A stretch of DNA of 64,000 nucleotides, from NCBI GenBank assembly GCA_019752045.1, contig JAIEMP010000007.1:124001-188000 (forward strand), read 5' to 3'. Below are positions 1-64,000 of this stretch, in pieces. Position 1 is the stretch's first letter; every line of letters begins with the position of its first letter. Below the pieces are notes generated by a model. The model searched no databases, was not told where the DNA came from, and worked only from the letters and a program-made list of their open reading frames with translations. The DNA is from Chitinophagaceae bacterium. Lineage in GTDB: Bacteria > Bacteroidota > Bacteroidia > Chitinophagales > Chitinophagaceae. The translations under genes and the position numbers were made by a program.

Positions 1-123
1 AACAACTACCGGAGGATTCACCGGTCCGCCTGTATTACCACCGGGACTTGATTTCTTTGAACAAGAAAAAACAAGAACAGTTAACAGCAGTAAAGCCGTT
101 GTTTTCAAACGCATCATCATCAT
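1..123 (-). CDS. lipoprotein, N-terminal part only (cut by window edge)
   Basis: Reading leftward from four consecutive ATG codons (123 to 112) gives an open frame to the window edge. After the last Met it starts MRLKTTALLLLTVLVFSC, a lipoprotein signal with lipobox VFSC, then a Ser/Gly/Pro/Asn-rich linker (SKKSSPGGNTGGPVNPP). The start lies 3 bases beyond the stop of the GHL10 gene at 127-1221, so it should be the next gene of that operon. The linker resembles the one after the lipobox of the GHL10 protein at 4341-5528, so this may be another GHL10 lipoprotein, but no catalytic part is in view. Which ATG is used cannot be decided. Confidence 0.7.
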   Translation of the reverse strand, partial: MMMMRLKTTALLLLTVLVFSCSKKSSPGGNTGGPVNPPVVV

Positions 124-126
124 CAA

Positions 127-1221
127 CTATTTTTTGGTTGAATAAAAAGAACCTTTCAATCGATTCAATGTTTCGAAGTAAAAAAAAACTTCGCCATTGT
201 ACCCATGTTTCCGGTTCAGCTCGATCATTTGATCGGTTAACTCACGGGTTGATTGATAACCATCGCCCAACGATGTAAGGATGCCCGGAAAAACCCTGTG
301 CTTTAATTCAACAGGCACCTGGGTATCTAATTCTTTTAATACATTTTCATATGCATCAAGTTTATAACGGTAGAGCTGCGGAATAATATAATCAGCATAC
401 CCTTCCTTTAACCATTTCGGCCAATCCTGCAGGTATTGTTCTTTGCTCCACGGATAAATACTTGGCGCCCATGTAACCAAACAGTTTGGCTTGATCTTCT
501 TTACATCTTCATACAATGTTTTACCAAACAAACTCAACTGATCGGCTTTCCATTGCAGCCATTTTTCTTCTTTTGCATTTTGCGGTGGTACAGCACCGTT
601 ATGTTGGGCAGCATACAATTTCAAGGTAGCTGCATCGTATCCACCTTCGCCGGGCATGGCAGGCATACGATCATCTCCCTGTACACCGTCTACTTCATAC
701 TTCGTTACAAACTCTGCTACCAACTTTCGCATGAACTGTTGCACTTCCGGATTAATGGCACTCCACCAATAGAATCCATTTTTCTGTAACAGGTTTCCTT
801 TACTGTCTCTCCCTGCCCATTGCGGATATTTTTGTAACCACAATGCCGTACTGTCTTTATACGAATACGAAAATCCGAATTCAAACCATGCATGCACTTT
901 TAATCCTGCTTTATGCCCTTCTTCAATCATTTCTTTGATCGGATCACGACCGTTAAACTTTGGATCCTGTTTAATGCCTATGTATTCATTCACCACATCA
1001 CTTGGATACATCGTCATACCTCTGTTCCAAACAACAACGAAAATATTATTGAGGCCATTTTGCTTACAGAGTGCTACGGTTTCTTTTACTTTTTCTCTTG
1101 ATGACAAAGCCTGGCTTGCCACATTGGTGATCCACGTACCACGGATAGGTTCTTCTGCTTTCTTTTGTGCACAGGCAGTGAAAATGAAAAAAGTAAAAAG
1201 TAAAAAAGTAATCTGTTTCAT
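127..1221 (-). CDS. GHL10 (DUF187) glycosidase-like lipoprotein
   Basis: 364 residues. The signal peptide ends in a lipobox with Cys17 (IFTAC), so the protein should be a membrane-anchored periplasmic or surface lipoprotein. The body matches the glycosyl-hydrolase-like 10 family: it opens with RGTWITNVASQAL, contains HAWFEFGF near residue 110 and the acidic loop GVQGDDRMPAMPG near residue 185, as expected of a TIM barrel with an acidic active site. A paralogue with the same blocks is encoded at 4341-5528. Substrates of this family are poorly defined. It lies 81 bases downstream of the DUF4434 gene in the same minus-strand run and is followed after 3 bases by another lipoprotein. A hydrolytic role on complex carbohydrate is inferred. 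Confidence 0.85.
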   Translation of the reverse strand: MKQITFLLFTFFIFTACAQKKAEEPIRGTWITNVASQALSSREKVKETVALCKQNGLNNIFVVVWNRGMTMYPSDVVNEYIGIKQDPKFNGRDPIKEMIEEGHKAGLKVHAWFEFGFSYSYKDSTALWLQKYPQWAGRDSKGNLLQKNGFYWWSAINPEVQQFMRKLVAEFVTKYEVDGVQGDDRMPAMPGEGGYDAATLKLYAAQHNGAVPPQNAKEEKWLQWKADQLSLFGKTLYEDVKKIKPNCLVTWAPSIYPWSKEQYLQDWPKWLKEGYADYIIPQLYRYKLDAYENVLKELDTQVPVELKHRVFPGILTSLGDGYQSTRELTDQMIELNRKHGYNGEVFFYFETLNRLKGSFYSTKK

Positions 1222-1302
1222 TTGTTGTTTATTTGATCATGGCCGTTCCGTCTCCTTACACATTAATACCTTCAGGACTGGTAGGGAACCGACTGCAGAT
1301 AG

Positions 1303-2235
1303 TTAAAAAGTTGATTTGTATTCTAAATAACGGTTGTATAAATGATGTGCCTGGATGTAAGCCGACTGCGGGCTCATAAAATGCGAAAACTCAAAGGTGA
1401 TGGCTTTATCATACCCTGCACGCCTTGCTGCATCTAATTTCAATTTCAGTTTTTCAAACTTAATAGGTAAAAACTTAATGGGCATATCACGATCAAATGT
1501 TTCAGCATTGGTCCAGCATTGCATGCCATACTTGTCGGCTAATTTTTTATTGATGCGAAAAAAATCTTCCAGCTCGCTATAGTCAATATGCCCATCCTGA
1601 AAAGCCACTGCATCAACTGCGCCTTTGATGCCATCAAAAATTTCATTCCACTCCTTTTCATGTTCTTCCAATGAAACAGCATCTTCTTTTGTAATGGAAC
1701 TGCTTGCCGCCATCACTGCTTTCTTGCCATCGATCCATGGAGAAATAAACGTTGGCAATCCGCCACTCACCTGCTTGCATTGCAAACCCAATGTGCGGAA
1801 TGCTTCTGTTGCGCCTTTTGTTTTACGGCTGATCTCCATACTCAAATACCAACCTTTGAACGAAGGATGATGACCATACTTCTTCCACACTTCCTCGATC
1901 ACAAACCTGTTATCATCAATTTCATGTGTAAGATCACCGGTATCCCAATAAATACCGCTGTCGTACAAACCAAAATAGAATTGCATGTTGTATTTATCTG
2001 CCAGAGATAAATACAATTCCACCAGATCAACAGGTGGCGCAAAGCAACCGTGTTTCCGGATCAGATAACTTGATGGATAAGTAAGAAAACGACGGTAACC
2101 GCTGCGTATAAGAATAACGGTATCAATACCCGCTGCTTTCATGTGCTGAAAATCTTTTTCCCATTCAGCAGCACCCCAGTTTTGGTGGGGAATATCATGG
2201 CTGATTTCGTCAATAAATGTTCCTGTGATAAGCAT
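1303..2235 (-). CDS. DUF4434 family protein (TIM-barrel, glycosidase-like)
   Basis: 310 residues without signal peptide or membrane segment, so probably cytoplasmic. The N-terminus (MLITGTFIDEISHDIPHQNW) followed by MKAAGIDTVILIRSGY is typical of DUF4434, a family with a glycosidase-like barrel that is common in Bacteroidota glycan loci and has no firm biochemical role. Later blocks such as KGWYLSMEIS and ITFEFSHFMSP supply acidic residues that could be catalytic. The start is 1 base from the stop of the SGNH hydrolase, so the two are probably translationally coupled. It may act on a product brought in by the adjacent MFS transporter; this is inference from position. Confidence 0.75.
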   Translation of the reverse strand: MLITGTFIDEISHDIPHQNWGAAEWEKDFQHMKAAGIDTVILIRSGYRRFLTYPSSYLIRKHGCFAPPVDLVELYLSLADKYNMQFYFGLYDSGIYWDTGDLTHEIDDNRFVIEEVWKKYGHHPSFKGWYLSMEISRKTKGATEAFRTLGLQCKQVSGGLPTFISPWIDGKKAVMAASSSITKEDAVSLEEHEKEWNEIFDGIKGAVDAVAFQDGHIDYSELEDFFRINKKLADKYGMQCWTNAETFDRDMPIKFLPIKFEKLKLKLDAARRAGYDKAITFEFSHFMSPQSAYIQAHHLYNRYLEYKSTF

Positions 2236-2236
2236 C

Positions 2237-2917
2237 TTAGTTGAGGTATTTTCCGTTGATCAATAGTTGTTTCCAATGACGATATCCTTCACCTATTAAA
2301 TGCAATCCATCATTGGTATATTTTTCATGCAGTTTACCTTCAGCATTTAAAAAAGCATCGTAGAGATTGATGTAGGTAATCTTCTTTTCAGCACAAATCT
2401 TTTTCAATCCTTCATTCACCTTCAACACATGTTCTGTTTTATTCTGATGGTTTTTAAACTGTGTAAAACTGTTATTGGTGGGTAATAAACTCTGTATGTA
2501 AAATCTGGTAGATGGCGATTGCAGTTGAATACTATCAACGATCTTACTGTAATTACGAAGAATCACTTCATCAGGAACTCCTCTTGCAATATCGTTAATA
2601 CCAATCAGCAAAAAGATTTTCCGGGGTTTCCGCTTTACTACTTCATATAACCTGTTCAATACACCAAACGTATTATCCGAGCTGATGCCACGGTTCATGG
2701 TATTGTATTGTGGGAATAATTCGCTCCATTCACCCCCATCAGTAATACTATCACCCAACCAAACAATTACGTTCTTTGTTGTCGGCATTTGTTCAAACAT
2801 GCTTAGCTTCTGATCGTAATAATAAAAGCGGTAAGATGAATCATACGCCGCCTGTGCTTTCAGTAATTGAAAACATACAATAAACAACAGCATCCATAAA
2901 CTTCGTTTGCGCATCAT
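2237..2917 (-). CDS. SGNH/GDSL-type esterase, exported
   Basis: 226 residues with a signal peptide (hydrophobic residues 7-19, likely cleavage after KAQA). The SGNH blocks are all visible: GDSITDGG carrying the nucleophile Ser (block I), GINDIARG (block III, G-x-N-D) and NDGLHLIGEG with the Asp-x-x-His pair (block V). Such enzymes usually remove acetyl or other acyl groups from sugars, so deacetylation of a glycan in the periplasm is plausible. It starts 7 bases after the transporter gene and ends 1 base before the DUF4434 gene, inside one operon. Two consecutive ATG codons are possible starts. Confidence 0.85.
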   Translation of the reverse strand: MMRKRSLWMLLFIVCFQLLKAQAAYDSSYRFYYYDQKLSMFEQMPTTKNVIVWLGDSITDGGEWSELFPQYNTMNRGISSDNTFGVLNRLYEVVKRKPRKIFLLIGINDIARGVPDEVILRNYSKIVDSIQLQSPSTRFYIQSLLPTNNSFTQFKNHQNKTEHVLKVNEGLKKICAEKKITYINLYDAFLNAEGKLHEKYTNDGLHLIGEGYRHWKQLLINGKYLN

Positions 2918-2924
2918 TTATCAA

Positions 2925-4220
2925 TTAAGTTGTCACTTGTTCTGCTTCCGTTTCTTCTTCAAACTTCTGTAACGGCACCAGCCATGTAACAAGAAAAGCA
3001 GGTATGGTAGAGACTAATACCCAAATGAAAAATTCTTTGTAGCCCAGCCAATCACTTACATAACCACTCACCATCGAAGGCAATAAAAAACCAAGACTCA
3101 TCAAGCCACTTCCAAATGCATAATGCGCCATCTTATATTTACCGGGAGCAATCTGTTGCATAATGAATAAGATCAATCCAACAAAACCAAAACCGTATCC
3201 AAAATACTCAATTGCCACTGCTGAAGCAATAATGTATAAATTCTCCGGTACCGTAATGGCGAGGTATGCATAAGCAGCAAAAGGAATATTAAAAAATGCA
3301 CAAAGTATCAGTAATGTGCGGCGTGTTAACCCTTTGTTCGATACAAAATAGCCTGCTGCAATTGAGCCCAACACAAACGCAATAGCGCCAAACACACCAT
3401 ATAATACACCTACCTGCGATGTTGATAATCCTAGTCCACCATCAGCACGTGCTGCTTTAAAAAATAACGGCGTGATCTTAATAGCTTGTCCCTCTGCAAA
3501 ACGATAAAGCACAATAAAACACAAGCTGTACCAGATATTTTTCTTTTGAAAGAATGTAATGATCACATCTTTCAACGTAGCAAATCCTTCTTTTACAGAA
3601 TGTACATTTGCCGACTTTCCTCCTTGCGGCAACATTTTACGATTATAAATGCCCAACAAAATCATGATAGCTGCATACATCAGCATCACCACCGTCCACG
3701 CATTTATCACACCGCTTGTTTTTTCCAATTCACCTGCGAGATAAACCAATAAACCGCCGGAAAACACTTTGGCAATATTATAGAATGCACCTTGCCATCC
3801 AACAAATTGTGCCTGTACTTTTGGTGTAAGTTCATTTAAATACACACCATCGGCAGCCGTATCATGTGTTGATCCGCTGATGGCGATGATAAAAAAAACA
3901 GTGATTGAAATACTGAAAAAATAACCGGCATGTAATGATAAAGCAGCAAGACCAAACAATGTACCTGTGATGATTTGTGTAGTAAACACAAAAAATTTTT
4001 TTGTTTTAAACATCTCAAGGAAAGGCCCCCACAAGGGTTTGATAGTCCAGGGCAGCATGATAAGCGAGGTCCAGAAAGCAATCTTCCCGTCTGACACACC
4101 CATGTTTTTATACATGATAGAAGTAGCAGTTGCTAATGCTACAAAAGGTAACCCCATTGCAAACCAGGTAGTTGGGATCCACGTGGCGGGATGGCGTTGT
4201 TTGGTTTGTTGATCAGGCAC
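2925..4220 (-). CDS. MFS sugar/muropeptide transporter, AmpG/MurT type
   Basis: 431 residues with about twelve hydrophobic segments. The N-terminal block WIPTTWFAMGLPFV followed by SIMYKNMG and LPWTIKPLWGPFLE is characteristic of the AmpG-like branch of the major facilitator superfamily, which includes AmpG and the MurNAc importer MurT of Tannerella. It would carry an amino sugar or short glycan across the inner membrane. The start codon is GTG at 4220; no in-frame ATG lies nearer than residue 23. It is the first gene of the leftward operon with the SGNH, DUF4434 and GHL10 genes and is divergent from the GHL10/GH92 pair. The substrate is not known; no MurK or MurQ gene is visible. Confidence 0.8.
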   Translation of the reverse strand: MPDQQTKQRHPATWIPTTWFAMGLPFVALATATSIMYKNMGVSDGKIAFWTSLIMLPWTIKPLWGPFLEMFKTKKFFVFTTQIITGTLFGLAALSLHAGYFFSISITVFFIIAISGSTHDTAADGVYLNELTPKVQAQFVGWQGAFYNIAKVFSGGLLVYLAGELEKTSGVINAWTVVMLMYAAIMILLGIYNRKMLPQGGKSANVHSVKEGFATLKDVIITFFQKKNIWYSLCFIVLYRFAEGQAIKITPLFFKAARADGGLGLSTSQVGVLYGVFGAIAFVLGSIAAGYFVSNKGLTRRTLLILCAFFNIPFAAYAYLAITVPENLYIIASAVAIEYFGYGFGFVGLILFIMQQIAPGKYKMAHYAFGSGLMSLGFLLPSMVSGYVSDWLGYKEFFIWVLVSTIPAFLVTWLVPLQKFEEETEAEQVTT

Positions 4221-4281
4221 AATCGGTTGGTTTAGCTTTCTGATTAGAAAGTTTGACGAAATTAAATTTTTTTAATAACTT

Positions 4282-4315
4282 TTTGTGAATTTATAATAAT
4301 TTTTATTTAAGTTCG
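4282..4315 (+). promoter_or_regulatory. candidate Bacteroidota promoter for the GHL10-GH92 pair
   Basis: A TTTG box at 4282-4285 is followed, 22 bases later, by TAAGTTCG at 4308-4315, one mismatch from the TAnnTTTG -7 consensus. The ATG at 4341 is 26 bases further on. The assignment rests only on consensus match and position. Confidence 0.4.
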
Positions 4316-4340
4316 GTAAATAAATCTAAAATAATTTTCC

Positions 4341-5528
4341 ATGCTTGCTCCTTCTTTGCAGATACGCTTTGCAGCCAACCTAATTATTTCCCTTTTTTTG
4401 TTACTACTTGTTGGGGCCTGTTCTAAAAAAGGAAGCGGTGGAAACGGTCCAACCAATCCGGGCACGCCGGTAATTCCACCGGCAACGCCCGTATGGGACC
4501 CCAATGCATTACGTGGTGCATGGGTAACCAATGTTGCAAGCACAGCTTTAGACAGCCGGGAAAATATTAAGCTCACAGTTCAAAACTGCAAAAAAGCAGG
4601 CATTAACAACATTTTTATTGTTACCTATAATAATGGACGCACTATTTATCCAAGCACTGTGATGAACAATCTCATAGGCAAACCCATAATGGAACGATTT
4701 GCAGGCAGAGATCCGTTAAAAGAAATGATTGAAGAAGCAAAACTGGAAGGTATAAAAGTTCATGCCTGGTTTGAATATGGTTTCTCTTCGTCTTACTCTG
4801 CAAATGGCGGCGATATTATTACAGCAAAACCAAACTGGGCAGGTAAAGATGTAGATGGAAAACTATTAGTAAAGAACGGTTTTGACTGGTTGAATGCATT
4901 TGATCCGGAAGTACAGGATTTCATGATCAGCCTGTTTAAAGAAGTGGTAACAAAATATGATATTGATGGTGTACAGGGGGATGATCGTTTGCCTGCGCTT
5001 CCATCAACTGGTGGCTATGATACTTACACAAAGAATTTGTTTAAAACAGAAAATGGTTTTGATCCTCCTGCCAATTACAGAGATGCATTTTGGATTGACT
5101 GGAGAACAAAAAAATTAAATGCGTTTATGAAACGGTTACGTAACGAAATAAAAGCAACTAAATCAACTGTGCAGGTAACCATGTCGCCCAGCCCGTATCC
5201 TTGGGGCAAAGATGAATACCTGCAAGACTGGCCAACCTGGGTTGACAGTGGTTGGGTAGATGCTATATTGCCGCAGTGTTACCGTTATGATATTGCAGCT
5301 TATAATGCAACCATTTCGCAGCAAAAAGGTTATTATAAAAATACAGCTGTTCCATTCTATCCCGGTGTGCTGCTGAAAGTGGGTACATATGTTACATCTG
5401 TTTCGCTGTTAAACCAAATGATACAAACAAACAGGAATAACGGGTTTAAGGGCGAATGCTATTTCTTTTATGAAGGCGTAAAAGATCAGATGAACTGGTT
5501 CCAGCTACAGTACCCCTACATTAAATAA
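4341..5528 (+). CDS. GHL10 (DUF187) glycosidase-like lipoprotein, second copy
   Basis: 395 residues. The signal sequence ends in lipobox VGAC (Cys27), followed by a flexible Gly/Pro/Thr linker of about 25 residues. The catalytic-type body begins RGAWVTNVASTALDS and repeats the blocks of the copy at 127-1221: FAGRDPLKEMIEEA, VHAWFEYGFS and DGVQGDDRLPALPS. It is probably displayed on a membrane surface and acts on a glycan; the family has no settled specificity. It is divergent from the MFS operon with 120 bases between, and the GH92 gene follows after 42 bases, so the two plus-strand genes probably form an operon. Confidence 0.85.
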   Translation: MLAPSLQIRFAANLIISLFLLLLVGACSKKGSGGNGPTNPGTPVIPPATPVWDPNALRGAWVTNVASTALDSRENIKLTVQNCKKAGINNIFIVTYNNGRTIYPSTVMNNLIGKPIMERFAGRDPLKEMIEEAKLEGIKVHAWFEYGFSSSYSANGGDIITAKPNWAGKDVDGKLLVKNGFDWLNAFDPEVQDFMISLFKEVVTKYDIDGVQGDDRLPALPSTGGYDTYTKNLFKTENGFDPPANYRDAFWIDWRTKKLNAFMKRLRNEIKATKSTVQVTMSPSPYPWGKDEYLQDWPTWVDSGWVDAILPQCYRYDIAAYNATISQQKGYYKNTAVPFYPGVLLKVGTYVTSVSLLNQMIQTNRNNGFKGECYFFYEGVKDQMNWFQLQYPYIK

Positions 5529-5570
5529 ACAACTACCTATTCTTCTTCTTAAGAACTACTCTCAACTGTC

Positions 5571-7727
5571 ATGAAATATTTTTTGCTCATCCTCATTGTG
5601 TTTAATCTTTCATGTAACCAACAAGAGCCATCACTTACTTCATTTGTTGATCCTTTTCTTGGTACCGGTGGACATGGACATGTTTATCCCGGCGCAACAG
5701 TTCCATTTGGTATGGTACAGTTAAGTCCTGATAATGGTGATGAAGGATGGGATTGGTGTGCCGGCTATCATTACAGCAGCAAAACAATTGCCGGCTTCAG
5801 TCACACGCATTTAAGTGGCACAGGCATTGGTGATTGGTGTGACATTTCTGTATTACCATTAACCGATACAATTGAATTAAGAAAAGAAAAAATAAAATTA
5901 CCTTTCTCGCATACCAATGAGACCGCAAAACCAGGTTATTACCGTGTGCAATTAAATAATGGCATCTACTGTGAATTAACAGCCACAGAACGTACCGGTG
6001 TTCATCGTTACAGCTTCCCTGGTAAAGAAGGCTGGTTGCGTTTTGATATAGGTTTCCGTATTAACTGGGATGCAAGTACAGCGGGTATGCTGCAACTCAT
6101 CAATGATTCTACGCTGGTTGGTTACCGTTACAGCACCGGCTGGGCCAAAGGACAAAAAGTATATTTTGCTGCAACATTCTCATCGTCTGTTAAGCAGCAT
6201 TTGTTTATTGATGATTCCATAAGAAATCATCAGACAGCTGAAGGCAGGTCAGTAAAACTGGCAGTACAGTTTGCAACCAATGACCCACTACTGGTGAAAG
6301 TAGCAATCAGTTCTGTAAGTACTGCAAAAGCATTGGCTGAAGTAAATAAAACAACTGCACAAACATTTGATGCAGTAAGTACAGCAGCAAATGAGTTATG
6401 GGAAAAAGAATTACGGAAGATCCGCATCAATACAACCAATAAAGAACTCGCAACAAAATTTTATACTTCACTCTACCGCACCTGTATGGCGCCTGTTATG
6501 CATAGTGATGCAGATGGTGCTTATCAAACACATGATAACAAACAGCTCCGTTTTACAAAAGGAAAAAATAAGTACACCGTTTTTTCGCAATGGGATGTGT
6601 TTCGTGCCTTAAATCCATTGTTTACTGTTACGCAACAGGAACGCCTGCCCGATATGATCAACAGTATGTTGCAATTGCATGATGATAAAGGACTGCTGCC
6701 TGTTTGGGATATCAGCACATGGGAAGCAAATACGATGACGGGTTACCACAGTGTGCCAATTATTGCAGATGCGATATTGAAAAACATTAAAGGCTTTGAT
6801 TACAATCTTGCGTATGAAGCTATGCGCAAAAGTGCGTTTCAAAATCAAAGAGGCACACCCGAATATATTCAATACGGCTACTTACCACAGGATAAACATG
6901 GCTGGAGTGTAACCATTACCTTAGAATATGCATTTGATGACTGGTGTATTGCACAGGTTGCAAAGAAGCTTGGCAAAACGGATGATTACACATTGTTTAT
7001 GCAACGTGCAATGAGTTATAAAAAATTGTTTGATAAAAAAACAGGATTCATGCGCAGCAAAGACAGCAAGGGGAATTTCATTGAGCCTTTTGATCCTTTG
7101 CTGAGTGAACATGGCTTTGAAGGGCAGTATATTGAAGGCACTGCATGGCAGCATAGTTTTTTTGTACCGCATGATGTAAGTGGATTTGCAGAATTGTTTG
7201 GCGGCAGAGAAAAACTGATTGCTAAACTTGATGAATTATTTACAGCACCATCTGAACTGCATGGCGAAAATACAAGTGCAGATGTAACGGGTTTAATTGG
7301 TCAGTATGCACATGGCAATGAACCGAGCCACCATATTATTTATATGTACACAGCTTTGGGGCAACCGGCAAAAGCTGCAAAATGGATAAAAGTTGTTGCC
7401 GACAGTATGTATAAAACCGGGCCCGATGGTTTGGTTGGCAATGATGATTGCGGCCAAATGAGTGCCTGGTATATCTGGACAAGCCTTGGTTTTTATCCCA
7501 TGAACCCTGCAAGCGGTGAATATGTGTTTGGTTATCCACTGGTTGACAATGCAGTCATTCAACTGCCCGGCAAAAAAGAATTGCATGTAACAGTTAAACG
7601 AACTTCATCAACAAAACCTGCCGGTATTGAGTTCATAAAACTCAATGGGAAAGAAATACCAGTGCGTTCAATTACACATGAACAATTAATGCAGGGTGGT
7701 GAACTGGAGATGCTGGTAAATGAGTAA
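5571..7727 (+). CDS. GH92 alpha-mannosidase, lipoprotein
   Basis: 718 residues, close to the usual GH92 length of 720-770. The short signal has lipobox NLSC (Cys15). The N-terminal lectin-like domain opens FVDPFLGTGGHGHVYPGA, the classical GH92 start. The catalytic domain carries WDVFRALNPL, HGENTSADVTGLIGQYAHGN, GNEPSHH and GNDDCGQMSAWY, which contain the Ca2+ ligands and acid/base residues of these calcium-dependent exo-mannosidases. Family members release alpha-linked mannose from N-glycans or fungal mannan, so this gene points to mannose-containing glycans as one target of the locus. It ends 87 bases from the convergent DUF5009 gene. Confidence 0.93.
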   Translation: MKYFLLILIVFNLSCNQQEPSLTSFVDPFLGTGGHGHVYPGATVPFGMVQLSPDNGDEGWDWCAGYHYSSKTIAGFSHTHLSGTGIGDWCDISVLPLTDTIELRKEKIKLPFSHTNETAKPGYYRVQLNNGIYCELTATERTGVHRYSFPGKEGWLRFDIGFRINWDASTAGMLQLINDSTLVGYRYSTGWAKGQKVYFAATFSSSVKQHLFIDDSIRNHQTAEGRSVKLAVQFATNDPLLVKVAISSVSTAKALAEVNKTTAQTFDAVSTAANELWEKELRKIRINTTNKELATKFYTSLYRTCMAPVMHSDADGAYQTHDNKQLRFTKGKNKYTVFSQWDVFRALNPLFTVTQQERLPDMINSMLQLHDDKGLLPVWDISTWEANTMTGYHSVPIIADAILKNIKGFDYNLAYEAMRKSAFQNQRGTPEYIQYGYLPQDKHGWSVTITLEYAFDDWCIAQVAKKLGKTDDYTLFMQRAMSYKKLFDKKTGFMRSKDSKGNFIEPFDPLLSEHGFEGQYIEGTAWQHSFFVPHDVSGFAELFGGREKLIAKLDELFTAPSELHGENTSADVTGLIGQYAHGNEPSHHIIYMYTALGQPAKAAKWIKVVADSMYKTGPDGLVGNDDCGQMSAWYIWTSLGFYPMNPASGEYVFGYPLVDNAVIQLPGKKELHVTVKRTSSTKPAGIEFIKLNGKEIPVRSITHEQLMQGGELEMLVNE

Positions 7728-7732
7728 CGCCA

Positions 7733-7790
7733 CGTCAGACGTCCCCGTCGGGCGGGATTGAAAATTGCTATTACTGATTTTGGTCTGACG
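7733..7790. repeat. 8-bp inverted repeat with a GC-rich core between convergent genes
   Basis: CGTCAGAC at 7733-7740 and GTCTGACG at 7783-7790 are perfect complements separated by 42 bases. Directly inside the left arm is a GC-rich run (7743-7755, CCCCGTCGGGCGG) that stands out from the AT-rich surroundings. It lies between the ends of the GH92 and DUF5009 genes. It could be a shared terminator or a fragment of a REP-like intergenic element; there is no T-run on either strand. Confidence 0.4.
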
Positions 7791-7814
7791 GTCTGTAACT
7801 GTACCGAACAGTGA

Positions 7815-9236
7815 CTACGTTTTCCAAAACCACTTCTTTTTTACAAACAAGATTGTAATCAACGATACTATTCCTGTAAACACTATCCCTTTCATCAAAC
7901 CCATAAAAAAGTTTTGATTCATGGCATCCCAATATGGTTTGGTTTGCGTTAAACTCAATAACGGCAACAACACTAAATTACCCGTTACATAAGCTACCAT
8001 TGGATTTTTACCGTTTAACGAAAGATAAGTAGAAATGGAGGAAAGAAAACGACGCTTTGCCATTACGCTAAAAACAATCAGGATATAAAAAGCAAGTCCG
8101 CTTGTAATAAAGTAATAACTGTAAGTAGAGGAATCTTTTTTGACACCACCTTCATACGATTCAAAAAATAAACCCAACAAAAGCAAATAAGTTCCTGTAC
8201 GGGTCAATTGTTTATACAGGTGTTCTTTTGCAACAGACTTCAGCAAATACAAAGCAGCTGCACACAAAACAACACTTACAAGCAAATTCACAAACAATAT
8301 TCTTGCAAACAATCCATACAAATTCATAATCAACAATGCTACAGCTATAAGCATGAGTAAATTTTGAACAGAAGTCTTTACTTCTTCATTTTCCACTTTC
8401 AACTTTTCATTTTTCATTTTCTCAACAATCATCTCTCCTGCCAGTGTACCCGGAATAATAATGAACAGATATTTCAGAAAATAAAACTTATACAACCAAT
8501 CGAACTTCCATTCGCCTACAGCATTAAATTGAAATAATTCTTTTGCCCATCCGTCCGTTGGTTCTTTCGCTGCAAGAAATACAGCCATTAAAAAAGGAAG
8601 AATGCCAATCCGCATTAACGGCTGATCTGCCGTTAGGTAATAAATAACCGTTCCGAACAATGCCATGTTTGCCAATACCAGGATGATAATATCACTCTTA
8701 TAAAAATCAAATCCTTTACCGCTCCAAAACGGAAGTTTCCAGAGTAAAAACAAAGCAAGAGCAAATGCTGAAACTTTAGCGATTAAAAAAAACGTCTTCC
8801 CCTTTTCGCTTTTGTTTTCGTAAAACTGGAAAAACAATAATACAAAAGCAAGCAGTGATAACATATGCTCAACAGCAGTTGGTTCATCGGCAATTACCCA
8901 TGCTTTCATGTGTTGTGTAAACAATGCAAAAAAAGCAAGTAATGCAAAACGTTTCACTGCCATCCACAATACCTGCAAAAAACTTCTCCCGTTTTCAATT
9001 TGCTTTTTTAACGATAACGGGATAGCAGCGCCCATACTGAACAGGAAAAAAGGAAACACCAAATCAACCCATGTTATACCCGGAACAGATGGATCAAACT
9101 TATGCAATGGTGGCGGCACCTGCGCATGAAACATCCATGCAGGTAATACATTGCCATAAGCGACAGCACCGCTCAGTATCATCGTTAAGATAGCAAAACC
9201 ACGCAGGGCATCTAAGCTTTCGTTCCGTTGTTGCAT
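7815..9236 (-). CDS. DUF5009 / HGSNAT-like membrane acyltransferase
   Basis: 473 residues with about ten membrane segments. The N-terminus NESLDALRGFAILTMILSG and the block WVDLVFPFFLFSMGAAIPLSL are hallmarks of the DUF5009 / heparan-alpha-glucosaminide N-acetyltransferase family, which transfers an acetyl group across the membrane to an amino sugar. In Bacteroidota glycan loci it is often found with amino-sugar genes, which fits the epimerase and ROK genes nearby. Around residue 270 the loop carries a charged repeat MKNEKLKVENEEVK, which looks like an in-frame insertion of a short low-complexity repeat. The gene starts 32 bases beyond a terminator that follows susD, so it is probably transcribed at least partly by itself. 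Confidence 0.8.
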   Translation of the reverse strand: MQQRNESLDALRGFAILTMILSGAVAYGNVLPAWMFHAQVPPPLHKFDPSVPGITWVDLVFPFFLFSMGAAIPLSLKKQIENGRSFLQVLWMAVKRFALLAFFALFTQHMKAWVIADEPTAVEHMLSLLAFVLLFFQFYENKSEKGKTFFLIAKVSAFALALFLLWKLPFWSGKGFDFYKSDIIILVLANMALFGTVIYYLTADQPLMRIGILPFLMAVFLAAKEPTDGWAKELFQFNAVGEWKFDWLYKFYFLKYLFIIIPGTLAGEMIVEKMKNEKLKVENEEVKTSVQNLLMLIAVALLIMNLYGLFARILFVNLLVSVVLCAAALYLLKSVAKEHLYKQLTRTGTYLLLLGLFFESYEGGVKKDSSTYSYYFITSGLAFYILIVFSVMAKRRFLSSISTYLSLNGKNPMVAYVTGNLVLLPLLSLTQTKPYWDAMNQNFFMGLMKGIVFTGIVSLITILFVKKKWFWKT

Positions 9237-9267
9237 GAGTTATGATTTACCAGTGAAGATCAGGTTG

Positions 9268-9296
9268 AAAAAAGGCACTGCTTTGCAGCAGCGCCT
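9268..9296 (-). terminator. intrinsic terminator after susD
   Basis: On the minus strand the RNA folds as AGGC...GCTGC-AAA-GCAG...GCCT with small internal bulges and runs directly into six U residues (positions 9273-9268). It lies 21 bases beyond the susD stop codon and 32 bases before the DUF5009 start, so it should end most transcription of the epimerase-oxidoreductase-SusC-SusD operon. Confidence 0.7.
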
Positions 9297-9316
9297 ACCT
9301 CAAAACAATAAACTGA

Positions 9317-11098
9317 TTACCAACCTGTATTTTGTGTTAACGCAGGTACTTTATCACGTTCGCCCTGCGGAACAGGCAATAATAAATGCTGCGGACTGTT
9401 AAACACTCTTAATTCTCTCTTCAAACGTGTTACATCGCCATTAGGCCATGAAACAGGCACAAGGTAAACAGGATCAAAAATGGGTACAGGTGCAGGGTTT
9501 ATAAACTCTAAACCAACACCTGCAGTAAATTTCACCGGCGAATTTGACTCACCATATAATTGCAATGGCATTACTTTCGCTGCGTATGCACCATTATCCC
9601 AACGGCGCATATCAGCTAAATGCAAACCTTCATTTGCAAGCTCAACTGTTTTTTCTCTGCGAACCAATTGCTTTAATTTATTTGCATCGGCCAATACATC
9701 GGCAGCAATAACTGGCATGCCTGCTCTTGTTCTTACTTTGTTAACCGATATTGCAACCGTTGCAGCAGGAGAACCTTTTTCGAGATGCGCTTCTGCGTTA
9801 ATCAATAAAATTTCTGCAAATCGCATATACACCCAGCCAACTTTATAAAAGTTTCCTGCGGTGCCATTAATATCTCTGTCCTGGCAATACTTACGCCATA
9901 AATTACCCAAGCCATTTAAACGAGGCCCAAAAATGTTTGCACTATCCTGGTTAACGGTAAGTGGAAAATCAACCACTTGTGTTGTGGGGTTATAACGTTT
10001 AATATACTGGCTGTAAAAATCAAAAACAATGCTGGTGAAACCTTGCACCAAAACAGTATCACCTGGTACAATTACAGTTTGTGCCATGCGTGGATCACGT
10101 TTAGCATTTGGTTTTGCAGGATTGTATAATGGTGATTCAGCAATATTTTTTCCATCTCTGCACTCAAACAAATCAACTAAGAACTGTGTGGGGAAATGAC
10201 TTGACTGTCCGCCATTGTTCCGTGAGCCTTGTACAAGATTTAAATAGTTGAATGAACCTGCATCTGCATCACCATAAGGATAATAGAACATGATTTCCCT
10301 GTTTACATTTGCGGTTTGCCCTGCTTTACGAAACAGGTTTTGAAAAACAGGATTTAATCCATAGCCTCCATTTGTAATAATATCATCTGTAATATTTGCA
10401 GCGTATGTATAATTCTTATCTAACATTGCAAGTCTTGCAGCAATTCCTTTTGCTACACCTTTGCTTACTCTGCCAGCCTGTGTTGGGTTCCAGTCTAAAT
10501 CATTTGCCGCAGCTTCCAGATCGCCCAGTAAAAAACTAATGATCACTTTTTTATCGGTTCGTACAAACTCAAACAATTCTTCCTGGTTTGCAGGTGGTTT
10601 TGTAAAGAAAGGTACATCGCCATAAAAACTAATCAGGTGCCAGTAAGCCATTGCACGCAGCACTTTTGCTTCAGCTATTACCCTGTTATACTCAGCAGGA
10701 GTCATTACCGACTGCGCTTTTTTCATATACAACAACAGATTGTTTGCACGTTGTATCACCTGAAAAAAACCGCCCCATAATTCAGCCACTGTTCCGTTAG
10801 TAGCATCATAAGCGCCTGAACCAACTGTGCCAGATAAACCACGCTCCATACCAATTTCAGTATAGAGATCCATTTTGGCATAGTAAGTAGTAGGATTGCT
10901 GTAACCCGGGCTGATAGTGCGTGCACCAATTGCATTATATACCCCGGTAAGTGCCTGTTGCACCTGTGCAGCATCGTTATAAAAATCGGCCTGTGAATTG
11001 GCTGAAAGAGGGTTTCTGTCGAGATATTTTTTGCAGGACCCGAATGCTATTGCAATACAAACCAACAGCCCAACTCTATTTAAATTTATTTGTTTCAT
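9317..11098 (-). CDS. SusD/RagB-type surface glycan-binding lipoprotein
   Basis: 593 residues. The signal ends in lipobox FGSC (Cys22) followed by KKYLDRNPLS, the standard SusD-family start (CxxxLDxxP). The N-terminal TPR-like helices include RANNLLLYM and VIAEAKVLRAMAYWHL, and the C-terminal part has RFAEILLINAEAHLEKG and ELANEGLHLADMRRWD, all diagnostic of RagB/SusD. The protein forms the lid of the SusC transporter at the outer surface and binds the glycan. It lies 18 bases after susC and is followed by a terminator. Confidence 0.95.
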   Translation of the reverse strand: MKQINLNRVGLLVCIAIAFGSCKKYLDRNPLSANSQADFYNDAAQVQQALTGVYNAIGARTISPGYSNPTTYYAKMDLYTEIGMERGLSGTVGSGAYDATNGTVAELWGGFFQVIQRANNLLLYMKKAQSVMTPAEYNRVIAEAKVLRAMAYWHLISFYGDVPFFTKPPANQEELFEFVRTDKKVIISFLLGDLEAAANDLDWNPTQAGRVSKGVAKGIAARLAMLDKNYTYAANITDDIITNGGYGLNPVFQNLFRKAGQTANVNREIMFYYPYGDADAGSFNYLNLVQGSRNNGGQSSHFPTQFLVDLFECRDGKNIAESPLYNPAKPNAKRDPRMAQTVIVPGDTVLVQGFTSIVFDFYSQYIKRYNPTTQVVDFPLTVNQDSANIFGPRLNGLGNLWRKYCQDRDINGTAGNFYKVGWVYMRFAEILLINAEAHLEKGSPAATVAISVNKVRTRAGMPVIAADVLADANKLKQLVRREKTVELANEGLHLADMRRWDNGAYAAKVMPLQLYGESNSPVKFTAGVGLEFINPAPVPIFDPVYLVPVSWPNGDVTRLKRELRVFNSPQHLLLPVPQGERDKVPALTQNTGW

Positions 11099-11116
11099 AT
11101 AATTATTTTTTCAGAA

Positions 11117-14100
11117 TTAGAATTTCAGGTTTATACCAACCGTTGTTGTTTTCATGATAGGATAAAACGATCCGTTTACATTACTTACTTCAGGATCGAA
11201 ACCAGGTTCATAATTCGAGAATGTAAATGGATTGACTGTGTTTACATATACACGTAACTGCTGGATTTTTAATTTATCAGAAATTTTACGTGCTAATGTA
11301 TAACCGAGTGTAATGTGCTTCACACGCATAAATGCACCGTTACGTAACCAGTAATCGGATGATACATAGTTACCGTTACCACCATTGTACAGTCGTGGAT
11401 ATTTTGCATCGGTATTGGTTGGAGTCCATCTGTCTAAAGCTGATTCAAGACCTGAAGCAAACCAGTTACCTGCGTTAAAAGGCTGTACCGCAACACCTGA
11501 TACATAGTTATCACGCTTTCCCACACCAAAAAGGAAAATATTGAGATCGAACCCCTGGTAATCTGCATTTATATTCAAACTGTAATCATAGCGTGGAAAG
11601 TTATTACCAACCAACACCCTGTCTTTTGAATCAATAATGCCGTCTTTATTTGTATCAACATACTTAATATCACCGGCACCCGTAATTCTTGTACTGTTTG
11701 ATGGGCTGGTGAAATTATCACCCTGCTGATACAAACCATCTGTTAAGTAAACAAAGTAAGCAAACAGTGAATTGCCTTCCCTTGTTACCTGATTGCCACT
11801 TACAATATCACGGCCTTTTGTATCAAGCACTTTTGTTCTTACATCTGAAAGATTCGCAGTAACACTGTAATTAAATTTACTGCCAATTCGATCACGATAT
11901 GTTGCAGAAAACTCCAATCCGTTATTTACAAACGATGCTGCATTTCTCGGAATAGTTGATGAACTGGTGAAACCCTGCGCAAGAGAAATAGGAAAATCAA
12001 TCAGGTTATCTTCTACTTTCTTTTGATATACATCAAACGTAACACTCAACCTGTTCTTTAAAACAGTAAGATCAATACCGATATTACTTTGCTTTGATGT
12101 TTCCCATGAAATAGCTTCGTTTGGTATGTTACCCAATGCAGCTCCGCCGGTTAAGGTGTTATTGAAGTAATATGCATTCCCGGCATTAATGGTTGAAACA
12201 AACGGATAGTTATCTCCCACTTCCTGGTTACCTGTTTCACCGTACGATACACGAAGTTTTGCATAGTTGATAAACGATACGTTATTCATAAACTCTTCTT
12301 TCGAAATAACCCATCCTGCGGATGCGCCGGGGAAGAAGCCCCATTGCTTATTTAATGTTTGACTAAACCTTGATGAGCCATCGTAACGTCCGGTTATTTC
12401 CAACAGATATTTCTGATCGTAACTGTAATTTAATCTTCCAAAGAACCCTGCTAATGAATAATCGGATGCAGAGCCGCCTGATGTTTGTTGTGTTGGTGAG
12501 CCAAGATTTAAATAAGGTCGGTTAGGATCAGGTAAACCCTGGCGGCCTGCTGTTACAGCAGTGGTGGTATTATCTAATGCCTGGAAACCTCCCTGTAATT
12601 TAAACTGGTGGTATTGTTTTAAATTATAGGAATAAGTTCCTGAAAAATTATATTGGTTGGTAATGTTACGCCTGTTGGTATAAGTAATAGCAGAGTCACC
12701 AATAATCTGTGCCAGTAAGTAAGTATTAGTTGCCGGGTTTGGATTATATACATCATACGATCCTCTTGCAACATACGCTTCTGTAAAAGATGACCTGGTG
12801 TTGTAAGATGCATCAATTACAAAATTCTTAAACAGCTCGGCACTTAACCCAAACCTTACAGATAAGGTTGGTGTTTCTGCATGATTGTAACCGGATGATT
12901 CGGCTGCACCTACCGGATTAACCCTGTTCGACTGACCTGCATCACCATACTTTTCATTATCGAATTTACCGGGCCAGATTCTTGCCATAGAAATACCACG
13001 TTGAATAATTTCATTGGGCGACATCCCGCCGGGTTGAACACTGGTTGATTTGGTATAAAATAAATCAGTAGTGAATTTTATTTTACGTGTAAGATTAATA
13101 TCGCCATTTAAGCGCAGATCGTATTTTTTAAAACTGTTGTTTACAACAAGCCCCTGCTGGTTAAGATATGTACCCGATACAAGAAAGCTTGCTTTATCTG
13201 ATCCGCCATTGATAATAATGTTATGGTTCTGCATTAAACCATTGTTCTGGAAAATAAGATCCTTCCAATCAGTATTAAACACATTCATATTATCTGCCGC
13301 AGTTGTGCGGTAAGTATTGATCTTTGTATCGCTGTGAATAACAGCGCCACCTGCATTGGTACTGTATTCATTCTCCAATACCATGTGATCAACACTTGAT
13401 AAAAGTTGTGGAAAATTAGTAGGTGTTTGCTGGCTCACAAATCCATTATATGAAATAGACGTTTTGCCTGCCTGCCCACGTTTTGTTTTAATAAGAATAA
13501 CACCATTTGTACCACGCACACCATACACGGCAGTTGATGCTGCGTCTTTAAGAATAGAAACATTCTCAATGATATTCGGATCAACATCATTTAAACTCAC
13601 ACCTTCTACTCCGTCTACAATAATTAAAGGGCTGCTGCTTCCGGTGATTGAACCAATACCACGGATATTAATAGAACCGCCATCAGCACCTGGTTGACCA
13701 GAGCCTTGCTGAATAACAACACCCGGTGCAAACCCTTGTAATGCCATTGAAGTGGAAGCAATCGGACGCTTGATTAACTGCTCACCTTTTACAGTTGCAA
13801 GAGCGCTGGTAATATTTGAACGGCGTTGTGTGCCGTAACCTACCACCACAACTTCACCTAAATTACCGGCACCTGCTTCAAGTGATACATTCATCACAGC
13901 ACCATCAACAGTTACTTCTTTTGCAACATAACCAATGCCGGAGAAAACCAACGCATCGCCTTTGTTTGCTGTAATTGAAAAACTTCCGTTCGATCCGGTA
14001 ACCGTTCCTCGTTTACCACCTTTCACTGTAACAGAAACTCCTTCGGCAGCAGCTCCGGCAGCATTGGTAACAGTACCTGTTACTTTTAATTCCTGTGCTG

Positions 14101-14155
14101 AAACATACAGAACCGAAGAAAGAATCATCAACAGCATGAGCATTCGCTTTTTCAT
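11117..14155 (-). CDS. SusC/RagA-type TonB-dependent outer-membrane transporter
   Basis: 1012 residues from the ATG at 14155; a TTG two codons earlier is less likely. A signal peptide (cleavage after YVSAQ) is followed by a carboxypeptidase-D regulatory-like domain (about residues 23-100), a TonB-box-like stretch, a plug domain with GVEGVSLNDVDPN and GVILIKTKRGQAGKT, and a long beta-barrel ending in aromatic Phe (GINLKF). With SusD it imports oligosaccharides using TonB energy. No SusE/F-type gene or ECF sigma/anti-sigma pair is adjacent; control is more likely by the ROK protein at 17489. It follows the oxidoreductase gene after 33 bases. Confidence 0.95.
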   Translation of the reverse strand: MKKRMLMLLMILSSVLYVSAQELKVTGTVTNAAGAAAEGVSVTVKGGKRGTVTGSNGSFSITANKGDALVFSGIGYVAKEVTVDGAVMNVSLEAGAGNLGEVVVVGYGTQRRSNITSALATVKGEQLIKRPIASTSMALQGFAPGVVIQQGSGQPGADGGSINIRGIGSITGSSSPLIIVDGVEGVSLNDVDPNIIENVSILKDAASTAVYGVRGTNGVILIKTKRGQAGKTSISYNGFVSQQTPTNFPQLLSSVDHMVLENEYSTNAGGAVIHSDTKINTYRTTAADNMNVFNTDWKDLIFQNNGLMQNHNIIINGGSDKASFLVSGTYLNQQGLVVNNSFKKYDLRLNGDINLTRKIKFTTDLFYTKSTSVQPGGMSPNEIIQRGISMARIWPGKFDNEKYGDAGQSNRVNPVGAAESSGYNHAETPTLSVRFGLSAELFKNFVIDASYNTRSSFTEAYVARGSYDVYNPNPATNTYLLAQIIGDSAITYTNRRNITNQYNFSGTYSYNLKQYHQFKLQGGFQALDNTTTAVTAGRQGLPDPNRPYLNLGSPTQQTSGGSASDYSLAGFFGRLNYSYDQKYLLEITGRYDGSSRFSQTLNKQWGFFPGASAGWVISKEEFMNNVSFINYAKLRVSYGETGNQEVGDNYPFVSTINAGNAYYFNNTLTGGAALGNIPNEAISWETSKQSNIGIDLTVLKNRLSVTFDVYQKKVEDNLIDFPISLAQGFTSSSTIPRNAASFVNNGLEFSATYRDRIGSKFNYSVTANLSDVRTKVLDTKGRDIVSGNQVTREGNSLFAYFVYLTDGLYQQGDNFTSPSNSTRITGAGDIKYVDTNKDGIIDSKDRVLVGNNFPRYDYSLNINADYQGFDLNIFLFGVGKRDNYVSGVAVQPFNAGNWFASGLESALDRWTPTNTDAKYPRLYNGGNGNYVSSDYWLRNGAFMRVKHITLGYTLARKISDKLKIQQLRVYVNTVNPFTFSNYEPGFDPEVSNVNGSFYPIMKTTTVGINLKF

Positions 14156-14188
14156 AATCAAGTTTTAGTTTGTTTGTGATGATATTTA

Positions 14189-16099
14189 CTACTTATAATG
14201 ACCCTCGTGGTCAATTTCCTTTAATTGAAATGGATTGATGGTAGCATCAAGCAAAACAGCCAGCTCTAAACGTGTTATAGTTCGTTGCAATGCAAAATTT
14301 TGAAAACCCCAGTTTGCCCATTGTGTTTTCAACTGCTTTTGCAATTCAGTTATGCTTGAAAAATTCCAGCTTGCATTTTTCTGAAGCGATGGATATTGTT
14401 TTGCAGTAGTTGCAATCAGTTCAACAGCGTCACTAATTGTTACCGTTGCTGATGCAGGTTTAATGGATGCAAACTCTTTGAAATCGTTTATCAATTGTTC
14501 AGCAGCAATGGCTGAATCGGGATAAAACCAAGTGCGGTTGGCCCACTTATAAGGTTCGCCTTTCCCTTTTAAAATACCTGTTGCACCAATACGTTGCACA
14601 GCCGCAAAATGTTTATGATCAACACGCACATCAAAGTAGGGCATAATATATGCGTTGGCTTTGAGCAATGTTGCCTGCACACTGCGTATGCTTATTTCTC
14701 TTGCCTGTTTGTGTTGCAACACACTTAATGCTGCTAACACACCGGCTGCCTGCCCCGTGAGCATTACACAGGGCTGCAACCTGGTGGTGCCGTTGATCAC
14801 ATTGCTTACGCTGATTCCTTTTTCTGCAATGATGAGTCCGTTGTGCTGAACAGGTATTAAAGCTCCTGATGGGATATTGAATGATGGAACGGGATAAAAA
14901 TTTAAATGCTGTGGTGCATTTGTATTTTCACGATGATGGTGATCAACAGGATAATCGCCAACTGAAATACCTGTACGATACAATGCAGTTGCTTGCGCAT
15001 AAGGCTCAGCAATATGTTGCAATTGAAAACGCACAATACCTTTTACTCTTCTTGCTTCACGGTGGTAAGGTATTAAGGGAAGTTGATCGTTTGTTGGAAA
15101 TTCGTTTTGTGCAAAATCGAGATGTTTAAACCCGAATTTTGTTTGCAGAAAATAAACAAAGCGGATAGTTTTTTCTTTTGCCTTTTGTATTTCCTGCTGA
15201 CGCTGTTCATAAGTAAGCGGAATAAGATTTAGATAAATATCATTGCCCTTACCTGGCCAGTTAATCATGTACTTTCCATTGGGCAGTTTCCCATAATCGA
15301 GCAGTTGCGCCGCACTAACATTCGATGCAAGTTTTTTCGGATCGCTGCAAAATTCATTACAGCACCCATCAAACTCCATAGCGTTATAGTTGGCAGGTTT
15401 TACCAATGTACAATCGGCGCCTGATCCATAATCTTTCAGAACAGCGGTGTACGTAATATCCTGTATAATATCATTGCTTGCAGGAACACCCACATTTTCT
15501 TTTGTAATACTGTCGGCTTCCATACCCACATCAAATGCAGCACCTGCACTTGCCATTACATCACCCAATTCGGTTGCATCAATTACCTGCTTGGCGTGAA
15601 TGATGATTTTCTCTCCTGATTTGTTATGTATAAATTCAGCACCAGTAACAGTTGTGCCTGTTGCAATTGTTTTTACAAACCGGAGTTGATACATTACGGT
15701 AAGTTTTTTTTCTGCAGCAGCCATCTGTTTTAAAATACTGTCAGCCACATGCGGTTCAAACAACGTATTACTCACCCAGCCGGTTTCTACGGCCTTAGGT
15801 CCGCCATAAACTTTATAAAGCTGCTGCCTGAACTCAGCCCAGATACCGGAGGGCATATTATGGTTGCCATCAAATGCAGAAACGCCTGCAGAAGAAATCA
15901 TACCACCAAGCCATGTTGTTTCTTCTGCAATAATTGTATGAACAGAAAGTCTTGCACTTTGTATGCCTGCCGCTGTCCCTGCGGTGCCGCCACCAATTAC
16001 CAGTACATCAGTTGTAAAAACTTTTGGTGCATCAGATTTGCAACAGATACCCAAAAGCAATACAAGCATGGATAGATAGTATGTGCTGAATTTCTTCAT
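14189..16099 (-). CDS. FAD-dependent oxidoreductase, lipoprotein (FAD_oxidored family)
   Basis: 636 residues from the ATG at 16099; the frame is open a little further to a TTG at 16114, which would add five residues before the signal and is not preferred. The signal ends in a Cys pair (GICCKSD), so the protein is predicted to be an exported lipoprotein. A Rossmann FAD-binding site VLVIGGGTAGTAAG follows near residue 32, then GGMISSAGVSAFDG and the late FAD block LQPCVMLTGQAAGVLAAL. Proteins of this type are often labelled xanthan-lyase-like without proof. It probably oxidises a sugar derivative outside the cytoplasm. It sits between the epimerase gene (30 bases upstream) and susC. Confidence 0.8.
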   Translation of the reverse strand: MKKFSTYYLSMLVLLLGICCKSDAPKVFTTDVLVIGGGTAGTAAGIQSARLSVHTIIAEETTWLGGMISSAGVSAFDGNHNMPSGIWAEFRQQLYKVYGGPKAVETGWVSNTLFEPHVADSILKQMAAAEKKLTVMYQLRFVKTIATGTTVTGAEFIHNKSGEKIIIHAKQVIDATELGDVMASAGAAFDVGMEADSITKENVGVPASNDIIQDITYTAVLKDYGSGADCTLVKPANYNAMEFDGCCNEFCSDPKKLASNVSAAQLLDYGKLPNGKYMINWPGKGNDIYLNLIPLTYEQRQQEIQKAKEKTIRFVYFLQTKFGFKHLDFAQNEFPTNDQLPLIPYHREARRVKGIVRFQLQHIAEPYAQATALYRTGISVGDYPVDHHHRENTNAPQHLNFYPVPSFNIPSGALIPVQHNGLIIAEKGISVSNVINGTTRLQPCVMLTGQAAGVLAALSVLQHKQAREISIRSVQATLLKANAYIMPYFDVRVDHKHFAAVQRIGATGILKGKGEPYKWANRTWFYPDSAIAAEQLINDFKEFASIKPASATVTISDAVELIATTAKQYPSLQKNASWNFSSITELQKQLKTQWANWGFQNFALQRTITRLELAVLLDATINPFQLKEIDHEGHYK

Positions 16100-16129
16100 C
16101 AATGTTATAAGCAATCGTTCATTAATTTT

Positions 16130-17320
16130 TTACATAGCTTCAAATGTGGTGGCTACCTGGTAAAGTGCACGTGGAATATGAAAACATCCTTTCCACTTTC
16201 CACCTTTCAGTGGCAGCAACACTTCGCCCCGGCGGTTTAAATATCCAAACCACTCACCATACTCCTCATCTCTGAAATGCTTCCAGGTATAATTGTGTAC
16301 TTTTTCGAACCAGGCTGCACAACGCTCATTACCGGTTAATGCATAAGCTTTTGCCAATGCCACCAATGCTTCCACATGCACCCACCATAATTTTTGATCC
16401 CACTCTAACTGTTGCGGTGGTGCGCCTTTAATATCCATGAAATAAAAAATACCGCCGTACTCTTTATCCCATCCATATTCAATTGTATCGAGTAAAATAT
16501 TCACTGATTGATTAATCAATGCTTCATCCTTCATGCGTTTTGCAAGATCCATAATGAACCAGGTTGATTCAATAGCATGACCAGGATTAAGTAAACGCCC
16601 TTCGAAACTATCGTTAAAGCTTCCATCAGGATTTACGTTTTCAAGTATCAACCCATGTTCTGGTTGATAAAAAATATCCATCACTTCGTGAATGACCTCT
16701 GGTACAAATTCATTTACACGGTTGCTGCCTAAAATATGTTCAAGCTCCAGTGAAAGATTGCAGAGAATCATTGGCAGGCTGAAATTCTTTAACGGTCTTG
16801 TGCCGGGGTATGCTTTATTGTATTGGCCTTTCCAATTATGTCGGCGGCGAATAATATTTTCAAACGTATCAACAGCAATTTTTTTCCATTCATCGCTGGG
16901 GCTTATTTTATCCAAAGCCGCAAAAGCCATGGTTGCAAAACAATCGCTGAAAATATTGTAAGGCTGCACAAGCGGTTTGCCATCGGCAGTGGTAGAGAAA
17001 TACCAGTTACCGTTCGCATCCCTACCATACTTCTGCATAAACCGGGCACCATGCAAAGCCATGTTCAGCCACTCTTGTTTAGGCTGAAGATGATGATACA
17101 TGTAGCTGAAACACCAAACCTCACGGCCCTGCAACCACATAAATTTATCCGTATCATATACGTTACCTCCCCTGTCGAGGCAGGTAAAAAAACCACCATT
17201 CAATTCATCTTTACTATGTTTTTGCCAAAACGGAAGAATGTTCTGAAGCAACTCATTTTTGTATAATGAAGCATAAGCAGCAGTATCGATGGCAAGTATG
17301 GCAGTTGACTTTGGTTGCAT
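16130..17320 (-). CDS. N-acylglucosamine 2-epimerase family protein (AGE)
   Basis: 396 residues, the normal AGE length, without signal peptide, so cytoplasmic. The (alpha/alpha)6-barrel blocks are present: GGFFTCLDRGG, WLQGREVWCFSYMYHH, LNPGHAIESTWFIMDL with a catalytic-type His, and WWVHVEALVALAKAYALTGN. Family members interconvert GlcNAc and ManNAc or act on mannose/glucose-type sugars and cellobiose. With GH92 mannosidase and a ROK regulator nearby, ManNAc/GlcNAc or mannose handling is likely; specificity cannot be read from the sequence. It is the first gene of the SusCD operon and is divergent from the ROK gene. Confidence 0.88.
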   Translation of the reverse strand: MQPKSTAILAIDTAAYASLYKNELLQNILPFWQKHSKDELNGGFFTCLDRGGNVYDTDKFMWLQGREVWCFSYMYHHLQPKQEWLNMALHGARFMQKYGRDANGNWYFSTTADGKPLVQPYNIFSDCFATMAFAALDKISPSDEWKKIAVDTFENIIRRRHNWKGQYNKAYPGTRPLKNFSLPMILCNLSLELEHILGSNRVNEFVPEVIHEVMDIFYQPEHGLILENVNPDGSFNDSFEGRLLNPGHAIESTWFIMDLAKRMKDEALINQSVNILLDTIEYGWDKEYGGIFYFMDIKGAPPQQLEWDQKLWWVHVEALVALAKAYALTGNERCAAWFEKVHNYTWKHFRDEEYGEWFGYLNRRGEVLLPLKGGKWKGCFHIPRALYQVATTFEAM

Positions 17321-17391
17321 AATTGGCCCTTAGTTAATAAGGATTTCGCTATTTGAAAATCGAATTTATGAAATAATTTTATTTTATAGAC

Positions 17392-17399
17392 CAAACTTA
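17392..17399 (-). promoter_or_regulatory. -7 box for the epimerase-SusCD operon
   Basis: CAAACTTA on the plus strand is TAAGTTTG on the minus strand, a full match to TAnnTTTG, 72 bases before the epimerase start. No clear TTTG -33 box is visible. The 168-base divergent region to the ROK start is very AT-rich and would also be expected to hold the ROK operator, which I could not delimit. Confidence 0.45.
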
Positions 17400-17488
17400 A
17401 TTAATTTTTTTATTTACTTATAAATTATCTCCCTTTTCTCTTTAAAAGCGGCTATATTCGGATCATACTTTTAAACAGATTACAATTC

Positions 17489-18718
17489 ATGCCAGATCAA
17501 CATCAGATTTTTGAGGTGTTTAGCGATGAAAATGCATCGGGCGTTGCTTACAAAAACAAGGCATTGAAGCGCTCACTCATCAATTTTCTCGATCAGGGAG
17601 GTAATAATACCATCACAGAACTTAGCCGTGAATTAAATATCAGTGTACCAAAAACCACGAGTTTAGTGAATGAGTTAATGGAAGATGGTTTACTGAAAGA
17701 TTATGGTAAGGTTGATTCAACCGGGGGGCGTCGGGCAAGTATGTATGGCCTTATTTCTGAAGCATGCTTTTTTGTGGGGGTTGATGTGAAGCTATATCAT
17801 ATTAATCTCGGGTTGCTTGATTTTACGAAACAGTTAGTAACCATAACCGAGAAAGTGCCCTATAAATTAGAGAACACACAGGAATCGCTTAATCAATTGC
17901 TCAATATTATCCGAGGCTTTATTGCAGATTTGCCCGTTGATGTAAGTAAGGTGTTAAGTATTGGCATTAATCTTTCAGGCCGCATCAGTAACACCACCGG
18001 TTACAGTTACAGTTATTTTCACTTCCAGGAAGAACCTTTATCGCTCATTATTCAACGTGAGATTGGTATAAAAACTTTTCTCGAAAACGACTCTAAAGCC
18101 ATGGCTTATGGTGAGTTTTGTTGTGGTGAAGTACACAATGAAAAAAATGTACTCTTTGTAAATATGGATTATGGTATTGGTCTTGGCATTTTAATAGATG
18201 GCAAAGTATATTACGGAAAATCGGGCTTTAGTGGAGAGTTTGGCCATATACCATTTTTTAATAACGAGATTATTTGCTACTGTGGCAAAAAAGGTTGTTT
18301 GGAAACAGAAGCATCTGGCGCATCACTGATCCGGAATATTAAACAACGCATTGAACAAGGTTCTACTTCTACTGTACTACGAAAGAATAAACAGGCCGAT
18401 GATATTACATTGCTTGATATTATACATGCTGCAAAAAATGAAGACATGCTTTGTATTGAACTGCTGGCCGATATTGGTGAAAAGATTGGCAGGGGGCTTG
18501 CAATGCTGATCAATATATTTAATCCTGAGCTGTTGATACTTGGTGGTACCCTATCAGAAACAGGCGACTACCTGCGTTTACCTATCCGCAGTGCCATCAA
18601 TAAATATTCATTAAGCTTAGTTAACAGCGATACACAATTGAAACTTTCGAAGCTAGGTGAAAAAGCCGGTGTTATGGGCAGTTGTTTAATTGCAAGGAAT
18701 AAAACACTCTCGATTTAA
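17489..18718 (+). CDS. ROK-family transcriptional regulator (NagC/Mlc type)
   Basis: 409 residues. An N-terminal winged helix-turn-helix lies at about residues 25-75 (ELSRELNISVPKTTSLVNEL followed by GRRASMYGL). The ROK sugar-binding domain starts GVDVKLYHINLGLLDF and contains DYGIGLGILIDGK, SGFSGEFGHIPF and the zinc motif C-Y-C-G-K-K-G-C-L-E-T, near residue 270. These proteins repress sugar catabolic operons and are released by an amino sugar, hexose or its phosphate. Position next to and divergent from the epimerase-SusCD operon makes that operon the likely target. Confidence 0.92.
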   Translation: MPDQHQIFEVFSDENASGVAYKNKALKRSLINFLDQGGNNTITELSRELNISVPKTTSLVNELMEDGLLKDYGKVDSTGGRRASMYGLISEACFFVGVDVKLYHINLGLLDFTKQLVTITEKVPYKLENTQESLNQLLNIIRGFIADLPVDVSKVLSIGINLSGRISNTTGYSYSYFHFQEEPLSLIIQREIGIKTFLENDSKAMAYGEFCCGEVHNEKNVLFVNMDYGIGLGILIDGKVYYGKSGFSGEFGHIPFFNNEIICYCGKKGCLETEASGASLIRNIKQRIEQGSTSTVLRKNKQADDITLLDIIHAAKNEDMLCIELLADIGEKIGRGLAMLINIFNPELLILGGTLSETGDYLRLPIRSAINKYSLSLVNSDTQLKLSKLGEKAGVMGSCLIARNKTLSI

Positions 18719-18909
18719 TTTCAATTAATCAACTAATTTGTAAAATAAGAGATTTACATAACGAAAAGAAACTATATAAACTGCGGGAGAGAGTAAGGAC
18801 TACCTGATTTATAAAATTATTTGCCAGCGTATGCCTTACCTTCAAATCTATAAGTGTTGACTTTCTTGGCTGTCAATATCGGATATTTTCGTATCAAATC
18901 GAATAAAAT

Positions 18910-18917
18910 TAAATTTG
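18910..18917 (+). promoter_or_regulatory. -7 box TAAATTTG before the 80-residue ORF
   Basis: A full TAnnTTTG match lies 37 bases before the ATG at 18955. It is the main support, besides sequence character, for the small gene being real. Confidence 0.4.
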
Positions 18918-18954
18918 CAAATACTGTTTGTAATTTTCATAAAAATCCTAGCCA

Positions 18955-19197
18955 ATGACACCCTCTCAATTTCATGAACTCAATGGAGATGCACAAATGC
19001 TCGAAATCTTTCATCATGCCACTGAACTTGCCGTACGGGAAGATGCAAAACACAGATATCACTTATACCAACTTCATGATTTTTATGTAGATGAAATATG
19101 GCATAAAGAAGATTGTGCAAGGTTAGTGATAAAAACACTTACTTCTGTTAACTCGGCTATGCTGCTACCTTACCTGGATAAGATTGATGTGAAATAG
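18955..19197 (+). CDS. small uncharacterised protein, 80 residues
   Basis: I do not recognise this protein. It is soluble, acidic and helical in look, rich in His, Asp and Glu (for example EIFHHATELAVREDAKHRYH), with no signal peptide or membrane segment. It stands alone between the ROK regulator and the T9SS protein, with 236 bases before it and 275 bases after it. A full TAnnTTTG promoter box lies 37 bases upstream. Amino-acid composition looks like a real protein rather than a shadow frame, and no longer ORF overlaps it. Confidence 0.55.
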   Translation: MTPSQFHELNGDAQMLEIFHHATELAVREDAKHRYHLYQLHDFYVDEIWHKEDCARLVIKTLTSVNSAMLLPYLDKIDVK

Positions 19198-19472
19198 ATA
19201 AAGTTCATTATGACACCTATTAGTGCTACTTATAGTTATTTGATTGGATACAGAAAAACGCTTAAATCAGTTTAATTGATGCAGAAAGCCTTTGCATTAG
19301 TGATTATTAGCAGTAAATTCGTATAAACAGGTATCCTTAGAAAACAAAATCCGATAGCCAAATCAAAACTTCCATAACATCAGAACGTATTTTGATGTAC
19401 GGTCTGGTTCATATCCTTTGTATTCTACGGCTTATTTGTTTCAATCAATTAAATCACGTACCCATAAACTAA

Positions 19473-21197
19473 ATGAAAACAACTGTACAATTATTGTTGT
19501 ACATATCTGTAACACTATTTGTACAATCACAAAGTACAAAGGATCTTCCCTCACCTGCGGCAAATTTACAAACATTAGCAACGGGGAGTTATGTGATTCC
19601 TATGGGTAATACATTACAGCTAAATGCATCCGGATACTTTAATCTCAGATCATACGGTCTTGTTATACACCTGCTCAATAATAATGTAAAAATTAAATGG
19701 GTAATTAAAGCAGGAAAGTTAAAAGATGGCATAGATTTTTCCGGAACTGCTGAAAAGATATTGCCTTCCTTTGCTTCCGCAGCTGCCTGTAATTTTATTG
19801 CCGGTCCATTTGTAATTGCTCCCGCTGATACAACAGGTGTAGCTGCACTTGTACAGTCTTTTTATACGAATAACAGTTTATCCGGCAACGACCGGCCTTC
19901 AGTATACAAATTAACCGCCGCCGCAACGGATGTTGATGTACGATACGATCTCACCGGCTTTATACCAAAGGTGGCGATACTGAATGACGGTGGTAATGCT
20001 GCTATTCATTCAGGCTATCTTCAAAAAGCGGCTGTTCCAACTGCAAATTATCAGGTTGCGATGGCCACTGATCTTATTTCAAAGTGTTACACATTTGCTT
20101 CCGAACCACATGCAGACGTAACAGCGATTGGCAGTTCAAAAATTGATGCTGTGAGAACATTTGTAACCTATGGCGGAAATTTTCTTGCACAATGTGAGGC
20201 GGTACTTTCATACGAAAACAGGAGCAACGGTTATTTTCAGACAACTACAGGACTTGTAAAGGAAAACGCTGGTATCGCATCTTCATCTTTAACCTACCCA
20301 AACGCAGATCTCTCGTTTTCCCAGTTTCAGGGTGATTTCAGTATTTCCCAGGGTGGCAGTGTCCGCAACTGGCAGTTAGTGGCTTTCGGAGCCTATAAAA
20401 ATAATGCACACAATCATGCAAACAATACAACAGGAAGCATTCCGGTTGGTGCAAGTGTTTCGAAGTTAAATCCGTCAGGTAATGCCGGTGGCCTTGTATT
20501 TTATGTTGGCAACCACGATTTTTCTTCGGCCACTTCTTATCCCTCTGTGAATGGCATACGCATGTATATGAATGCAGTTCTTACACCGGTGAGTTTAAAC
20601 CTTGATTGCAGCATTGGCTCAACACGCATGTATGTTCTGCCGTTGAAAGCAGAAAAGTTTACCGTCAGTCAGAAAGGTGGATATGCTGAATTAAGCTGGG
20701 TGTCTTATGATCTTTCTTCAGCAACACGGTATAAAATAGAAGTAAGTAATAACGGCAGCATCTTCCATCAAACAGGCCTTGTTTCTTCAGACACTGCGGT
20801 TACAAACTCTTCTGCAAAAATGGTTTATACTTTCAGGGAACCTATTCGTGCAGCAAAAGGCAGCCTGCTTTATTACCGCCTGCGTTCCGAAAATGATAAC
20901 GGACATTCTGAATATTCTCAGGTGCGTGTACTTAAAGTAGCAGGAAATTTTGATTTTGTAAATGTATTCCCCAACCCGGTTGCCAGCCAGTTAGAAATCA
21001 GTTTACCTGTAAACTGGATGGGAAAGCCAATCGTATACGAATTAGTTGATCTGAACGGCAAAAAATTATTTCGTTTCGAGGGATCTGTTAACAGTAGAAT
21101 ACAGCAGTTCAATATCAGAAATATCGGGAAAGGATATTATATGATGCACATCAGTTGTGCAGGTGAGCAAGTGCATAAAAGTATATTGAAAAATTAA
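19473..21197 (+). CDS. T9SS type A sorting-domain protein, secreted
   Basis: 574 residues. A signal peptide (LLYISVTLFVQSQS) starts the protein. The C-terminal 75-80 residues form a type IX secretion sorting domain: VNVFPNPVASQLEI, then YELVDLNGKKLF, IRNIGKGYYMMHI and a final short strand ending in KSILKN. The middle (about residues 50-390) is not a family I can name; GGLVFYVGNHDF followed by NGIRMYMNAVL resembles the flap of class-I glutamine-amidotransferase-like (ThuA-like) folds, weakly. A beta-sandwich precedes the sorting domain. The protein should cross the outer membrane through the Por system and be anchored or released. It stands upstream of a NarL-type regulator. Confidence 0.8.
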   Translation: MKTTVQLLLYISVTLFVQSQSTKDLPSPAANLQTLATGSYVIPMGNTLQLNASGYFNLRSYGLVIHLLNNNVKIKWVIKAGKLKDGIDFSGTAEKILPSFASAAACNFIAGPFVIAPADTTGVAALVQSFYTNNSLSGNDRPSVYKLTAAATDVDVRYDLTGFIPKVAILNDGGNAAIHSGYLQKAAVPTANYQVAMATDLISKCYTFASEPHADVTAIGSSKIDAVRTFVTYGGNFLAQCEAVLSYENRSNGYFQTTTGLVKENAGIASSSLTYPNADLSFSQFQGDFSISQGGSVRNWQLVAFGAYKNNAHNHANNTTGSIPVGASVSKLNPSGNAGGLVFYVGNHDFSSATSYPSVNGIRMYMNAVLTPVSLNLDCSIGSTRMYVLPLKAEKFTVSQKGGYAELSWVSYDLSSATRYKIEVSNNGSIFHQTGLVSSDTAVTNSSAKMVYTFREPIRAAKGSLLYYRLRSENDNGHSEYSQVRVLKVAGNFDFVNVFPNPVASQLEISLPVNWMGKPIVYELVDLNGKKLFRFEGSVNSRIQQFNIRNIGKGYYMMHISCAGEQVHKSILKN

Positions 21198-21305
21198 CCT
21201 GCAAAATTTCAAGACAGATATATAGAAAAAGAAACTGACATCTTCAGTGTCGTACAGGAAGGAGCCGGAATGTTTTTTGAACATACCAGGTATATTTAAA
21301 CTTAC

Positions 21306-21947
21306 ATGATGGAAAAGAAGATTAGCATTCTTATTGTTGACGATCATCAGCTGATCAGGGAAACATGGGCATTTATATTGAATAAGGACCCCCGATTATC
21401 AGTTATCGCACAGTGCAGTAATGCTACGGATGCAATAAGGCTGGCAAAGGAGTTGAATCCCCAAATTGTGATACTGGATATTAACATGACACCGGTCACA
21501 GGCATACAGGCTGCAGAGGAAATCCCAAAACATGCACCTGGCTCAAAAATTATTTGTGTAACAATGTATTCGCAAGTGTCATTTGTAAAAAAATTACTGA
21601 AGCTTGGTGCTACCGGATATGTAACCAAAAACTCTCCGCAGGGCGAATTGATCGATGCAATTATCAGCGTGAGTGATGGCAAACGGTATATCTGTTCTGA
21701 GATAATAAACAATTTGACCGAACAGATATTTGAACTGGAGAGTTTCGATACAAAAACCTTGTCTTCCCGAGAAGTGGATGTGGTAAAGTTTATAAAACAG
21801 GGGCTTTCATCAAAAGAAATAGCTAAAGAAATGAACATTTCTGTAAAAACTGTAGAAGTGTACAGGCATTATATTCTTAAAAAACTCAACATCAGGAATA
21901 CAGCTGCCTTAGTGAATTATATCAACAATTCGCAGCTGATTATTTGA
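21306..21947 (+). CDS. NarL/FixJ-type response regulator
   Basis: 213 residues. The receiver domain (about residues 5-120) has the acidic pair in LIVDDHQLIRE, phospho-acceptor Asp in VILDINMTP, the Thr of CVTMYS and the Lys of GYVTKNSP. The C-terminal LuxR-type helix-turn-helix (about 145-205) reads LSSREVDVVKFIKQGLSSKE and ISVKTVEVYRHYILKKL. The likely partner is the histidine kinase encoded convergently at 22293-25004, whose HisKA_3 domain is the type that pairs with NarL regulators. Two consecutive ATG codons at 21306 and 21309 are possible starts. Confidence 0.93.
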   Translation: MMEKKISILIVDDHQLIRETWAFILNKDPRLSVIAQCSNATDAIRLAKELNPQIVILDINMTPVTGIQAAEEIPKHAPGSKIICVTMYSQVSFVKKLLKLGATGYVTKNSPQGELIDAIISVSDGKRYICSEIINNLTEQIFELESFDTKTLSSREVDVVKFIKQGLSSKEIAKEMNISVKTVEVYRHYILKKLNIRNTAALVNYINNSQLII

Positions 21948-21959
21948 CTGTAATTTTTC

Positions 21960-22196
21960 GTGAAACCCGAACTGTTTAATATAATGTTTATGAAAATGCA
22001 GATTCATAGTAGTCCGATTTCCCCCGGCTTAAATAAGCAAAAAAAGAATCTTGCCATTGAAAGAAAGAATACTATTGAAACATATTCTGAGACATTTATT
22101 TTCCCGACAGGATATGAGGTGACCAACGTGCAAGAATTAAATTCGAGTTTCAGAAACCTAAAAACTTTTCACTTACAGAACAATAACCACTTTTAG
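21960..22196 (+). CDS. doubtful small ORF, 78 codons
   Basis: An open frame starts with GTG 12 bases after the response-regulator stop; an internal ATG occurs at codon 9. The translation is hydrophilic and shows no recognisable motif, membrane segment or signal. The position directly behind the regulator would allow co-transcription, but nothing else supports it as a gene and it may be chance. Confidence 0.2.
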   Translation: MKPELFNIMFMKMQIHSSPISPGLNKQKKNLAIERKNTIETYSETFIFPTGYEVTNVQELNSSFRNLKTFHLQNNNHF

Positions 22197-22292
22197 GACG
22201 GGACCTATCTGCTCATAGATTTGGTCTCGAAATAAAAGTTTTCTGAAATTACCAGTAATTAGAAAATCGTTTGGCATCTCTATATGACTATA

Positions 22293-25004
22293 TTAATATG
22301 GAATAAATACTTCCAGTGTGCATCCCTTACCCGGGGCGGTAATAATATTCATACTTCCTGAGTAAAAATTTACCCTGCTGCTGATATTTTTTAACCCGAT
22401 TCCTTTATCTGTCTCATTTACATCAAAACCCACACCATTGTCGGATACGGCTACGTAAAGGTCTTTAGATTGCTTTTTGATTGCAATGTTTACATTGCCA
22501 GCTTTGGCATATTTCAGAATATTGTTTAACTGTTCCTGGATAATGCGGTATATCGTCAGCTCTTTGTTCTTTTCAATAGTTAACTCTTGGTAATTATCAT
22601 CTATAGAAAGTTGTACAAAATTACTATTTGCCTGGTTTACACTCTCCACAAGCTCTTCTAAAGCATTTTTTAAACCATCTTCACCAAGTGAAGGTGCTAC
22701 AAGTGAATGTGATAGTTTTCGTATTTCATTCATGGCCTCTTCTAAATAGTGATAGCTTTCACCCAGAAAATCCTTTTCACCATTATGATCTAATTTTGCC
22801 ATCCCCATGTAAAGTTTTACAACGGACAAAATCTGGTTTATATTATCGTGTAATTCTTTACCCAGTTCATTTCGTTCTTTTTCCTGGGCAAGGATCGTTA
22901 TTTCGGTTATTAATTTCTGTTTCAACAACTTTTTATTTGATAATTCTTCTTCCATCTTTTTCCGCTCAGTAATATCCACCATAAGTCCGCTAAGTTTTAT
23001 TGGTTCGCCGTTTTCTATTTCAAGCGAAACAATATCACGAAGCCAGACAATACGGCCGTCATTAGCAATCATACGGTACTCAAACTGATGCGGTCTTTTT
23101 TCAAGAGTTGCTTGCTGGCAATAATTTACCGCCCAATCACGATCTTCTTCATGAATATGATCAGCCCAGAATGTAGGTTCATTCATCCATCGCTCAGCCG
23201 GATAACCTAGTAATCGTTCGGCCTGTTTGCTTATAAAGCTGATTGCAAATGTTTGGGCATCCGCTTCCCGAAAAATCCCCTCGAGGCTGTTCAACAATGT
23301 TTTATATTTTATTTGCGATTGCTGAAATTCTGCTTCAGCCCTTTTTTGTTCAGTAATCTCGGTTACAAGAATAAATAATCCTTCTGGCACAGGTTGCACA
23401 CTTAATTTGAACCAACCCCTACTGCCATCAGGAAAGTCAAATTCAGTTTCGAATAATTCTTGTAGTCTGTTTTGCATACAGGCTTCTAAGATTTTAAAAA
23501 GAGGGGTAAGTTCAAGACCCGGAAATTTTTCCATCAAGGTATATCCCAACAATTCATCTTCGTGGGACTGCCTGCTTTGCCTAATCAACGATGTGTTAAC
23601 AAATAAACAGCACCATTCGTAATTTACAATCAGGATTCCTTCCCGCATATTTTGCAGTAAAAAGCGGTATTTCTGTTCTTTATCAATAACTAGTTGAGTC
23701 TGTTCCAGTACCTGTTTTTCAAGCTCCTGGTTAAATTGTTTGATTTTATCATCCTGTCTTTTCCGTTCAGTATAGTCAAGTACAGTTACACGACTTTGAA
23801 TCAATTTCCCGTCAAAATCTTTAATTGCAACAGCACTGATTAAAACAGGTAATATTGCTCCATTTTTGCATATAAGTTCTGCGTACAAATCTTTTACAAC
23901 ACCCTTGTCAAATAATCGCTGGTTGTACTCTGTCCAAAAAAAGGCACTGTTCTCTTTAGCAACAATATCCTGAAAGCGTAATCTGTCAACCACTTCCTCA
24001 AACGTATAGCCCAACCAGTCAAGTTCTGTTTTATTAATTTCATTAATTGTTCCAAGTTGATTTACAGTATGATACCCGCAGGGTGCATTATTATATAAGT
24101 CAAATATGTGTTCAGCAGCATTTTTTATTCTTTCATCTGCTACCTGTTTTTCGTTTATTCCCTTTTTTTCAATAACATTAATAGACCTGGCTGTAATCCA
24201 GATAAGCAAACCGAAAACAAAAATAATTGCAGTTACCAGAAGAGATACTCCGGTAATAATGCTATAGTAATTTTTTGAAGCGGTATCCAATATAAAGAAA
24301 CCAAGCATAAACGGGATCGCAATTGACGCAGGCAACAATATCCTTCCTGCCCTTGCTCCTCCATATGTACCCATGAACTCAGCAACAAAGCCGTGGTTAC
24401 TGCTTGAAAAAAGAATAACCAATGAGAGCAGAATAAAGCAAACAGCGGTATTAAATGCCATAGGCAAAAAGGAAGGTATCCCATAAAATATAGCAATGTC
24501 GTAGGAATAGCCGATTAATGATAGCAGGGCTACTACACTTACCAACAATGCCAGATATTGCGCAATCGAAAAACGAAAACGAAATGAAAAAAGTAATGCC
24601 GAAGATGTAAATAAAAAAGCAGCTGCTGTATTGGGTGCCATACTGTTAGGTAATCCATTGAACATGTCAGACTCTGTTTTGTTCTTATACAACCAATGAT
24701 CAATTCCGCTTTCAAAAAGTCTGAAGAAAGCCAGAAGTTTAAGAACAGAAATCAATAAAACTAATATTACCAAGGAAATTGCAATCTTCTGAAAATGCCA
24801 ATTCTCTTGTTTATGAACCTGAATAAAACAGGAAAGCGCTAAAAAAATAAACAATACTGCCGTTAGTGGATTCATGGCAACAGAAGTAGGTAATACTTCC
24901 TTAAGAAAATCAATGTCGAATTGCCAGCCTACAATCGTTAAAACACCTATTACCATTACAAAAAATGAGGCAATTTTAACCGTATAAAAATTAGACCGTT
25001 TCAT
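22293..25004 (-). CDS. multi-PAS membrane histidine kinase (HisKA_3)
   Basis: 903 residues. The N-terminal 270 residues contain about eight hydrophobic segments, a membrane sensor of the MASE-like kind. Three PAS/PAC units follow at roughly 290-415, 440-565 and 566-690, each ending in a D-x-T-E-x-K/R signature (DYTERKRQ, EITEQKRA, DITERKKM). The HisKA_3 domain has the phospho-acceptor His in ELGKELHDNINQILS near residue 715, and the ATPase domain shows the N box in EQLNNILKYAKA and the G boxes SDNGVGFD and GIGLKNI. It probably phosphorylates a NarL-type regulator, most simply the one at 21306-21947. A perfect 11-bp hairpin lies in its 5' leader. Confidence 0.92.
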   Translation of the reverse strand: MKRSNFYTVKIASFFVMVIGVLTIVGWQFDIDFLKEVLPTSVAMNPLTAVLFIFLALSCFIQVHKQENWHFQKIAISLVILVLLISVLKLLAFFRLFESGIDHWLYKNKTESDMFNGLPNSMAPNTAAAFLFTSSALLFSFRFRFSIAQYLALLVSVVALLSLIGYSYDIAIFYGIPSFLPMAFNTAVCFILLSLVILFSSSNHGFVAEFMGTYGGARAGRILLPASIAIPFMLGFFILDTASKNYYSIITGVSLLVTAIIFVFGLLIWITARSINVIEKKGINEKQVADERIKNAAEHIFDLYNNAPCGYHTVNQLGTINEINKTELDWLGYTFEEVVDRLRFQDIVAKENSAFFWTEYNQRLFDKGVVKDLYAELICKNGAILPVLISAVAIKDFDGKLIQSRVTVLDYTERKRQDDKIKQFNQELEKQVLEQTQLVIDKEQKYRFLLQNMREGILIVNYEWCCLFVNTSLIRQSRQSHEDELLGYTLMEKFPGLELTPLFKILEACMQNRLQELFETEFDFPDGSRGWFKLSVQPVPEGLFILVTEITEQKRAEAEFQQSQIKYKTLLNSLEGIFREADAQTFAISFISKQAERLLGYPAERWMNEPTFWADHIHEEDRDWAVNYCQQATLEKRPHQFEYRMIANDGRIVWLRDIVSLEIENGEPIKLSGLMVDITERKKMEEELSNKKLLKQKLITEITILAQEKERNELGKELHDNINQILSVVKLYMGMAKLDHNGEKDFLGESYHYLEEAMNEIRKLSHSLVAPSLGEDGLKNALEELVESVNQANSNFVQLSIDDNYQELTIEKNKELTIYRIIQEQLNNILKYAKAGNVNIAIKKQSKDLYVAVSDNGVGFDVNETDKGIGLKNISSRVNFYSGSMNIITAPGKGCTLEVFIPY

Positions 25005-25052
25005 GATTTTACATGATTGATTAAGGATACGAGTGACTGCAAAAGGGCTGCC

Positions 25053-25087
25053 AAAGTATCAGACCACGTGAAAGCATCTGATACTTT
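25053..25087. promoter_or_regulatory. perfect 11-bp inverted repeat before the histidine kinase
   Basis: AAAGTATCAGA (25053-25063) and TCTGATACTTT (25077-25087) are exact complements around a 13-base loop containing CACGTG. It lies 48 bases upstream of the kinase start, in the 326-base gap that separates the kinase from the receiver protein. No T-run follows on either strand, so an operator or leader structure is more likely than a terminator. I see nothing else in this gap. Confidence 0.55.
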
Positions 25088-25330
25088 ACTGCCTGTTATC
25101 GAAGTTTTATAAATGAAAAATGTAACAATAATAAACGAATTACAGTTGAGATGCTATGTATTTATACTGCGTAAATCTTCGATATTATTTATTAGTAGAT
25201 AGTTGTCTTCCGTTTATCATCTGGAATTACATGATTAAATGACAGAGGGACGCATTTGGAATTTCTAAGATGACTTAGAAATGACATTTAAAAAATACAA
25301 ATAGCACTGTACTTCACAAATACTGTTGCA

Positions 25331-25711
25331 TTATAAGTTCATCATATTTTGCAAAGCATCCTTTAACAAATCAGGATGATCAAACTTACTAAGATAAACA
25401 TCTGCCCCGCACGCTTTTATTTTTTCATGATCCCACTGTTTGTGTTTGAACGAAAAAATCAAAACCCTGATTGAAGGCCAGTTTTGTTTTATTTTAAATG
25501 CAGTTTCGAAACCATTAAGAACCGGCATATTAATATCAATTACGCAGGCATCAGGCAATACAGATACCTCCAGTTGATTTAGCAAGTCATTTCCGTTTTC
25601 GGCTTCGATAATTACCGCATATCCAAAAGACTGAACAATTTCTTTTATTGCTAATCTCATCATTTTGCTATCGTCAGCAATAGCAATGGCGATTTGGTTA
25701 CGATTATTCAT
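25331..25711 (-). CDS. receiver-only response regulator (CheY-like)
   Basis: 126 residues, a single receiver domain with no output domain. The acidic pair is in IADDSKMMRL, the phospho-acceptor Asp in ACVIDINMPVLNG, and the Lys in VYLSKFDHP. Such proteins act by protein contact or as phosphate relay partners. It is encoded upstream of the large histidine kinase on the same strand, but 326 bases with a strong hairpin lie between, so co-transcription is uncertain. On the other side is a 308-base divergent gap (25712-26019). Confidence 0.88.
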   Translation of the reverse strand: MNNRNQIAIAIADDSKMMRLAIKEIVQSFGYAVIIEAENGNDLLNQLEVSVLPDACVIDINMPVLNGFETAFKIKQNWPSIRVLIFSFKHKQWDHEKIKACGADVYLSKFDHPDLLKDALQNMMNL

Positions 25712-26019
25712 ACTGAACTGGTTTAAAAGTTTTATTTACCATCTGCAAATGAAATGTTTTATCAATGAATTTTTTGTATGTTTTTATATTGAAATAAAGT
25801 AGAGTTTTATACAGGTATTAGCAACTAATATATTACCAGAAATAGGGGTTTTTGTATACAGTTCATTTATTCCTTTCTGTTGTCTATAAGGTCAAAATTG
25901 AAAAATTTGAAATAATACCGTTCGCAAAACATTTCTGTCTTTTGACAAAACTTTTTCAAAACAAACGGAATGAGTTTTGAGATTCAATAAGGAGGAAATT
26001 TGCCTCAAAAAATAGTATT
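25712..26019. other. 308-base divergent intergenic region
   Basis: The region separates the receiver protein from the GNAT gene and should hold both promoters. On the plus strand a TTTG at 25976 and GAAATTTG at 25995-26002 approximate the consensus, but the 15-base spacing is short. GGAGG at 25991 is too far from the ATG at 26020 to act as a ribosome site. No gene or repeat was seen. Confidence 0.3.
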
Positions 26020-26589
26020 ATGATAAAAGCAGGTATTGAAGATAAGAATCGAATTGTTGACATGCTTTCTAACGCTTTTGATGATAACAAAAGCGTTAAC
26101 TATATCATTCCACAGGATGCAAAAAGAAAACAACGAATGAGGAACCTGATGGCCTATTCTTTTGACCTCTGCCACTCATTCGGCGATGTCTTTATGTCGG
26201 AAGATAAAAAAGGTTGTGCGTTGATTCTTTTGCCCGACAAAAAGAAAATAACTCTTCGTTCTGTTTTTCTGGATACTAAACTTGCAGTATCAGCAATTGG
26301 CCTTGCCAATTTAAAAAAGGCAATGGAACGTGAAGCTGCGATAAATAAAATTCATCCTGACGGGATAATTTATTACCTATGGTTTATTGGTGTTGATCCA
26401 ACAGATCAGGGCAATGGAATTGGAAGTAAGTTACTGGAGTCTGTTATTCAGGAGGGGCTTTCTCAAAAAAGAACAATCTGTCTTGAAACATCTACCACAA
26501 AAAATCTGCCCTGGTATGAAAAGCATGGATTTAAAACATACCGGGATCTCGATTTTGGATATAAGCTATACTGCATGAAAAGAGGTTAA
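26020..26589 (+). CDS. GNAT-family N-acetyltransferase
   Basis: 189 residues. The acetyl-CoA binding block is clear near residue 120: YYLWFIGVDPTDQGNGIGSK, with the Q-x-x-G-x-G pyrophosphate loop, followed by LETSTTKNLPWYEKHGFK (motif B, Tyr and Phe positions). The N-terminal half carries the substrate side and is divergent; the substrate, a small molecule or a protein amine, is unknown. It is followed after 15 bases by the membrane LuxR-type regulator, so the two are probably co-transcribed. Confidence 0.88.
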   Translation: MIKAGIEDKNRIVDMLSNAFDDNKSVNYIIPQDAKRKQRMRNLMAYSFDLCHSFGDVFMSEDKKGCALILLPDKKKITLRSVFLDTKLAVSAIGLANLKKAMEREAAINKIHPDGIIYYLWFIGVDPTDQGNGIGSKLLESVIQEGLSQKRTICLETSTTKNLPWYEKHGFKTYRDLDFGYKLYCMKRG

Positions 26590-26604
26590 GATAATTGTTG
26601 TGCT

Positions 26605-27603
26605 ATGTTATTGCCGGGAACAGAAATGCATTGGGTCACCTTCGGGTTTGTCTGCGTGGAGCTGGTAATACTTTTCTACCTGCTTATTCACCGTTTTGCA
26701 AGACCAGATAGTAGAACTATAGGTTTAGATATATCTCTCATAACGTTACTACTCGTTTATAATATTACTGGTGGCTTACTTCCGGACCCGAATTTACCGG
26801 GCTCTTTTTTTGTTCAGGAATGTATTGCCTATGCCACAGGTTTTATTACACCCGCCTACTTTCCTTATTACGTGTACAAAGCCTTTGGATTGGAGAAAAT
26901 GGAGTTCCATGCCAGGCGTGGAGTTATTTATTTTCTTGTACTGCCCTATTTTTTATTTGTAACCGTTTTTGCTATCAGAGACGATCTTGATCATGCAAAG
27001 AATATCCTGGTTATTCCAGTAGTTTATGCACTTTGGGTATTGGTTACACTGCAAAAATCCATTCGTTTTAAATACACCCATTCACATACATCCCGTGATG
27101 TAAAAGAAGAAGCAAGTGTACTTTTTTTTAGTTTAACACCATGGGTCGGTTTACCTTTTATTGCTTACTTCAACCTGAGCCAATCTGTTGAGGCAACAGT
27201 AACCAATACAGGTTTTTTATTATTACTTGCTCTTCATGTAAAACAAACTGTGGAGCAGGTAAGAAACGAACATAATCGGTTAATTGCCTCGGAAACGCAG
27301 CTTTTAACATGGAATGAACAACTACAGAAGGAAGTAGATAAAAGAACCAAAGAACTGGAACGCATAGGTGCCGAAGAAAGGATTCTGCAAAACTGCCATA
27401 TCTATCGGTTAACAGGGAGGGAAAAGGAAATCGTTCTGTTCATTTGCCGGGGCAACTCATACAGGCAAATTGCCGAATCGCTGTTTATAGCTGAAAGAAC
27501 TGTAACGAAACATGTGCAGAATATTTTTGATAAAGTAAACGTTTCTAATAAACTCGAATTGCTTAACAAACTGGGAGCCACAGCTGTTGGGCAACCTGGT
27601 TAG
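26605..27603 (+). CDS. membrane-anchored LuxR-type transcriptional regulator
   Basis: 332 residues. The first 220 or so contain about seven hydrophobic segments. A coiled-coil-like charged stretch follows (NEQLQKEVDKRTKELERIG). The C-terminal LuxR helix-turn-helix (about 265-325) reads LTGREKEIVLFICRGNSYRQ and IAERTVTKHVQNIFDKV. It has no receiver domain, so it presumably senses through the membrane part and acts on DNA directly. Similar seven-helix/LuxR proteins occur as orphan regulators in Bacteroidota. Two 22-bp direct repeats begin 14 bases after its stop and precede the first gene of the conjugative region. Confidence 0.82.
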   Translation: MLLPGTEMHWVTFGFVCVELVILFYLLIHRFARPDSRTIGLDISLITLLLVYNITGGLLPDPNLPGSFFVQECIAYATGFITPAYFPYYVYKAFGLEKMEFHARRGVIYFLVLPYFLFVTVFAIRDDLDHAKNILVIPVVYALWVLVTLQKSIRFKYTHSHTSRDVKEEASVLFFSLTPWVGLPFIAYFNLSQSVEATVTNTGFLLLLALHVKQTVEQVRNEHNRLIASETQLLTWNEQLQKEVDKRTKELERIGAEERILQNCHIYRLTGREKEIVLFICRGNSYRQIAESLFIAERTVTKHVQNIFDKVNVSNKLELLNKLGATAVGQPG

Positions 27604-27616
27604 CTACAATTTATTA

Positions 27617-27660
27617 TTAAAATACGCTGGTTTACGTATTAAAATACTCAACTTAACGTA
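27617..27660. repeat. two adjacent 22-bp imperfect direct repeats
   Basis: 27617-27638 and 27639-27660 are contiguous 22-base units. Both begin TTAAAATAC and both end ACGTA, while the middle differs. The 22-base period equals two helical turns, as expected for a protein binding twice on the same face of DNA. They lie 46 bases before the start of the RteC-like gene. Confidence 0.5.
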
Positions 27661-27706
27661 CTATAGTTGGTTTGTCGTTTGCCGTTTTCATTCATAAAAT
27701 TTCGCT

Positions 27707-28912
27707 ATGGAAACAGTGATGAGTGTAAACGGTCATTCAGCTAACCTGATGTTGGGGCTTCCATTGCTCAGTCAGTATTCAGAAAATTCATTGCACAACA
27801 GACTAACTGTTCAGCAAGCGCTGTGCAAATGGTATGGTTTATTTAAAACCAATAGTTATCGAAAAGAATCCCCGGAAAGCCTTTTTGAGAACTTAAAAAA
27901 TGAAGGTATTCTGAAAAGTCTGCAGGCCGATCTGGAAATGATCCCCGGGTTGCTGATGGATGAGTTAATCAATACCACTTCCATCTCAGACAAAGGGCAA
28001 TACATAAGGTTAGTACAGGCATTGTTGATTAACCTGTCTGACAGTTTACCGGAATCGGACATGCATGAGCAATTGTGTAATGAAGCGGAAACCGTATTGC
28101 AGTTTATGCAGAATTTCCTGTACCAGCATTTTGATTTTGATTTCAAGATTTCTGTGTTCTACCTGAAACATTTGCAGAATAGCATAAGTCTCAAATTGGA
28201 ATACTGGAAAATCAAATTGTTTCAATCACCGGTTATTGATGTGCTGCAAGAATGCATCAATGAAAAGTTTACAACCCCTGACAACTATCTCAGCTTCCGA
28301 AAGGTCAATTATCTTAAAAATATATTCCGCCGGATTGAATGCTCAACCACTGTCATTAATGAAGTATTTATCCGTGAACTGTTTATTAACTGCAACTTTA
28401 ACTCGACAGGTTTTATTGATTATGAAATCAGTCTCATTAAGGACAAGCTAACTGATGAAAATAGTAGTGATGAGAACATAGCGTTATTGAAGGCTGAACA
28501 GTTTCGGATAGCCCAATTTAAGGATAGGACAGGTGTTGGCTATGAGCTAAACCAGCCTGCTGTTAAAAAACAATTAACCGATTGGGTAATTGAGAAAATA
28601 AGAAATGAAGAACTCTCTAACCTTAAAAGAAAAGACAAGGATTTGCAAATAGATCTTGAATCTAAAATTCAGACTTCGTTATCTGTTGCAAAATTGGCTG
28701 TATTGATTCGCCTTCTGGTAGCCGATAAAATTATTATCAACAAAAGTGTGGCGCCGATGCTTCGTACAATTGCCAAACTGTTTACCACTTTACAAAAAGA
28801 TGACATCTCTTTTGGCAGCTTGGAAACTAAATATCATGCACCTGATAAAGCAACACTGAATATAATGAAAGAGATGGTGCAAAAATGGGTGGTGATAGTT
28901 GGGAAATTATGA
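27707..28912 (+). CDS. possible RteC-like regulator of the conjugative element
   Basis: 401 residues, soluble, mostly helical, no signal peptide. The order of features resembles RteC, the activator of excision and transfer genes in CTnDOT-like elements: an N-terminal helical part, a middle block with DFDFKISVFYLKHLQNSI, and a C-terminal part in which SLSVAKLAVLIRLLVADKII leads to a helix-turn-helix-like end (LRTIAKLFTTLQ, SFGSLETKYHAPDK). The match is to pattern rather than strong identity. It is the first plus-strand gene of the transfer region, is preceded by tandem direct repeats and is followed by a terminator-like hairpin. Confidence 0.4.
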   Translation: METVMSVNGHSANLMLGLPLLSQYSENSLHNRLTVQQALCKWYGLFKTNSYRKESPESLFENLKNEGILKSLQADLEMIPGLLMDELINTTSISDKGQYIRLVQALLINLSDSLPESDMHEQLCNEAETVLQFMQNFLYQHFDFDFKISVFYLKHLQNSISLKLEYWKIKLFQSPVIDVLQECINEKFTTPDNYLSFRKVNYLKNIFRRIECSTTVINEVFIRELFINCNFNSTGFIDYEISLIKDKLTDENSSDENIALLKAEQFRIAQFKDRTGVGYELNQPAVKKQLTDWVIEKIRNEELSNLKRKDKDLQIDLESKIQTSLSVAKLAVLIRLLVADKIIINKSVAPMLRTIAKLFTTLQKDDISFGSLETKYHAPDKATLNIMKEMVQKWVVIVGKL

Positions 28913-28933
28913 TATAACAGTCACGCCATTGAT

Positions 28934-28966
28934 GGGTAAGCACTACCTGTCTTACCCGATTTTAAA
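28934..28966 (+). terminator. terminator-like hairpin after the RteC-like gene
   Basis: GGGTAAG (28934-28940) and CTTACCC (28951-28957) pair perfectly around a 10-base loop and are followed by GATTTTA. The T-run is short, so termination may be partial. It separates the regulator gene from the transfer genes. Confidence 0.5.
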
Positions 28967-29016
28967 AGCTTTTGGGCATGTATTTGTATTAACACTCTAA
29001 ACAAAAAAAGTTTACT

Positions 29017-29478
29017 ATGCTTAGTTCAATAACATGGGGTCAATACCTTTCAGCAGTACTTATTTCCTTGATTTGCTATTACACTTATGTCGGGTACAAA
29101 TATTTTCATTGGGAATTGCTGGCAATGATCGGCATAAAGAAAGTGGAGTCAGGCGCTACCCCTATTGCGGTAGCTGATCTTAAAAAGCAATTTGTTTCGG
29201 AAAACCATTCAGATTACTTGCCGAAAGAAACAATTGACACTGATCTTACCCCGGTTATAAACGCATTTGAAGATGAAGTAAAAGCCTTTTTGCAAGAAGC
29301 CGGAAGCGGCACAGACAAAGCTTCTCTACTAAGCGCCCTGCAACAAATATGTCAGAAATATCCGGTATTGAGAAATTCAGACAATAGCGATGAATTGAAC
29401 CTATTCATACTAAAGGAAGTTGAAAAATACAATTCTGAAATTATTAAGGTACAAGACATTCAGCAGCTTTGGCGCTGA
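29017..29478 (+). CDS. small membrane protein of the transfer region
   Basis: 153 residues. One hydrophobic segment lies at about residues 8-25 (YLSAVLISLICYYTYVGY), followed by a soluble acidic helical domain. I recognise it only as the kind of protein found just upstream of traE in Bacteroidota conjugative elements; no function can be assigned. A long perfect hairpin starts 2 bases after its stop codon and separates it from traE. Confidence 0.6.
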   Translation: MLSSITWGQYLSAVLISLICYYTYVGYKYFHWELLAMIGIKKVESGATPIAVADLKKQFVSENHSDYLPKETIDTDLTPVINAFEDEVKAFLQEAGSGTDKASLLSALQQICQKYPVLRNSDNSDELNLFILKEVEKYNSEIIKVQDIQQLWR

Positions 29479-29479
29479 T

Positions 29480-29555
29480 GAAAGTAATGCTTCATTATCT
29501 GCGGGCAGGAAAATCATGTGCGATGGGTTAGTATAATGAAGCATTCTTTCTTTTA
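29480..29555 (+). terminator. long hairpin between the small membrane gene and traE
   Basis: Bases 29480-29498 pair with 29533-29550. The inner stem is 13 perfect pairs (AATGCTTCATTAT with ATAATGAAGCATT), then one unpaired T, then GAAAG with CTTTC: 18 pairs in all around a 34-base loop. A T-rich stretch (TTTTATTC) follows. It can act as an intrinsic terminator or attenuator for the tra genes that begin 23 bases downstream. Confidence 0.65.
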
Positions 29556-29573
29556 TTCATTTCTCAAATTAAT

Positions 29574-29900
29574 GTGTGTATGAAAACAGTGATTGAAAGA
29601 AGAAAATTGATTTATGGAACAGTTTCCTTTTTGTTACTTCTGATTACAGTATCAGCGTTGGCCCAGGATGGCAACGCAGGTATAAACGAAGCCAACACAA
29701 AAGTAAGAAGCTATTTTGCTGCTGGTGTAAACCTGATGTATGCTGTTGGGGCTATTGTAGGGCTGATCGGCGCTGTAAAAGTCTATCAAAAATGGAATAG
29801 TGGCGACCATGATACCGGAAAAGTGGCGGCGGCCTGGTTTGGCAGTTGTGTGTTCCTCGTAATTGTAGCCACCGTTATCCGCTCATTCTTTGGTGTATAA
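29574..29900 (+). CDS. traE: TraE, conjugative transfer protein (DUF4134)
   Basis: 108 residues. A signal or first membrane segment (about 15-30, ending SALAQ) is followed by GINEANTKVRSYFAAGVNLM, YAVGAIVGLIGAVKVYQKW and KVAAAWFGSCVFLVIVATVI, which is the DUF4134 signature of TraE in CTnDOT-type elements. With two further membrane segments it resembles VirB2-like subunits and is thought to be part of the membrane channel. ATG at 29574 and at 29580 are both possible. In known elements traF follows directly; here traF lies 25.6 kb away. A strong hairpin precedes the gene. Confidence 0.92.
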   Translation: MCMKTVIERRKLIYGTVSFLLLLITVSALAQDGNAGINEANTKVRSYFAAGVNLMYAVGAIVGLIGAVKVYQKWNSGDHDTGKVAAAWFGSCVFLVIVATVIRSFFGV

Positions 29901-29911
29901 AACCATTGTGT

Positions 29912-30394
29912 ATGAAAGAAATCTTAATCGGCAAATTATTAGAGTATATCAGGGATAATAACCCGGATATACTTTTTGCACTGGAGGCAGAAGATAAATT
30001 GCGTTTATGGCTTTACTCAAAAGCTGACAGTGTGGAATCTCGTTGGCAACAAATGGAAGCGGGAAAACAACCTGCTTACATAATCGAAGAAACCTGTTTG
30101 AATGAATTAACAAGAGAACTCAGACCATCCCGTTACAACTACATTTCCAATCTTCTTGAACAGGAATTTGAAAAAGATTATAAAATGCTTGTGAAAGCAG
30201 GATTGTTACAGCATGAAGTGGTGAACATGATTGGCTATTGCGACTCAGTATTTGAGGACTTAAAGTTTTCAGAAGAAACCGAGGACAATCGTTTTATCTA
30301 TTATGCCATAAGCGGAGCTATTGGTGAATACTTAGATAGTAACAGTGTGAGAGAAATAGTGAGCAATGAGTTACAACAGTCAGCAGAAACTTAA
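29912..30394 (+). CDS. uncharacterised small protein between traE and the methylase-helicase
   Basis: 160 residues from the ATG at 29912, which lies 11 bases after the traE stop; the frame extends upstream into traE but that part is a shadow. The protein is acidic and helical with no signal or membrane segment. Phrases such as ELRPSRYNYISNLLEQEF and LVKAGLLQHEVVNMI faintly recall DUF1896-type proteins, which accompany methylase-helicase genes in Bacteroidota mobile elements. Its last 29 bases overlap the methylase-helicase start, so the two are translationally coupled and may work together. Confidence 0.65.
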   Translation: MKEILIGKLLEYIRDNNPDILFALEAEDKLRLWLYSKADSVESRWQQMEAGKQPAYIIEETCLNELTRELRPSRYNYISNLLEQEFEKDYKMLVKAGLLQHEVVNMIGYCDSVFEDLKFSEETEDNRFIYYAISGAIGEYLDSNSVREIVSNELQQSAET

Positions 30395-33300
30395 AGACAA
30401 TATCGAAGCTATTCGGATTTCTTTGAACTGGTCAGAAGGAATGGTATTATCTTCTGACCAGATTTCTGCATTAAAGAAGTATTCCGGTTTTGGCGGATTA
30501 AAAGCTGTTCTATTCCCAAATAATTCTAAAGAAGAATGGAAAAAATTGAATGCCTCCAAGGAAGATCTGAAACTATATCCACAGATAATGAAGCTGCATG
30601 AAATATTGCAGCAAAAACTTACAGACAAAGAATATAAAGATGCAATTGATTCTATCCGCAATAGCATTCTTACAGCTTTTTACACACCCGACTTCATTCC
30701 GCAGACGTTGTTTAGCATCTTAAAAGAAAAAGGTATTGAACCAAAATCTTTGTACGAACCCAGCGCCGGTGCTGGTGTGTTTGTAACCGATGCCGCAGCA
30801 ACATTTCCATCATTGAAAACAATCACTGCAGTTGAGAAAGATCTTATAACAGGTAAAGTATTAACTGCATTAAGCAGTTCCTTATCCGTTCCTACCACTA
30901 TTGAAATAAAAGGCTTTGAAGAAACGGTTTCTTCAGAGAATGGGCAGTATGACTTAATTGTCAGCAATATTCCATTTGGCAATTTTAAGGTGTATGATGA
31001 CAGCATACAAGAAAAAGGATTAACGGATAAGATTCATAATTACTTTTTTGCGAAAGGACTTGATAAATTAAATGACGGTGGCTTGTTGGCCTATATTACT
31101 ACTGATGCCTTTCTCAACAGCCCATCCAACCAAGTCGCCAGGGAATTTCTTTTAAACCATTCTGATTTCATTAGCCTGAATGTAATGCCAGATAACCTGA
31201 TGAAAGATACAGGCAATACAGAGGCTTCCAGTCATTTGCTCATTGTACAAAAAAATCAAAACAAACAATCTATAACAGAAGAAGAACAGCAACTGATAAA
31301 ATCAATTGACAAGGATAATCAATTTGGTAAATACTCCCTTAATCAATACATCGTTCTTCATCCTGAAATAATTCTTGGTAACCAAATTAAGCCTGGCAAG
31401 GATCAATATGGAAAGGCGCATGAAACGGTGTGGCAAACCGGAAATATTAAACTCATAGTGCCAAAGCTTGCTGATTCAATCAGCAAAGGGATTGACAAAA
31501 GATTTAATGCCGATCATTTCAACAGGCAACTAAAACAGGTTGAAAAGCCAAAAGAAAGACAACTCACTTATACAACGATGCCCGACAATAAACCGGATAA
31601 CAGTTCGGTGCAATTGGGTTTGTTTGATAATGGGTCTGCTACAAGTATCAACAGGGCTAACGCCTATATCAATCCTCTTGATGCCACAGTCGTAGATAAA
31701 AAGACAGCCAGAATTTTAAACGTCATCCGTACAGTAGATAAGCCGGAACATGAATTAATTGTTTTGATGACCGCCAAATCAACTGCATTCAAACAATATG
31801 TCTATAAGCTTTACTCTAATGCTGAAGAATTACAGTTTTCAGCTAACTGGATGAATGCTGGCCTACTCCAACATGAATTGACAAGTTTAACCAATACACT
31901 CAAAAAATACGGCCAACAGTTTTACAATGATGGTGAGACTGTTTTTCATGTTTCATTGAGCGACGATGATAAACTGGATACATTAAATAATATTAATCCT
32001 TTTTTCAAAGAAGGAACGCTGATTGTACATAACAACCGTGTTGGCTTTGTTTCCTACATGGCATCGGATGATGATAAACCGGTCTTTTTGCCCAGCCTGC
32101 ATGATAAGAGAGACCTGGGGTTTTATCAGCAATACACAGCTATAAGAGATATGTACCTGGCACTTTCCGACAAAGAAAATACAGGAACTGTCGCTGATGA
32201 GAATACGAGGAATGATTTGAATGAAGCTTATGAAGCATTGATTAAAGGCTTTGGTCTTTTGAATTCACCTGCTAACAGGCAACGCATTCTAAAAGATGAG
32301 GCATTTGGATTAACCATGCTTTCATCGCTGGAAAGAAAAGAGGGTGCGCAATTTGTAAAGGCTGATATTCTCACACAATCATTATTACCGAAACAGGAAG
32401 TTTATACAACCGACAACCCTTTAGAAGCCCTGGCAAAAAGCCTTAACGATAAGGGCAAAGTGGATATTGAGTTTATTGCTGCAGCAACTGATAGTACAGA
32501 GGCAGAAACAATTTCTGTTCTTGCCAATCATATTTACCTAAATCCAACCAGCACTGAATGGGAAACTGCAGACCAGCTTTTAAGCGGCAACGTGGTAAGT
32601 AAACTCAGCATAGCATCTGAAGCGGCCGAAAAGAACCCCGACAATATGCATTTGCTGAAAAGCCTGCATGCATTACAAAAAGTGCAACCGGAAAAAATTC
32701 CTTTTGAATTACTCGATTTCAATCTTGGCGAAAGATGGATACCAGAGAGCTTTTACAACCGCTTTGCTTCTCATCTTTTCGAGATGCATACTGATGTCAG
32801 TTATTTTCCTTCTGTAGATTCTTTTAAAGTAAAACCTATCAGCAGTAATGCAAAAACCAACCAGGAGTATGCAGTAACAACAAAGAGCGGAAAAACTACT
32901 TCTGGAGCTTTACTACTGGAACATGCCTTAGAAAACACCACACCGTTCTACACATACGAAGTTGATTTAGGTGATAGAACAATCCGGGTGCCGGATAATG
33001 AAGCCATTCAGTTGGCACATCAGAAAATAGAATCTATCCGCAATGGTTTTATTGAGTGGCTAAAAGAGTTGCCCCAAAATGACAAAAAAGAATTAGAGAC
33101 CCTGTATAATGATACATTCAATTGCTATGTACTGAGAGAATATGATGGCAGCCATTTACAATTTCCAGGTTTAGACAAGAAAAGATTAGGTATTGATGAT
33201 TTATACAGCTCCCAGAAAAATTCTGTTTGGCGTATTGTGCAAAATCGTGGTGCATTAATTGACCATGAAGTGGGCCTCGGAAAGACATTAACCATGGTGG

Positions 33301-35861
33301 TTGCCTCCCATGAAATGAAAAGACTAAAGATTGTAAACAAGCCAATGATACTTGCACTTAAAGCGAATGTGCGTCAGATAGCAGAAACGTACAGAAAAGC
33401 ATACCCCAATGCAAGGATACTGGCACCGGACGAAAATGATTTTACCCCTGCTAAAAGATTGCGGCTATTTCATGAAATAAAAAACAATAATTGGGATTGT
33501 ATTATTCTCACTCATGACCAATTTGGAAAAATTCCCCAAAGTTCGGAAATACAAAAACAGATTTTTGAGACAGAGCTGGATAATGTTGAGAGAGATTTAC
33601 ATACACTCAAAGAAATGGGTGGTGAAATATCCCGTCGCATGTTGAAGGGACTGGAGATACAAAAAACAAATCTTGCTGTAAAACTGCAGGAGTTAAGAAA
33701 AAATATCGATGAAAAGAAAGATGCAGGGATCAACTTCCGGGAACTGGGAGTTGATCATTTGTTTGTAGATGAGGCCCACAAGTATAAAAATCTTACTTAC
33801 ACTACACGACATGATAGAGTTGCTGGCCTGGGAAATAAAGAAGGAAGTCAGAAAGCACTGAACATGCTGTTCGCTGTTCGGGAACTGCAAACAAGATTTA
33901 ACAGCGACTTATGTGTTACATTTCTTTCCGGCACACCTATCAGTAACAGTCTTACTGAAATGTACCTGCTGTTTAAATACCTTCGGCCAAAGGAAATGGA
34001 ACGGCAACGGATTGAAAATTTTGATGCATGGGCTGCTGTGTTTGCAAAGAAAACAACCGACTTTGAATTTTCAGTTACCAATGAAATTATTGCGAAAGAA
34101 AGGTTCCGCCATTTTATAAAAGTTCCCGAACTGGCATTGTTCTATAATGAGATTACTGATTATAAAACGGCCAAACATATTAATTTGGATAAACCTGAAA
34201 TTGATAAACAGTTAATCAATATTCCACCAACACCGGAACAACAGGAATTTACAAAACGACTGATGCAATTTGCCAAAACCGGAGATGGTGAATTAATTGG
34301 GAGACCAAGACTGACAGATGAAGAAGATAAAGGTCGTATGCTGATTGCAACGAACTATGCAAAAAAGATGGCGGCTGATATGCGATTGATTGACTCCGGT
34401 AAATACAGCGACCATCCTAATAATAAAGTCAATGTTTGCGCCAGGAAAGTAGCTGAGATTTACGAACAGAGCAAAGAGTATAAAGGCACTCAAATTATCT
34501 TCTGTGATATTGGCACACCTAAGCCTGATGAGTTTAATATTTATGATGCATTGAAAGGAAAGCTAAGCAACGATTTTAAAATTCCTGCTCATCATATCAC
34601 ATTCATACATGACTGGACAGATAAGCAAAAGCCGGAACTCTTTCGGAAGATGAATAATGGTGAGATAAGGATTATGTTGGGCAGCACGGAGAAGGCAGGA
34701 ACTGGCTTAAATGTGCAGGCGAAGATAGTAGCCATGCACCATTTGGATATTCCCTGGAAACCTTCCGAACTGGAACAAAGAGATGGCCGTGGTGCAAGAC
34801 AGGGAAATATTATTGCCAAAGAGTTTTACAATAATAAGGTGAAGAATTTTATTTATGCAGTTGAACAATCTCTCGACAACTATAAATTCAATCTTTTGAA
34901 GAATAAGCAAACCTTCATCAGCCAGATGAAGAACTGCGAACTGAATGTGAGAACAATTGATGAAGGAAGTATTGATGAAAAGAGTGGTATGAATTTCTCC
35001 GAGTATATCGCCATTCTTTCAGGTGATACCACATTGCTGGAAAAATCAAAAATGGAAAAGAAGATAGCGGTATTAGAAAGCCTTCGGAATGTGCATCACA
35101 AAGAGGTATTTCGTTCAAGATTCAAGCTGGAAAATTTACTTGAGGAAAAAGGAAAGGTGATTGAAACACTTAACAAACTTGTGGTTGATGAAACACATTA
35201 TAAAGATCAATTGACTTATGATAAAGAAGGAATAAAATTTAACCCAGTTAAGATAGAAGGATTGAACAATACTGACGCAGAGATTACCGGCGCACATCTT
35301 ATCGGGCTTTATACGGGATGGAAACCACAAATTGGTGAAGACGAATACAAGAAAATAGGAACTCTCTATGATTTCGACTTATACATTCGCAGACAGAAAG
35401 AAACCTATGAAGACAAAGGACTGTTTGAGTATAAATACAGCAATGTGTTCTATGCAGAAAGTAAGCAAACAGGTATCAAATATTCCTGGAACCAGGGGCA
35501 TATCAATATTGATAACCCCAAACTGGCCGCCCGGTATTTTCTCAATGCCATTGACCGGGTTGAGTCGCTCAAAGAGAAATATCAGAAGTCTTTGAAGGAA
35601 TTGGAACAAAATATACCCATGCTGGAAAAATTAGTATCAAAGCCTTTTGAAAGAGATGAGGAGTTGGCTCAGTTAAAAAAAGAGGTATCAAGATTGGAAA
35701 GGGAGATTACGCTGAAGATACAGGCCAAACAGATTAACCAAGCAGAAAATAAAACAGATGCCACTGTGGTAGAGATGAATTTAAAACCTAAAAAACTCGA
35801 AAAAACTTTACTACCCAAAAAGAATGGTAATCAAAGTCAGGCCAAAGGTCTGCGATTGTGA
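30366..35861 (+). CDS. N6-adenine DNA methylase fused to SNF2-like helicase
   Basis: 1831 residues. The N-terminus KYSGFGGLKAVLF is typical of these giant mobile-element proteins. The methylase has SAM motif I YEPSAGAGVFV near residue 130 and catalytic motif NIPFG near residue 201, a variant of NPPY/F. A superfamily II helicase follows: HEVGLGKTLTMV (Walker A) near 968, VDEAHKYKN (DEAH) near 1133, SGTPISNSLTEMYLLF (motif III), STEKAGTGLNVQ and EQRDGRGARQGN (motifs V and VI) near 1475. A coiled-coil tail ends the protein. No nuclease motif was seen. Relatives such as phage P1 DarB protect incoming DNA from restriction, so an anti-restriction or DNA-processing role during transfer is inferred. 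Confidence 0.9.
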   Translation: MSYNSQQKLKDNIEAIRISLNWSEGMVLSSDQISALKKYSGFGGLKAVLFPNNSKEEWKKLNASKEDLKLYPQIMKLHEILQQKLTDKEYKDAIDSIRNSILTAFYTPDFIPQTLFSILKEKGIEPKSLYEPSAGAGVFVTDAAATFPSLKTITAVEKDLITGKVLTALSSSLSVPTTIEIKGFEETVSSENGQYDLIVSNIPFGNFKVYDDSIQEKGLTDKIHNYFFAKGLDKLNDGGLLAYITTDAFLNSPSNQVAREFLLNHSDFISLNVMPDNLMKDTGNTEASSHLLIVQKNQNKQSITEEEQQLIKSIDKDNQFGKYSLNQYIVLHPEIILGNQIKPGKDQYGKAHETVWQTGNIKLIVPKLADSISKGIDKRFNADHFNRQLKQVEKPKERQLTYTTMPDNKPDNSSVQLGLFDNGSATSINRANAYINPLDATVVDKKTARILNVIRTVDKPEHELIVLMTAKSTAFKQYVYKLYSNAEELQFSANWMNAGLLQHELTSLTNTLKKYGQQFYNDGETVFHVSLSDDDKLDTLNNINPFFKEGTLIVHNNRVGFVSYMASDDDKPVFLPSLHDKRDLGFYQQYTAIRDMYLALSDKENTGTVADENTRNDLNEAYEALIKGFGLLNSPANRQRILKDEAFGLTMLSSLERKEGAQFVKADILTQSLLPKQEVYTTDNPLEALAKSLNDKGKVDIEFIAAATDSTEAETISVLANHIYLNPTSTEWETADQLLSGNVVSKLSIASEAAEKNPDNMHLLKSLHALQKVQPEKIPFELLDFNLGERWIPESFYNRFASHLFEMHTDVSYFPSVDSFKVKPISSNAKTNQEYAVTTKSGKTTSGALLLEHALENTTPFYTYEVDLGDRTIRVPDNEAIQLAHQKIESIRNGFIEWLKELPQNDKKELETLYNDTFNCYVLREYDGSHLQFPGLDKKRLGIDDLYSSQKNSVWRIVQNRGALIDHEVGLGKTLTMVVASHEMKRLKIVNKPMILALKANVRQIAETYRKAYPNARILAPDENDFTPAKRLRLFHEIKNNNWDCIILTHDQFGKIPQSSEIQKQIFETELDNVERDLHTLKEMGGEISRRMLKGLEIQKTNLAVKLQELRKNIDEKKDAGINFRELGVDHLFVDEAHKYKNLTYTTRHDRVAGLGNKEGSQKALNMLFAVRELQTRFNSDLCVTFLSGTPISNSLTEMYLLFKYLRPKEMERQRIENFDAWAAVFAKKTTDFEFSVTNEIIAKERFRHFIKVPELALFYNEITDYKTAKHINLDKPEIDKQLINIPPTPEQQEFTKRLMQFAKTGDGELIGRPRLTDEEDKGRMLIATNYAKKMAADMRLIDSGKYSDHPNNKVNVCARKVAEIYEQSKEYKGTQIIFCDIGTPKPDEFNIYDALKGKLSNDFKIPAHHITFIHDWTDKQKPELFRKMNNGEIRIMLGSTEKAGTGLNVQAKIVAMHHLDIPWKPSELEQRDGRGARQGNIIAKEFYNNKVKNFIYAVEQSLDNYKFNLLKNKQTFISQMKNCELNVRTIDEGSIDEKSGMNFSEYIAILSGDTTLLEKSKMEKKIAVLESLRNVHHKEVFRSRFKLENLLEEKGKVIETLNKLVVDETHYKDQLTYDKEGIKFNPVKIEGLNNTDAEITGAHLIGLYTGWKPQIGEDEYKKIGTLYDFDLYIRRQKETYEDKGLFEYKYSNVFYAESKQTGIKYSWNQGHINIDNPKLAARYFLNAIDRVESLKEKYQKSLKELEQNIPMLEKLVSKPFERDEELAQLKKEVSRLEREITLKIQAKQINQAENKTDATVVEMNLKPKKLEKTLLPKKNGNQSQAKGLRL

Positions 35862-35953
35862 ATCAATCAGACAGTCGATAAGGGAGTATTTCACCTTGAC
35901 TAAATTCCGTGAATTATTTACCTTGATGTCGGTGATGTTTCTTCACTTAAATC

Positions 35954-36285
35954 ATGATTACTCGACTTATCCTTTGATTCTCCTTAATTTCACTTTGCGC
36001 ATGCAAAAATGAGCCTACCAGGCTTCATGACGGAACATACACCTATTCACAAAATGTCGGTCACGAAATCAAAAAGAACCAAATCGAAATTAACAGCAGA
36101 TGGTTTAACTATAATATCATATTGGGAAAGGACAACTCTATATATAAAAAAATTTATTTCCCATGCATTCAACATCCAAATAAGATTTATGTCCCATTAA
36201 GAGATGGGCGTACAATGATCATTAAGGTTAAAAGGATGGAAATATCATTTTCGATGATTGTCTTTTGAAAAAGAATACCCGGTAA
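35954..36285 (+). pseudogene. broken small lipoprotein gene
   Basis: From ATG 35954 the frame reads MITRLIL, then an in-frame TGA at 35975-35977, then FSLISLCACKNEPTRL, a lipobox (LCAC), and about 80 further sensible codons (DGTYTYSQNVGHEIKKNQ onward). Near 36230, in an A/G-rich stretch, a one-base shift restores a better ending (KDGNIIFDDCLLKKN) closed by TAA at 36283. A signal peptide with lipobox after a stop codon, plus a late frameshift, suggests a recently inactivated lipoprotein gene. It lies in the 510-base gap between the methylase-helicase and TerC, at the tra/cargo junction. A sequencing error is an alternative. Confidence 0.5.
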
Positions 36286-36371
36286 TAATCAACAATCCTA
36301 TTCCTTAAGCATTTATGTGAAATCAGGAATGAGGAAAAAGAATTGATAGTGACTGTCAATATCTTTTCCGG

Positions 36372-37130
36372 TTACAATACATTTTTGGGTAATTTTTCTT
36401 CGCCTTCAACATAGTGTTCATGTGTTACTACGGGTTTATTATTTCTATTCATCCGCATTTGAAAAATACTTACCAGCATTGAAAATGCCATGGAGAAATA
36501 AATATATCCTTTTGGAATTTCAATACCAAACCCTTCACTTACCAGGGCAAAACCGATCAGTAATAAAAATGAAAGTGCCAGCATTTTAAATGAAGGATGT
36601 TTATTTACAAAATTGCTGATTGGCTCTGCAGCTACCAACATTATTAAAACAGTAACAATAATAGCAACATACATTATCCATACCTCCTTAACCATCCCAA
36701 TTGCTGTTATAATAGAATCAATTGAAAAAACCAAATCCATTATTAAAATCTGCAAAATTACCTGGGCAAATGTGGCCGCATTAATATTTTTGGTTTTATT
36801 GCCCTGTTCCCCTTCCATTTTGTGATATATTTCAGCAGAGCTTTTATACAATAAGAACAACCCTCCTAAAATCAATATCAAGTCTTTTGCTGAAATACTG
36901 TGGCTAAAAACGCTGAATAAATCGTTGTTTAATTTCATGATTAATGTTACGATTGACAGTAACCCCAACCGCAATACCATAGCCAGTATTAAGCCATAGA
37001 ACCTCGCCTTCTTTTGCTGATGCACCGGCAGTTTATTGGCTAAAATGGATATGAAAATTACATTGTCTATCCCTAAAATAACTTCGAGACCTATCAGCGT
37101 TAGAAGTGAAATGATGATTTGATAATCCAT
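36372..37130 (-). CDS. TerC-family integral membrane protein
   Basis: 252 residues with seven or so membrane segments. The family signature GLEVILGIDNVIFISIL at residues 14-30 and MDLVFSIDSIITAIGMV near residue 135 place conserved acidic residues inside the membrane, as in TerC/Alx proteins. TerC proteins are linked to tellurite resistance, manganese export and alkaline-pH response, and also to metal loading of exported proteins. Here it opens the minus-strand cargo block beside the CutA-like gene (10 bases upstream), so an ion or metal role is likely. Confidence 0.9.
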   Translation of the reverse strand: MDYQIIISLLTLIGLEVILGIDNVIFISILANKLPVHQQKKARFYGLILAMVLRLGLLSIVTLIMKLNNDLFSVFSHSISAKDLILILGGLFLLYKSSAEIYHKMEGEQGNKTKNINAATFAQVILQILIMDLVFSIDSIITAIGMVKEVWIMYVAIIVTVLIMLVAAEPISNFVNKHPSFKMLALSFLLLIGFALVSEGFGIEIPKGYIYFSMAFSMLVSIFQMRMNRNNKPVVTHEHYVEGEEKLPKNVL

Positions 37131-37140
37131 AGACTTGTTT

Positions 37141-37482
37141 TTAATCTTCTGTTTCTTCCTCAGTTAAACTTAATCCTGTTACCCTTTTTTTAATCTTGTG
37201 ATGGAGAGTAATGGCCATGTGCACAATAGGCGTAGCACAGATGTAAAAGTCCATACCCGGAAATTCTTTCTTTAAACTTTCTTCAATTTCATCAAACAAC
37301 ATGCTCTTTGTTACAAACTGAATAAAATAAACCTCAGTGTGTACTTTTATTTGCGAGGAGTTTAAATGATAGGAATCAAGGGCATTACCAAAAACATCCA
37401 GGGTAAATTTGTTTTTCAGAATAATATTTGCAACAGCATCTCCCTGTTCTTTGCCGGCTACAACAAGTTTTACAATAATCAT
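37141..37482 (-). CDS. CutA/PII-like small protein
   Basis: 113 residues, soluble. The order of strands and helices, from MIIVKLVVAGKEQGDAVANI to KVHTEVYFIQFVTKSMLFDE and the late block DFYICATPIVHM, matches the CutA1/PII-like fold, whose members form trimers and bind metal or small ligands; identity to classical CutA is low. It is probably co-transcribed with terC, 10 bases downstream. A role in metal tolerance or as a regulator of the membrane protein is inferred. Confidence 0.45.
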   Translation of the reverse strand: MIIVKLVVAGKEQGDAVANIILKNKFTLDVFGNALDSYHLNSSQIKVHTEVYFIQFVTKSMLFDEIEESLKKEFPGMDFYICATPIVHMAITLHHKIKKRVTGLSLTEEETED

Positions 37483-37650
37483 TTGAGTACATTTTACATC
37501 GTTAAGAAATATTCAAAAAAGTCAGGCAGGTTTTACATTTTCCTCATGAAGGCTCCTGTATAGGATCGTTTATTTATACCTTCTTTGCTTCGATCATTTC
37601 TTTGTAACAATATTGCCTGAAGCTTCTGCATTTTCTGTTATTAGTTTTAA

Positions 37651-40245
37651 TCAAATAAGTATTAACCGGTTGGTTCTGATTCTTCTTCTCCTCACAACAG
37701 CCTTTTCAATTTCCACTGCAAAAAACACCAGCGATGAAGCAGCACCAACTAAAATGAATTCATTCAGCATTAAGGCTTCTGTTTTAAAAATGAGTTGCAG
37801 AAATGGGATATAGGTGATGGCAAATTGCAGCAACAAGGCTAACAAAACGGCACCTATAAGAGGTTTGTTGGAAAACACTCCTATACTAAATAAGGATTTT
37901 TTTTGAAAGCGGATTGCCATTACATGTGCCAGTTGGCTCAGGCATAAAACATTAAAAACAATTGTTTGCCAATGCAGCCCGTGGTTAATAGCCCATCCCT
38001 GCAGCGACAAGGCAATACCTGCCATAAACATACCCACCCATATCATGTGCAACCCCCTGCCATTAGCAAACACACTTTGCTGCGGTGGGCGTGGTGGCCG
38101 GTTCATAATATCTTTTTCTGCTTTTTCATAGGATAATGCAATAGCGGGTAAGCCATCAGAAACCAGGTTTATCCATAAAATATGTATGGGCAACAATGCA
38201 ACCGGTAAACCAATGATTGGCCCCAGCAATAAGGTCCATAACTCGCCGGAGTTGGTTGTCATCATGTATTTAATAAACTTAAGGATGTTGTCATAAATCC
38301 TTCTTCCTTCTTTTACCGCTTTTACAATGGTGGAGAAATTATCATCCAGTAAAATCATGTGCGCCGCTTCCTTAGAAACATCAGTTCCGGTTATGCCCAT
38401 TGCGATACCAATATTCGCCCTTTTTAATGAAGGGGCATCGTTCACACCATCGCCTGTCATAGCTACATAATGGCCTTTCTGTTGCAGCATTTTTACTATC
38501 TGCAGCTTTTGTTCCGGCGATACACGGGCATACACTTTTATTTTTTCTACTTTAGTCAGAAAGCTGTCATCATCTAATGCTGCAAGTTGCTGACCGGTTA
38601 TAACTATATCTTTTTCGTTGCTTAAAATACCAATGCGTTGTGCAATGGTTTTTGCTGTGAGAGGATGATCGCCGGTTATCATTACAGGTACAATTCCTGC
38701 AGTTTTACATTGGGCTACTGCCTCAAAAACTTCCTCACGAGGTGGGTCAATAATACTGATCAACCCTACGAACTGCAAACCGGATTCATGGGTTTCACTG
38801 TCAGGATTTTCAGGCAATATATCCCAATAACGACAGGCAAACCCCAGAACCCGGTGTCCTTTAGCCGCCATATCATCTACCTGTTGTTGCAGTAAAGCTG
38901 TGTCAATATTTACACATCGTTGCAGTAAAATATCCGGTGCTCCTTTGGTGAAGGAAATGATTTTATTTTCATGTGCGTGAAAAGTTGTCATCAGTTTCCG
39001 GTCGGCATCAAAAGCAATTTCCGCCAGCCGTGTCCATGTATCAGGTTGAATGTTTTGTTCCCTTGCCACTTCCATCAAAGCAATTTCTGTACTGTCGCCC
39101 TTTATAATCTTGTCAGCATCTTCAACAGCATCATTGTTTAAGGCAAGCGCATGCAGCAACAGCATTACTTCTTCCTGTTGTTTGATGGCGGATAAAGCAT
39201 TTCTTTCATGCAGTTGTCCGTTTACAAACAGCTGCTCAACATGCATTTTGTTTTTGGTAAGGGTGCCTGTTTTATCAGTGCAGATATAGGTAACAGAACC
39301 TAACGTTTCTACAGCCGGTAATTTTCTGATCAGACTGTTAAACCGGATCATTCTCCTTGCAGCCAATGCCAGAGAAATAGTGATAACGGCAGGTAATGCT
39401 TCCGGAATGGCTGCTACAGCCAGTGAAATACTGGTGAGTACCATTTTAGTAATATCCTCACCTCTTAACCAACCGGCAATAAAAAACAGAATGCATAAAA
39501 ACAGCACCAGAACAGAAAGTTTTTTCCCAAATGATGCCATGCGTTGTTGCAATGGCGTAAGCGTTTCATCTTCCTGCAACATTTTGGCGATACGACCTAA
39601 CTCGGTTTGCATTCCCGTAGCAATCACCACGCCAATACCACGCCCATAAGTAACAAACGTACCTTTAAATGCGAGATTCTTTTTGTCTCCAATTGGCAAA
39701 TCATCTGCTTCCAGTGACTGCGTGATTTTATCAATTGCATGTGACTCGCCGGTTAATGCCGCTTCTTCAATTTTTAAATTTTTCGATTCAATAATCCGAA
39801 GATCTGCAGGAACTGCATTACCTACTTCTAACATGACGACATCTCCAGGTACTAATTCAGTAGCAGGCATGTCTGTAACATTCCCATCACGCAGCACCCT
39901 GGCTTTCGTAATAGCCATTTGTTTTAAAGCCTGCATTGCTTTCTCTGCACGGTATTCCTGAAAAAAACCCAGAAAGGCATTTAATAAAACGATGATAAGA
40001 ATAACGACTGTATCAGTGAAGTCACCAACAATACCTGATATAAATGCTGCGATAAGTAAAATTAAAATCATCACGTCTTTAAACTGCGTCAAAAGCATAA
40101 TGGCTATGCTTTTCTTTTTACCTTCCTGTAATTCGTTGGGGCCTGTTTGCAGCAATTTTTCTTCGGCTGCAACGGCAGTTAGGCCTTTATGGTTGGTACC
40201 AAGCAATTCAAAAAGTTCGGGTATGCTTAATTTGTGCCAGTTCAT
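37651..40245 (-). CDS. P-type cation-transporting ATPase (Ca2+ type, P2)
   Basis: 864 residues, normal for bacterial P2 ATPases. It starts with a cation-ATPase N-terminal domain, then actuator loop EAALTGES near residue 165, membrane motif IPEALPAVITISLA (ion site in M4), phosphorylation site CTDKTGTLTKNK near residue 330, and hinge MTGDGVNDAPSLKRA near residue 595. The C-terminal cation domain includes NLVSDGLPAIALSYE (M6, Asn and Asp ligands). These features fit Ca2+ export; Mn2+ or other divalent ions cannot be excluded. Part of the ion and stress section of the cargo. Confidence 0.93.
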   Translation of the reverse strand: MNWHKLSIPELFELLGTNHKGLTAVAAEEKLLQTGPNELQEGKKKSIAIMLLTQFKDVMILILLIAAFISGIVGDFTDTVVILIIVLLNAFLGFFQEYRAEKAMQALKQMAITKARVLRDGNVTDMPATELVPGDVVMLEVGNAVPADLRIIESKNLKIEEAALTGESHAIDKITQSLEADDLPIGDKKNLAFKGTFVTYGRGIGVVIATGMQTELGRIAKMLQEDETLTPLQQRMASFGKKLSVLVLFLCILFFIAGWLRGEDITKMVLTSISLAVAAIPEALPAVITISLALAARRMIRFNSLIRKLPAVETLGSVTYICTDKTGTLTKNKMHVEQLFVNGQLHERNALSAIKQQEEVMLLLHALALNNDAVEDADKIIKGDSTEIALMEVAREQNIQPDTWTRLAEIAFDADRKLMTTFHAHENKIISFTKGAPDILLQRCVNIDTALLQQQVDDMAAKGHRVLGFACRYWDILPENPDSETHESGLQFVGLISIIDPPREEVFEAVAQCKTAGIVPVMITGDHPLTAKTIAQRIGILSNEKDIVITGQQLAALDDDSFLTKVEKIKVYARVSPEQKLQIVKMLQQKGHYVAMTGDGVNDAPSLKRANIGIAMGITGTDVSKEAAHMILLDDNFSTIVKAVKEGRRIYDNILKFIKYMMTTNSGELWTLLLGPIIGLPVALLPIHILWINLVSDGLPAIALSYEKAEKDIMNRPPRPPQQSVFANGRGLHMIWVGMFMAGIALSLQGWAINHGLHWQTIVFNVLCLSQLAHVMAIRFQKKSLFSIGVFSNKPLIGAVLLALLLQFAITYIPFLQLIFKTEALMLNEFILVGAASSLVFFAVEIEKAVVRRRRIRTNRLILI

Positions 40246-40360
40246 ATTTTAAAATCGATGTTATTCAAGTAAAAACTGTTTATGTTTATCATTAACAGGC
40301 TGCCTATTGACAACAGATGATTGCAACCCTTCCGATAATTTTCGAATAATAAGTATAACC

Positions 40361-41041
40361 TTACATACTTATAAACCAGCCCAGGTACAACCAAAACTGA
40401 TTTCGGGAAGCACCTGATATAAATTCATTTAACCGGTAGTCAATACCAAATTCGAATTTATTGTTGTCACTTAAAGCATAACCAAATGCAGGTATCAATC
40501 TTAATTCAAAATCTGTCTCTCTGCCTTCAATAGCAAACAAGTATTCATTGTTTAGCTTGAAATAAAATTCTTTAGGGTCAACATCTTTTCCATTTAAGGC
40601 CTTTTCCACACCAATTCTGTATCTGAGCCTGACCTGAGGAGGATTGTTGTTACGAATAGTTTGATCAGTTGAAATTCTGTGCCCAAGCCTGAACAGGTTA
40701 TATTTTTTTACGACTGAATATTGCTGGATAAATCTATGAACAACTTCATTGTCACGGAACCGGATCATATATCCTGCACCCAATGAGTTATTTACTCCTG
40801 TCTTTTTTGAAGCAATCAATGCTATATCCGTCAGGTCATACCGATAGGCAGTTTTGAAATTCTGTGCAAACTGCCCTTCAGAAAATAATAGTCTTGATTC
40901 TGCCTTTGCATTCAACCGCCAATCCTTGTGTAAGGATATATTCAGATTAATCTGAGGAAGAACTCCTGTACTATAAACTCCTTGTGACCGTACAACCAAA
41001 AAGTGCAATAACAAAATACCAAAAATGAATATGTATTTCAT
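40361..41041 (-). CDS. DUF2490 outer-membrane beta-barrel protein
   Basis: 226 residues with a signal peptide (LLLHFLVVRSQG). The body alternates polar and hydrophobic residues in short strands (WRLNAKAESRLLFSEGQ, FRLGHRISTDQTIR, KFEFGIDYRLNEFIS) and ends with an aromatic strand, as expected for a small barrel of the DUF2490 family. Function unknown. It starts 2 bases after the stop of the preceding gene on the same strand, so both form a pair exported to the envelope. Confidence 0.75.
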   Translation of the reverse strand: MKYIFIFGILLLHFLVVRSQGVYSTGVLPQINLNISLHKDWRLNAKAESRLLFSEGQFAQNFKTAYRYDLTDIALIASKKTGVNNSLGAGYMIRFRDNEVVHRFIQQYSVVKKYNLFRLGHRISTDQTIRNNNPPQVRLRYRIGVEKALNGKDVDPKEFYFKLNNEYLFAIEGRETDFELRLIPAFGYALSDNNKFEFGIDYRLNEFISGASRNQFWLYLGWFISM

Positions 41042-41043
41042 TC

Positions 41044-41622
41044 TCAGTAATCTAAATTATCAGTATTCCTCTGTACAATTTCCGAAACACTTAAAATGCC
41101 TCCTCCACTGCTGAATTGTATTTCGTACATCCTTGTTGATTTGCCTTTTTTCCCCTGTACTACTATTTCGTAATTAATAGTGTATGGTAATTCGCTGTTG
41201 TTTTTTTCAATTAGTTCGTATAATGTCTGGTTTGACCCAATCCATTGAACCTGCACTTTATCTATTTTATGTTTTCTGTAAATGGAGTCTAACTTTTTTA
41301 CGATGGCCGATCGGGTATCCTGAGAAATATCATGTAACCGGATTTTTTTCTCAACATCCTGGATATAGCCAGACGTATCAAATTCAATGCTGTAGAGGGA
41401 ACCCTTATAGTAAACTTTGGCTTCAATAGACAGGCCTTTTAAACTTTCTTCACCATACCATTTTACCTTGCTGTTTGGGCAACACGAATCCATAAATGTT
41501 ATTGCCATACCCGGAACGTTCTCTTTTTTCAGATCATATTCCCTCTCATATTTGATTTGTCCGGCCAAATTGAATGGCAACGTAAATAGAAAAATCAGGA
41601 ATATAATACTATAGTTTTTCAT
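41044..41622 (-). CDS. exported PepSY-like protein, uncharacterised
   Basis: 192 residues with a signal peptide (IIFLIFLFTLPFNLAGQ). The content recalls the PepSY-like periplasmic repeat fold: an alpha-beta pattern with SIEFDTSGYIQDVEKKIRLH and a second half (YEIVVQGKKGKS, MYEIQFSSGGGILSV) that may be a repeat of it. It has a Cys pair (SCCP) near residue 47. No function can be given. It overlaps no gene and is closely linked to the DUF2490 gene downstream. Confidence 0.55.
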   Translation of the reverse strand: MKNYSIIFLIFLFTLPFNLAGQIKYEREYDLKKENVPGMAITFMDSCCPNSKVKWYGEESLKGLSIEAKVYYKGSLYSIEFDTSGYIQDVEKKIRLHDISQDTRSAIVKKLDSIYRKHKIDKVQVQWIGSNQTLYELIEKNNSELPYTINYEIVVQGKKGKSTRMYEIQFSSGGGILSVSEIVQRNTDNLDY

Positions 41623-41751
41623 TCTTTACTTACTCTCTCTTTTATTATGACAAAACTGTTTGGGATTGCCATTGAGTTCGGATAATTTATCAGTTGTTTA
41701 GTTGAAAGTTGTTTACCGTGACCCGATGCTTTTGGATCTGCTCATTTTTAA

Positions 41752-42078
41752 TTATAATAGTTGTGGTGAAATATCATTTCTCGTTCCAATTATTTTTGTT
41801 TTCTTTCTTTTCAGTTGTTCCTTTATTATTTCAACTGCATTTGATACAGCCTTCTCAAATGTTTTGCATTGGGAACTTGCAAAAAGGTCGTTACCTGGTA
41901 TAGCCAACCTGATTTCACATAGTTTATTTTCTTTTATGTCTGAATTTTCAAGCCTCAAAGAAATTTCACTTGTAATAATTTCGCCGCAATACCGGGATAG
42001 TTTCTCAACTTTTTCATGTATATAACCCATAAGCTCCAGATTGACTGTAAAGCCGGGAGACTGAATATCTATTTTCAT
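41752..42078 (-). CDS. hpf: HPF/RaiA-like ribosome-associated protein
   Basis: 108 residues from the ATG at 42078; the frame also runs to a TTG at 42096 that is less likely. MKIDIQSPGFTVNLELMGYI followed by KVEKLSRYCGEI and AIPGNDLFASSQCKTFEKAV is the ribosomal hibernation / sigma-54 modulation family, a beta-alpha-beta-beta-beta-alpha fold that sits in the decoding centre and stops translation in starved cells. It is the short form without the C-terminal dimer domain. It follows the universal stress gene after 33 bases, a common pairing in stress islands. Confidence 0.88.
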   Translation of the reverse strand: MKIDIQSPGFTVNLELMGYIHEKVEKLSRYCGEIITSEISLRLENSDIKENKLCEIRLAIPGNDLFASSQCKTFEKAVSNAVEIIKEQLKRKKTKIIGTRNDISPQLL

Positions 42079-42111
42079 TTTCTTTAATTTTTTCAATAAT
42101 AATTTTTTATT

Positions 42112-42954
42112 TTATGCAGGTATTACCAACAGTGGTACTCGTGTATGGTAAGACATTTTCTTTGTAATACTCGGGTTAAAAATACTTTCCACGAAGGTTC
42201 GCTTTTGAGTTACCATTGTCACTATATCAATACCCTGTTCAAGTATGTATTCTTCAATAGTTTCCTGAAACTTATGTCCGCTTAAATGAACAGACCTTAT
42301 GTTGGTATTCTTATAATGGGCTTTTAGCCTTTCTTCACAGGAAGTAATGCTTCTTTTATGCTCCAGATAATCAACAGCTTCGGCAGAATCTATGTCAGTA
42401 AATATGGCAATATGTACTATGGCATTAAACATTGCTGCCAGTTCAAACACTGGGTTAATAATATCAGGTTGCTCTTCAAAATCATTTACCACCAGTAAGA
42501 TTTTTTCAGGGATACCCCATTCACTCAAAAGCGGAACAGCCATTACCGGCACATTTATTTTACCGATAATCCCGGCAGTTTTGCTGCCAAATATTTTTTC
42601 TTTTAGTCTGGACACACCCAGGGTGCCCATTATAATAAGGTCAGCATGATGCTCTTCGGAAGCCTGCAGAATGGTATCAGTTACCTTGCCTTTATACAGC
42701 TTTATACTTACAGAAAGATTTCCAGTGCCTTCAATGTTCTTTTTTAATAATGACAGATTCGCATTTGTTTTTTCAATTATATTTTGGTTATGTTCTTTAT
42801 ACACGTTTTGATGGTCTTTGAAAACAGTGTCAATCAAATCAAAGGCATGTATTAAAATGATTTCTGCCTTTGCCTGTTTGGCAATTTGCACAGCAAAATC
42901 AAGGGCCTTGTTAGCATTAGGGGAGAAATCGGTTGGTACTAATATTTTTTTCAT
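42112..42954 (-). CDS. universal stress protein, two tandem Usp domains
   Basis: 280 residues. The first Usp domain (about 1-140) starts KILVPTDFSPNANKALDFAV and has the ATP-loop motif G-2x-G-9x-G-S in MGTLGVSRLKEKIFGSK. The second (about 148-280) starts KILLVVNDFEEQPDI and has lost the G-rich loop, so only the first is likely to bind ATP. Such proteins are induced by starvation, oxidative and ionic stress. It heads a small operon with hpf. A hairpin and an AT-rich inverted repeat lie in the upstream 222-base gap. Confidence 0.92.
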   Translation of the reverse strand: MKKILVPTDFSPNANKALDFAVQIAKQAKAEIILIHAFDLIDTVFKDHQNVYKEHNQNIIEKTNANLSLLKKNIEGTGNLSVSIKLYKGKVTDTILQASEEHHADLIIMGTLGVSRLKEKIFGSKTAGIIGKINVPVMAVPLLSEWGIPEKILLVVNDFEEQPDIINPVFELAAMFNAIVHIAIFTDIDSAEAVDYLEHKRSITSCEERLKAHYKNTNIRSVHLSGHKFQETIEEYILEQGIDIVTMVTQKRTFVESIFNPSITKKMSYHTRVPLLVIPA

Positions 42955-43041
42955 GACTGCAAAAGATTATTATACTGCTATGTGTTATAATACATCAATG
43001 TTACGTGAACTGCAACATAATAAAGATGATAAACATTATTC

Positions 43042-43065
43042 AAACCGAAAATTTGTATTCGGTTT
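43042..43065. repeat. 8-bp hairpin upstream of the universal stress gene
   Basis: AAACCGAA (43042-43049) and TTCGGTTT (43058-43065) pair perfectly around an 8-base loop, 88 bases before the usp start. It may be an operator or leader hairpin, or a terminator for the upstream remnant gene. No T-run follows on the minus strand. Confidence 0.35.
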
Positions 43066-43176
43066 CAAAACATGGTCTTTCAGTTAGGTTTAACTGCAAA
43101 CACAATCCCCAAAAAAGCCTAGCTATCCCTAAACCTGACTTTTAAAAATGCAGTAAAGTCTATTCAATCTGCCAAA

Positions 43177-43605
43177 TCAGATATGGTGATTCTTGCAGCC
43201 TTCAATTCCACTATATCCTTTTTCAATTTCGATCTGTTGTTCTTTTATTGTTCCTACCAGTATGGGTATAAGACTGGTTTTATCAATTGTTCTGATCCTC
43301 GTATCACTGTACAAACTTTTTCCAAACATATACGAAACGTGCCTGGCAGTTACCAGTTCCGGGAAAATCTGTTGCATATTATCCGGCATATAGCCAAAGT
43401 AAAAACCATTTTTTAGTTTCAGGTGTTTGTACTTTTCTGTTTTACATTCAAACACTATTGGCTCCAGTTGTATCATCTTTTACATAGGAGTACTGATCTC
43501 TCTCTCATTTTTTTTAATCTCCTTATTAGGCACCGCTTGGGCAAACATTAAAAATGCAATACAGAAAAAGTAAACAGAAATAATAATTTCTTTTGTGTAC
43601 TTTCT
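43177..43605 (-). pseudogene. broken S74-chaperone-like (endosialidase chaperone) protein gene
   Basis: The lower part (from ATG 43476) encodes MIQLEPIVFECKTEKYKHLK, then DNMQQIFPELV, VSYMFGKSLYSD and IDKTSLIPILVGTIKEQQIE. This is the C-terminal intramolecular-chaperone type domain of tail-fibre-like Bacteroidota surface proteins. Directly upstream in the same frame, after one TAA codon (43482-43480), lies an export signal (VYFFCIAFLMFAQA) and a charged linker (PNKEIKKNEREISTPM). No start codon exists in that frame; a one-base shift reaches GTG AAG AAA. Thus a short secreted protein of about 140 residues seems to be broken twice. The domain identity is more certain than the lesions. Confidence 0.55.
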
Positions 43606-43734
43606 TCACCTATTCATTAAAATTTATTATATAATTATTTTAAACTAATTTCTGTTTAGCAAATGATCATCCAATAGATTCAATAATTAGTTAAATAAAA
43701 TCAGGCAGCATTTTACATCTGCCTGAAGTTGGTT

Positions 43735-44385
43735 TTACTTAGGGCTGTTAATAATTAAAGTATCATCATAAAAACTTACTTCACCAGTTGTAATATCATG
43801 AGTACCGCCAACAATACCTATTGCACCTGATTCTATCATTTCTTTTAGAATAGGGCTGCGTTCCATAATAGCATGTACTGTTCTTTTAACATTAATAGTT
43901 GCCACTTTTTCTACAAACTCATTGTTGCCTGAGTTTCGATTATCTTCTTCAGTTTTTTCATCATAAACCGCAGGCTGTATTTTGCTTAACAACGCTGTCA
44001 GGTTGCCCATTTCTACATGGTCACAGGCGCCTTTTACTGCACCGCATTTTGTATGGCCCAACACCACTATTATTTTTGAGCCGGCTACTTTGCATCCAAA
44101 CTCCATACTCCCCAGAACGTCTTCATTAATGATATTGCCGGCAATACGAATGCTGAACACATCTCCCAAACCCTGGTCGAAAATCAATTCTGCCGATGTG
44201 CGGGAATCAATACAACTTAAAATGACTGCAAACGGATGTTGCCCATCAGATGTTTCATTGGCCTGTTGCAACAAATTGCGGTTTATTTTAAGGTTATTCA
44301 TAAACCTTTTGTTACCTTCTTTTATTAAGTTCAATGCAATAGAAGGGGTTATGGCTGCCTGCATTTCTTTCGTTAATGTTTTCAT
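43735..44385 (-). CDS. beta-class carbonic anhydrase
   Basis: 216 residues, no signal peptide found. Zinc site residues are all visible: Cys in ILSCIDSRTSAELIFD with its Asp/Arg dyad, and His and Cys in VVLGHTKCGAVKGACD. It interconverts CO2 and bicarbonate, giving the cell bicarbonate for carboxylases. The gene begins 14 bases after the SulP transporter gene, so the two are an operon controlled by the operator at 45994-46033. Coupling of SulP transporters with carbonic anhydrase is well known and suggests bicarbonate uptake or retention. Confidence 0.95.
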   Translation of the reverse strand: MKTLTKEMQAAITPSIALNLIKEGNKRFMNNLKINRNLLQQANETSDGQHPFAVILSCIDSRTSAELIFDQGLGDVFSIRIAGNIINEDVLGSMEFGCKVAGSKIIVVLGHTKCGAVKGACDHVEMGNLTALLSKIQPAVYDEKTEEDNRNSGNNEFVEKVATINVKRTVHAIMERSPILKEMIESGAIGIVGGTHDITTGEVSFYDDTLIINSPK

Positions 44386-44399
44386 TTAATTGTTTTTTG

Positions 44400-45965
44400 T
44401 TAAGTTGATTGCAAATAAGCCGGTTCAGTAAATTTTATTTTCTCAACGGTGATGTTCTTGGTTTTAGCATTTGTCTCATAATCCTTTATTAACTCAAGTA
44501 CATCATAAGCAACTGATTTTGATTTGGAAAAATCAATAATCACTTTTGAATTAGCCGGGATTTCATCCAATTCTTTTATTACATTGGCTTTATTAAAAAA
44601 CGAGACTTCTTCTGCTAAAACAAGGTGATGAACTTCTTGTCCTTCTTCTGTAGTTATGCTTTCTTTCATATGATGAGAGTTACGATAACTATGGCGCAAA
44701 GTGTAAAAGACACCGAAGAGGATGCCAATGGTTATTCCTTTTAATAAATCGGTTGCCAATATACCAACAACAGTTGCGGTAAAGGGTATGAACTGCTCCC
44801 AGCCTAATTTGTACATTCGTTTAAAAAGAGCAGGTTTGGCTAATTTATAACCAACCATAATCAATATTGCAGCTAAGCTGGAGAGCGGAATCATGTTGAG
44901 TACTCCTGCAATGGTAATAGCACTGATTAATAAAAACACTCCATGCAATATGGTCGACATCTTTGTTTTGCCGCCGAATGTAATATTGGCTGTACTACGT
45001 ACAATTACCTGCGTAATGGGCAAACCACCAATCATACCTGAAAGCATATTTCCCAATCCCTGGGCTTTTAACTCCCTGTTAGTTGGTGTAACTCTTTTTT
45101 GTGGATCCATTTTATCGGTAGCTTCAACACAAAGTAGAGTTTCTAAACTGGCAACAATGGCTAATACAATAGCTACTTCCCAAACTTTAAAATTTGTTAT
45201 TGCAGAAAAATCGGGAAAAGTAAAAAAACTGAAAAACTCCGTTAAATTATTTGCTACCGGAAGCCTCACTACCTGATCCTCTGCCAGGCTAAATTTTAAT
45301 ATGCCTGCCTGATACATATAATTCATTACAATGCCAAGAATAACTACAACAATCGGGCCTTGTATCAACTGAAATATTTTATGCTTTTTGATTAATACCT
45401 TATCCCACAAAATCAAGATTGTTATTGCAATGATCGAAATCAATACAGCACCAGGCGTAAGGGTATTAAAGGCATTGGAGATTGATGATAATGTTGTACC
45501 GCCATCAGTTTGAAAGTAAGAAAGATCTCCCTCTGCATCCTTATCATATCCTAATGCGTGTGGTATTTGTTTTAAAATTATCAGTAGCCCTATACCAGTA
45601 AGCATCCCCTTAATAACAGAGGAAGGAAAGAAATAAGCAATAAAACCAGCTTTAGCAAATCCCATAATAAGTTGAATAATACCTGCCAGTACAACGGCTA
45701 ATAGAAAGGCAGACCATGAACCAATTGCTGCGATAGAGGTTAGGACTATCACGGCTAACCCAGCAGCAGGTCCGCTAACTCCCAAAGGAGAACCGCTGCC
45801 AATACCTACTACTATACCACCAACTATACCTGCTATAATACCGGCAAACAATGGTGCACCGGATGCTAAAGCAATACCAAGGCATAGAGGGACTGCAACA
45901 AAAAAAACGACAATGCTTGCGGGGAGGTCGCTTTTAAATTCTTTAAACACGTTTTTTACTTCCAT
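44400..45965 (-). CDS. SulP-family anion (bicarbonate/sulfate) transporter
   Basis: 521 residues. About ten to twelve membrane segments include the SulP blocks VSGPAAGLAVIVLTSI and GLGNMLSGMIGGLPITQVIV with RSTANI. A short STAS-type domain ends the protein (about 430-521, VIIDFSKSKSVAYDVLELIK). SulP proteins move bicarbonate, sulfate or other anions, often with Na+ or H+. The following carbonic anhydrase gene argues for bicarbonate. The first codons (MEVKNVFKEFKSD) are closely copied in a small ORF before carB (54236-54370), and both starts share the same upstream operator layout. Confidence 0.92.
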   Translation of the reverse strand: MEVKNVFKEFKSDLPASIVVFFVAVPLCLGIALASGAPLFAGIIAGIVGGIVVGIGSGSPLGVSGPAAGLAVIVLTSIAAIGSWSAFLLAVVLAGIIQLIMGFAKAGFIAYFFPSSVIKGMLTGIGLLIILKQIPHALGYDKDAEGDLSYFQTDGGTTLSSISNAFNTLTPGAVLISIIAITILILWDKVLIKKHKIFQLIQGPIVVVILGIVMNYMYQAGILKFSLAEDQVVRLPVANNLTEFFSFFTFPDFSAITNFKVWEVAIVLAIVASLETLLCVEATDKMDPQKRVTPTNRELKAQGLGNMLSGMIGGLPITQVIVRSTANITFGGKTKMSTILHGVFLLISAITIAGVLNMIPLSSLAAILIMVGYKLAKPALFKRMYKLGWEQFIPFTATVVGILATDLLKGITIGILFGVFYTLRHSYRNSHHMKESITTEEGQEVHHLVLAEEVSFFNKANVIKELDEIPANSKVIIDFSKSKSVAYDVLELIKDYETNAKTKNITVEKIKFTEPAYLQST

Positions 45966-45993
45966 TATCAGTTGATTTAGGTTCAGGGGAATA

Positions 45994-46033
45994 AAGATAG
46001 TAATTTTATTTTTGAAGATAGTATTACTATCTT
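45994..46033. promoter_or_regulatory. operator A: half site plus 19-bp palindrome before sulP
   Basis: AAGATAGTA at 45994-46002 is followed, start to start 21 bases later, by the perfect palindrome AAGATAGTATTACTATCTT at 46015-46033 (9-base arms, one central base). On the minus strand the half site overlaps TATCTTTA, a near -7 box, 29 bases before the sulP ATG. The same layout with the same 21-base spacing occurs at 54400-54439 next to tetR, so the TetR protein is the likely binder. Confidence 0.75.
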
Positions 46034-46093
46034 ATTGAATTGTAAAATTTCCCTTACCTATGCATATCCTATATATCACTAATCAACCAGGTA

Positions 46094-46117
46094 ATGTCTA
46101 TAGCTGACATTTTTTTT
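46094..46117 (+). terminator. small terminator-like hairpin
   Basis: ATGTC (46094-46098) pairs with GACAT (46106-46110) around 7 bases, followed by seven to eight T residues. On the plus strand it would end a short transcript leaving operator A. No gene is encoded between operator A and this point. Confidence 0.35.
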
Positions 46118-46247
46118 CACCAACAAAACCACCTGTTGCGATTGAAATAGAGTGAGCTATCTTTACAAATTGAAGTAGCGAACGCCACTCGTCAAATAAG
46201 ATGAGAATTTTATGCTATGGCCGTTATAAAATACCGATTTAATAGTA

Positions 46248-47597
46248 TTATTTTTTTGTATGAAATTCTAATCTTTGACCGGGTATAAATTCATTAAACC
46301 GTCCATTGTCATACACTAAATTACCGTTGACAAAAGTGTGTGTTATTTTTGTTTGAAATTGTGTTCCCTCTAATGGTGACCAGCCACACTTGTATAAAAT
46401 ATTATCTTTTCCAACTGTCCAGGATGAGTTTAAGTCAACCAAGGTTAAATCAGCAAAATAGCCCTCACGGATAAATCCTCTTTTTTTAATGCTATAAAGT
46501 GTCGCAACGTTATGACACATTTTTTCGGCAATTTTCTCTAAACTGATAAGTCCTTGCTTATAAAATTCAAGCATAATGTTTAATGAATGCTGAACCATTG
46601 GCGCTCCTGACATTGATTGAAAATAGGGCCTCTGCTTTTCTTCCAACGTATGCGGTGCATGGTCGGTTGTTACAATATCAATCCTGTCGTCAAGCAATGC
46701 CTGTAAAAGTCCTTTTCTATCTTCTTCTGTTTTGATGGCAGGGTTCCACTTTATCAGAGATCCTAATCGCTCATAATCTTTGTTAGAAAACCAGAGATGA
46801 TGAACAGAAACCTCTGTTGTAATTTTCTTTTCTTCTAAAGGGATATTGTTTTGAAACAAATGCGTTTCTGCTTCAGTAGATAAATGCAGAATGTGTAATC
46901 GTGCATTATATTTTATAGCAAACTGTATTGCTCTTTCAGTGGCCTGATAACACGCTTCTTCGCTGCGAATTAAAGGATGAAATTCAATTGGTACATTTTC
47001 ACCATATTTTGTTCTGTAAATTTTCTCGTTTTCCTCAATTATTTGTTCTTTTTCAGAATGAATTGCAATAATGGATTTACAACTTGAAAAAAGTTTTGCC
47101 ATAGTATCAGGATTGTCAGCAAGCAAATTTCCTTTACCTGTAAAATAAAGTCCATCGTCTGAAACACCTATAAATTGAGAAGTGTCCATTTTAACCACTT
47201 CGTTAATGTTGCTTCCGTTCACGCCTAATAAGAAAGAATAATTCGTCCAGGATTTTTCTGCTGCAATACTGAACTTGCCGTTTAGGATTTCCGCTGTCAA
47301 TACATTGGGAATTGTGTTGGGCATATCAATAAAAGAAGTTACTCCACCTGCAACAGCAGCTTTGCTTTCGGTGTGCATGTCACCTTTGTGGGTTAGTCCG
47401 GGTTCACGAAAATGGACTTGTGCATCAATAAGACCAGGGAAGAGATGTTTACCCGTTCCGTCAATAGTTTTATAATTTGCATCTGCAGGAAAATTGCCGA
47501 TACGGGAAATGAAACCATCTTCAATTAAAACATCAGCAACAATGCTTTTTCCTTCGTTGATTATATTGGCGTTTCTGATGAGTATTGGCACTTTCAT
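46248..47597 (-). CDS. pyrC: dihydroorotase-like amidohydrolase (class I)
   Basis: 449 residues. The family blocks are present: LFPGLIDAQVHFREPGLTHK (first metal site, with Gln-x-His instead of His-x-His, as I recall for other Bacteroidota enzymes), IAIHSEKEQI, LHILHLSTEAET and VTTDHAPHTLEEK with the catalytic Asp. At the position where many relatives have the carboxylated Lys (KIFMGSS) the protein has VSDDGLYFTG, closer to Bacillus/Aquifex-type enzymes. It would close carbamoyl-aspartate to dihydroorotate; another cyclic amide is possible. It overlaps the metallophosphoesterase stop by 4 bases. No aspartate carbamoyltransferase gene is in the block. Confidence 0.8.
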   Translation of the reverse strand: MKVPILIRNANIINEGKSIVADVLIEDGFISRIGNFPADANYKTIDGTGKHLFPGLIDAQVHFREPGLTHKGDMHTESKAAVAGGVTSFIDMPNTIPNVLTAEILNGKFSIAAEKSWTNYSFLLGVNGSNINEVVKMDTSQFIGVSDDGLYFTGKGNLLADNPDTMAKLFSSCKSIIAIHSEKEQIIEENEKIYRTKYGENVPIEFHPLIRSEEACYQATERAIQFAIKYNARLHILHLSTEAETHLFQNNIPLEEKKITTEVSVHHLWFSNKDYERLGSLIKWNPAIKTEEDRKGLLQALLDDRIDIVTTDHAPHTLEEKQRPYFQSMSGAPMVQHSLNIMLEFYKQGLISLEKIAEKMCHNVATLYSIKKRGFIREGYFADLTLVDLNSSWTVGKDNILYKCGWSPLEGTQFQTKITHTFVNGNLVYDNGRFNEFIPGQRLEFHTKK

Positions 47598-48355
47598 TTA
47601 ATTTTAATAATTGCATCTTGTTTAAACCATTTATGCTCCTGTTGCTGCACATAACCCAACTGGTTGGTGAGCATAGTAGTATTGCCGATTGTAAATTCAG
47701 GTGTGTTGTTATGATGGTGCCCATATATCCAGTACGCTGCATTAGAGTTGAAGATAAAATCATACAACTCCACCGCAAAAGCTTCGTTTACATTACTGTT
47801 CTTATATTGTTCGGGATAGTTAAAGAATGTGGGCACATGATGTGTTACCACTATATTCGTTTTGGAATCATTATTGTTTAAAGCTGTTTTTAAAAAAGCA
47901 TAGTCAGTTTGATGTAAACTGTTGAATTGTGCTGGAGTAATCCTTTTGCCTTGAATTCTTATCATCGAAAAATCAGAAATACTTTGTTGTATATTCCATT
48001 CGTTTTGCGGACTGATAGAACTCCATAGAGTACAGAAAATAAGATTTACACTTTTGTAAGCAATGATTTGGTTGTTTACCAAAAAAACATTGTGGCGGAT
48101 TTTTTTATACAACGGATTTTTTACATCATTCAAATGGTAATGATAATATTCATGGTTGCCCGGAACCCAAAACACACTTTCGTAATTTGCGGAAACAAAA
48201 TCAAAAAAATCTTTATGCCTGTCTATAAGAGCAAAAGGAATAATATCACCGGCAAGCAATAAAATTTCGCCCGATGGTTGAATCGGATTTTTAACAAGGA
48301 AGTTTTTGTTCCCTCTAAATTCTAAATGTAAATCGGAGCAGTATTGAATTTTCAT
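47594..48355 (-). CDS. calcineurin-like metallophosphoesterase
   Basis: 253 residues, cytoplasmic. All metal motifs are visible: YCSDLHLEF (D-x-H) at residue 5, LAGDIIPF (GD), VPGNHEYYH (GNHE), VVTHHVPT (H) and IYGHHHNN (GHxH). It should be a two-metal phosphoesterase acting on nucleotides, phosphosugars or proteins; the substrate is not evident. The stop TGA shares bases with the dihydroorotase ATG (ATGA), so the genes are translationally coupled. Confidence 0.88.
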   Translation of the reverse strand: MKIQYCSDLHLEFRGNKNFLVKNPIQPSGEILLLAGDIIPFALIDRHKDFFDFVSANYESVFWVPGNHEYYHYHLNDVKNPLYKKIRHNVFLVNNQIIAYKSVNLIFCTLWSSISPQNEWNIQQSISDFSMIRIQGKRITPAQFNSLHQTDYAFLKTALNNNDSKTNIVVTHHVPTFFNYPEQYKNSNVNEAFAVELYDFIFNSNAAYWIYGHHHNNTPEFTIGNTTMLTNQLGYVQQQEHKWFKQDAIIKIK

Positions 48356-48391
48356 ATAACTTTTTAACTGATGCTTTTCCCAGCCGTTCTT

Positions 48392-48622
48392 TTAAATTGC
48401 TATGCCGATACCAACAACAGGAACACGTTTTGCAATAATTCTATCTGATTTTATACTGCCGGGTTGATGCACGGCTTGAAAAAGATTAAGGATAGTTCCA
48501 CCAATATCTCCGGTTACTGATAATATTTTCTGGTTATTTTCTGGAATAATTGGATATTGATTTTTAAATGCAAGAACCCCTGTACCAGTTTGTGGGAATA
48601 TTATTAGTTATGCGAATTTCAT
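48392..48622 (-). pseudogene. possible broken small ORF
   Basis: ATG at 48622 in an A-rich start context reads MKFA, then TAA (48610-48608), then 71 uninterrupted codons starting LIIFPQTGTGVLAFKNQYPI and ending AKRVPVVGIGIAI before TAA at 48394. The amino-acid usage looks protein-like and no other gene covers this 280-base gap. I do not recognise the family. It could be a remnant of a gene lost from the operon or a chance frame. Confidence 0.3.
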
Positions 48623-48635
48623 TTTTTAGCTTGTA

Positions 48636-49496
48636 TCAAGGATTACAGAAATCACAAAATGTTGGATCGCAAAATATTTCTCCATCCGGGTATTGTACTT
48701 CTTTTTTGTGATGACATTTTTTACACTGATAAATATGTTTTAATGTTTGCCTTGTAGGTAATGAGCAATTTTCGCATGGTAAACCCTTTATCCATTCAAC
48801 GATTTCAAATCCGGGCCAACTGCATTCAGGGCATAAACTTGTAATTTTAATGAGAAGATTAATAGCAGCCTTTTCAATCACCTTCATTCTTTTAGGATTA
48901 TATATAGCCCGTAAATCCGTTTCTATTAATGCTTTACCATCTTGTGCAGCAGCGATACTTTTTTTTACAACCTCTTTCAGCATTTTTTCGGATGTGATGC
49001 CTTTGAATAATATCAGGCTATTGTCTCCGGCGGTATTGGGTCTTACAACCATAGCGTGTGAAGGAAAGCCGCATTGGTTAACAAATTTTAGGGCTTCTTT
49101 TACAGATGATACTTCCGAATGACTGTGATTTGTGTCGGTAGAAATTTCCCATCCTGCAATTTCTATATTATTGAGCGTATCTATTAACAATACCAGTTCA
49201 ACATTTGCAGAGACAAAAAAAATAGTAGGATGTGCGCCAAAACTTCCTTCGCTTGCAATTGCAATTGATTCTCCTGTTTCTTCAATCGCTTTCAAAGCTT
49301 TACAACGGGCTGCTTCTAATTGTGTTCCTTTGCGTTCAATTTCACGGGTAAATGTTCCGAATGTATCAGTATCTATAGTATCGAGAAGTTTTAAGTTCAT
49401 ACCTGTTTGAGAAAGAACAGGAAAAATCACCTCCTCTTTTTTGTGCTTTGTTATCAACACGGCAGTTCTGTTTCTAAATATGTCGGAATGTTTCAT
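48636..49496 (-). CDS. DUF6671-like protein with C-terminal zinc ribbons
   Basis: 286 residues, cytoplasmic. The N-terminal domain begins with TAVLITKHKKEEVIFPVLSQ and contains ASEGSFGAHPTIFFV, the pattern I associate with DUF6671. The end carries four Cys pairs (CPEC, CENC, CKKC with flanking His, CDFC), enough for two zinc ribbons of the nucleic-acid or protein-binding kind. Function is unknown. It sits between the biotin carboxylase gene (7 bases upstream) and the metallophosphoesterase, so it is carried as part of the bicarbonate-linked operon. Confidence 0.6.
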   Translation of the reverse strand: MKHSDIFRNRTAVLITKHKKEEVIFPVLSQTGMNLKLLDTIDTDTFGTFTREIERKGTQLEAARCKALKAIEETGESIAIASEGSFGAHPTIFFVSANVELVLLIDTLNNIEIAGWEISTDTNHSHSEVSSVKEALKFVNQCGFPSHAMVVRPNTAGDNSLILFKGITSEKMLKEVVKKSIAAAQDGKALIETDLRAIYNPKRMKVIEKAAINLLIKITSLCPECSWPGFEIVEWIKGLPCENCSLPTRQTLKHIYQCKKCHHKKEVQYPDGEIFCDPTFCDFCNP

Positions 49497-49503
49497 TCTG
49501 CTA

Positions 49504-50838
49504 TCAATATTTAAAATCTTCCATGAACTTCGTTGTAAAATTGCCTTTTCTGAATTGGTCGTTCTCCATCAGTTTAATGTGAAACGGTATGGTTGTTTTT
49601 ACTCCTTCAATAATATATTCGCTCAATGCCCTGTGCATTTTTGTAATTGCTTCTTCTCTGGTTTGAGCTACTGTTATAAGTTTTGCTACCATCGAATCGT
49701 AATTGGGAGGGATAATGTATCCTGAATAAATATGAGAATCCACTCGCACTCCATGTCCGCCAGGAGTGTGCAGATTTATTATTTTTCCGGGAGATGGACG
49801 GAAATTCTGATAAGGATCTTCGGCATTAATCCTGCATTCAATGGCATGGAGTTTTGGAATATAGTTTTTACCCGAAATAGGAACACCTGCTGCAATTTTT
49901 ATTTGTTCTTTTATCAGATCATAATTAATTACTTCTTCGGTTACCGTATGCTCAACCTGAATGCGGGTATTCATTTCCATAAAATAGAAATTACGATATT
50001 TATCAACTAAAAACTCAATTGTACCAACCCCTTCATACTTAATAGCCGTACACGCCTTAACAGCAGCCTCTCCCATTTTTTCCCTAAGTTCATTTGTCAT
50101 AAATGGGGAAGGAGATTCTTCCACCAATTTTTGATGCCTTCTTTGTATAGAGCAGTCTCTTTCAGACATGTGGCAAGCCGTCCCGAATTGATCTCCTGCC
50201 ACCTGAATTTCAATATGGCGAGGCTCTTCAATGTATTTTTCCATATACATTCCATCGTTACCAAAAGACGCCTGTGCTTCAATTTTTGCAGATTCCCATG
50301 CTTTTTGCAATTCACTTTCGTCCCATACAATTCGCATTCCCTTTCCGCCCCCGCCTGCGGTAGCTTTTAATATAACCGGGTAACCGGTTTCTACTGCAAT
50401 TTGTTTTGCTTCATCCATATCCTGTAATAATCCGTCTGATCCGGGGATTACCGGCACCCCTGCTTTTTTCATGGTTTCTTTTGCCGTTATTTTGTCCCCC
50501 ATTTTTCTAATATGTTCAGGTGTTGGACCAATAAACTTTACACCGTGTTGCAAACATATTTCGGCAAACTTTTCGTTTTCTGAAAGGAACCCGTACCCGG
50601 GGTGTATAGCATCGGCATTTGTAATTTCTACGGCAGCCATTATTTGCAGGATATTCAGGTATGAGTCTTTGCTTGGAGGAGGGCCAATACATACTGCTTC
50701 ATCTGCGAATTTTACATGTAAACTGTCCTTATCAGCAGTAGAGTAAAGCGCAACTGTTTTAATATCCATTTCTTTACATGTACGAATTACTCTCAAAGCG
50801 ATCTCGCCACGGTTGGCTATTAATATTTTTTGAAACAT
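49504..50838 (-). CDS. accC: biotin carboxylase subunit (AccC)
   Basis: 444 residues from the ATG at 50838, giving the standard start [14 protein letters not shown]; an ATG at 50844 would add two residues. ATP-grasp features are intact: [33 protein letters not shown], and [18 protein letters not shown]. It carboxylates the biotin of the carrier protein with bicarbonate and ATP. It lies directly after accB. No carboxyltransferase subunit gene (accA/accD or an acyl-CoA type) is in the window, so the acceptor must be supplied elsewhere. Confidence 0.95.
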
Positions 50839-50848
50839 ATCCATATTA

Positions 50849-51349
50849 TTATGCAGGATCAATTAAAAACAACGGGCTATCATATTCAACAGGGCTTGAA
50901 TCATCTATAAGAATTTTTACAATTTTTCCTGACACTTCTGATTCAATTTCGTTGAAGAGTTTCATGGCTTCAATAATGCAGAGGGTTTGTCCCTTCTTTA
51001 CCTCATCTCCTACATTTACAAAAGGCGGTTTGCCCGAACCAGCTGTTCGATAAAAAGTACCAATCATTGTAGCTTTAATTGTGATATAGTTTGATTCATC
51101 CAAATTGCTGTCAGTTTTCTTTTCTACCTGAACCGCTTCTTGTTGAGTTGTAGTTACTGGCATTTGAAAGACCGGAGCCGTTTGCTGCGGCATGTTAATT
51201 TCAGGGGCTTCCATAACCCGTGTTACTTGTGAGGAGGATGGATTTTTAATCGTTATTCGAAAATCCTTTAACTCCAATTCCATTTCACTAATTCCAGATT
51301 TAGCAACAAAGCGGATAAGACTTTGTATCTCGTTTATTTTCATATTCAT
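50849..51349 (-). CDS. accB: biotin carboxyl carrier protein (AccB)
   Basis: 166 residues. An N-terminal helical region ([20 protein letters not shown]), a Pro/Gln-rich linker around residues 40-80, and a C-terminal biotinyl domain with the target lysine in [14 protein letters not shown], near residue 131. The stop codon lies 4-10 bases before the accC start, so expression is coupled. It accepts carboxyl from AccC. Gene order carB-accB-accC places two bicarbonate-fixing activities in one operon. Confidence 0.95.
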
Positions 51350-51385
51350 TTTTTTTTCATAAAAGAATCATGATATACAACTTTA

Positions 51386-54199
51386 TTATTTACTTAGATA
51401 AAGATTTCGTTCGGAATGTATGTTTTGAAAAAAATCATCCTGAAGTGAATCAATAAAATAGATTGCCTCTCCTGTTGATTTCATTTCAGGTCCGAGTTCT
51501 TTATTTATTTCGGGGAATTTATTGTGCGAGAATACCGGGATCTTTATTGCATACCCTTTTTTACGGGGAGAAAATTCAAAGTCTTTTAATCTATTGTGCC
51601 CTAACATTATTTTGGTTGCGTAGTTTACATAAGGCTCATCATAGGCCTTAGCAATAAACGGGACTGTACGGGATGCCCGTGGGTTAGCTTCTATCACGTA
51701 CACTTTCTCATTCTTTATTGCAAACTGAATATTGATCAGGCCAACCGTATTTAGTGCAAGTGCTATTGTACGGGTGTGCAGCTCAATTTGCTGTATTACA
51801 TTTTCGCTCAAATCAAAAGGAGGAAGTACTGCATGCGAATCGCCTGAATGAATGCCGGCAGGTTCAATATGCTCCATTATTCCAATAATATATACATCTT
51901 CTCCGTCGCATATAGCATCCGATTCGGCCTCAATGGCATTTTCCAGAAAATGGTCTATCAAAACCTTATTGCCGGGATAATCCTTTACAACATTTACTAC
52001 ATGTTGCTCTAATTCTTCTTCGTTGATAACAATTTTCATACTTTGTCCACCTAAAACATAGGATGGGCGTACCAAAAGTGGAAAACCAAGTTTCCTAGAT
52101 ATTTCAATTGCTTGTTCGGCATTTTCTGCAACATCAAAATCTGGATATGGAATATTCAGTGTTTTTAGTAAAGAAGAAAATCGTCCACGGTCTTCAGCAA
52201 CATCTAATGCTTCATAGGTTGTGCCAATAATTTTTATACCATTGCGGTGTAGCTTTTCTGCTAATTTAAGCGCTGTTTGCCCCCCCAACTGAACAATCAC
52301 TCCTTCCGGTTTTTCATTTTGAATAATGTCGTAAATATGCTCCCAAAATACCGGTTCAAAATATAGCCGGTCAGCAGTAGTGAAATCGGTCGAAACGGTT
52401 TCAGGATTGCAGTTAATCATAATCGTTTCATAGCCACATTCTTTTGCTGCAAATACACCGTGAACACAGGAGTAGTCAAATTCTATTCCTTGCCCGATAC
52501 GGTTAGGCCCTGAACCAAGCACCACAACTTTTTTCCTATTACTCGATGGGATTGCTTCATTTTCAAACTCAAAAGTTGAATAGAAATAAGGTGTTTTGGC
52601 TTCAAACTCAGCTGAACAGGTATCAATCATTTTATAAACTCTCGTGATACCTAATTCTGTTCTTTTTTTATACACTTCGCTTTCCAAACAATGAAGCAAA
52701 TGGGCGAGCTGCCTATCAGCATAACCTTTTCGTTTGGCATCATATAATAAGTTACGTGGAAGGGTTTCAAGGTTGAAATCTTCTATTTCCCGTTCAAATA
52801 AAACGAGTTCCTCGATCTGGTACAAAAACCAATAATCAATAAGTGTTAACTTGTGTATGGTATTTATTGAAATGCCTAATTTGAATGCATCATAGACATG
52901 GAAAAGCCGGTTCCAACTGGGATTCTCCAGGCTGTAAAGTATATCTTGCTGATTAGTAAGTTCCTTACCATCTGCGCCTAATCCATTGCGTTTTATTTCC
53001 AATGACTGACATGCTTTTTGCAATGCCTCCTGAAAACATCTGCCAATACCCATTACTTCTCCAACAGATTTCATTTGAAAACCAAGACGCCTGTTGGACC
53101 CTTTGAATTTATCAAAGTTCCATCTGGGTATTTTTACGATTACATAATCCAAAGCGGGTTCAAAAAAGGCCGATGTCTTTTCGGTGATTGGGTTTTTCAA
53201 TTCATCCAAATGATAGCCGATAGCAAGTTTTGCAGCAATTTTAGCTATTGGATAGCCGGTAGCTTTACTTGCTAGAGCAGATGAACGGGAAACCCGTGGA
53301 TTAATTTCAATGGCAATGATTTCTTCTGTTGGGCTCACTGCAAACTGTACATTGCACCCACCGGCAAAATTTCCAATGGAACGAATCATCAGGATTGCCA
53401 TGTTACGCATTTTTTGAAACGTAGTATCTGCTAAAGTCATTGCCGGTGCAACTGTAATAGAATCCCCGGTGTGTATACCCATAGGATCAAAATTCTCAAT
53501 TGAACAGATAATTGCTACGTTATCATTACTATCCCGCAATAACTCCAACTCATATTCTTTCCATCCTACAACAGCTTTGTCTATTAATACTTCGTGAATG
53601 GGAGATGCGTGTAAACCTCGTGTTAAACAAGCATCAAAATCTTCTTTTTTATACACCACAGCCCCACCTGTTCCGCCAAGAGTAAATGATGGTCTGATAA
53701 CTAACGGGAACCCAAATTCCTGAGCATTTTCTTTCCCTTCAAGAAAAGACCTGGCAATTTTGGAAGGAGCCATCCCTACACCAATTTCTTCCATTTTTTT
53801 TCGGAACAATTCTCTGTCCTCTGTAACTTTTATTGCCTCTACGTCCACACCTATCATCCTTACGCCATATTTTGCCCAAACACCTGTTTCCTGGCATTTA
53901 ATAGCCAGATTAAGTGCTGTTTGGCCACCCATTGAGGGTAATACAGCATCAATTTTTCTTTCTTCGAGTATTTTTATAATCGATTCTATTGTTAATGGCC
54001 ACAGATAAATATGATCGGCGGTAACTTTATCTGTCATTATAGTAGCCGGATTGGAATTGATGAGTGAAACTTCAATCCCTTCTTCTCTCAATGATCGGGA
54101 TGCTTGTGAGCCCGAATAATCAAACTCGCAGGCCTGTCCAATGATGATTGGCCCGCTACCAATAATGAGAACTGATTTTATGGAAGGATCTTTGGGCAT
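51386..54199 (-). CDS. carB: carbamoyl-phosphate synthase large subunit (CarB)
   Basis: 937 residues. Two ATP-grasp halves are intact: KSVLIIGSGPIIIGQACEFD and later VVVLGSGPNRIGQGIEFDYS, with the metal/nucleotide blocks IIAIEINPRVSRSSALASKA and VYVIEANPRASRTVPFIAKA. It makes carbamoyl phosphate from bicarbonate, ammonia and two ATP. The usual C-terminal allosteric MGS-like domain (about 130 residues) is absent; I believe short CarB proteins of this size are common in Bacteroidota, but cannot verify it here. No carA glutaminase gene lies in the block. First large gene of the operon running leftward from operator B. Confidence 0.95.
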   Translation of the reverse strand: MPKDPSIKSVLIIGSGPIIIGQACEFDYSGSQASRSLREEGIEVSLINSNPATIMTDKVTADHIYLWPLTIESIIKILEERKIDAVLPSMGGQTALNLAIKCQETGVWAKYGVRMIGVDVEAIKVTEDRELFRKKMEEIGVGMAPSKIARSFLEGKENAQEFGFPLVIRPSFTLGGTGGAVVYKKEDFDACLTRGLHASPIHEVLIDKAVVGWKEYELELLRDSNDNVAIICSIENFDPMGIHTGDSITVAPAMTLADTTFQKMRNMAILMIRSIGNFAGGCNVQFAVSPTEEIIAIEINPRVSRSSALASKATGYPIAKIAAKLAIGYHLDELKNPITEKTSAFFEPALDYVIVKIPRWNFDKFKGSNRRLGFQMKSVGEVMGIGRCFQEALQKACQSLEIKRNGLGADGKELTNQQDILYSLENPSWNRLFHVYDAFKLGISINTIHKLTLIDYWFLYQIEELVLFEREIEDFNLETLPRNLLYDAKRKGYADRQLAHLLHCLESEVYKKRTELGITRVYKMIDTCSAEFEAKTPYFYSTFEFENEAIPSSNRKKVVVLGSGPNRIGQGIEFDYSCVHGVFAAKECGYETIMINCNPETVSTDFTTADRLYFEPVFWEHIYDIIQNEKPEGVIVQLGGQTALKLAEKLHRNGIKIIGTTYEALDVAEDRGRFSSLLKTLNIPYPDFDVAENAEQAIEISRKLGFPLLVRPSYVLGGQSMKIVINEEELEQHVVNVVKDYPGNKVLIDHFLENAIEAESDAICDGEDVYIIGIMEHIEPAGIHSGDSHAVLPPFDLSENVIQQIELHTRTIALALNTVGLINIQFAIKNEKVYVIEANPRASRTVPFIAKAYDEPYVNYATKIMLGHNRLKDFEFSPRKKGYAIKIPVFSHNKFPEINKELGPEMKSTGEAIYFIDSLQDDFFQNIHSERNLYLSK

Positions 54200-54235
54200 A
54201 ATAAGTTTTTATTTTAAATATTTGTCTTGTGATAC

Positions 54236-54370
54236 TCATTCTTTGATAGTCGTAAAACTGTTAGCCAAGTTGTTGTAATTGAGAACAGGGATAGAATAAA
54301 ACACTACATCTTTAACTTGGAATATCAACGGATCGTTTTTAATTTTTTTAACTATGGTTTTTACATCCAT
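54236..54370 (-). CDS. 44-residue ORF resembling the SulP N-terminus (leader or relic)
   Basis: From ATG 54370 the frame reads MDVKTIVKKIKNDPLIFQVK and ends with TGA at 54236. The first 13 codons parallel the start of sulP (MEVKNVFKEFKSD): M-acidic-V-K, basic and hydrophobic positions, Lys and Asp all correspond. The ATG stands 30 bases from the half site of operator B, as the sulP ATG stands 29 from operator A. After this the two sequences diverge. It may be the relic of a duplicated sulP start or a translated leader before carB. Confidence 0.45.
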   Translation of the reverse strand: MDVKTIVKKIKNDPLIFQVKDVVFYSIPVLNYNNLANSFTTIKE

Positions 54371-54399
54371 TATCAGTTGATTTTAGTTTTTTGCAGACG

Positions 54400-54439
54400 A
54401 AGATAGTAACTTTACTTTATTTAATAGTAATACTATCTT
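54400..54439. promoter_or_regulatory. operator B: half site plus palindrome between carB and tetR
   Basis: AAGATAGTA at 54400-54408 is followed, 21 bases start to start, by TTAATAGTAATACTATCTT at 54421-54439, the same palindrome as operator A with three changes in the left arm. The half site overlaps TATCTTCG, a near -7 box facing carB. On the plus strand a TATTTTTG box for tetR begins 22 bases after the palindrome. The position fits joint control of carB and of tetR itself by the TetR protein. Confidence 0.75.
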
Positions 54440-54461
54440 ATTAAACTGTAAATCTTTTACT

Positions 54462-54469
54462 TATTTTTG
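54462..54469 (+). promoter_or_regulatory. -7 box TATTTTTG for tetR
   Basis: Full TAnnTTTG match, 82 bases before the tetR ATG and 22 bases after operator B, so the operator would cover the -33 region. No TTTG -33 box is visible. Confidence 0.4.
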
Positions 54470-54551
54470 CTGTCTTTAACTTCAGGCATCGACATTTTAT
54501 TCCTGTTGTAAAGCACCAGAAAATATTTAGCACTCAAAGCAAATCAGTTTA

Positions 54552-55226
54552 ATGGAACTACAGTTACAAATAAAAATGAATGAAAAACTGTTTCTCCGTA
54601 ACCCTGAGCGATCGGAGTTAGGCAAGAAAATCATTTTGCACAGCATACAGTTGATTCATAAAAATGGGTTTGAATCTTTCACCTTCAAAAAGCTGGCAGA
54701 AGATATTGGTACTACGGAGGCAGGTATTTACAGGTATTTTGAAAATAAACACCGGTTACTGATATATATTACTGCCTGGTATTGGAGCTGGCTTGAATAC
54801 AGGGTTACAATTCATACCAATAATATAAAAGACCCTGTTGTTAAGCTTAAACGAGTAATCAGGCTACTAGCTACTACAGTAGAAGATGATTTCAAAACCA
54901 GTTATGTTAATGAAAATATCCTTCACCAGATTATTATTGCAGAAGGTACCAAAGCCTATTTAACCAAGCATGTAACTGAGGATAATAAAGACCAACTGTT
55001 TAAACCCTATAAAGACCTTTGTGCTAAAATTGGCGCCATTATTCTGGAATACAATCCCAAGTATAAATTCCCAAAATCACTTTCAAGTACCATTATTGAA
55101 ATGGCGCATTTCCAGAATTTTTTCATGAATAACCTCCCTTCACTGACGGATTTTGGGAAAGATAAAGATGAGTCGAAGATTGTTGTTTTTTTAGAGGATT
55201 TGGTGTTTACCAGTATAAGGAAATGA
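54552..55226 (+). CDS. TetR/AcrR-family transcriptional regulator
   Basis: 224 residues; the starts at 54552 and at codon 9 (MNEKLF) are both possible. The N-terminal DNA-binding domain spans about residues 20-75, with IILHSIQLIHKNGFESFTFK, LAEDIGTTEAGIYRYFENK and HRLLIYI, the TetR helix-turn-helix. The C-terminal ligand domain is helical and unlike well-known effectors. It is divergent from carB, next to operator B, and its probable second target is operator A before sulP. An effector related to CO2, bicarbonate or pH would fit but is speculation. Confidence 0.9.
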   Translation: MELQLQIKMNEKLFLRNPERSELGKKIILHSIQLIHKNGFESFTFKKLAEDIGTTEAGIYRYFENKHRLLIYITAWYWSWLEYRVTIHTNNIKDPVVKLKRVIRLLATTVEDDFKTSYVNENILHQIIIAEGTKAYLTKHVTEDNKDQLFKPYKDLCAKIGAIILEYNPKYKFPKSLSSTIIEMAHFQNFFMNNLPSLTDFGKDKDESKIVVFLEDLVFTSIRK

Positions 55227-55498
55227 TGGATAATCATAAGTAGTCTGAACAATCAATTTCGCTAATGCTGTTGAGTTTGCATCAGTATTAATCAATTTTT
55301 AATTGCCGTATTATAATTTAGTACCTGCGCATAAACCACCGGAACTTCGGTTTCAATTGGTTTCCTTTTACTTTTGTTTTATAGTTCCAATTTAGGTTAC
55401 CGGAGTTGTCCTGCCCCGTTTACCTCTTCACATAACACATTTGGAAAACTTTTTGCTAATCATTTATACCGAATTGAGAAAGTAAGAATAAAAGGTAT
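55227..55498. other. 272-base junction between cargo and traF
   Basis: No ORF, tRNA or long repeat is visible. A short hairpin CCG-GAACTT-CGG lies at about 55339 within AAACC...GGTTT. This is the right-hand junction of the cargo with the transfer operon and should hold the traF promoter. I could not find a sequence repeated from the left junction (35862-36371). Confidence 0.3.
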
Positions 55499-55834
55499 GT
55501 GAGTAACAGCGTTTATCAAATTAACAAAGGAATTAACAGAAGCATAGAGTTCAAAGGGCTCAAAGCTCAATACATCTGGTACCTGGGCGGCGGCTTAGTA
55601 GTGTTGCTGATACTTTTTGCAATACTCTATATCAGCGGCCTGGGTATCTTCTTTTGTCTGCCGTTCATTGCTGTACTTACGACCGCCTTATTTATGCGTA
55701 TCTATAAACTGAGCCGGACTTACGGCGAATATGGCATGATGAAAAAGATTGCCCGCCGTTCAGTGCCGGATGTGATAAAGAGTTATTCAAAAGTGAAATT
55801 GAAAAAGATGTTGCTGAATGAAAAATCTGAATGA
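55499..55834 (+). CDS. traF: TraF, conjugative transfer protein (DUF4133)
   Basis: 111 residues, start codon GTG at 55499 (an overlapping ATG at 55497 is out of frame and hits TGA at once). YQINKGINRSIEFKGLKAQY followed by two membrane segments (about 30-50 and 55-72) and KLSRTYGEYGMMKKIARRSV is the DUF4133/TraF signature, a VirB3-like membrane protein that works with the TraG ATPase. It overlaps traG by 17 bases. Its usual upstream neighbour traE is at 29574. Confidence 0.92.
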   Translation: MSNSVYQINKGINRSIEFKGLKAQYIWYLGGGLVVLLILFAILYISGLGIFFCLPFIAVLTTALFMRIYKLSRTYGEYGMMKKIARRSVPDVIKSYSKVKLKKMLLNEKSE

Positions 55835-58262
55835 GATACTGCCGGTTTATGCTATTGAAAATAACGCCATCCTTTCCAAAATGGGCGATGTGACAGTTGT
55901 ATTTGATGTGCAATTACCTGAATTGTTTACAATGAGCAATGACGAATACGAAGCCTTTCATCATGCATGGATAAAAGCTATAAAGGTTTTACCAGTGAAT
56001 AGTGTATTGCATAAACAGGATTGGTTCACCGAGGCAAAGTATAAGCCGTCGTTTATTCAGGAAGACAATAGTTTTCTTACCAGAAGCAGCGACCGGTTCT
56101 TTAACGAACGGCCTTATTTAGACCATCGTTGTTATATTATGCTTACAAAAAAACCGGCGAACCGAAAATTGGGTTCTTCCATTTTTAGCAGCCTGCTCCG
56201 CAGAACAATTGTGCCGGAAGAAACGTTGCAGCCAAAACATTTTCATGATTTCATGAATCATGTGGGTCAGTTTCAAAAGATATTATCAGACAGTGGTTTT
56301 GTAACCATGAAAATAATGCCGAATGAATTACTGGCTGATTTCATTCTCCGCTATCTTAATCTTGCCAATGATTCCGGCATTCTACGGGATATAGAATTTA
56401 AACCAGAGTGGAAGATCGGCGAAAACCATTGCCAGCTATATACAATGGCGGATGCAGAATTTGTACCTGCATTATGTGGCTCAAGGATTAACTATGATAA
56501 GTACTCTACCGACAAAACAAAATTCAGTGTTGGCTTTGCTTCACCAATCGGTCAGTTACTTTCCTGCAATCATATCTACAACCAATATGTATTTATTGAG
56601 GATGTACAGAAAACAATGCAGAAGCTGGAAAGTAAAAGACTGCGACTTCAATCGCTTTCTGCGTACAGCAGGGAAAATGCAATCAGCAAACAGGCCACAG
56701 ATGATTTTCTGAATGAAGCCATTAGTGAACAACGGCTTCCGGTTAAAGCTCATTTTAATATTCTGGCATGGACAGACAACAGGGATGAATTAAAAAATAT
56801 CCGCAATCTCTGTTCATCGGCGCTTACGCAAATGGATGCTACACCCAAAATGGAAACCGAAGGTTCGGCGCAAATATTCTGGGCTGGCATTCCGGGTAAT
56901 GCGGCAGACTTTCCAATGAACGACACTTTTGATACTTTCAGCCCACAGGCTTGTTGTTTTTTTAATCTTGAAACAAATTACCGTTCATCTGTTAGTCCTA
57001 TCGGCATACGTTTAGGAGACCGATTGAGCGGCAAACCCATTCATGTGGATATTTCGGATGAACCAATGGATGAAGGTATCTGTACCAATAGAAATAAATT
57101 CATTTTGGGGCCTTCGGGAAGTGGAAAATCTTTTTTTACCAACCACATGGTAAGGAGCTACTACGAAAAAGGCACACATATTGTGCTGGTAGATGTGGGT
57201 CATAGCTATAAGGGGTTGTGTGATATGGTGAATGGATATTATTTCACCTATTCAGAAACCAAGCCCATTAAGTTTAACCCGTTTTATATTGGCGAGGGCG
57301 ATATACTGGATACAGAGAAAAAGGAAAGTATCAAAACATTGTTATTAGCTCTTTGGAAAAAAGATAATGAAACTTTTAACCGCAGCGAATATGTAGCCCT
57401 TTCAAATGCCCTGCAATTATATTTTGAGAAAGTAGAAAACGATAAAGAATTATTTCCCTGCTTTGATAGTTTTTATGAATTTTTGAAAGACGATTTTGTA
57501 GCAGTACTAAAAGGGGATAATGTGAAGGATAAAGACTTTGATGTGTCCAATTTTCTGTATGTGCTGCGGCCATATTACAAAGGCGGTGAGTTTGATTATT
57601 TGTTGAACGCAAAGGAAAACCTGGATTTACTACAGCAGCGGTTTATTGTATTTGAACTGGATAACATCAAAGATCATCCGATTCTGTTCCCCGTTGTAAC
57701 CATCATTATTATGGAAGTTTTTATTTCCAAAATGAGAAAGCTGAAAGGCATTCGCAAAATGATCCTGATTGAAGAAGCATGGAAAGCAATTGCTAAAGAA
57801 GGAATGGCGGAATACATCAAGTATTTATTTAAAACAGTCAGAAAATTCTTTGGTGAAGCTATTGTGGTGACTCAGGAAGTGGAAGATATTATCTCATCGC
57901 CAGTGGTAAAGCAGACAATTATCAATAATAGTGATTGTAAAATACTGTTAGACCAAAGTAAGTATCAAAACAAATTCGACCAGATACAAGAATTGCTTGG
58001 GCTAACAGAAAAAGAAAAGGCCTTGGTTTTATCAATCAACAAGTCCAATGATCCGACAAAAAAATATAAGGAAGTCTTTATTTCTCTTGGTGGGGTATTG
58101 AGCAAAGTTTATCGTACAGAAGTATCGCCGGAAGAGTACCTGGCTTATACAACAGAGGAAAAGGAAAAAGTGAAAGTGCAGGCTTATGCTGCAAAATTTG
58201 GCGGGGATATTGAAAAAGGGATTAAGGCTTTAGCCGACGAGATTATTCACTCCAAAAACTGA
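55818..58262 (+). CDS. traG: TraG, conjugation ATPase (VirB4-like)
   Basis: 814 residues. The N-terminal half is the VirB4/TraG-N region. The ATPase core has Walker A FILGPSGSGKSFFTNHM near residue 433, Walker B region KMILIEEAWKAIAKEGM near residue 650, and EAIVVTQEVEDI (sensor) shortly after. It powers pilus or channel assembly and DNA transfer at the inner membrane. Length and motifs are those of intact TraG of CTnDOT-like elements. Coupled to traF by overlap and followed by a small lipoprotein gene after 4 bases. Confidence 0.95.
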   Translation: MKNLNEILPVYAIENNAILSKMGDVTVVFDVQLPELFTMSNDEYEAFHHAWIKAIKVLPVNSVLHKQDWFTEAKYKPSFIQEDNSFLTRSSDRFFNERPYLDHRCYIMLTKKPANRKLGSSIFSSLLRRTIVPEETLQPKHFHDFMNHVGQFQKILSDSGFVTMKIMPNELLADFILRYLNLANDSGILRDIEFKPEWKIGENHCQLYTMADAEFVPALCGSRINYDKYSTDKTKFSVGFASPIGQLLSCNHIYNQYVFIEDVQKTMQKLESKRLRLQSLSAYSRENAISKQATDDFLNEAISEQRLPVKAHFNILAWTDNRDELKNIRNLCSSALTQMDATPKMETEGSAQIFWAGIPGNAADFPMNDTFDTFSPQACCFFNLETNYRSSVSPIGIRLGDRLSGKPIHVDISDEPMDEGICTNRNKFILGPSGSGKSFFTNHMVRSYYEKGTHIVLVDVGHSYKGLCDMVNGYYFTYSETKPIKFNPFYIGEGDILDTEKKESIKTLLLALWKKDNETFNRSEYVALSNALQLYFEKVENDKELFPCFDSFYEFLKDDFVAVLKGDNVKDKDFDVSNFLYVLRPYYKGGEFDYLLNAKENLDLLQQRFIVFELDNIKDHPILFPVVTIIIMEVFISKMRKLKGIRKMILIEEAWKAIAKEGMAEYIKYLFKTVRKFFGEAIVVTQEVEDIISSPVVKQTIINNSDCKILLDQSKYQNKFDQIQELLGLTEKEKALVLSINKSNDPTKKYKEVFISLGGVLSKVYRTEVSPEEYLAYTTEEKEKVKVQAYAAKFGGDIEKGIKALADEIIHSKN

Positions 58263-58266
58263 TAGT

Positions 58267-58647
58267 ATGAAAACAACATTGCTTATCCTTTTAGCATCAG
58301 TAATTATCTCCGGCTGCAACAGCAGTGGCAAAGATGAAATCATGGAATTTATTCCCGGTACTTATGTTAGAACCGGGCAAAACGAATTCGGGAATGAATT
58401 TGACACCCTTGTTATCACAATCCAAAATCCCACAGCAAAGGAATTCAAAATTCAAAACCGCTGGCATTATATCAGGCAGGTAGAAGGCGAAGCCAATGTT
58501 CCTGAATATAAAGTGAAAGAAACATCAGGTATCTACAATGCAGAAACAAAGTTGCTGGAAGAAGCAGAAACCTTAGATCATTATTCTTTTGATGTAAAAG
58601 AAAAAGTTTTATTTGATGGAATTAATAAGTTTAAAAAAATAAAATAA
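58267..58647 (+). CDS. small lipoprotein of the transfer operon
   Basis: 126 residues. The signal ends in lipobox ISGC (Cys17). The rest is a small beta-rich domain with GTYVRTGQNEFGNEFDTLVI and IQNRWHYIRQVEG; lipoproteins of this size sit between traG and traI in many Bacteroidota elements and may act in mating-pair assembly or in entry exclusion. No function is proven. It is separated from traG by 4 bases and from the TraI-like gene by 6. Confidence 0.75.
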   Translation: MKTTLLILLASVIISGCNSSGKDEIMEFIPGTYVRTGQNEFGNEFDTLVITIQNPTAKEFKIQNRWHYIRQVEGEANVPEYKVKETSGIYNAETKLLEEAETLDHYSFDVKEKVLFDGINKFKKIK

Positions 58648-58653
58648 CAGTAT

Positions 58654-59328
58654 ATGAAAAGAATATTGGCAGTTGTGGGATTGAGTATGTGCTGTATGTT
58701 TTTGCCAATACAGGAAACCAAAGCGCAGGACCCAATTACTGAAATTATCAAAGCTGCAGTTAAAAAAGTAATCAAAGCAATCGATCTGCAGATGCAACGT
58801 TTGCAGAATAAAACAATTTGGCTGCAAAACGCCCAAAAAACACTGGAGAATAAAATGAGCCAGCTAAAGCTGAATGAGATTAAAGACTGGGTGGAAAAAC
58901 AGCGAAAGCTGTATGATGAATATTTTCAGGAACTATGGAAAGTAAAAACTGCCCTGGCTTATTATAGCCGGGTGAAAGATATAATTGAGCGACAGGTGCA
59001 AATGGTAAATGAATACAAGGGCGCCTGGGCCTTGTTCAGGCAGGATAAAAATTTTACAGCCGAAGAACTGGACTATATGTACAACATCTATTCAGGCATG
59101 ATGGATGAAAGCCTGAAAAGCATTGACCAGTTATTTTTAGTGGTGAATGCTTTCGCTACCCAGATGAGCGATGCCAAACGCCTGGAAATTATTAATACTG
59201 TTTCTGACAATCTTGAGCAGCAATATGTTGATTTGAAGGATTTCAATAATCAGAATAAAATGCTGAGTATTCAACGAGCCAGTGAACGGGGTGAGATTGA
59301 GTATGTGAAAAAGCTGTATGGGTTCTAG
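58654..59328 (+). CDS. TraI-like conjugal transfer protein (VirB5-like), copy 1
   Basis: 224 residues with a signal peptide (GLSMCCMFLPIQETKAQ). The mature protein is a long helical, coiled-coil-like chain with LQMQRLQNKTIWLQNAQKTL, FTAEELDYMYNIYSGMMDES and a conserved end LSIQRASERGEIEYVKKLYG. This is the TraI-type protein of Bacteroidota elements, exported and probably part of the pilus or channel tip. Two further genes at 61824 and 62462 encode relatives with the same late blocks (FTxxExDY, ESLKS, LxxQR). Confidence 0.8.
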   Translation: MKRILAVVGLSMCCMFLPIQETKAQDPITEIIKAAVKKVIKAIDLQMQRLQNKTIWLQNAQKTLENKMSQLKLNEIKDWVEKQRKLYDEYFQELWKVKTALAYYSRVKDIIERQVQMVNEYKGAWALFRQDKNFTAEELDYMYNIYSGMMDESLKSIDQLFLVVNAFATQMSDAKRLEIINTVSDNLEQQYVDLKDFNNQNKMLSIQRASERGEIEYVKKLYGF

Positions 59329-59382
59329 AAGTGATTTTTTCTACACAGTTTATATTGCAAGCATATACCGTTCCTGTTCATA

Positions 59383-60018
59383 TTAAAAGTGATATGTCAA
59401 AGTTGGAGTTAATGTTATTGCTTCAAAACTGGCAGTTGATATTGTATAATAAACCCTACTTTTAATACCCAAATCAAATTTAGTATCAATTTTTTTGGAA
59501 AAATACACCCCAAAAAATGCACCTCCTTCTTCCAGTTTATAATGTTTGAAATCCCTTTCTTCAAACGATACTCCTCCGGGTGAAGCATCTACTTCTTGTT
59601 GGCTCATTCCCAAATAGTAAACGCCGCCATGAAGTTTTAAATACTTTATTTTTTTAGAAAGGGTTGTCTCATAAAATAATTGATAGAAATGATTTGTATG
59701 TCTGATGTTGAAATAAAGTATAGCGGCATTAATTCCATTTTCATAGTTTATTTCTCGTTTATTAACTGACTTAGCATAAGCCAAATTAATACTGGAGTTG
59801 TAAGTAAGATTATATTTTACTTCGAATCCCCCTGCACTACCAATAAAATCCTTTTTTAAAAATCGTTTTACTGGTGGTGGTGCTGTTTCATCATAACTTC
59901 GAACAAAGAAATTCCCATTTATCCCATAATTAATTTCCAACGAAATACGTTTTTTAGTTTGAGCCTTTAAAATGGAAATTTGGCTTACCAGCAGAAAAAG
60001 TAGAAATAAATGTTTCAT
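59383..60018 (-). CDS. outer-membrane beta-barrel protein, uncharacterised
   Basis: 211 residues with a signal peptide (LFLLVSQISILKAQ). The body consists of alternating strands (ISLEINYGINGNFFV, FEVKYNLTYNSSINLAYAK, KLHGGVYYLGM) and ends with the aromatic strand LTPTLTYHF, as in small outer-membrane barrels (PorT/OmpA-like folds). It stands opposite to the transfer genes, together with the lipoprotein at 60079, and looks like a two-gene cargo insert within the tra operon. Surface exclusion or an unrelated envelope role are both possible. Confidence 0.65.
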   Translation of the reverse strand: MKHLFLLFLLVSQISILKAQTKKRISLEINYGINGNFFVRSYDETAPPPVKRFLKKDFIGSAGGFEVKYNLTYNSSINLAYAKSVNKREINYENGINAAILYFNIRHTNHFYQLFYETTLSKKIKYLKLHGGVYYLGMSQQEVDASPGGVSFEERDFKHYKLEEGGAFFGVYFSKKIDTKFDLGIKSRVYYTISTASFEAITLTPTLTYHF

Positions 60019-60078
60019 GTATAAATATTTATAAAAACAGTCGGCATAATATACCGACTGTTTTATGAAAAAGTAAAT

Positions 60079-61437
60079 TTAAAAAGTATTGTAAGGCCAG
60101 GTCCACCCTACATTTCCTCCTGATTTATTCCAATAATGTACATCATATGCTGGCCACCCATGTGTATAAGGAAGTGGCAGGAATGTAGCATCCGGACTAA
60201 AATCTTGTCCTTGGTTCTGAAACGACCCGCTAAAGTAAGAATTACGAGATATTTTTAGTTGTCTAATTATATCATCTTGAGACGTTACTGAAATAGTGAA
60301 TCCGATAGATGCTTGAACTGGAATACCAAGCGAATCTAATGTAGTACCTATAGTACCATTGAACGTCCTCGTATTTGTATTGTCTTCCTCATAAATGCCT
60401 AAAAATTGCTCCAAGTCATTTGGCACCCAATCATCATCCCAAACGGTAAATGTCCTAACCCAATTCTTTTGTCTTATATTTTTTCTACTAAAATCAACTG
60501 AAGCAATATCTTGAAAACTGGTAACGTGTCCGTTCACAGGTTGTAAGTATCCTGTCATGTGGCAATACTTAATTTCAGAGCCTCCGCCGTTTCCAGTGAA
60601 ACTAATTAGGCGGTCATACTGTTCTTTGCAGACGGCCTCGCCAATAAAAACTCTACTAACGCCAGGAGGTGGTGGCGGAGGCGGTGGTGGCCCATTTGGT
60701 TCGGTCTCTATTTCTATACCATTTACACCTATAATATGTGTTGGATTTGCAAAAGCATAGTCGTCATTAACAAGTACCTGAAGATAGTACTGAAAAACAC
60801 CGTTAACATCATAATAAGGCAAATCTCCCCAGCCTTCATCGGCATCAGCGGTTGCTGTAGCAATACTTGTTATAGGTTGGTAAGAACCTCCATCAGGCGG
60901 CAGAAATTCATCAGAGTAGGGAAAGTAAACTGAAACTTGTTGGCCGTCCTCCGTCTCAACCCTGGTTGCCGTGTTAGGGGTTGTTGCAATTGATTCGTTT
61001 AACCCATTAAGAAATTGTTTAAACGAAGGGTCATTTTTCTTGTTTACCTCCACCCAAAAATTGTCCGCAAATTTTGTCAGACTAACATTCCACTTTTGGG
61101 TAAGTGATTTAAACTTTTCTACTTTGTTTAGCCAACTTGTTGAGGAGTAAATCAAATCTTTAAGTAATACTGATTCGTCCGTAAAAGCCTTTGAAAAAAC
61201 TGCCGCATTTACAACTTTTAAATTTGATTTATCCTTGTATAGCTCCTTAAATACTTCGGTTACCTTACCAAGATTCTCAACTAAAAATTTTTCTTCTGTG
61301 GTTGAGGGTATTTTGAACACTTTCGAAGGGTCAACGGTTTTTTGTTTTTGTTCCTGTTGTTCAGAGAACTCCTTTTTACAACTTCCTGCAACAATTAATA
61401 TAAGTGCAGCAAGCAAAGTTAGTTTTGTGTTTTGCAT
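60079..61437 (-). CDS. large lipoprotein with polyproline linker, uncharacterised
   Basis: 452 residues. The signal ends in lipobox AGSC (Cys20). A helical N-terminal part (about 25-180) is followed by a linker of nine consecutive prolines near residue 260 and a beta-rich C-terminal part with several Trp residues (AYDVHYWNKSGGNVGWTWPY). I do not recognise the family; similar secreted proteins occur in Chitinophagaceae. Nine prolines in a row would require elongation factor P for translation. It is transcribed against the tra genes, 60 bases upstream of the beta-barrel gene. Confidence 0.6.
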   Translation of the reverse strand: MQNTKLTLLAALILIVAGSCKKEFSEQQEQKQKTVDPSKVFKIPSTTEEKFLVENLGKVTEVFKELYKDKSNLKVVNAAVFSKAFTDESVLLKDLIYSSTSWLNKVEKFKSLTQKWNVSLTKFADNFWVEVNKKNDPSFKQFLNGLNESIATTPNTATRVETEDGQQVSVYFPYSDEFLPPDGGSYQPITSIATATADADEGWGDLPYYDVNGVFQYYLQVLVNDDYAFANPTHIIGVNGIEIETEPNGPPPPPPPPPGVSRVFIGEAVCKEQYDRLISFTGNGGGSEIKYCHMTGYLQPVNGHVTSFQDIASVDFSRKNIRQKNWVRTFTVWDDDWVPNDLEQFLGIYEEDNTNTRTFNGTIGTTLDSLGIPVQASIGFTISVTSQDDIIRQLKISRNSYFSGSFQNQGQDFSPDATFLPLPYTHGWPAYDVHYWNKSGGNVGWTWPYNTF

Positions 61438-61823
61438 ATTCTTAATAAATTTTTCAATTTGAAATATTGTCCTACATGTTTTATAGATATCGAAACCTTA
61501 ATGGTGGGTCTTTATCCTTAAGGGTAACAAATTTTAATCTTATCATAATTGATGTCGCAATTACAGCAAATAATGTTAGACTAACAATACCACTAAGTGG
61601 TAATAGTGGAAACACTTAGTCTGTCAGTGTTGCTTACAACTCGCCGCTTTTTGTACTCCCTCGTTCAACTTTAATTTGATTATAAGTATTAATCTGTACA
61701 TATGAGGCATTCTGCAATTTCGGAGTATAAACAGGTAGCACTACGGCCATTACCCCAATAAACAGTTAGCTGGAAAGATTTTTGAGGTATTTTTTCTTTT
61801 ATTGATAAAAAACTATTGAGAAT
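61438..61823. other. 386-base divergent region with nested inverted repeats
   Basis: The region lies between the polyproline lipoprotein (minus) and the TraI-like gene (plus). It contains a nested structure: outer arms AGACTAA (61578-61584) and TTAGTCT (61616-61622), and inside them the palindrome TACCACTAAGTGGTA (61588-61602). No gene is visible in the rest, which should contain promoters in both directions. Confidence 0.4.
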
Positions 61824-62465
61824 ATGAAAGCATTAATTCTGTTAATACCATTTTATTTGGTTGATCCAACAACAATTGCTCAAACCACAGATGAATGGCT
61901 AAATCAAAGCTCGACGCAAAAGAAATACCTGTTGCAACAAATTGCAGCTTTGAAAATTTACCACAGCTATGCCAAAAATGGCTACAACATTGTAACCAGT
62001 GGGATTAATACGATTCGTAACATAAAAAACGGAGACCTTAATCTACACAGGGATTTTTTTAACCGGCTCAAAAATGTAAATCCTGCCATCCGTCGGTATG
62101 CTAAAGTGGCGGATATAATTGCTTACCAGGCAAAAATCATCAAACAAACAAAACTTGTTCTTCAGCAAATCAGGGAAACAAAACAATTTACTGAAGCTGA
62201 ACTTGATTATTGCAAACAGGTATTTGATACCCTTTTGTATGAATGTATAAAAACAGTGGAAGAATTAATACTGGTTACTACATCAGGTGAACTGGAAATG
62301 AAGGATGATGAAAGGCTAAAACGGATAGACTGGTTATATGCGGATGTACAAGATAAATATTCATTTGCCTGCTCCTTTAGTGAAGATATGGGTTTGCTGG
62401 CTGTACAGCGTTTGGGAGAGCAGATGGAAATCAATCGTTCTAAAATAATAAATGGAGTAAAATGA
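61824..62465 (+). CDS. TraI-like protein, copy 2
   Basis: 213 residues with a signal peptide (LILLIPFYLVDPTTIAQ). Helical, with YAKVADIIAYQAKIIKQTKL, QFTEAELDYCKQVFDTL and MKDDERLKRIDWLYADVQ. It aligns along its full length with the product of 62462-63088 and, in the second half, with that of 58654-59328. Some annotations call relatives TerB-like tellurite proteins; nothing in the sequence supports that. Probably exported and part of the conjugation machinery. Its stop overlaps the next start (ATGA). Confidence 0.7.
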   Translation: MKALILLIPFYLVDPTTIAQTTDEWLNQSSTQKKYLLQQIAALKIYHSYAKNGYNIVTSGINTIRNIKNGDLNLHRDFFNRLKNVNPAIRRYAKVADIIAYQAKIIKQTKLVLQQIRETKQFTEAELDYCKQVFDTLLYECIKTVEELILVTTSGELEMKDDERLKRIDWLYADVQDKYSFACSFSEDMGLLAVQRLGEQMEINRSKIINGVK

Positions 62466-63088
62466 AAAAGCTAATTGTGATTTTGATTTTATGCGGCATG
62501 AGTTTTCAACTAAAAGCTCAAAGTGAGGAAGTACAACAACTGTTACTCAACATAGAAAAGCTGGCACAGTTTAAAAAGATTTTGCAGAATATGTATGATG
62601 GGTATAAACTCCTAAATAAAGGATACACTGCGGTTAAAAACATATCGGAAGGAAATTTTAACCTGCACAAGACTTTCTTAGATGGCCTTTTGGAAGTTAG
62701 TCCTGCGGTGAAGAAGTACAAACGAATTGCAGATATAATCAATTACCAAATTAGAATAGCCAAAGAGTATAAACTTGCCTTCAACCGGTTTAAAGAAGAA
62801 AAACAATTTACTGCTGATGAAATTGACTACCTCGGCAAAGTCTACAGCAACTTGTTTAACGAAAGTTTAAAAAGTCTGGATGAACTGGCTATGGTCATTA
62901 CATCAGGTAAACTACGAATGAGTGATGATGAACGGTTGCAGGCCATTGATAAAATTTACCTGTCTGTGGATGAACAGTATTCTTTTCTAAAAGATTTTAC
63001 TAATAATACCACTGTGCTTTCGCTGCAAAGAAAATCAGAGCTGGTACAGATTGAAATGTCCCGAAGACTACACGGGTTGAAGAAATAG
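62462..63088 (+). CDS. TraI-like protein, copy 3
   Basis: 208 residues with a signal peptide (LIVILILCGMSFQLKAQ). Same layout as copy 2: GNFNLHKTFLDGLLEVSPAV, KRIADIINYQIRIAKEYKL, QFTADEIDYLGKVYSNLFNE, MSDDERLQAIDKIYLSVDEQ and LSLQRKSELVQI. The ATGA overlap with copy 2 and the strong similarity indicate tandem duplication. The repeated acidic -x-DDERL- block is shared by copies 2 and 3, and is weaker in copy 1. The traJ gene follows after 28 bases. Confidence 0.7.
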   Translation: MKKLIVILILCGMSFQLKAQSEEVQQLLLNIEKLAQFKKILQNMYDGYKLLNKGYTAVKNISEGNFNLHKTFLDGLLEVSPAVKKYKRIADIINYQIRIAKEYKLAFNRFKEEKQFTADEIDYLGKVYSNLFNESLKSLDELAMVITSGKLRMSDDERLQAIDKIYLSVDEQYSFLKDFTNNTTVLSLQRKSELVQIEMSRRLHGLKK

Positions 63089-63116
63089 AATTTATTCCAC
63101 TTATAAAGTCGTGAGT

Positions 63117-64000
63117 ATGAACTTATGTGTAAGAATAATTTGCATTGCAATCGCTGCATTGCTCATTCCTCATTTTGCAGAAGCCCAGGGCATGGCCAAT
63201 AGGATCCACAGTTTGCATGAAGTGCTTGAAAAACTATATGATGATATGATGCCACTGTGTAACCGCTTGATTGGTGTTGGTCGTGGTATTGCAGGCTTTG
63301 CCGCCACCTGGTATATCGCAGCAAGGGTTTGGGGACACATATCACGAGCGGAAGCCGTGGACTTTTACCCTTTATTTAGACCTTTTGTTCTTGGTTTTGC
63401 AGTTTTGATATTTCCTTCTGTTATTGCCATGATTAATGGAGTTATGAAACCAACTGTTACTTCCACAGCAGCAATGGTAACAGATTCAGATAAAGCCATT
63501 GCTCACTTACTTCAGATGAAAGAAGAAGCCATCAAAAAAACAACGTATTGGCAAATGTATGTCGGTTCCAATGGGTCTGGCGACCGGGATAAATGGTATA
63601 AATATCATTATGGTGATAAAGACGAGGGTTGGGTAAACAGCATCGGAAACGATATTAAATTTTCATTCGCCAAGTTCTCCTATAACTTCAGAAATTCTAT
63701 TAAGCAATGGATGTCTGAAGTATTGAAGATTCTTTTTGAAGCGGCAGCACTCTGTATTAATACAATACGAACATTTTATTTAATTGTTCTTGCTATTCTT
63801 GGTCCCCTTGTGTTTGCAATTGCGGTATTCGATGGTTTTCAACATACGCTCACTGTTTGGATTGCCAGGTATCTGAATGTTTTTTTATGGTTGCCTGTTG
63901 CAAATATCTTTGGTGGCATCCTGGGGAAAATTCAGGAGAATATGCTAAAGGAAGATTTGCAGCAGATCGCAACCAATGGAGATACTTTCTTCAGTACAAC
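63117..64000 (+). CDS. traJ: TraJ, conjugal transfer membrane protein (VirB6-like), 3' end outside window
   Basis: 294 codons are present from ATG 63117 to the window end without a stop. A signal-like segment (IICIAIAALLIPHFAEAQG) is followed by LIGVGRGIAGFAATWYIAAR and further membrane segments near residues 90-105, 205-240 and 245-265 (YLIVLAILGPLVFAIAVFDG, YLNVFLWLPVANIFGG). This pattern is TraJ of CTnDOT-type elements, the VirB6-like inner-membrane channel part. Typical length is about 330 residues, so little is missing. Confidence 0.88.
   Translation, partial: MNLCVRIICIAIAALLIPHFAEAQGMANRIHSLHEVLEKLYDDMMPLCNRLIGVGRGIAGFAATWYIAARVWGHISRAEAVDFYPLFRPFVLGFAVLIFPSVIAMINGVMKPTVTSTAAMVTDSDKAIAHLLQMKEEAIKKTTYWQMYVGSNGSGDRDKWYKYHYGDKDEGWVNSIGNDIKFSFAKFSYNFRNSIKQWMSEVLKILFEAAALCINTIRTFYLIVLAILGPLVFAIAVFDGFQHTLTVWIARYLNVFLWLPVANIFGGILGKIQENMLKEDLQQIATNGDTFFST

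Follow-up and report, generated by a model that had tools for sequence, protein, structure and literature searches.

Heterotrophic bacteria can feed their anabolic carboxylations with bicarbonate supplied by a carbonic anhydrase or by DAB or SbtA systems, and the locus described here resembles these systems in joining a carbonic anhydrase to a candidate transporter (PMC9894237). A second parallel is offered by the Zur regulons, which follow the same logic in that scarcity of one cofactor is answered by regulated substitute paralogs, PyrC and carbonic anhydrase among them (PMC2770081). With regard to mobility, TraG, TraJ, TraM and DUF4133 are common to CTnDOT-type conjugative transposons of the Bacteroidetes and to the element that carries this locus.

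The window, that is, the whole stretch of DNA that was analysed, is 64,000 nucleotides long. The block genes lie at 43735-55226, and the named families were assigned by Pfam and curated family matches:

43735..44385, minus strand: beta-class carbonic anhydrase, on the supply side (Pfam PF00484, NF011765)
44400..45965, minus strand: SulP transporter, on the supply side, presumably for bicarbonate uptake (Pfam PF00916)
45994..46033, no strand: putative operator of the sulP-carbonic anhydrase unit, with half site AAGATAGTAAT at 45994-46004 and a 19-bp palindrome at 46015-46033
46248..47597, minus strand: dihydroorotase PyrC, with SDDG replacing the carboxylysine motif (NF006688, PRK09236)
47594..48355, minus strand: metallophosphoesterase (Pfam PF00149), collinear in the Flavobacteriales MAG locus L052 (85%)
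48395..48592, minus strand: tsaC remnant, C-terminal part (tblastn, 58% over 66 residues)
48636..49496, minus strand: DUF6671 protein, marker of the module family (Pfam PF20376, 1e-72, 244.9 bits against a cut-off of 23.8)
49504..50862, minus strand: biotin carboxylase AccC, MNTRIQVEH motif present (TIGR00514)
50849..51349, minus strand: biotin carboxyl carrier protein AccB, with EAMK (TIGR00531)
51386..54199, minus strand: CarB, a single undivided gene (NF003671, TIGR01369)
54400..54439, no strand: putative operator between carB and tetR, with half site AAGATAGTAAC at 54400-54410 and a palindrome at 54424-54436
54552..55226, plus strand: TetR-family regulator (Pfam PF00440)

The carbonic anhydrase, SulP, dihydroorotase, accC, accB, carB and TetR genes named in a first-pass annotation of this DNA were all found at their positions with curated-family matches, and its observation that the carA and carboxyltransferase partners are absent was confirmed, neither being matched among the block proteins scanned. 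The DUF6671, metallophosphoesterase and tsaC-remnant genes belong to the block as well and had been overlooked; the remnant sits where L052 has a full-length tsaC. The MNTRIQVEH of AccC is a motif that we take to have a role in bicarbonate binding. No remnants of PurK, PurE, BioA or BioD were detected in the window at E 1e-3, and an Rfam scan (gathering threshold) and a tRNA scan found nothing.

The block is quite probably a mobile, TetR-switched island for survival at low CO2 (low bicarbonate). SulP would bring bicarbonate in and carbonic anhydrase would equilibrate it with CO2; CarB, AccB and AccC, as additional bicarbonate-consuming enzymes that presumably pair with host CarA and AccAD, would raise the capacity of the steps failing under scarcity. 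The extra dihydroorotase would do without carboxylysine, a CO2-derived group on which the host enzyme seems to depend, and TetR would repress both operons via one operator until a signal of CO2 or bicarbonate shortage releases them, with an expected benefit when CO2 is low or the pH is high.

Within the block and in locus L009 alike, the SulP gene adjoins that of carbonic anhydrase. SulP proteins transport several anions, a point against the bicarbonate reading, and the score of the block protein lies far under the cut-off of the BicA model. Since CO2-concentrating mechanisms make use of SulP, carbonic anhydrase, SbtA and DAB, an accessory block for autotrophy or carbon fixation could also be considered; with no match to RuBisCO or the carboxysome in the scanned proteins of the block and its cargo, this is extremely improbable.

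Had the enzyme genes been the only copies of the genome, and had their order also occurred outside mobile elements, the first-pass annotation would have regarded them as ordinary housekeeping genes. The block carB, accC and pyrC are not such sole copies, because the host genome holds second ones: carB elsewhere as two separate half-genes (undivided in the block), accC on contig C13 (76%) and pyrC on contig C2. Duplicates of essential enzymes on a mobile element with a TetR regulator would fit target duplication, and the block might be taken for resistance or bypass cargo whose additional targets counter the inhibition of biotin carboxylase or of pyrimidine synthesis. This is highly improbable, as the carbonic anhydrase, SulP, SbtA, DAB, PurK, TsaC and BioD of related clusters would be left unexplained.

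The mobility of the proposed low-CO2 island is addressed by a contig from another species of the same genus, which matches the block with 98.07% identity across 16,390 bases; between the same two genomes, accC is only 92.3% and pyrC 90.6-92.5% identical. At 98.07% against ~91-92% for host genes, the element appears to have been transferred recently between species. The gene set is not a product of chance, because its order recurs in a Flavobacteriales MAG and this copy exists in another species. No near DNA match to the block was found in 72,556 plasmid records, which held one relative of the TetR protein, in Hymenobacter, with the module absent within 12 kb of it.

The block is flanked by further cargo and by conjugation genes:

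36372..37130, minus strand: TerC-family membrane protein (Pfam PF03741), also in L052 (83%)
37651..40245, minus strand: P-type cation ATPase (Pfam), accessory cargo with an uncertain link to the block
40361..41041, minus strand: DUF2490 protein, the type being found again in L052, L053 and L142
41752..42096, minus strand: HPF/RaiA-type ribosome hibernation protein, accessory (Pfam PF02482)
42112..42954, minus strand: universal stress protein (Usp), accessory (Pfam PF00582)
55499..58262, plus strand: conjugative transposon genes, DUF4133 and TraG ATPase (PF13571, PF19044, TIGR03783)

DUF4133 starts at 55499 and TraG (TIGR03783) at 55818, with TraJ and TraM beyond (TIGR03782 and TIGR03779 were also matched); the claim that the block lies within a conjugative element thus holds for one of its sides. 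A role related to CO2 is not evident for TerC, the P-type ATPase, HPF or Usp, and none of them has an operator copy; TerC also adjoins DUF6671 on several plasmids. A general stress or dormancy island (HPF, Usp, TerC, ATPase) that collected housekeeping genes by chance would account for HPF, Usp and TerC adjoining the block and for RaiA, Usp or TerC adjoining DUF6671 on some plasmids. However, the enzymes present tend towards steps that involve bicarbonate, CO2 or carboxylysine and recur in several phyla, and the operator pattern is limited to the supply and enzyme genes, making such an island unlikely.

The switch of the low-CO2 island would reside in this operator. One palindromic pattern stands upstream of both the enzyme operon (carB) and the supply operon (sulP), and a genome-wide search located it at 2 places in the 4.16 Mb genome, both inside the block, in agreement with the earlier description of supply and use in one regulated block. 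The palindrome is presumably bound by TetR. Locus L053, whose module comprises bestrophin, carbonic anhydrase, PurC, TsaC and PurE, has the same operator elements and, in the corresponding position, a 71% TetR relative. Neither the TetR nor the operator is exclusive to bicarbonate modules, because in one control stretch (L183) a TetR relative of 45% occurs together with an operator resembling this one. Co-occurrence of the module with this TetR, which the first-pass annotation had proposed to check, is seen in part: among 9 TetR relatives in the loci examined, those of L053, L111, L126/L166 (one and the same locus) and L181 lie near DUF6671, and those of L014 and the control stretch L183 do not.

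Around DUF6671 the bicarbonate theme recurs in other bacteria, with other bicarbonate enzymes. L052 is collinear and fuller, adding PurK, PurE, BioA, TsaC and BioD. SbtA, DabA, SulP or carbonic anhydrase was found near DUF6671 at 20 of 40 Bacteroidota loci against 0 of 19 control stretches (Fisher 5e-5), and PyrC or TsaC at 17/40 against 0/19 (Fisher 3e-4). The 40 loci comprise 31 of 41 order-level DUF6671 matches and 9 further places, the window's own excluded; the order-level matches left out were G000, G005, G026, G235 (contig start) and six partial matches, and the 19 control stretches (20 asked for) came from 14 genomes. DabA and DabB stand beside DUF6671 in L016, L018, L020, L021, L169 and L172, and DabA in L151. 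The commonest DUF6671 neighbours in Bacteroidota are ICDH and a LysR gene, neither of them a bicarbonate user. Further afield, DabAB, SbtA, carbonic anhydrase, PyrC and IlvD adjoin DUF6671 on plasmids of other phyla, PEP carboxylase, PurK and PurE lie near it in a Syntrophaceae MAG, and CO2-linked neighbours occur at 2 of 7 Firmicutes loci (L078 with IlvD, L096 with SbtA). Judged by record title, cyanobacteria account for 50 of the 80 DUF6671 loci, and only 2 of these 50 (L085, L100) have clear CO2-linked neighbours, weak 26-31% matches in L058, L067 and L099 being left uncounted.

DUF6671 is named in no paper of the literature searched, and the recurrence provides its first functional lead, namely that it may serve in the low-CO2 response. 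In Foldseek its structure model (pLDDT 93) resembled proteins of the ITPase/HAM1/YjjX fold too weakly to give a function (E 1.7e-4 at best, with TM 0.28 by query), and this fold was rejected as a clue.

The block dihydroorotase has SDDG at the carboxylysine position, an instance of the clade motif [ST]DDG. When 44 PyrC rows were each sorted by the motif itself into DDG or lysine type and placed in a tree, the DDG clade (support 1.000), whose 19 rows stand for 18 distinct genes, had [ST]DDG throughout (19/19), and lysine was present in 25/25 lysine-type rows. The tree left out L053 (28%, hydantoinase-like and not PyrC), L007 (the same gene as the window's) and the cyanobacterial L085 (keeps lysine) and L100 (ends before the motif). 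In genome G005 the DDG form (L026) is the only close dihydroorotase match found, which suggests that this form is functional. PMC3880350 describes the E. coli dihydroorotase as a carboxylysine (CO2-derived) enzyme, so that a dihydroorotase with the lysine position replaced fits the bicarbonate theme as first proposed, and the Aquifex aeolicus type I enzyme as having one zinc and Asp153 near the carboxylysine position. Alignment of a block-PyrC relative with the 3d6n and 1xrf sequences places TDDG of the Aquifex enzyme at the same position, a likeness in motif; in other respects block PyrC shares 47-56% identity with full-length lysine-type Bacteroidota enzymes and therefore probably reached [ST]DDG separately from Aquifex. 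Judged by its motif, the block enzyme may be independent of CO2. Carboxylysine loss as a general rule was rejected, because the lysine is intact in class II PyrC beside DUF6671 (L017, L019), as is CDK in those copies of IlvD that were inspected. Carboxylysine is also a feature of the Mur ligases and of IlvD; for IlvD, no paper on it was found in the literature searched.

AccC, CarB, PurK, TsaC and PEP carboxylase do not count among the zinc enzymes, which argues against a zinc-sparing island, whose zinc-enzyme paralogs would be expressed under zinc shortage. In PyrC, the comparison covered two regions, [QH]VHFR and [AVT][TS]DHAPH, each kept in 19/19 DDG rows, as two other His motifs escaped the search pattern; the first His is Q in 25/25 lysine-type rows too. 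The PyrC and carbonic anhydrase paralogs of Zur regulons and the TerC and cation ATPase near the block lend the idea some appeal, but the carbonic anhydrase paralogs in PMC2770081 are gamma class whereas that of the block is beta class. Further, the regulator is a TetR, and COG0523 (CobW) was unmatched among ten proteins scanned. Zinc sparing is, on balance, very unlikely.

Beyond the low-CO2 island itself, a wider proposal can be made, for which we regard the chances as about even: mobile islands of a hitherto undescribed class, with DUF6671 as their marker, would equip heterotrophs for CO2 starvation by combining inorganic-carbon uptake and hydration with replacement AccBC, CarB, PurK/PurE, TsaC, BioD, PyrC, IlvD and PEP carboxylase, a carboxylysine-free dihydroorotase and a TetR switch of their own, as a CO2 counterpart of zinc-sparing regulons. 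No described equivalent of the module was found in the literature searched, by title, among the matches listed. If true, CO2 or bicarbonate would rank with zinc and iron as a limiting nutrient whose scarcity in heterotrophs is severe enough to favour a transferable set of response genes. With two naturally occurring versions of the same enzyme in a single host, one could also test how far carboxylysine enzymes depend on CO2 inside living cells.

To our knowledge, the known carbonic anhydrase, DAB and SbtA systems of heterotrophs only supply bicarbonate; the block, in contrast, is carried by a mobile element and also duplicates the consuming enzymes, its PyrC being altered. It differs from DAB-type uptake in that neither DabA (PF10070) nor DabB was matched in the window at E 1e-3, though both stand beside DUF6671 in other loci, and from the CO2-concentrating mechanism of autotrophs in its lack of RuBisCO and carboxysome genes among the proteins scanned. 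CTnDOT-type transposons share its conjugation genes, whereas the cargo here is a bicarbonate module, and we know of no conjugative transposon with such cargo. Compared with the Zur regulon, the regulator is TetR instead of Zur, most of the enzymes are zinc-independent, and the scarce item would be CO2 or bicarbonate.

A beta carbonic anhydrase, SulP, a dihydroorotase (PyrC), accC, accB and carB lie on the minus strand of the block (window 43735-55226), and the TetR gene is divergent. All were located where the first-pass annotation had placed them and passed curated cut-offs, SulP by Pfam alone, as it scored under the cut-offs of its NCBIfam models. The row also holds two further genes and a gene remnant between them:

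47594-48355, metallophosphoesterase
48395-48592, C-terminal remnant of tsaC, 66 residues
48636-49496, DUF6671

The proposed conjugative setting was likewise found, with DUF4133 and TraG, then TraJ and TraM farther out, beyond TetR. Elsewhere in the window, a helicase gene (30366-35861; 1831 residues, also matching an Eco57I-type methylase) is preceded by a DUF1896 gene, both probably element functions, and 127-18718 is a polysaccharide-use locus (SusD, TonB receptor, GH92, GHL10, ROK).

The view of the row as one regulated block gains from a palindrome, TAGTAATACTATC, present in the carB-tetR gap (54425-54437) and ahead of sulP (46017-46031, both strands), that is, at both the enzyme and the supply operons. 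A half site, AAGATAGTAA[CT], accompanies each copy on its lower-coordinate side, and we infer that TetR binds the palindrome as a putative operator. The exact pattern TAGTANTACTATC occurs at two places in the 4.16 Mb genome, both in the block, and its reversed control pattern at none. Of 203 loci, 3 have the paired pattern, two of these being copies of the block; in L053, a Bacteroidia MAG locus, the palindrome and half-site pair lies between tetR and a bestrophin-carbonic anhydrase operon. Similar cores stand ahead of TetR in locus L111 and in L183, a control stretch that lacks DUF6671, so the operator type belongs to this TetR group and not to bicarbonate modules alone.

The reading of these enzymes as additional to those of the host agrees with the genome, which has its own carB, accC and pyrC besides the block copies. 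Host and block accC compare at 76%. The host carB is two separate genes ~7 kb apart; the halves are separate matches in 13 of the 14 genus genomes; the exception, G009, yielded the C half alone. Three further genera of the family also showed a split native carB, each in a single genome, and in the host itself a NodU-like carbamoyltransferase (by eye) sits between the halves (C2:165000-183000, L006). Among the 13 other genomes of the genus, G012 alone has a near-identical block DUF6671. Its stretch matches the block at 98.07% over 16,390 bases, against 92.3% for accC, 90.6-92.5% for pyrC and 89-91% for the native carB halves; the block was thus transferred, or exchanged, recently.

A fuller relative comes from a MAG. 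In the Flavobacteriales locus L052 (DUF6671 82% and CarB 92% to the window copies), the order is purK-purE-carB-bioA-accB-accC-DUF6671-tsaC-metallophosphoesterase-pyrC-bioD. The same succession, with fewer genes, runs through the collinear window row, carB-accB-accC-DUF6671-(tsaC remnant)-metallophosphoesterase-pyrC, which therefore resembles a trimmed version of such a module. PurK, CarB, AccC and TsaC consume bicarbonate, and BioD consumes CO2. The accC of L052 is apparently frameshifted; its genome has further copies of CarB and AccC, and a single PurK and a single TsaC were found in this possibly incomplete MAG. A fragment resembling a second DUF6671 N-terminus lies ahead of carB (L052, 4010-4099). 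In L053, TetR (71%) is divergent from bestrophin, carbonic anhydrase (85%), purC, DUF6671 (77%), tsaC and purE.

Within the order, 41 of 396 genomes have a DUF6671 match (six matches partial), and none was found in 14 control genomes. Forty Bacteroidota neighbourhoods, 31 taken from these 41 matches and 9 added from the phylum sample, were compared with 19 control stretches on contigs of 14 genomes that hold DUF6671 too. With neighbour families picked after the first loci had been seen, SbtA, DabA, SulP or carbonic anhydrase occurred in 20/40 against 0/19 (Fisher 5e-5), and PyrC or TsaC in 17/40 against 0/19 (Fisher 3e-4); the controls gave four other matches (45% TetR, 33% ICDH-like, weak Usp, MurF). 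When 133 loci (one counted twice) were clustered without preselected families, the recurrent clusters next in size to that of DUF6671 were LysR (36), isocitrate dehydrogenase (32) and SbtA (31), followed by an ABC-type ATPase group (24, and 4 controls too), TsaC (22) and a 95-residue protein (22); PyrC had 18 members, three not of the block's kind. Isocitrate dehydrogenase, the LysR regulator and the unnamed 95-residue protein repeatedly adjoin DUF6671 in Bacteroidota (L142-L181, L102-L131).

Of 12 plasmid records with DUF6671, neighbourhoods were read in seven, which carry DabAB (4), SbtA (2, one by tblastn), IlvD (3), PyrC (2) and carbonic anhydrase (1). A Pseudomonas hygromyciniae plasmid (L017, 833-14834) encodes CysD, NhaR, RaiA, TerC, DUF6671, PyrC, IlvD, TsaC, a MurF fragment and SbtA, and is a proteobacterial counterpart of the block with other CO2- or carboxylysine-linked enzymes. 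In a Syntrophaceae MAG (L124, 6756-18265), PEP carboxylase, PurK and PurE immediately precede DUF6671, and PurC, a hexapeptide protein, carboxyltransferase and biotin carboxylase follow. Clear CO2-linked neighbours are sparse in cyanobacteria (2 of 50 loci, L085 and L100, with PyrC and IlvD, among the best 80 of at least 578 relatives in the genome-collection scan) and Firmicutes (2 of 7), which counts against DUF6671 as a marker. DUF6671 also occurs in the alkaliphile genera Alkaliphilus, Evansella and Alkalibacterium (L087, L089, L095, L103, L125), with no recognised CO2-linked neighbour there. The model of DUF6671 combines an ITPase/YjjX-like part (a weak match) with a C-terminal part in which eight cysteines are invariant, so one guess is a nucleotide-binding regulator.

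The dihydroorotase is itself altered. Housekeeping enzymes of the group read [CA]G[IVL]K[IV]FMG, the lysine being the carboxylysine position. According to PMC3880350, Lys102 of the E. coli enzyme is carboxylated and bridges two zincs, and the Aquifex enzyme has Asp153 close to that position and binds one zinc. A 44-row tree unites the 19 rows (18 distinct genes) that carry [ST]DDG in one clade with support 1.000, and 15 of these genes, that of the window included, adjoin DUF6671; the other 25 rows, the host's own PyrC among them, keep the lysine. The Aquifex enzyme has TDDG, as in this clade. Among 39 relatives (8 with DUF6671, 31 without), the DDG form occurs in 6/8 genomes with DUF6671 against 0/29 without (Fisher 1e-5), one PyrC match being read in each of the 29 (28 with the lysine motif, G036 with neither) and with G037, whose match is a fragment lacking the region, and G034 (no PyrC match) left out. 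Both forms occur in G006, G009, G012, G026 and G000, and G008 has DUF6671 and the lysine form alone. G005, a 2.4 Mb genome with a completeness rating of 100%, has no close PyrC match other than the DDG form (L026, G005:C6:12316-13638; type II enzymes lay outside the search), which suggests an active enzyme. The DDG form may well be CO2-independent. Carboxylysine loss does not extend to all copies, as lysines are kept in the class II PyrC of L017 and L019 and in the IlvD copies seen.

In heterotrophs, making lipids, nucleotides and arginine requires bicarbonate, and carbonic anhydrase supports growth in air (PMC9894237). The block probably works as follows: falling bicarbonate, in air or at high pH, would derepress it; SulP and carbonic anhydrase would raise internal bicarbonate; additional CarB and AccBC would provide greater capacity; and the DDG PyrC would free pyrimidine synthesis from a CO2-derived group. 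In the literature searched, as judged mainly from listings, no description appeared of a mobile set that unites bicarbonate supply with CO2-dependent enzymes under joint regulation and includes an altered dihydroorotase; the individual parts of the block are already known.
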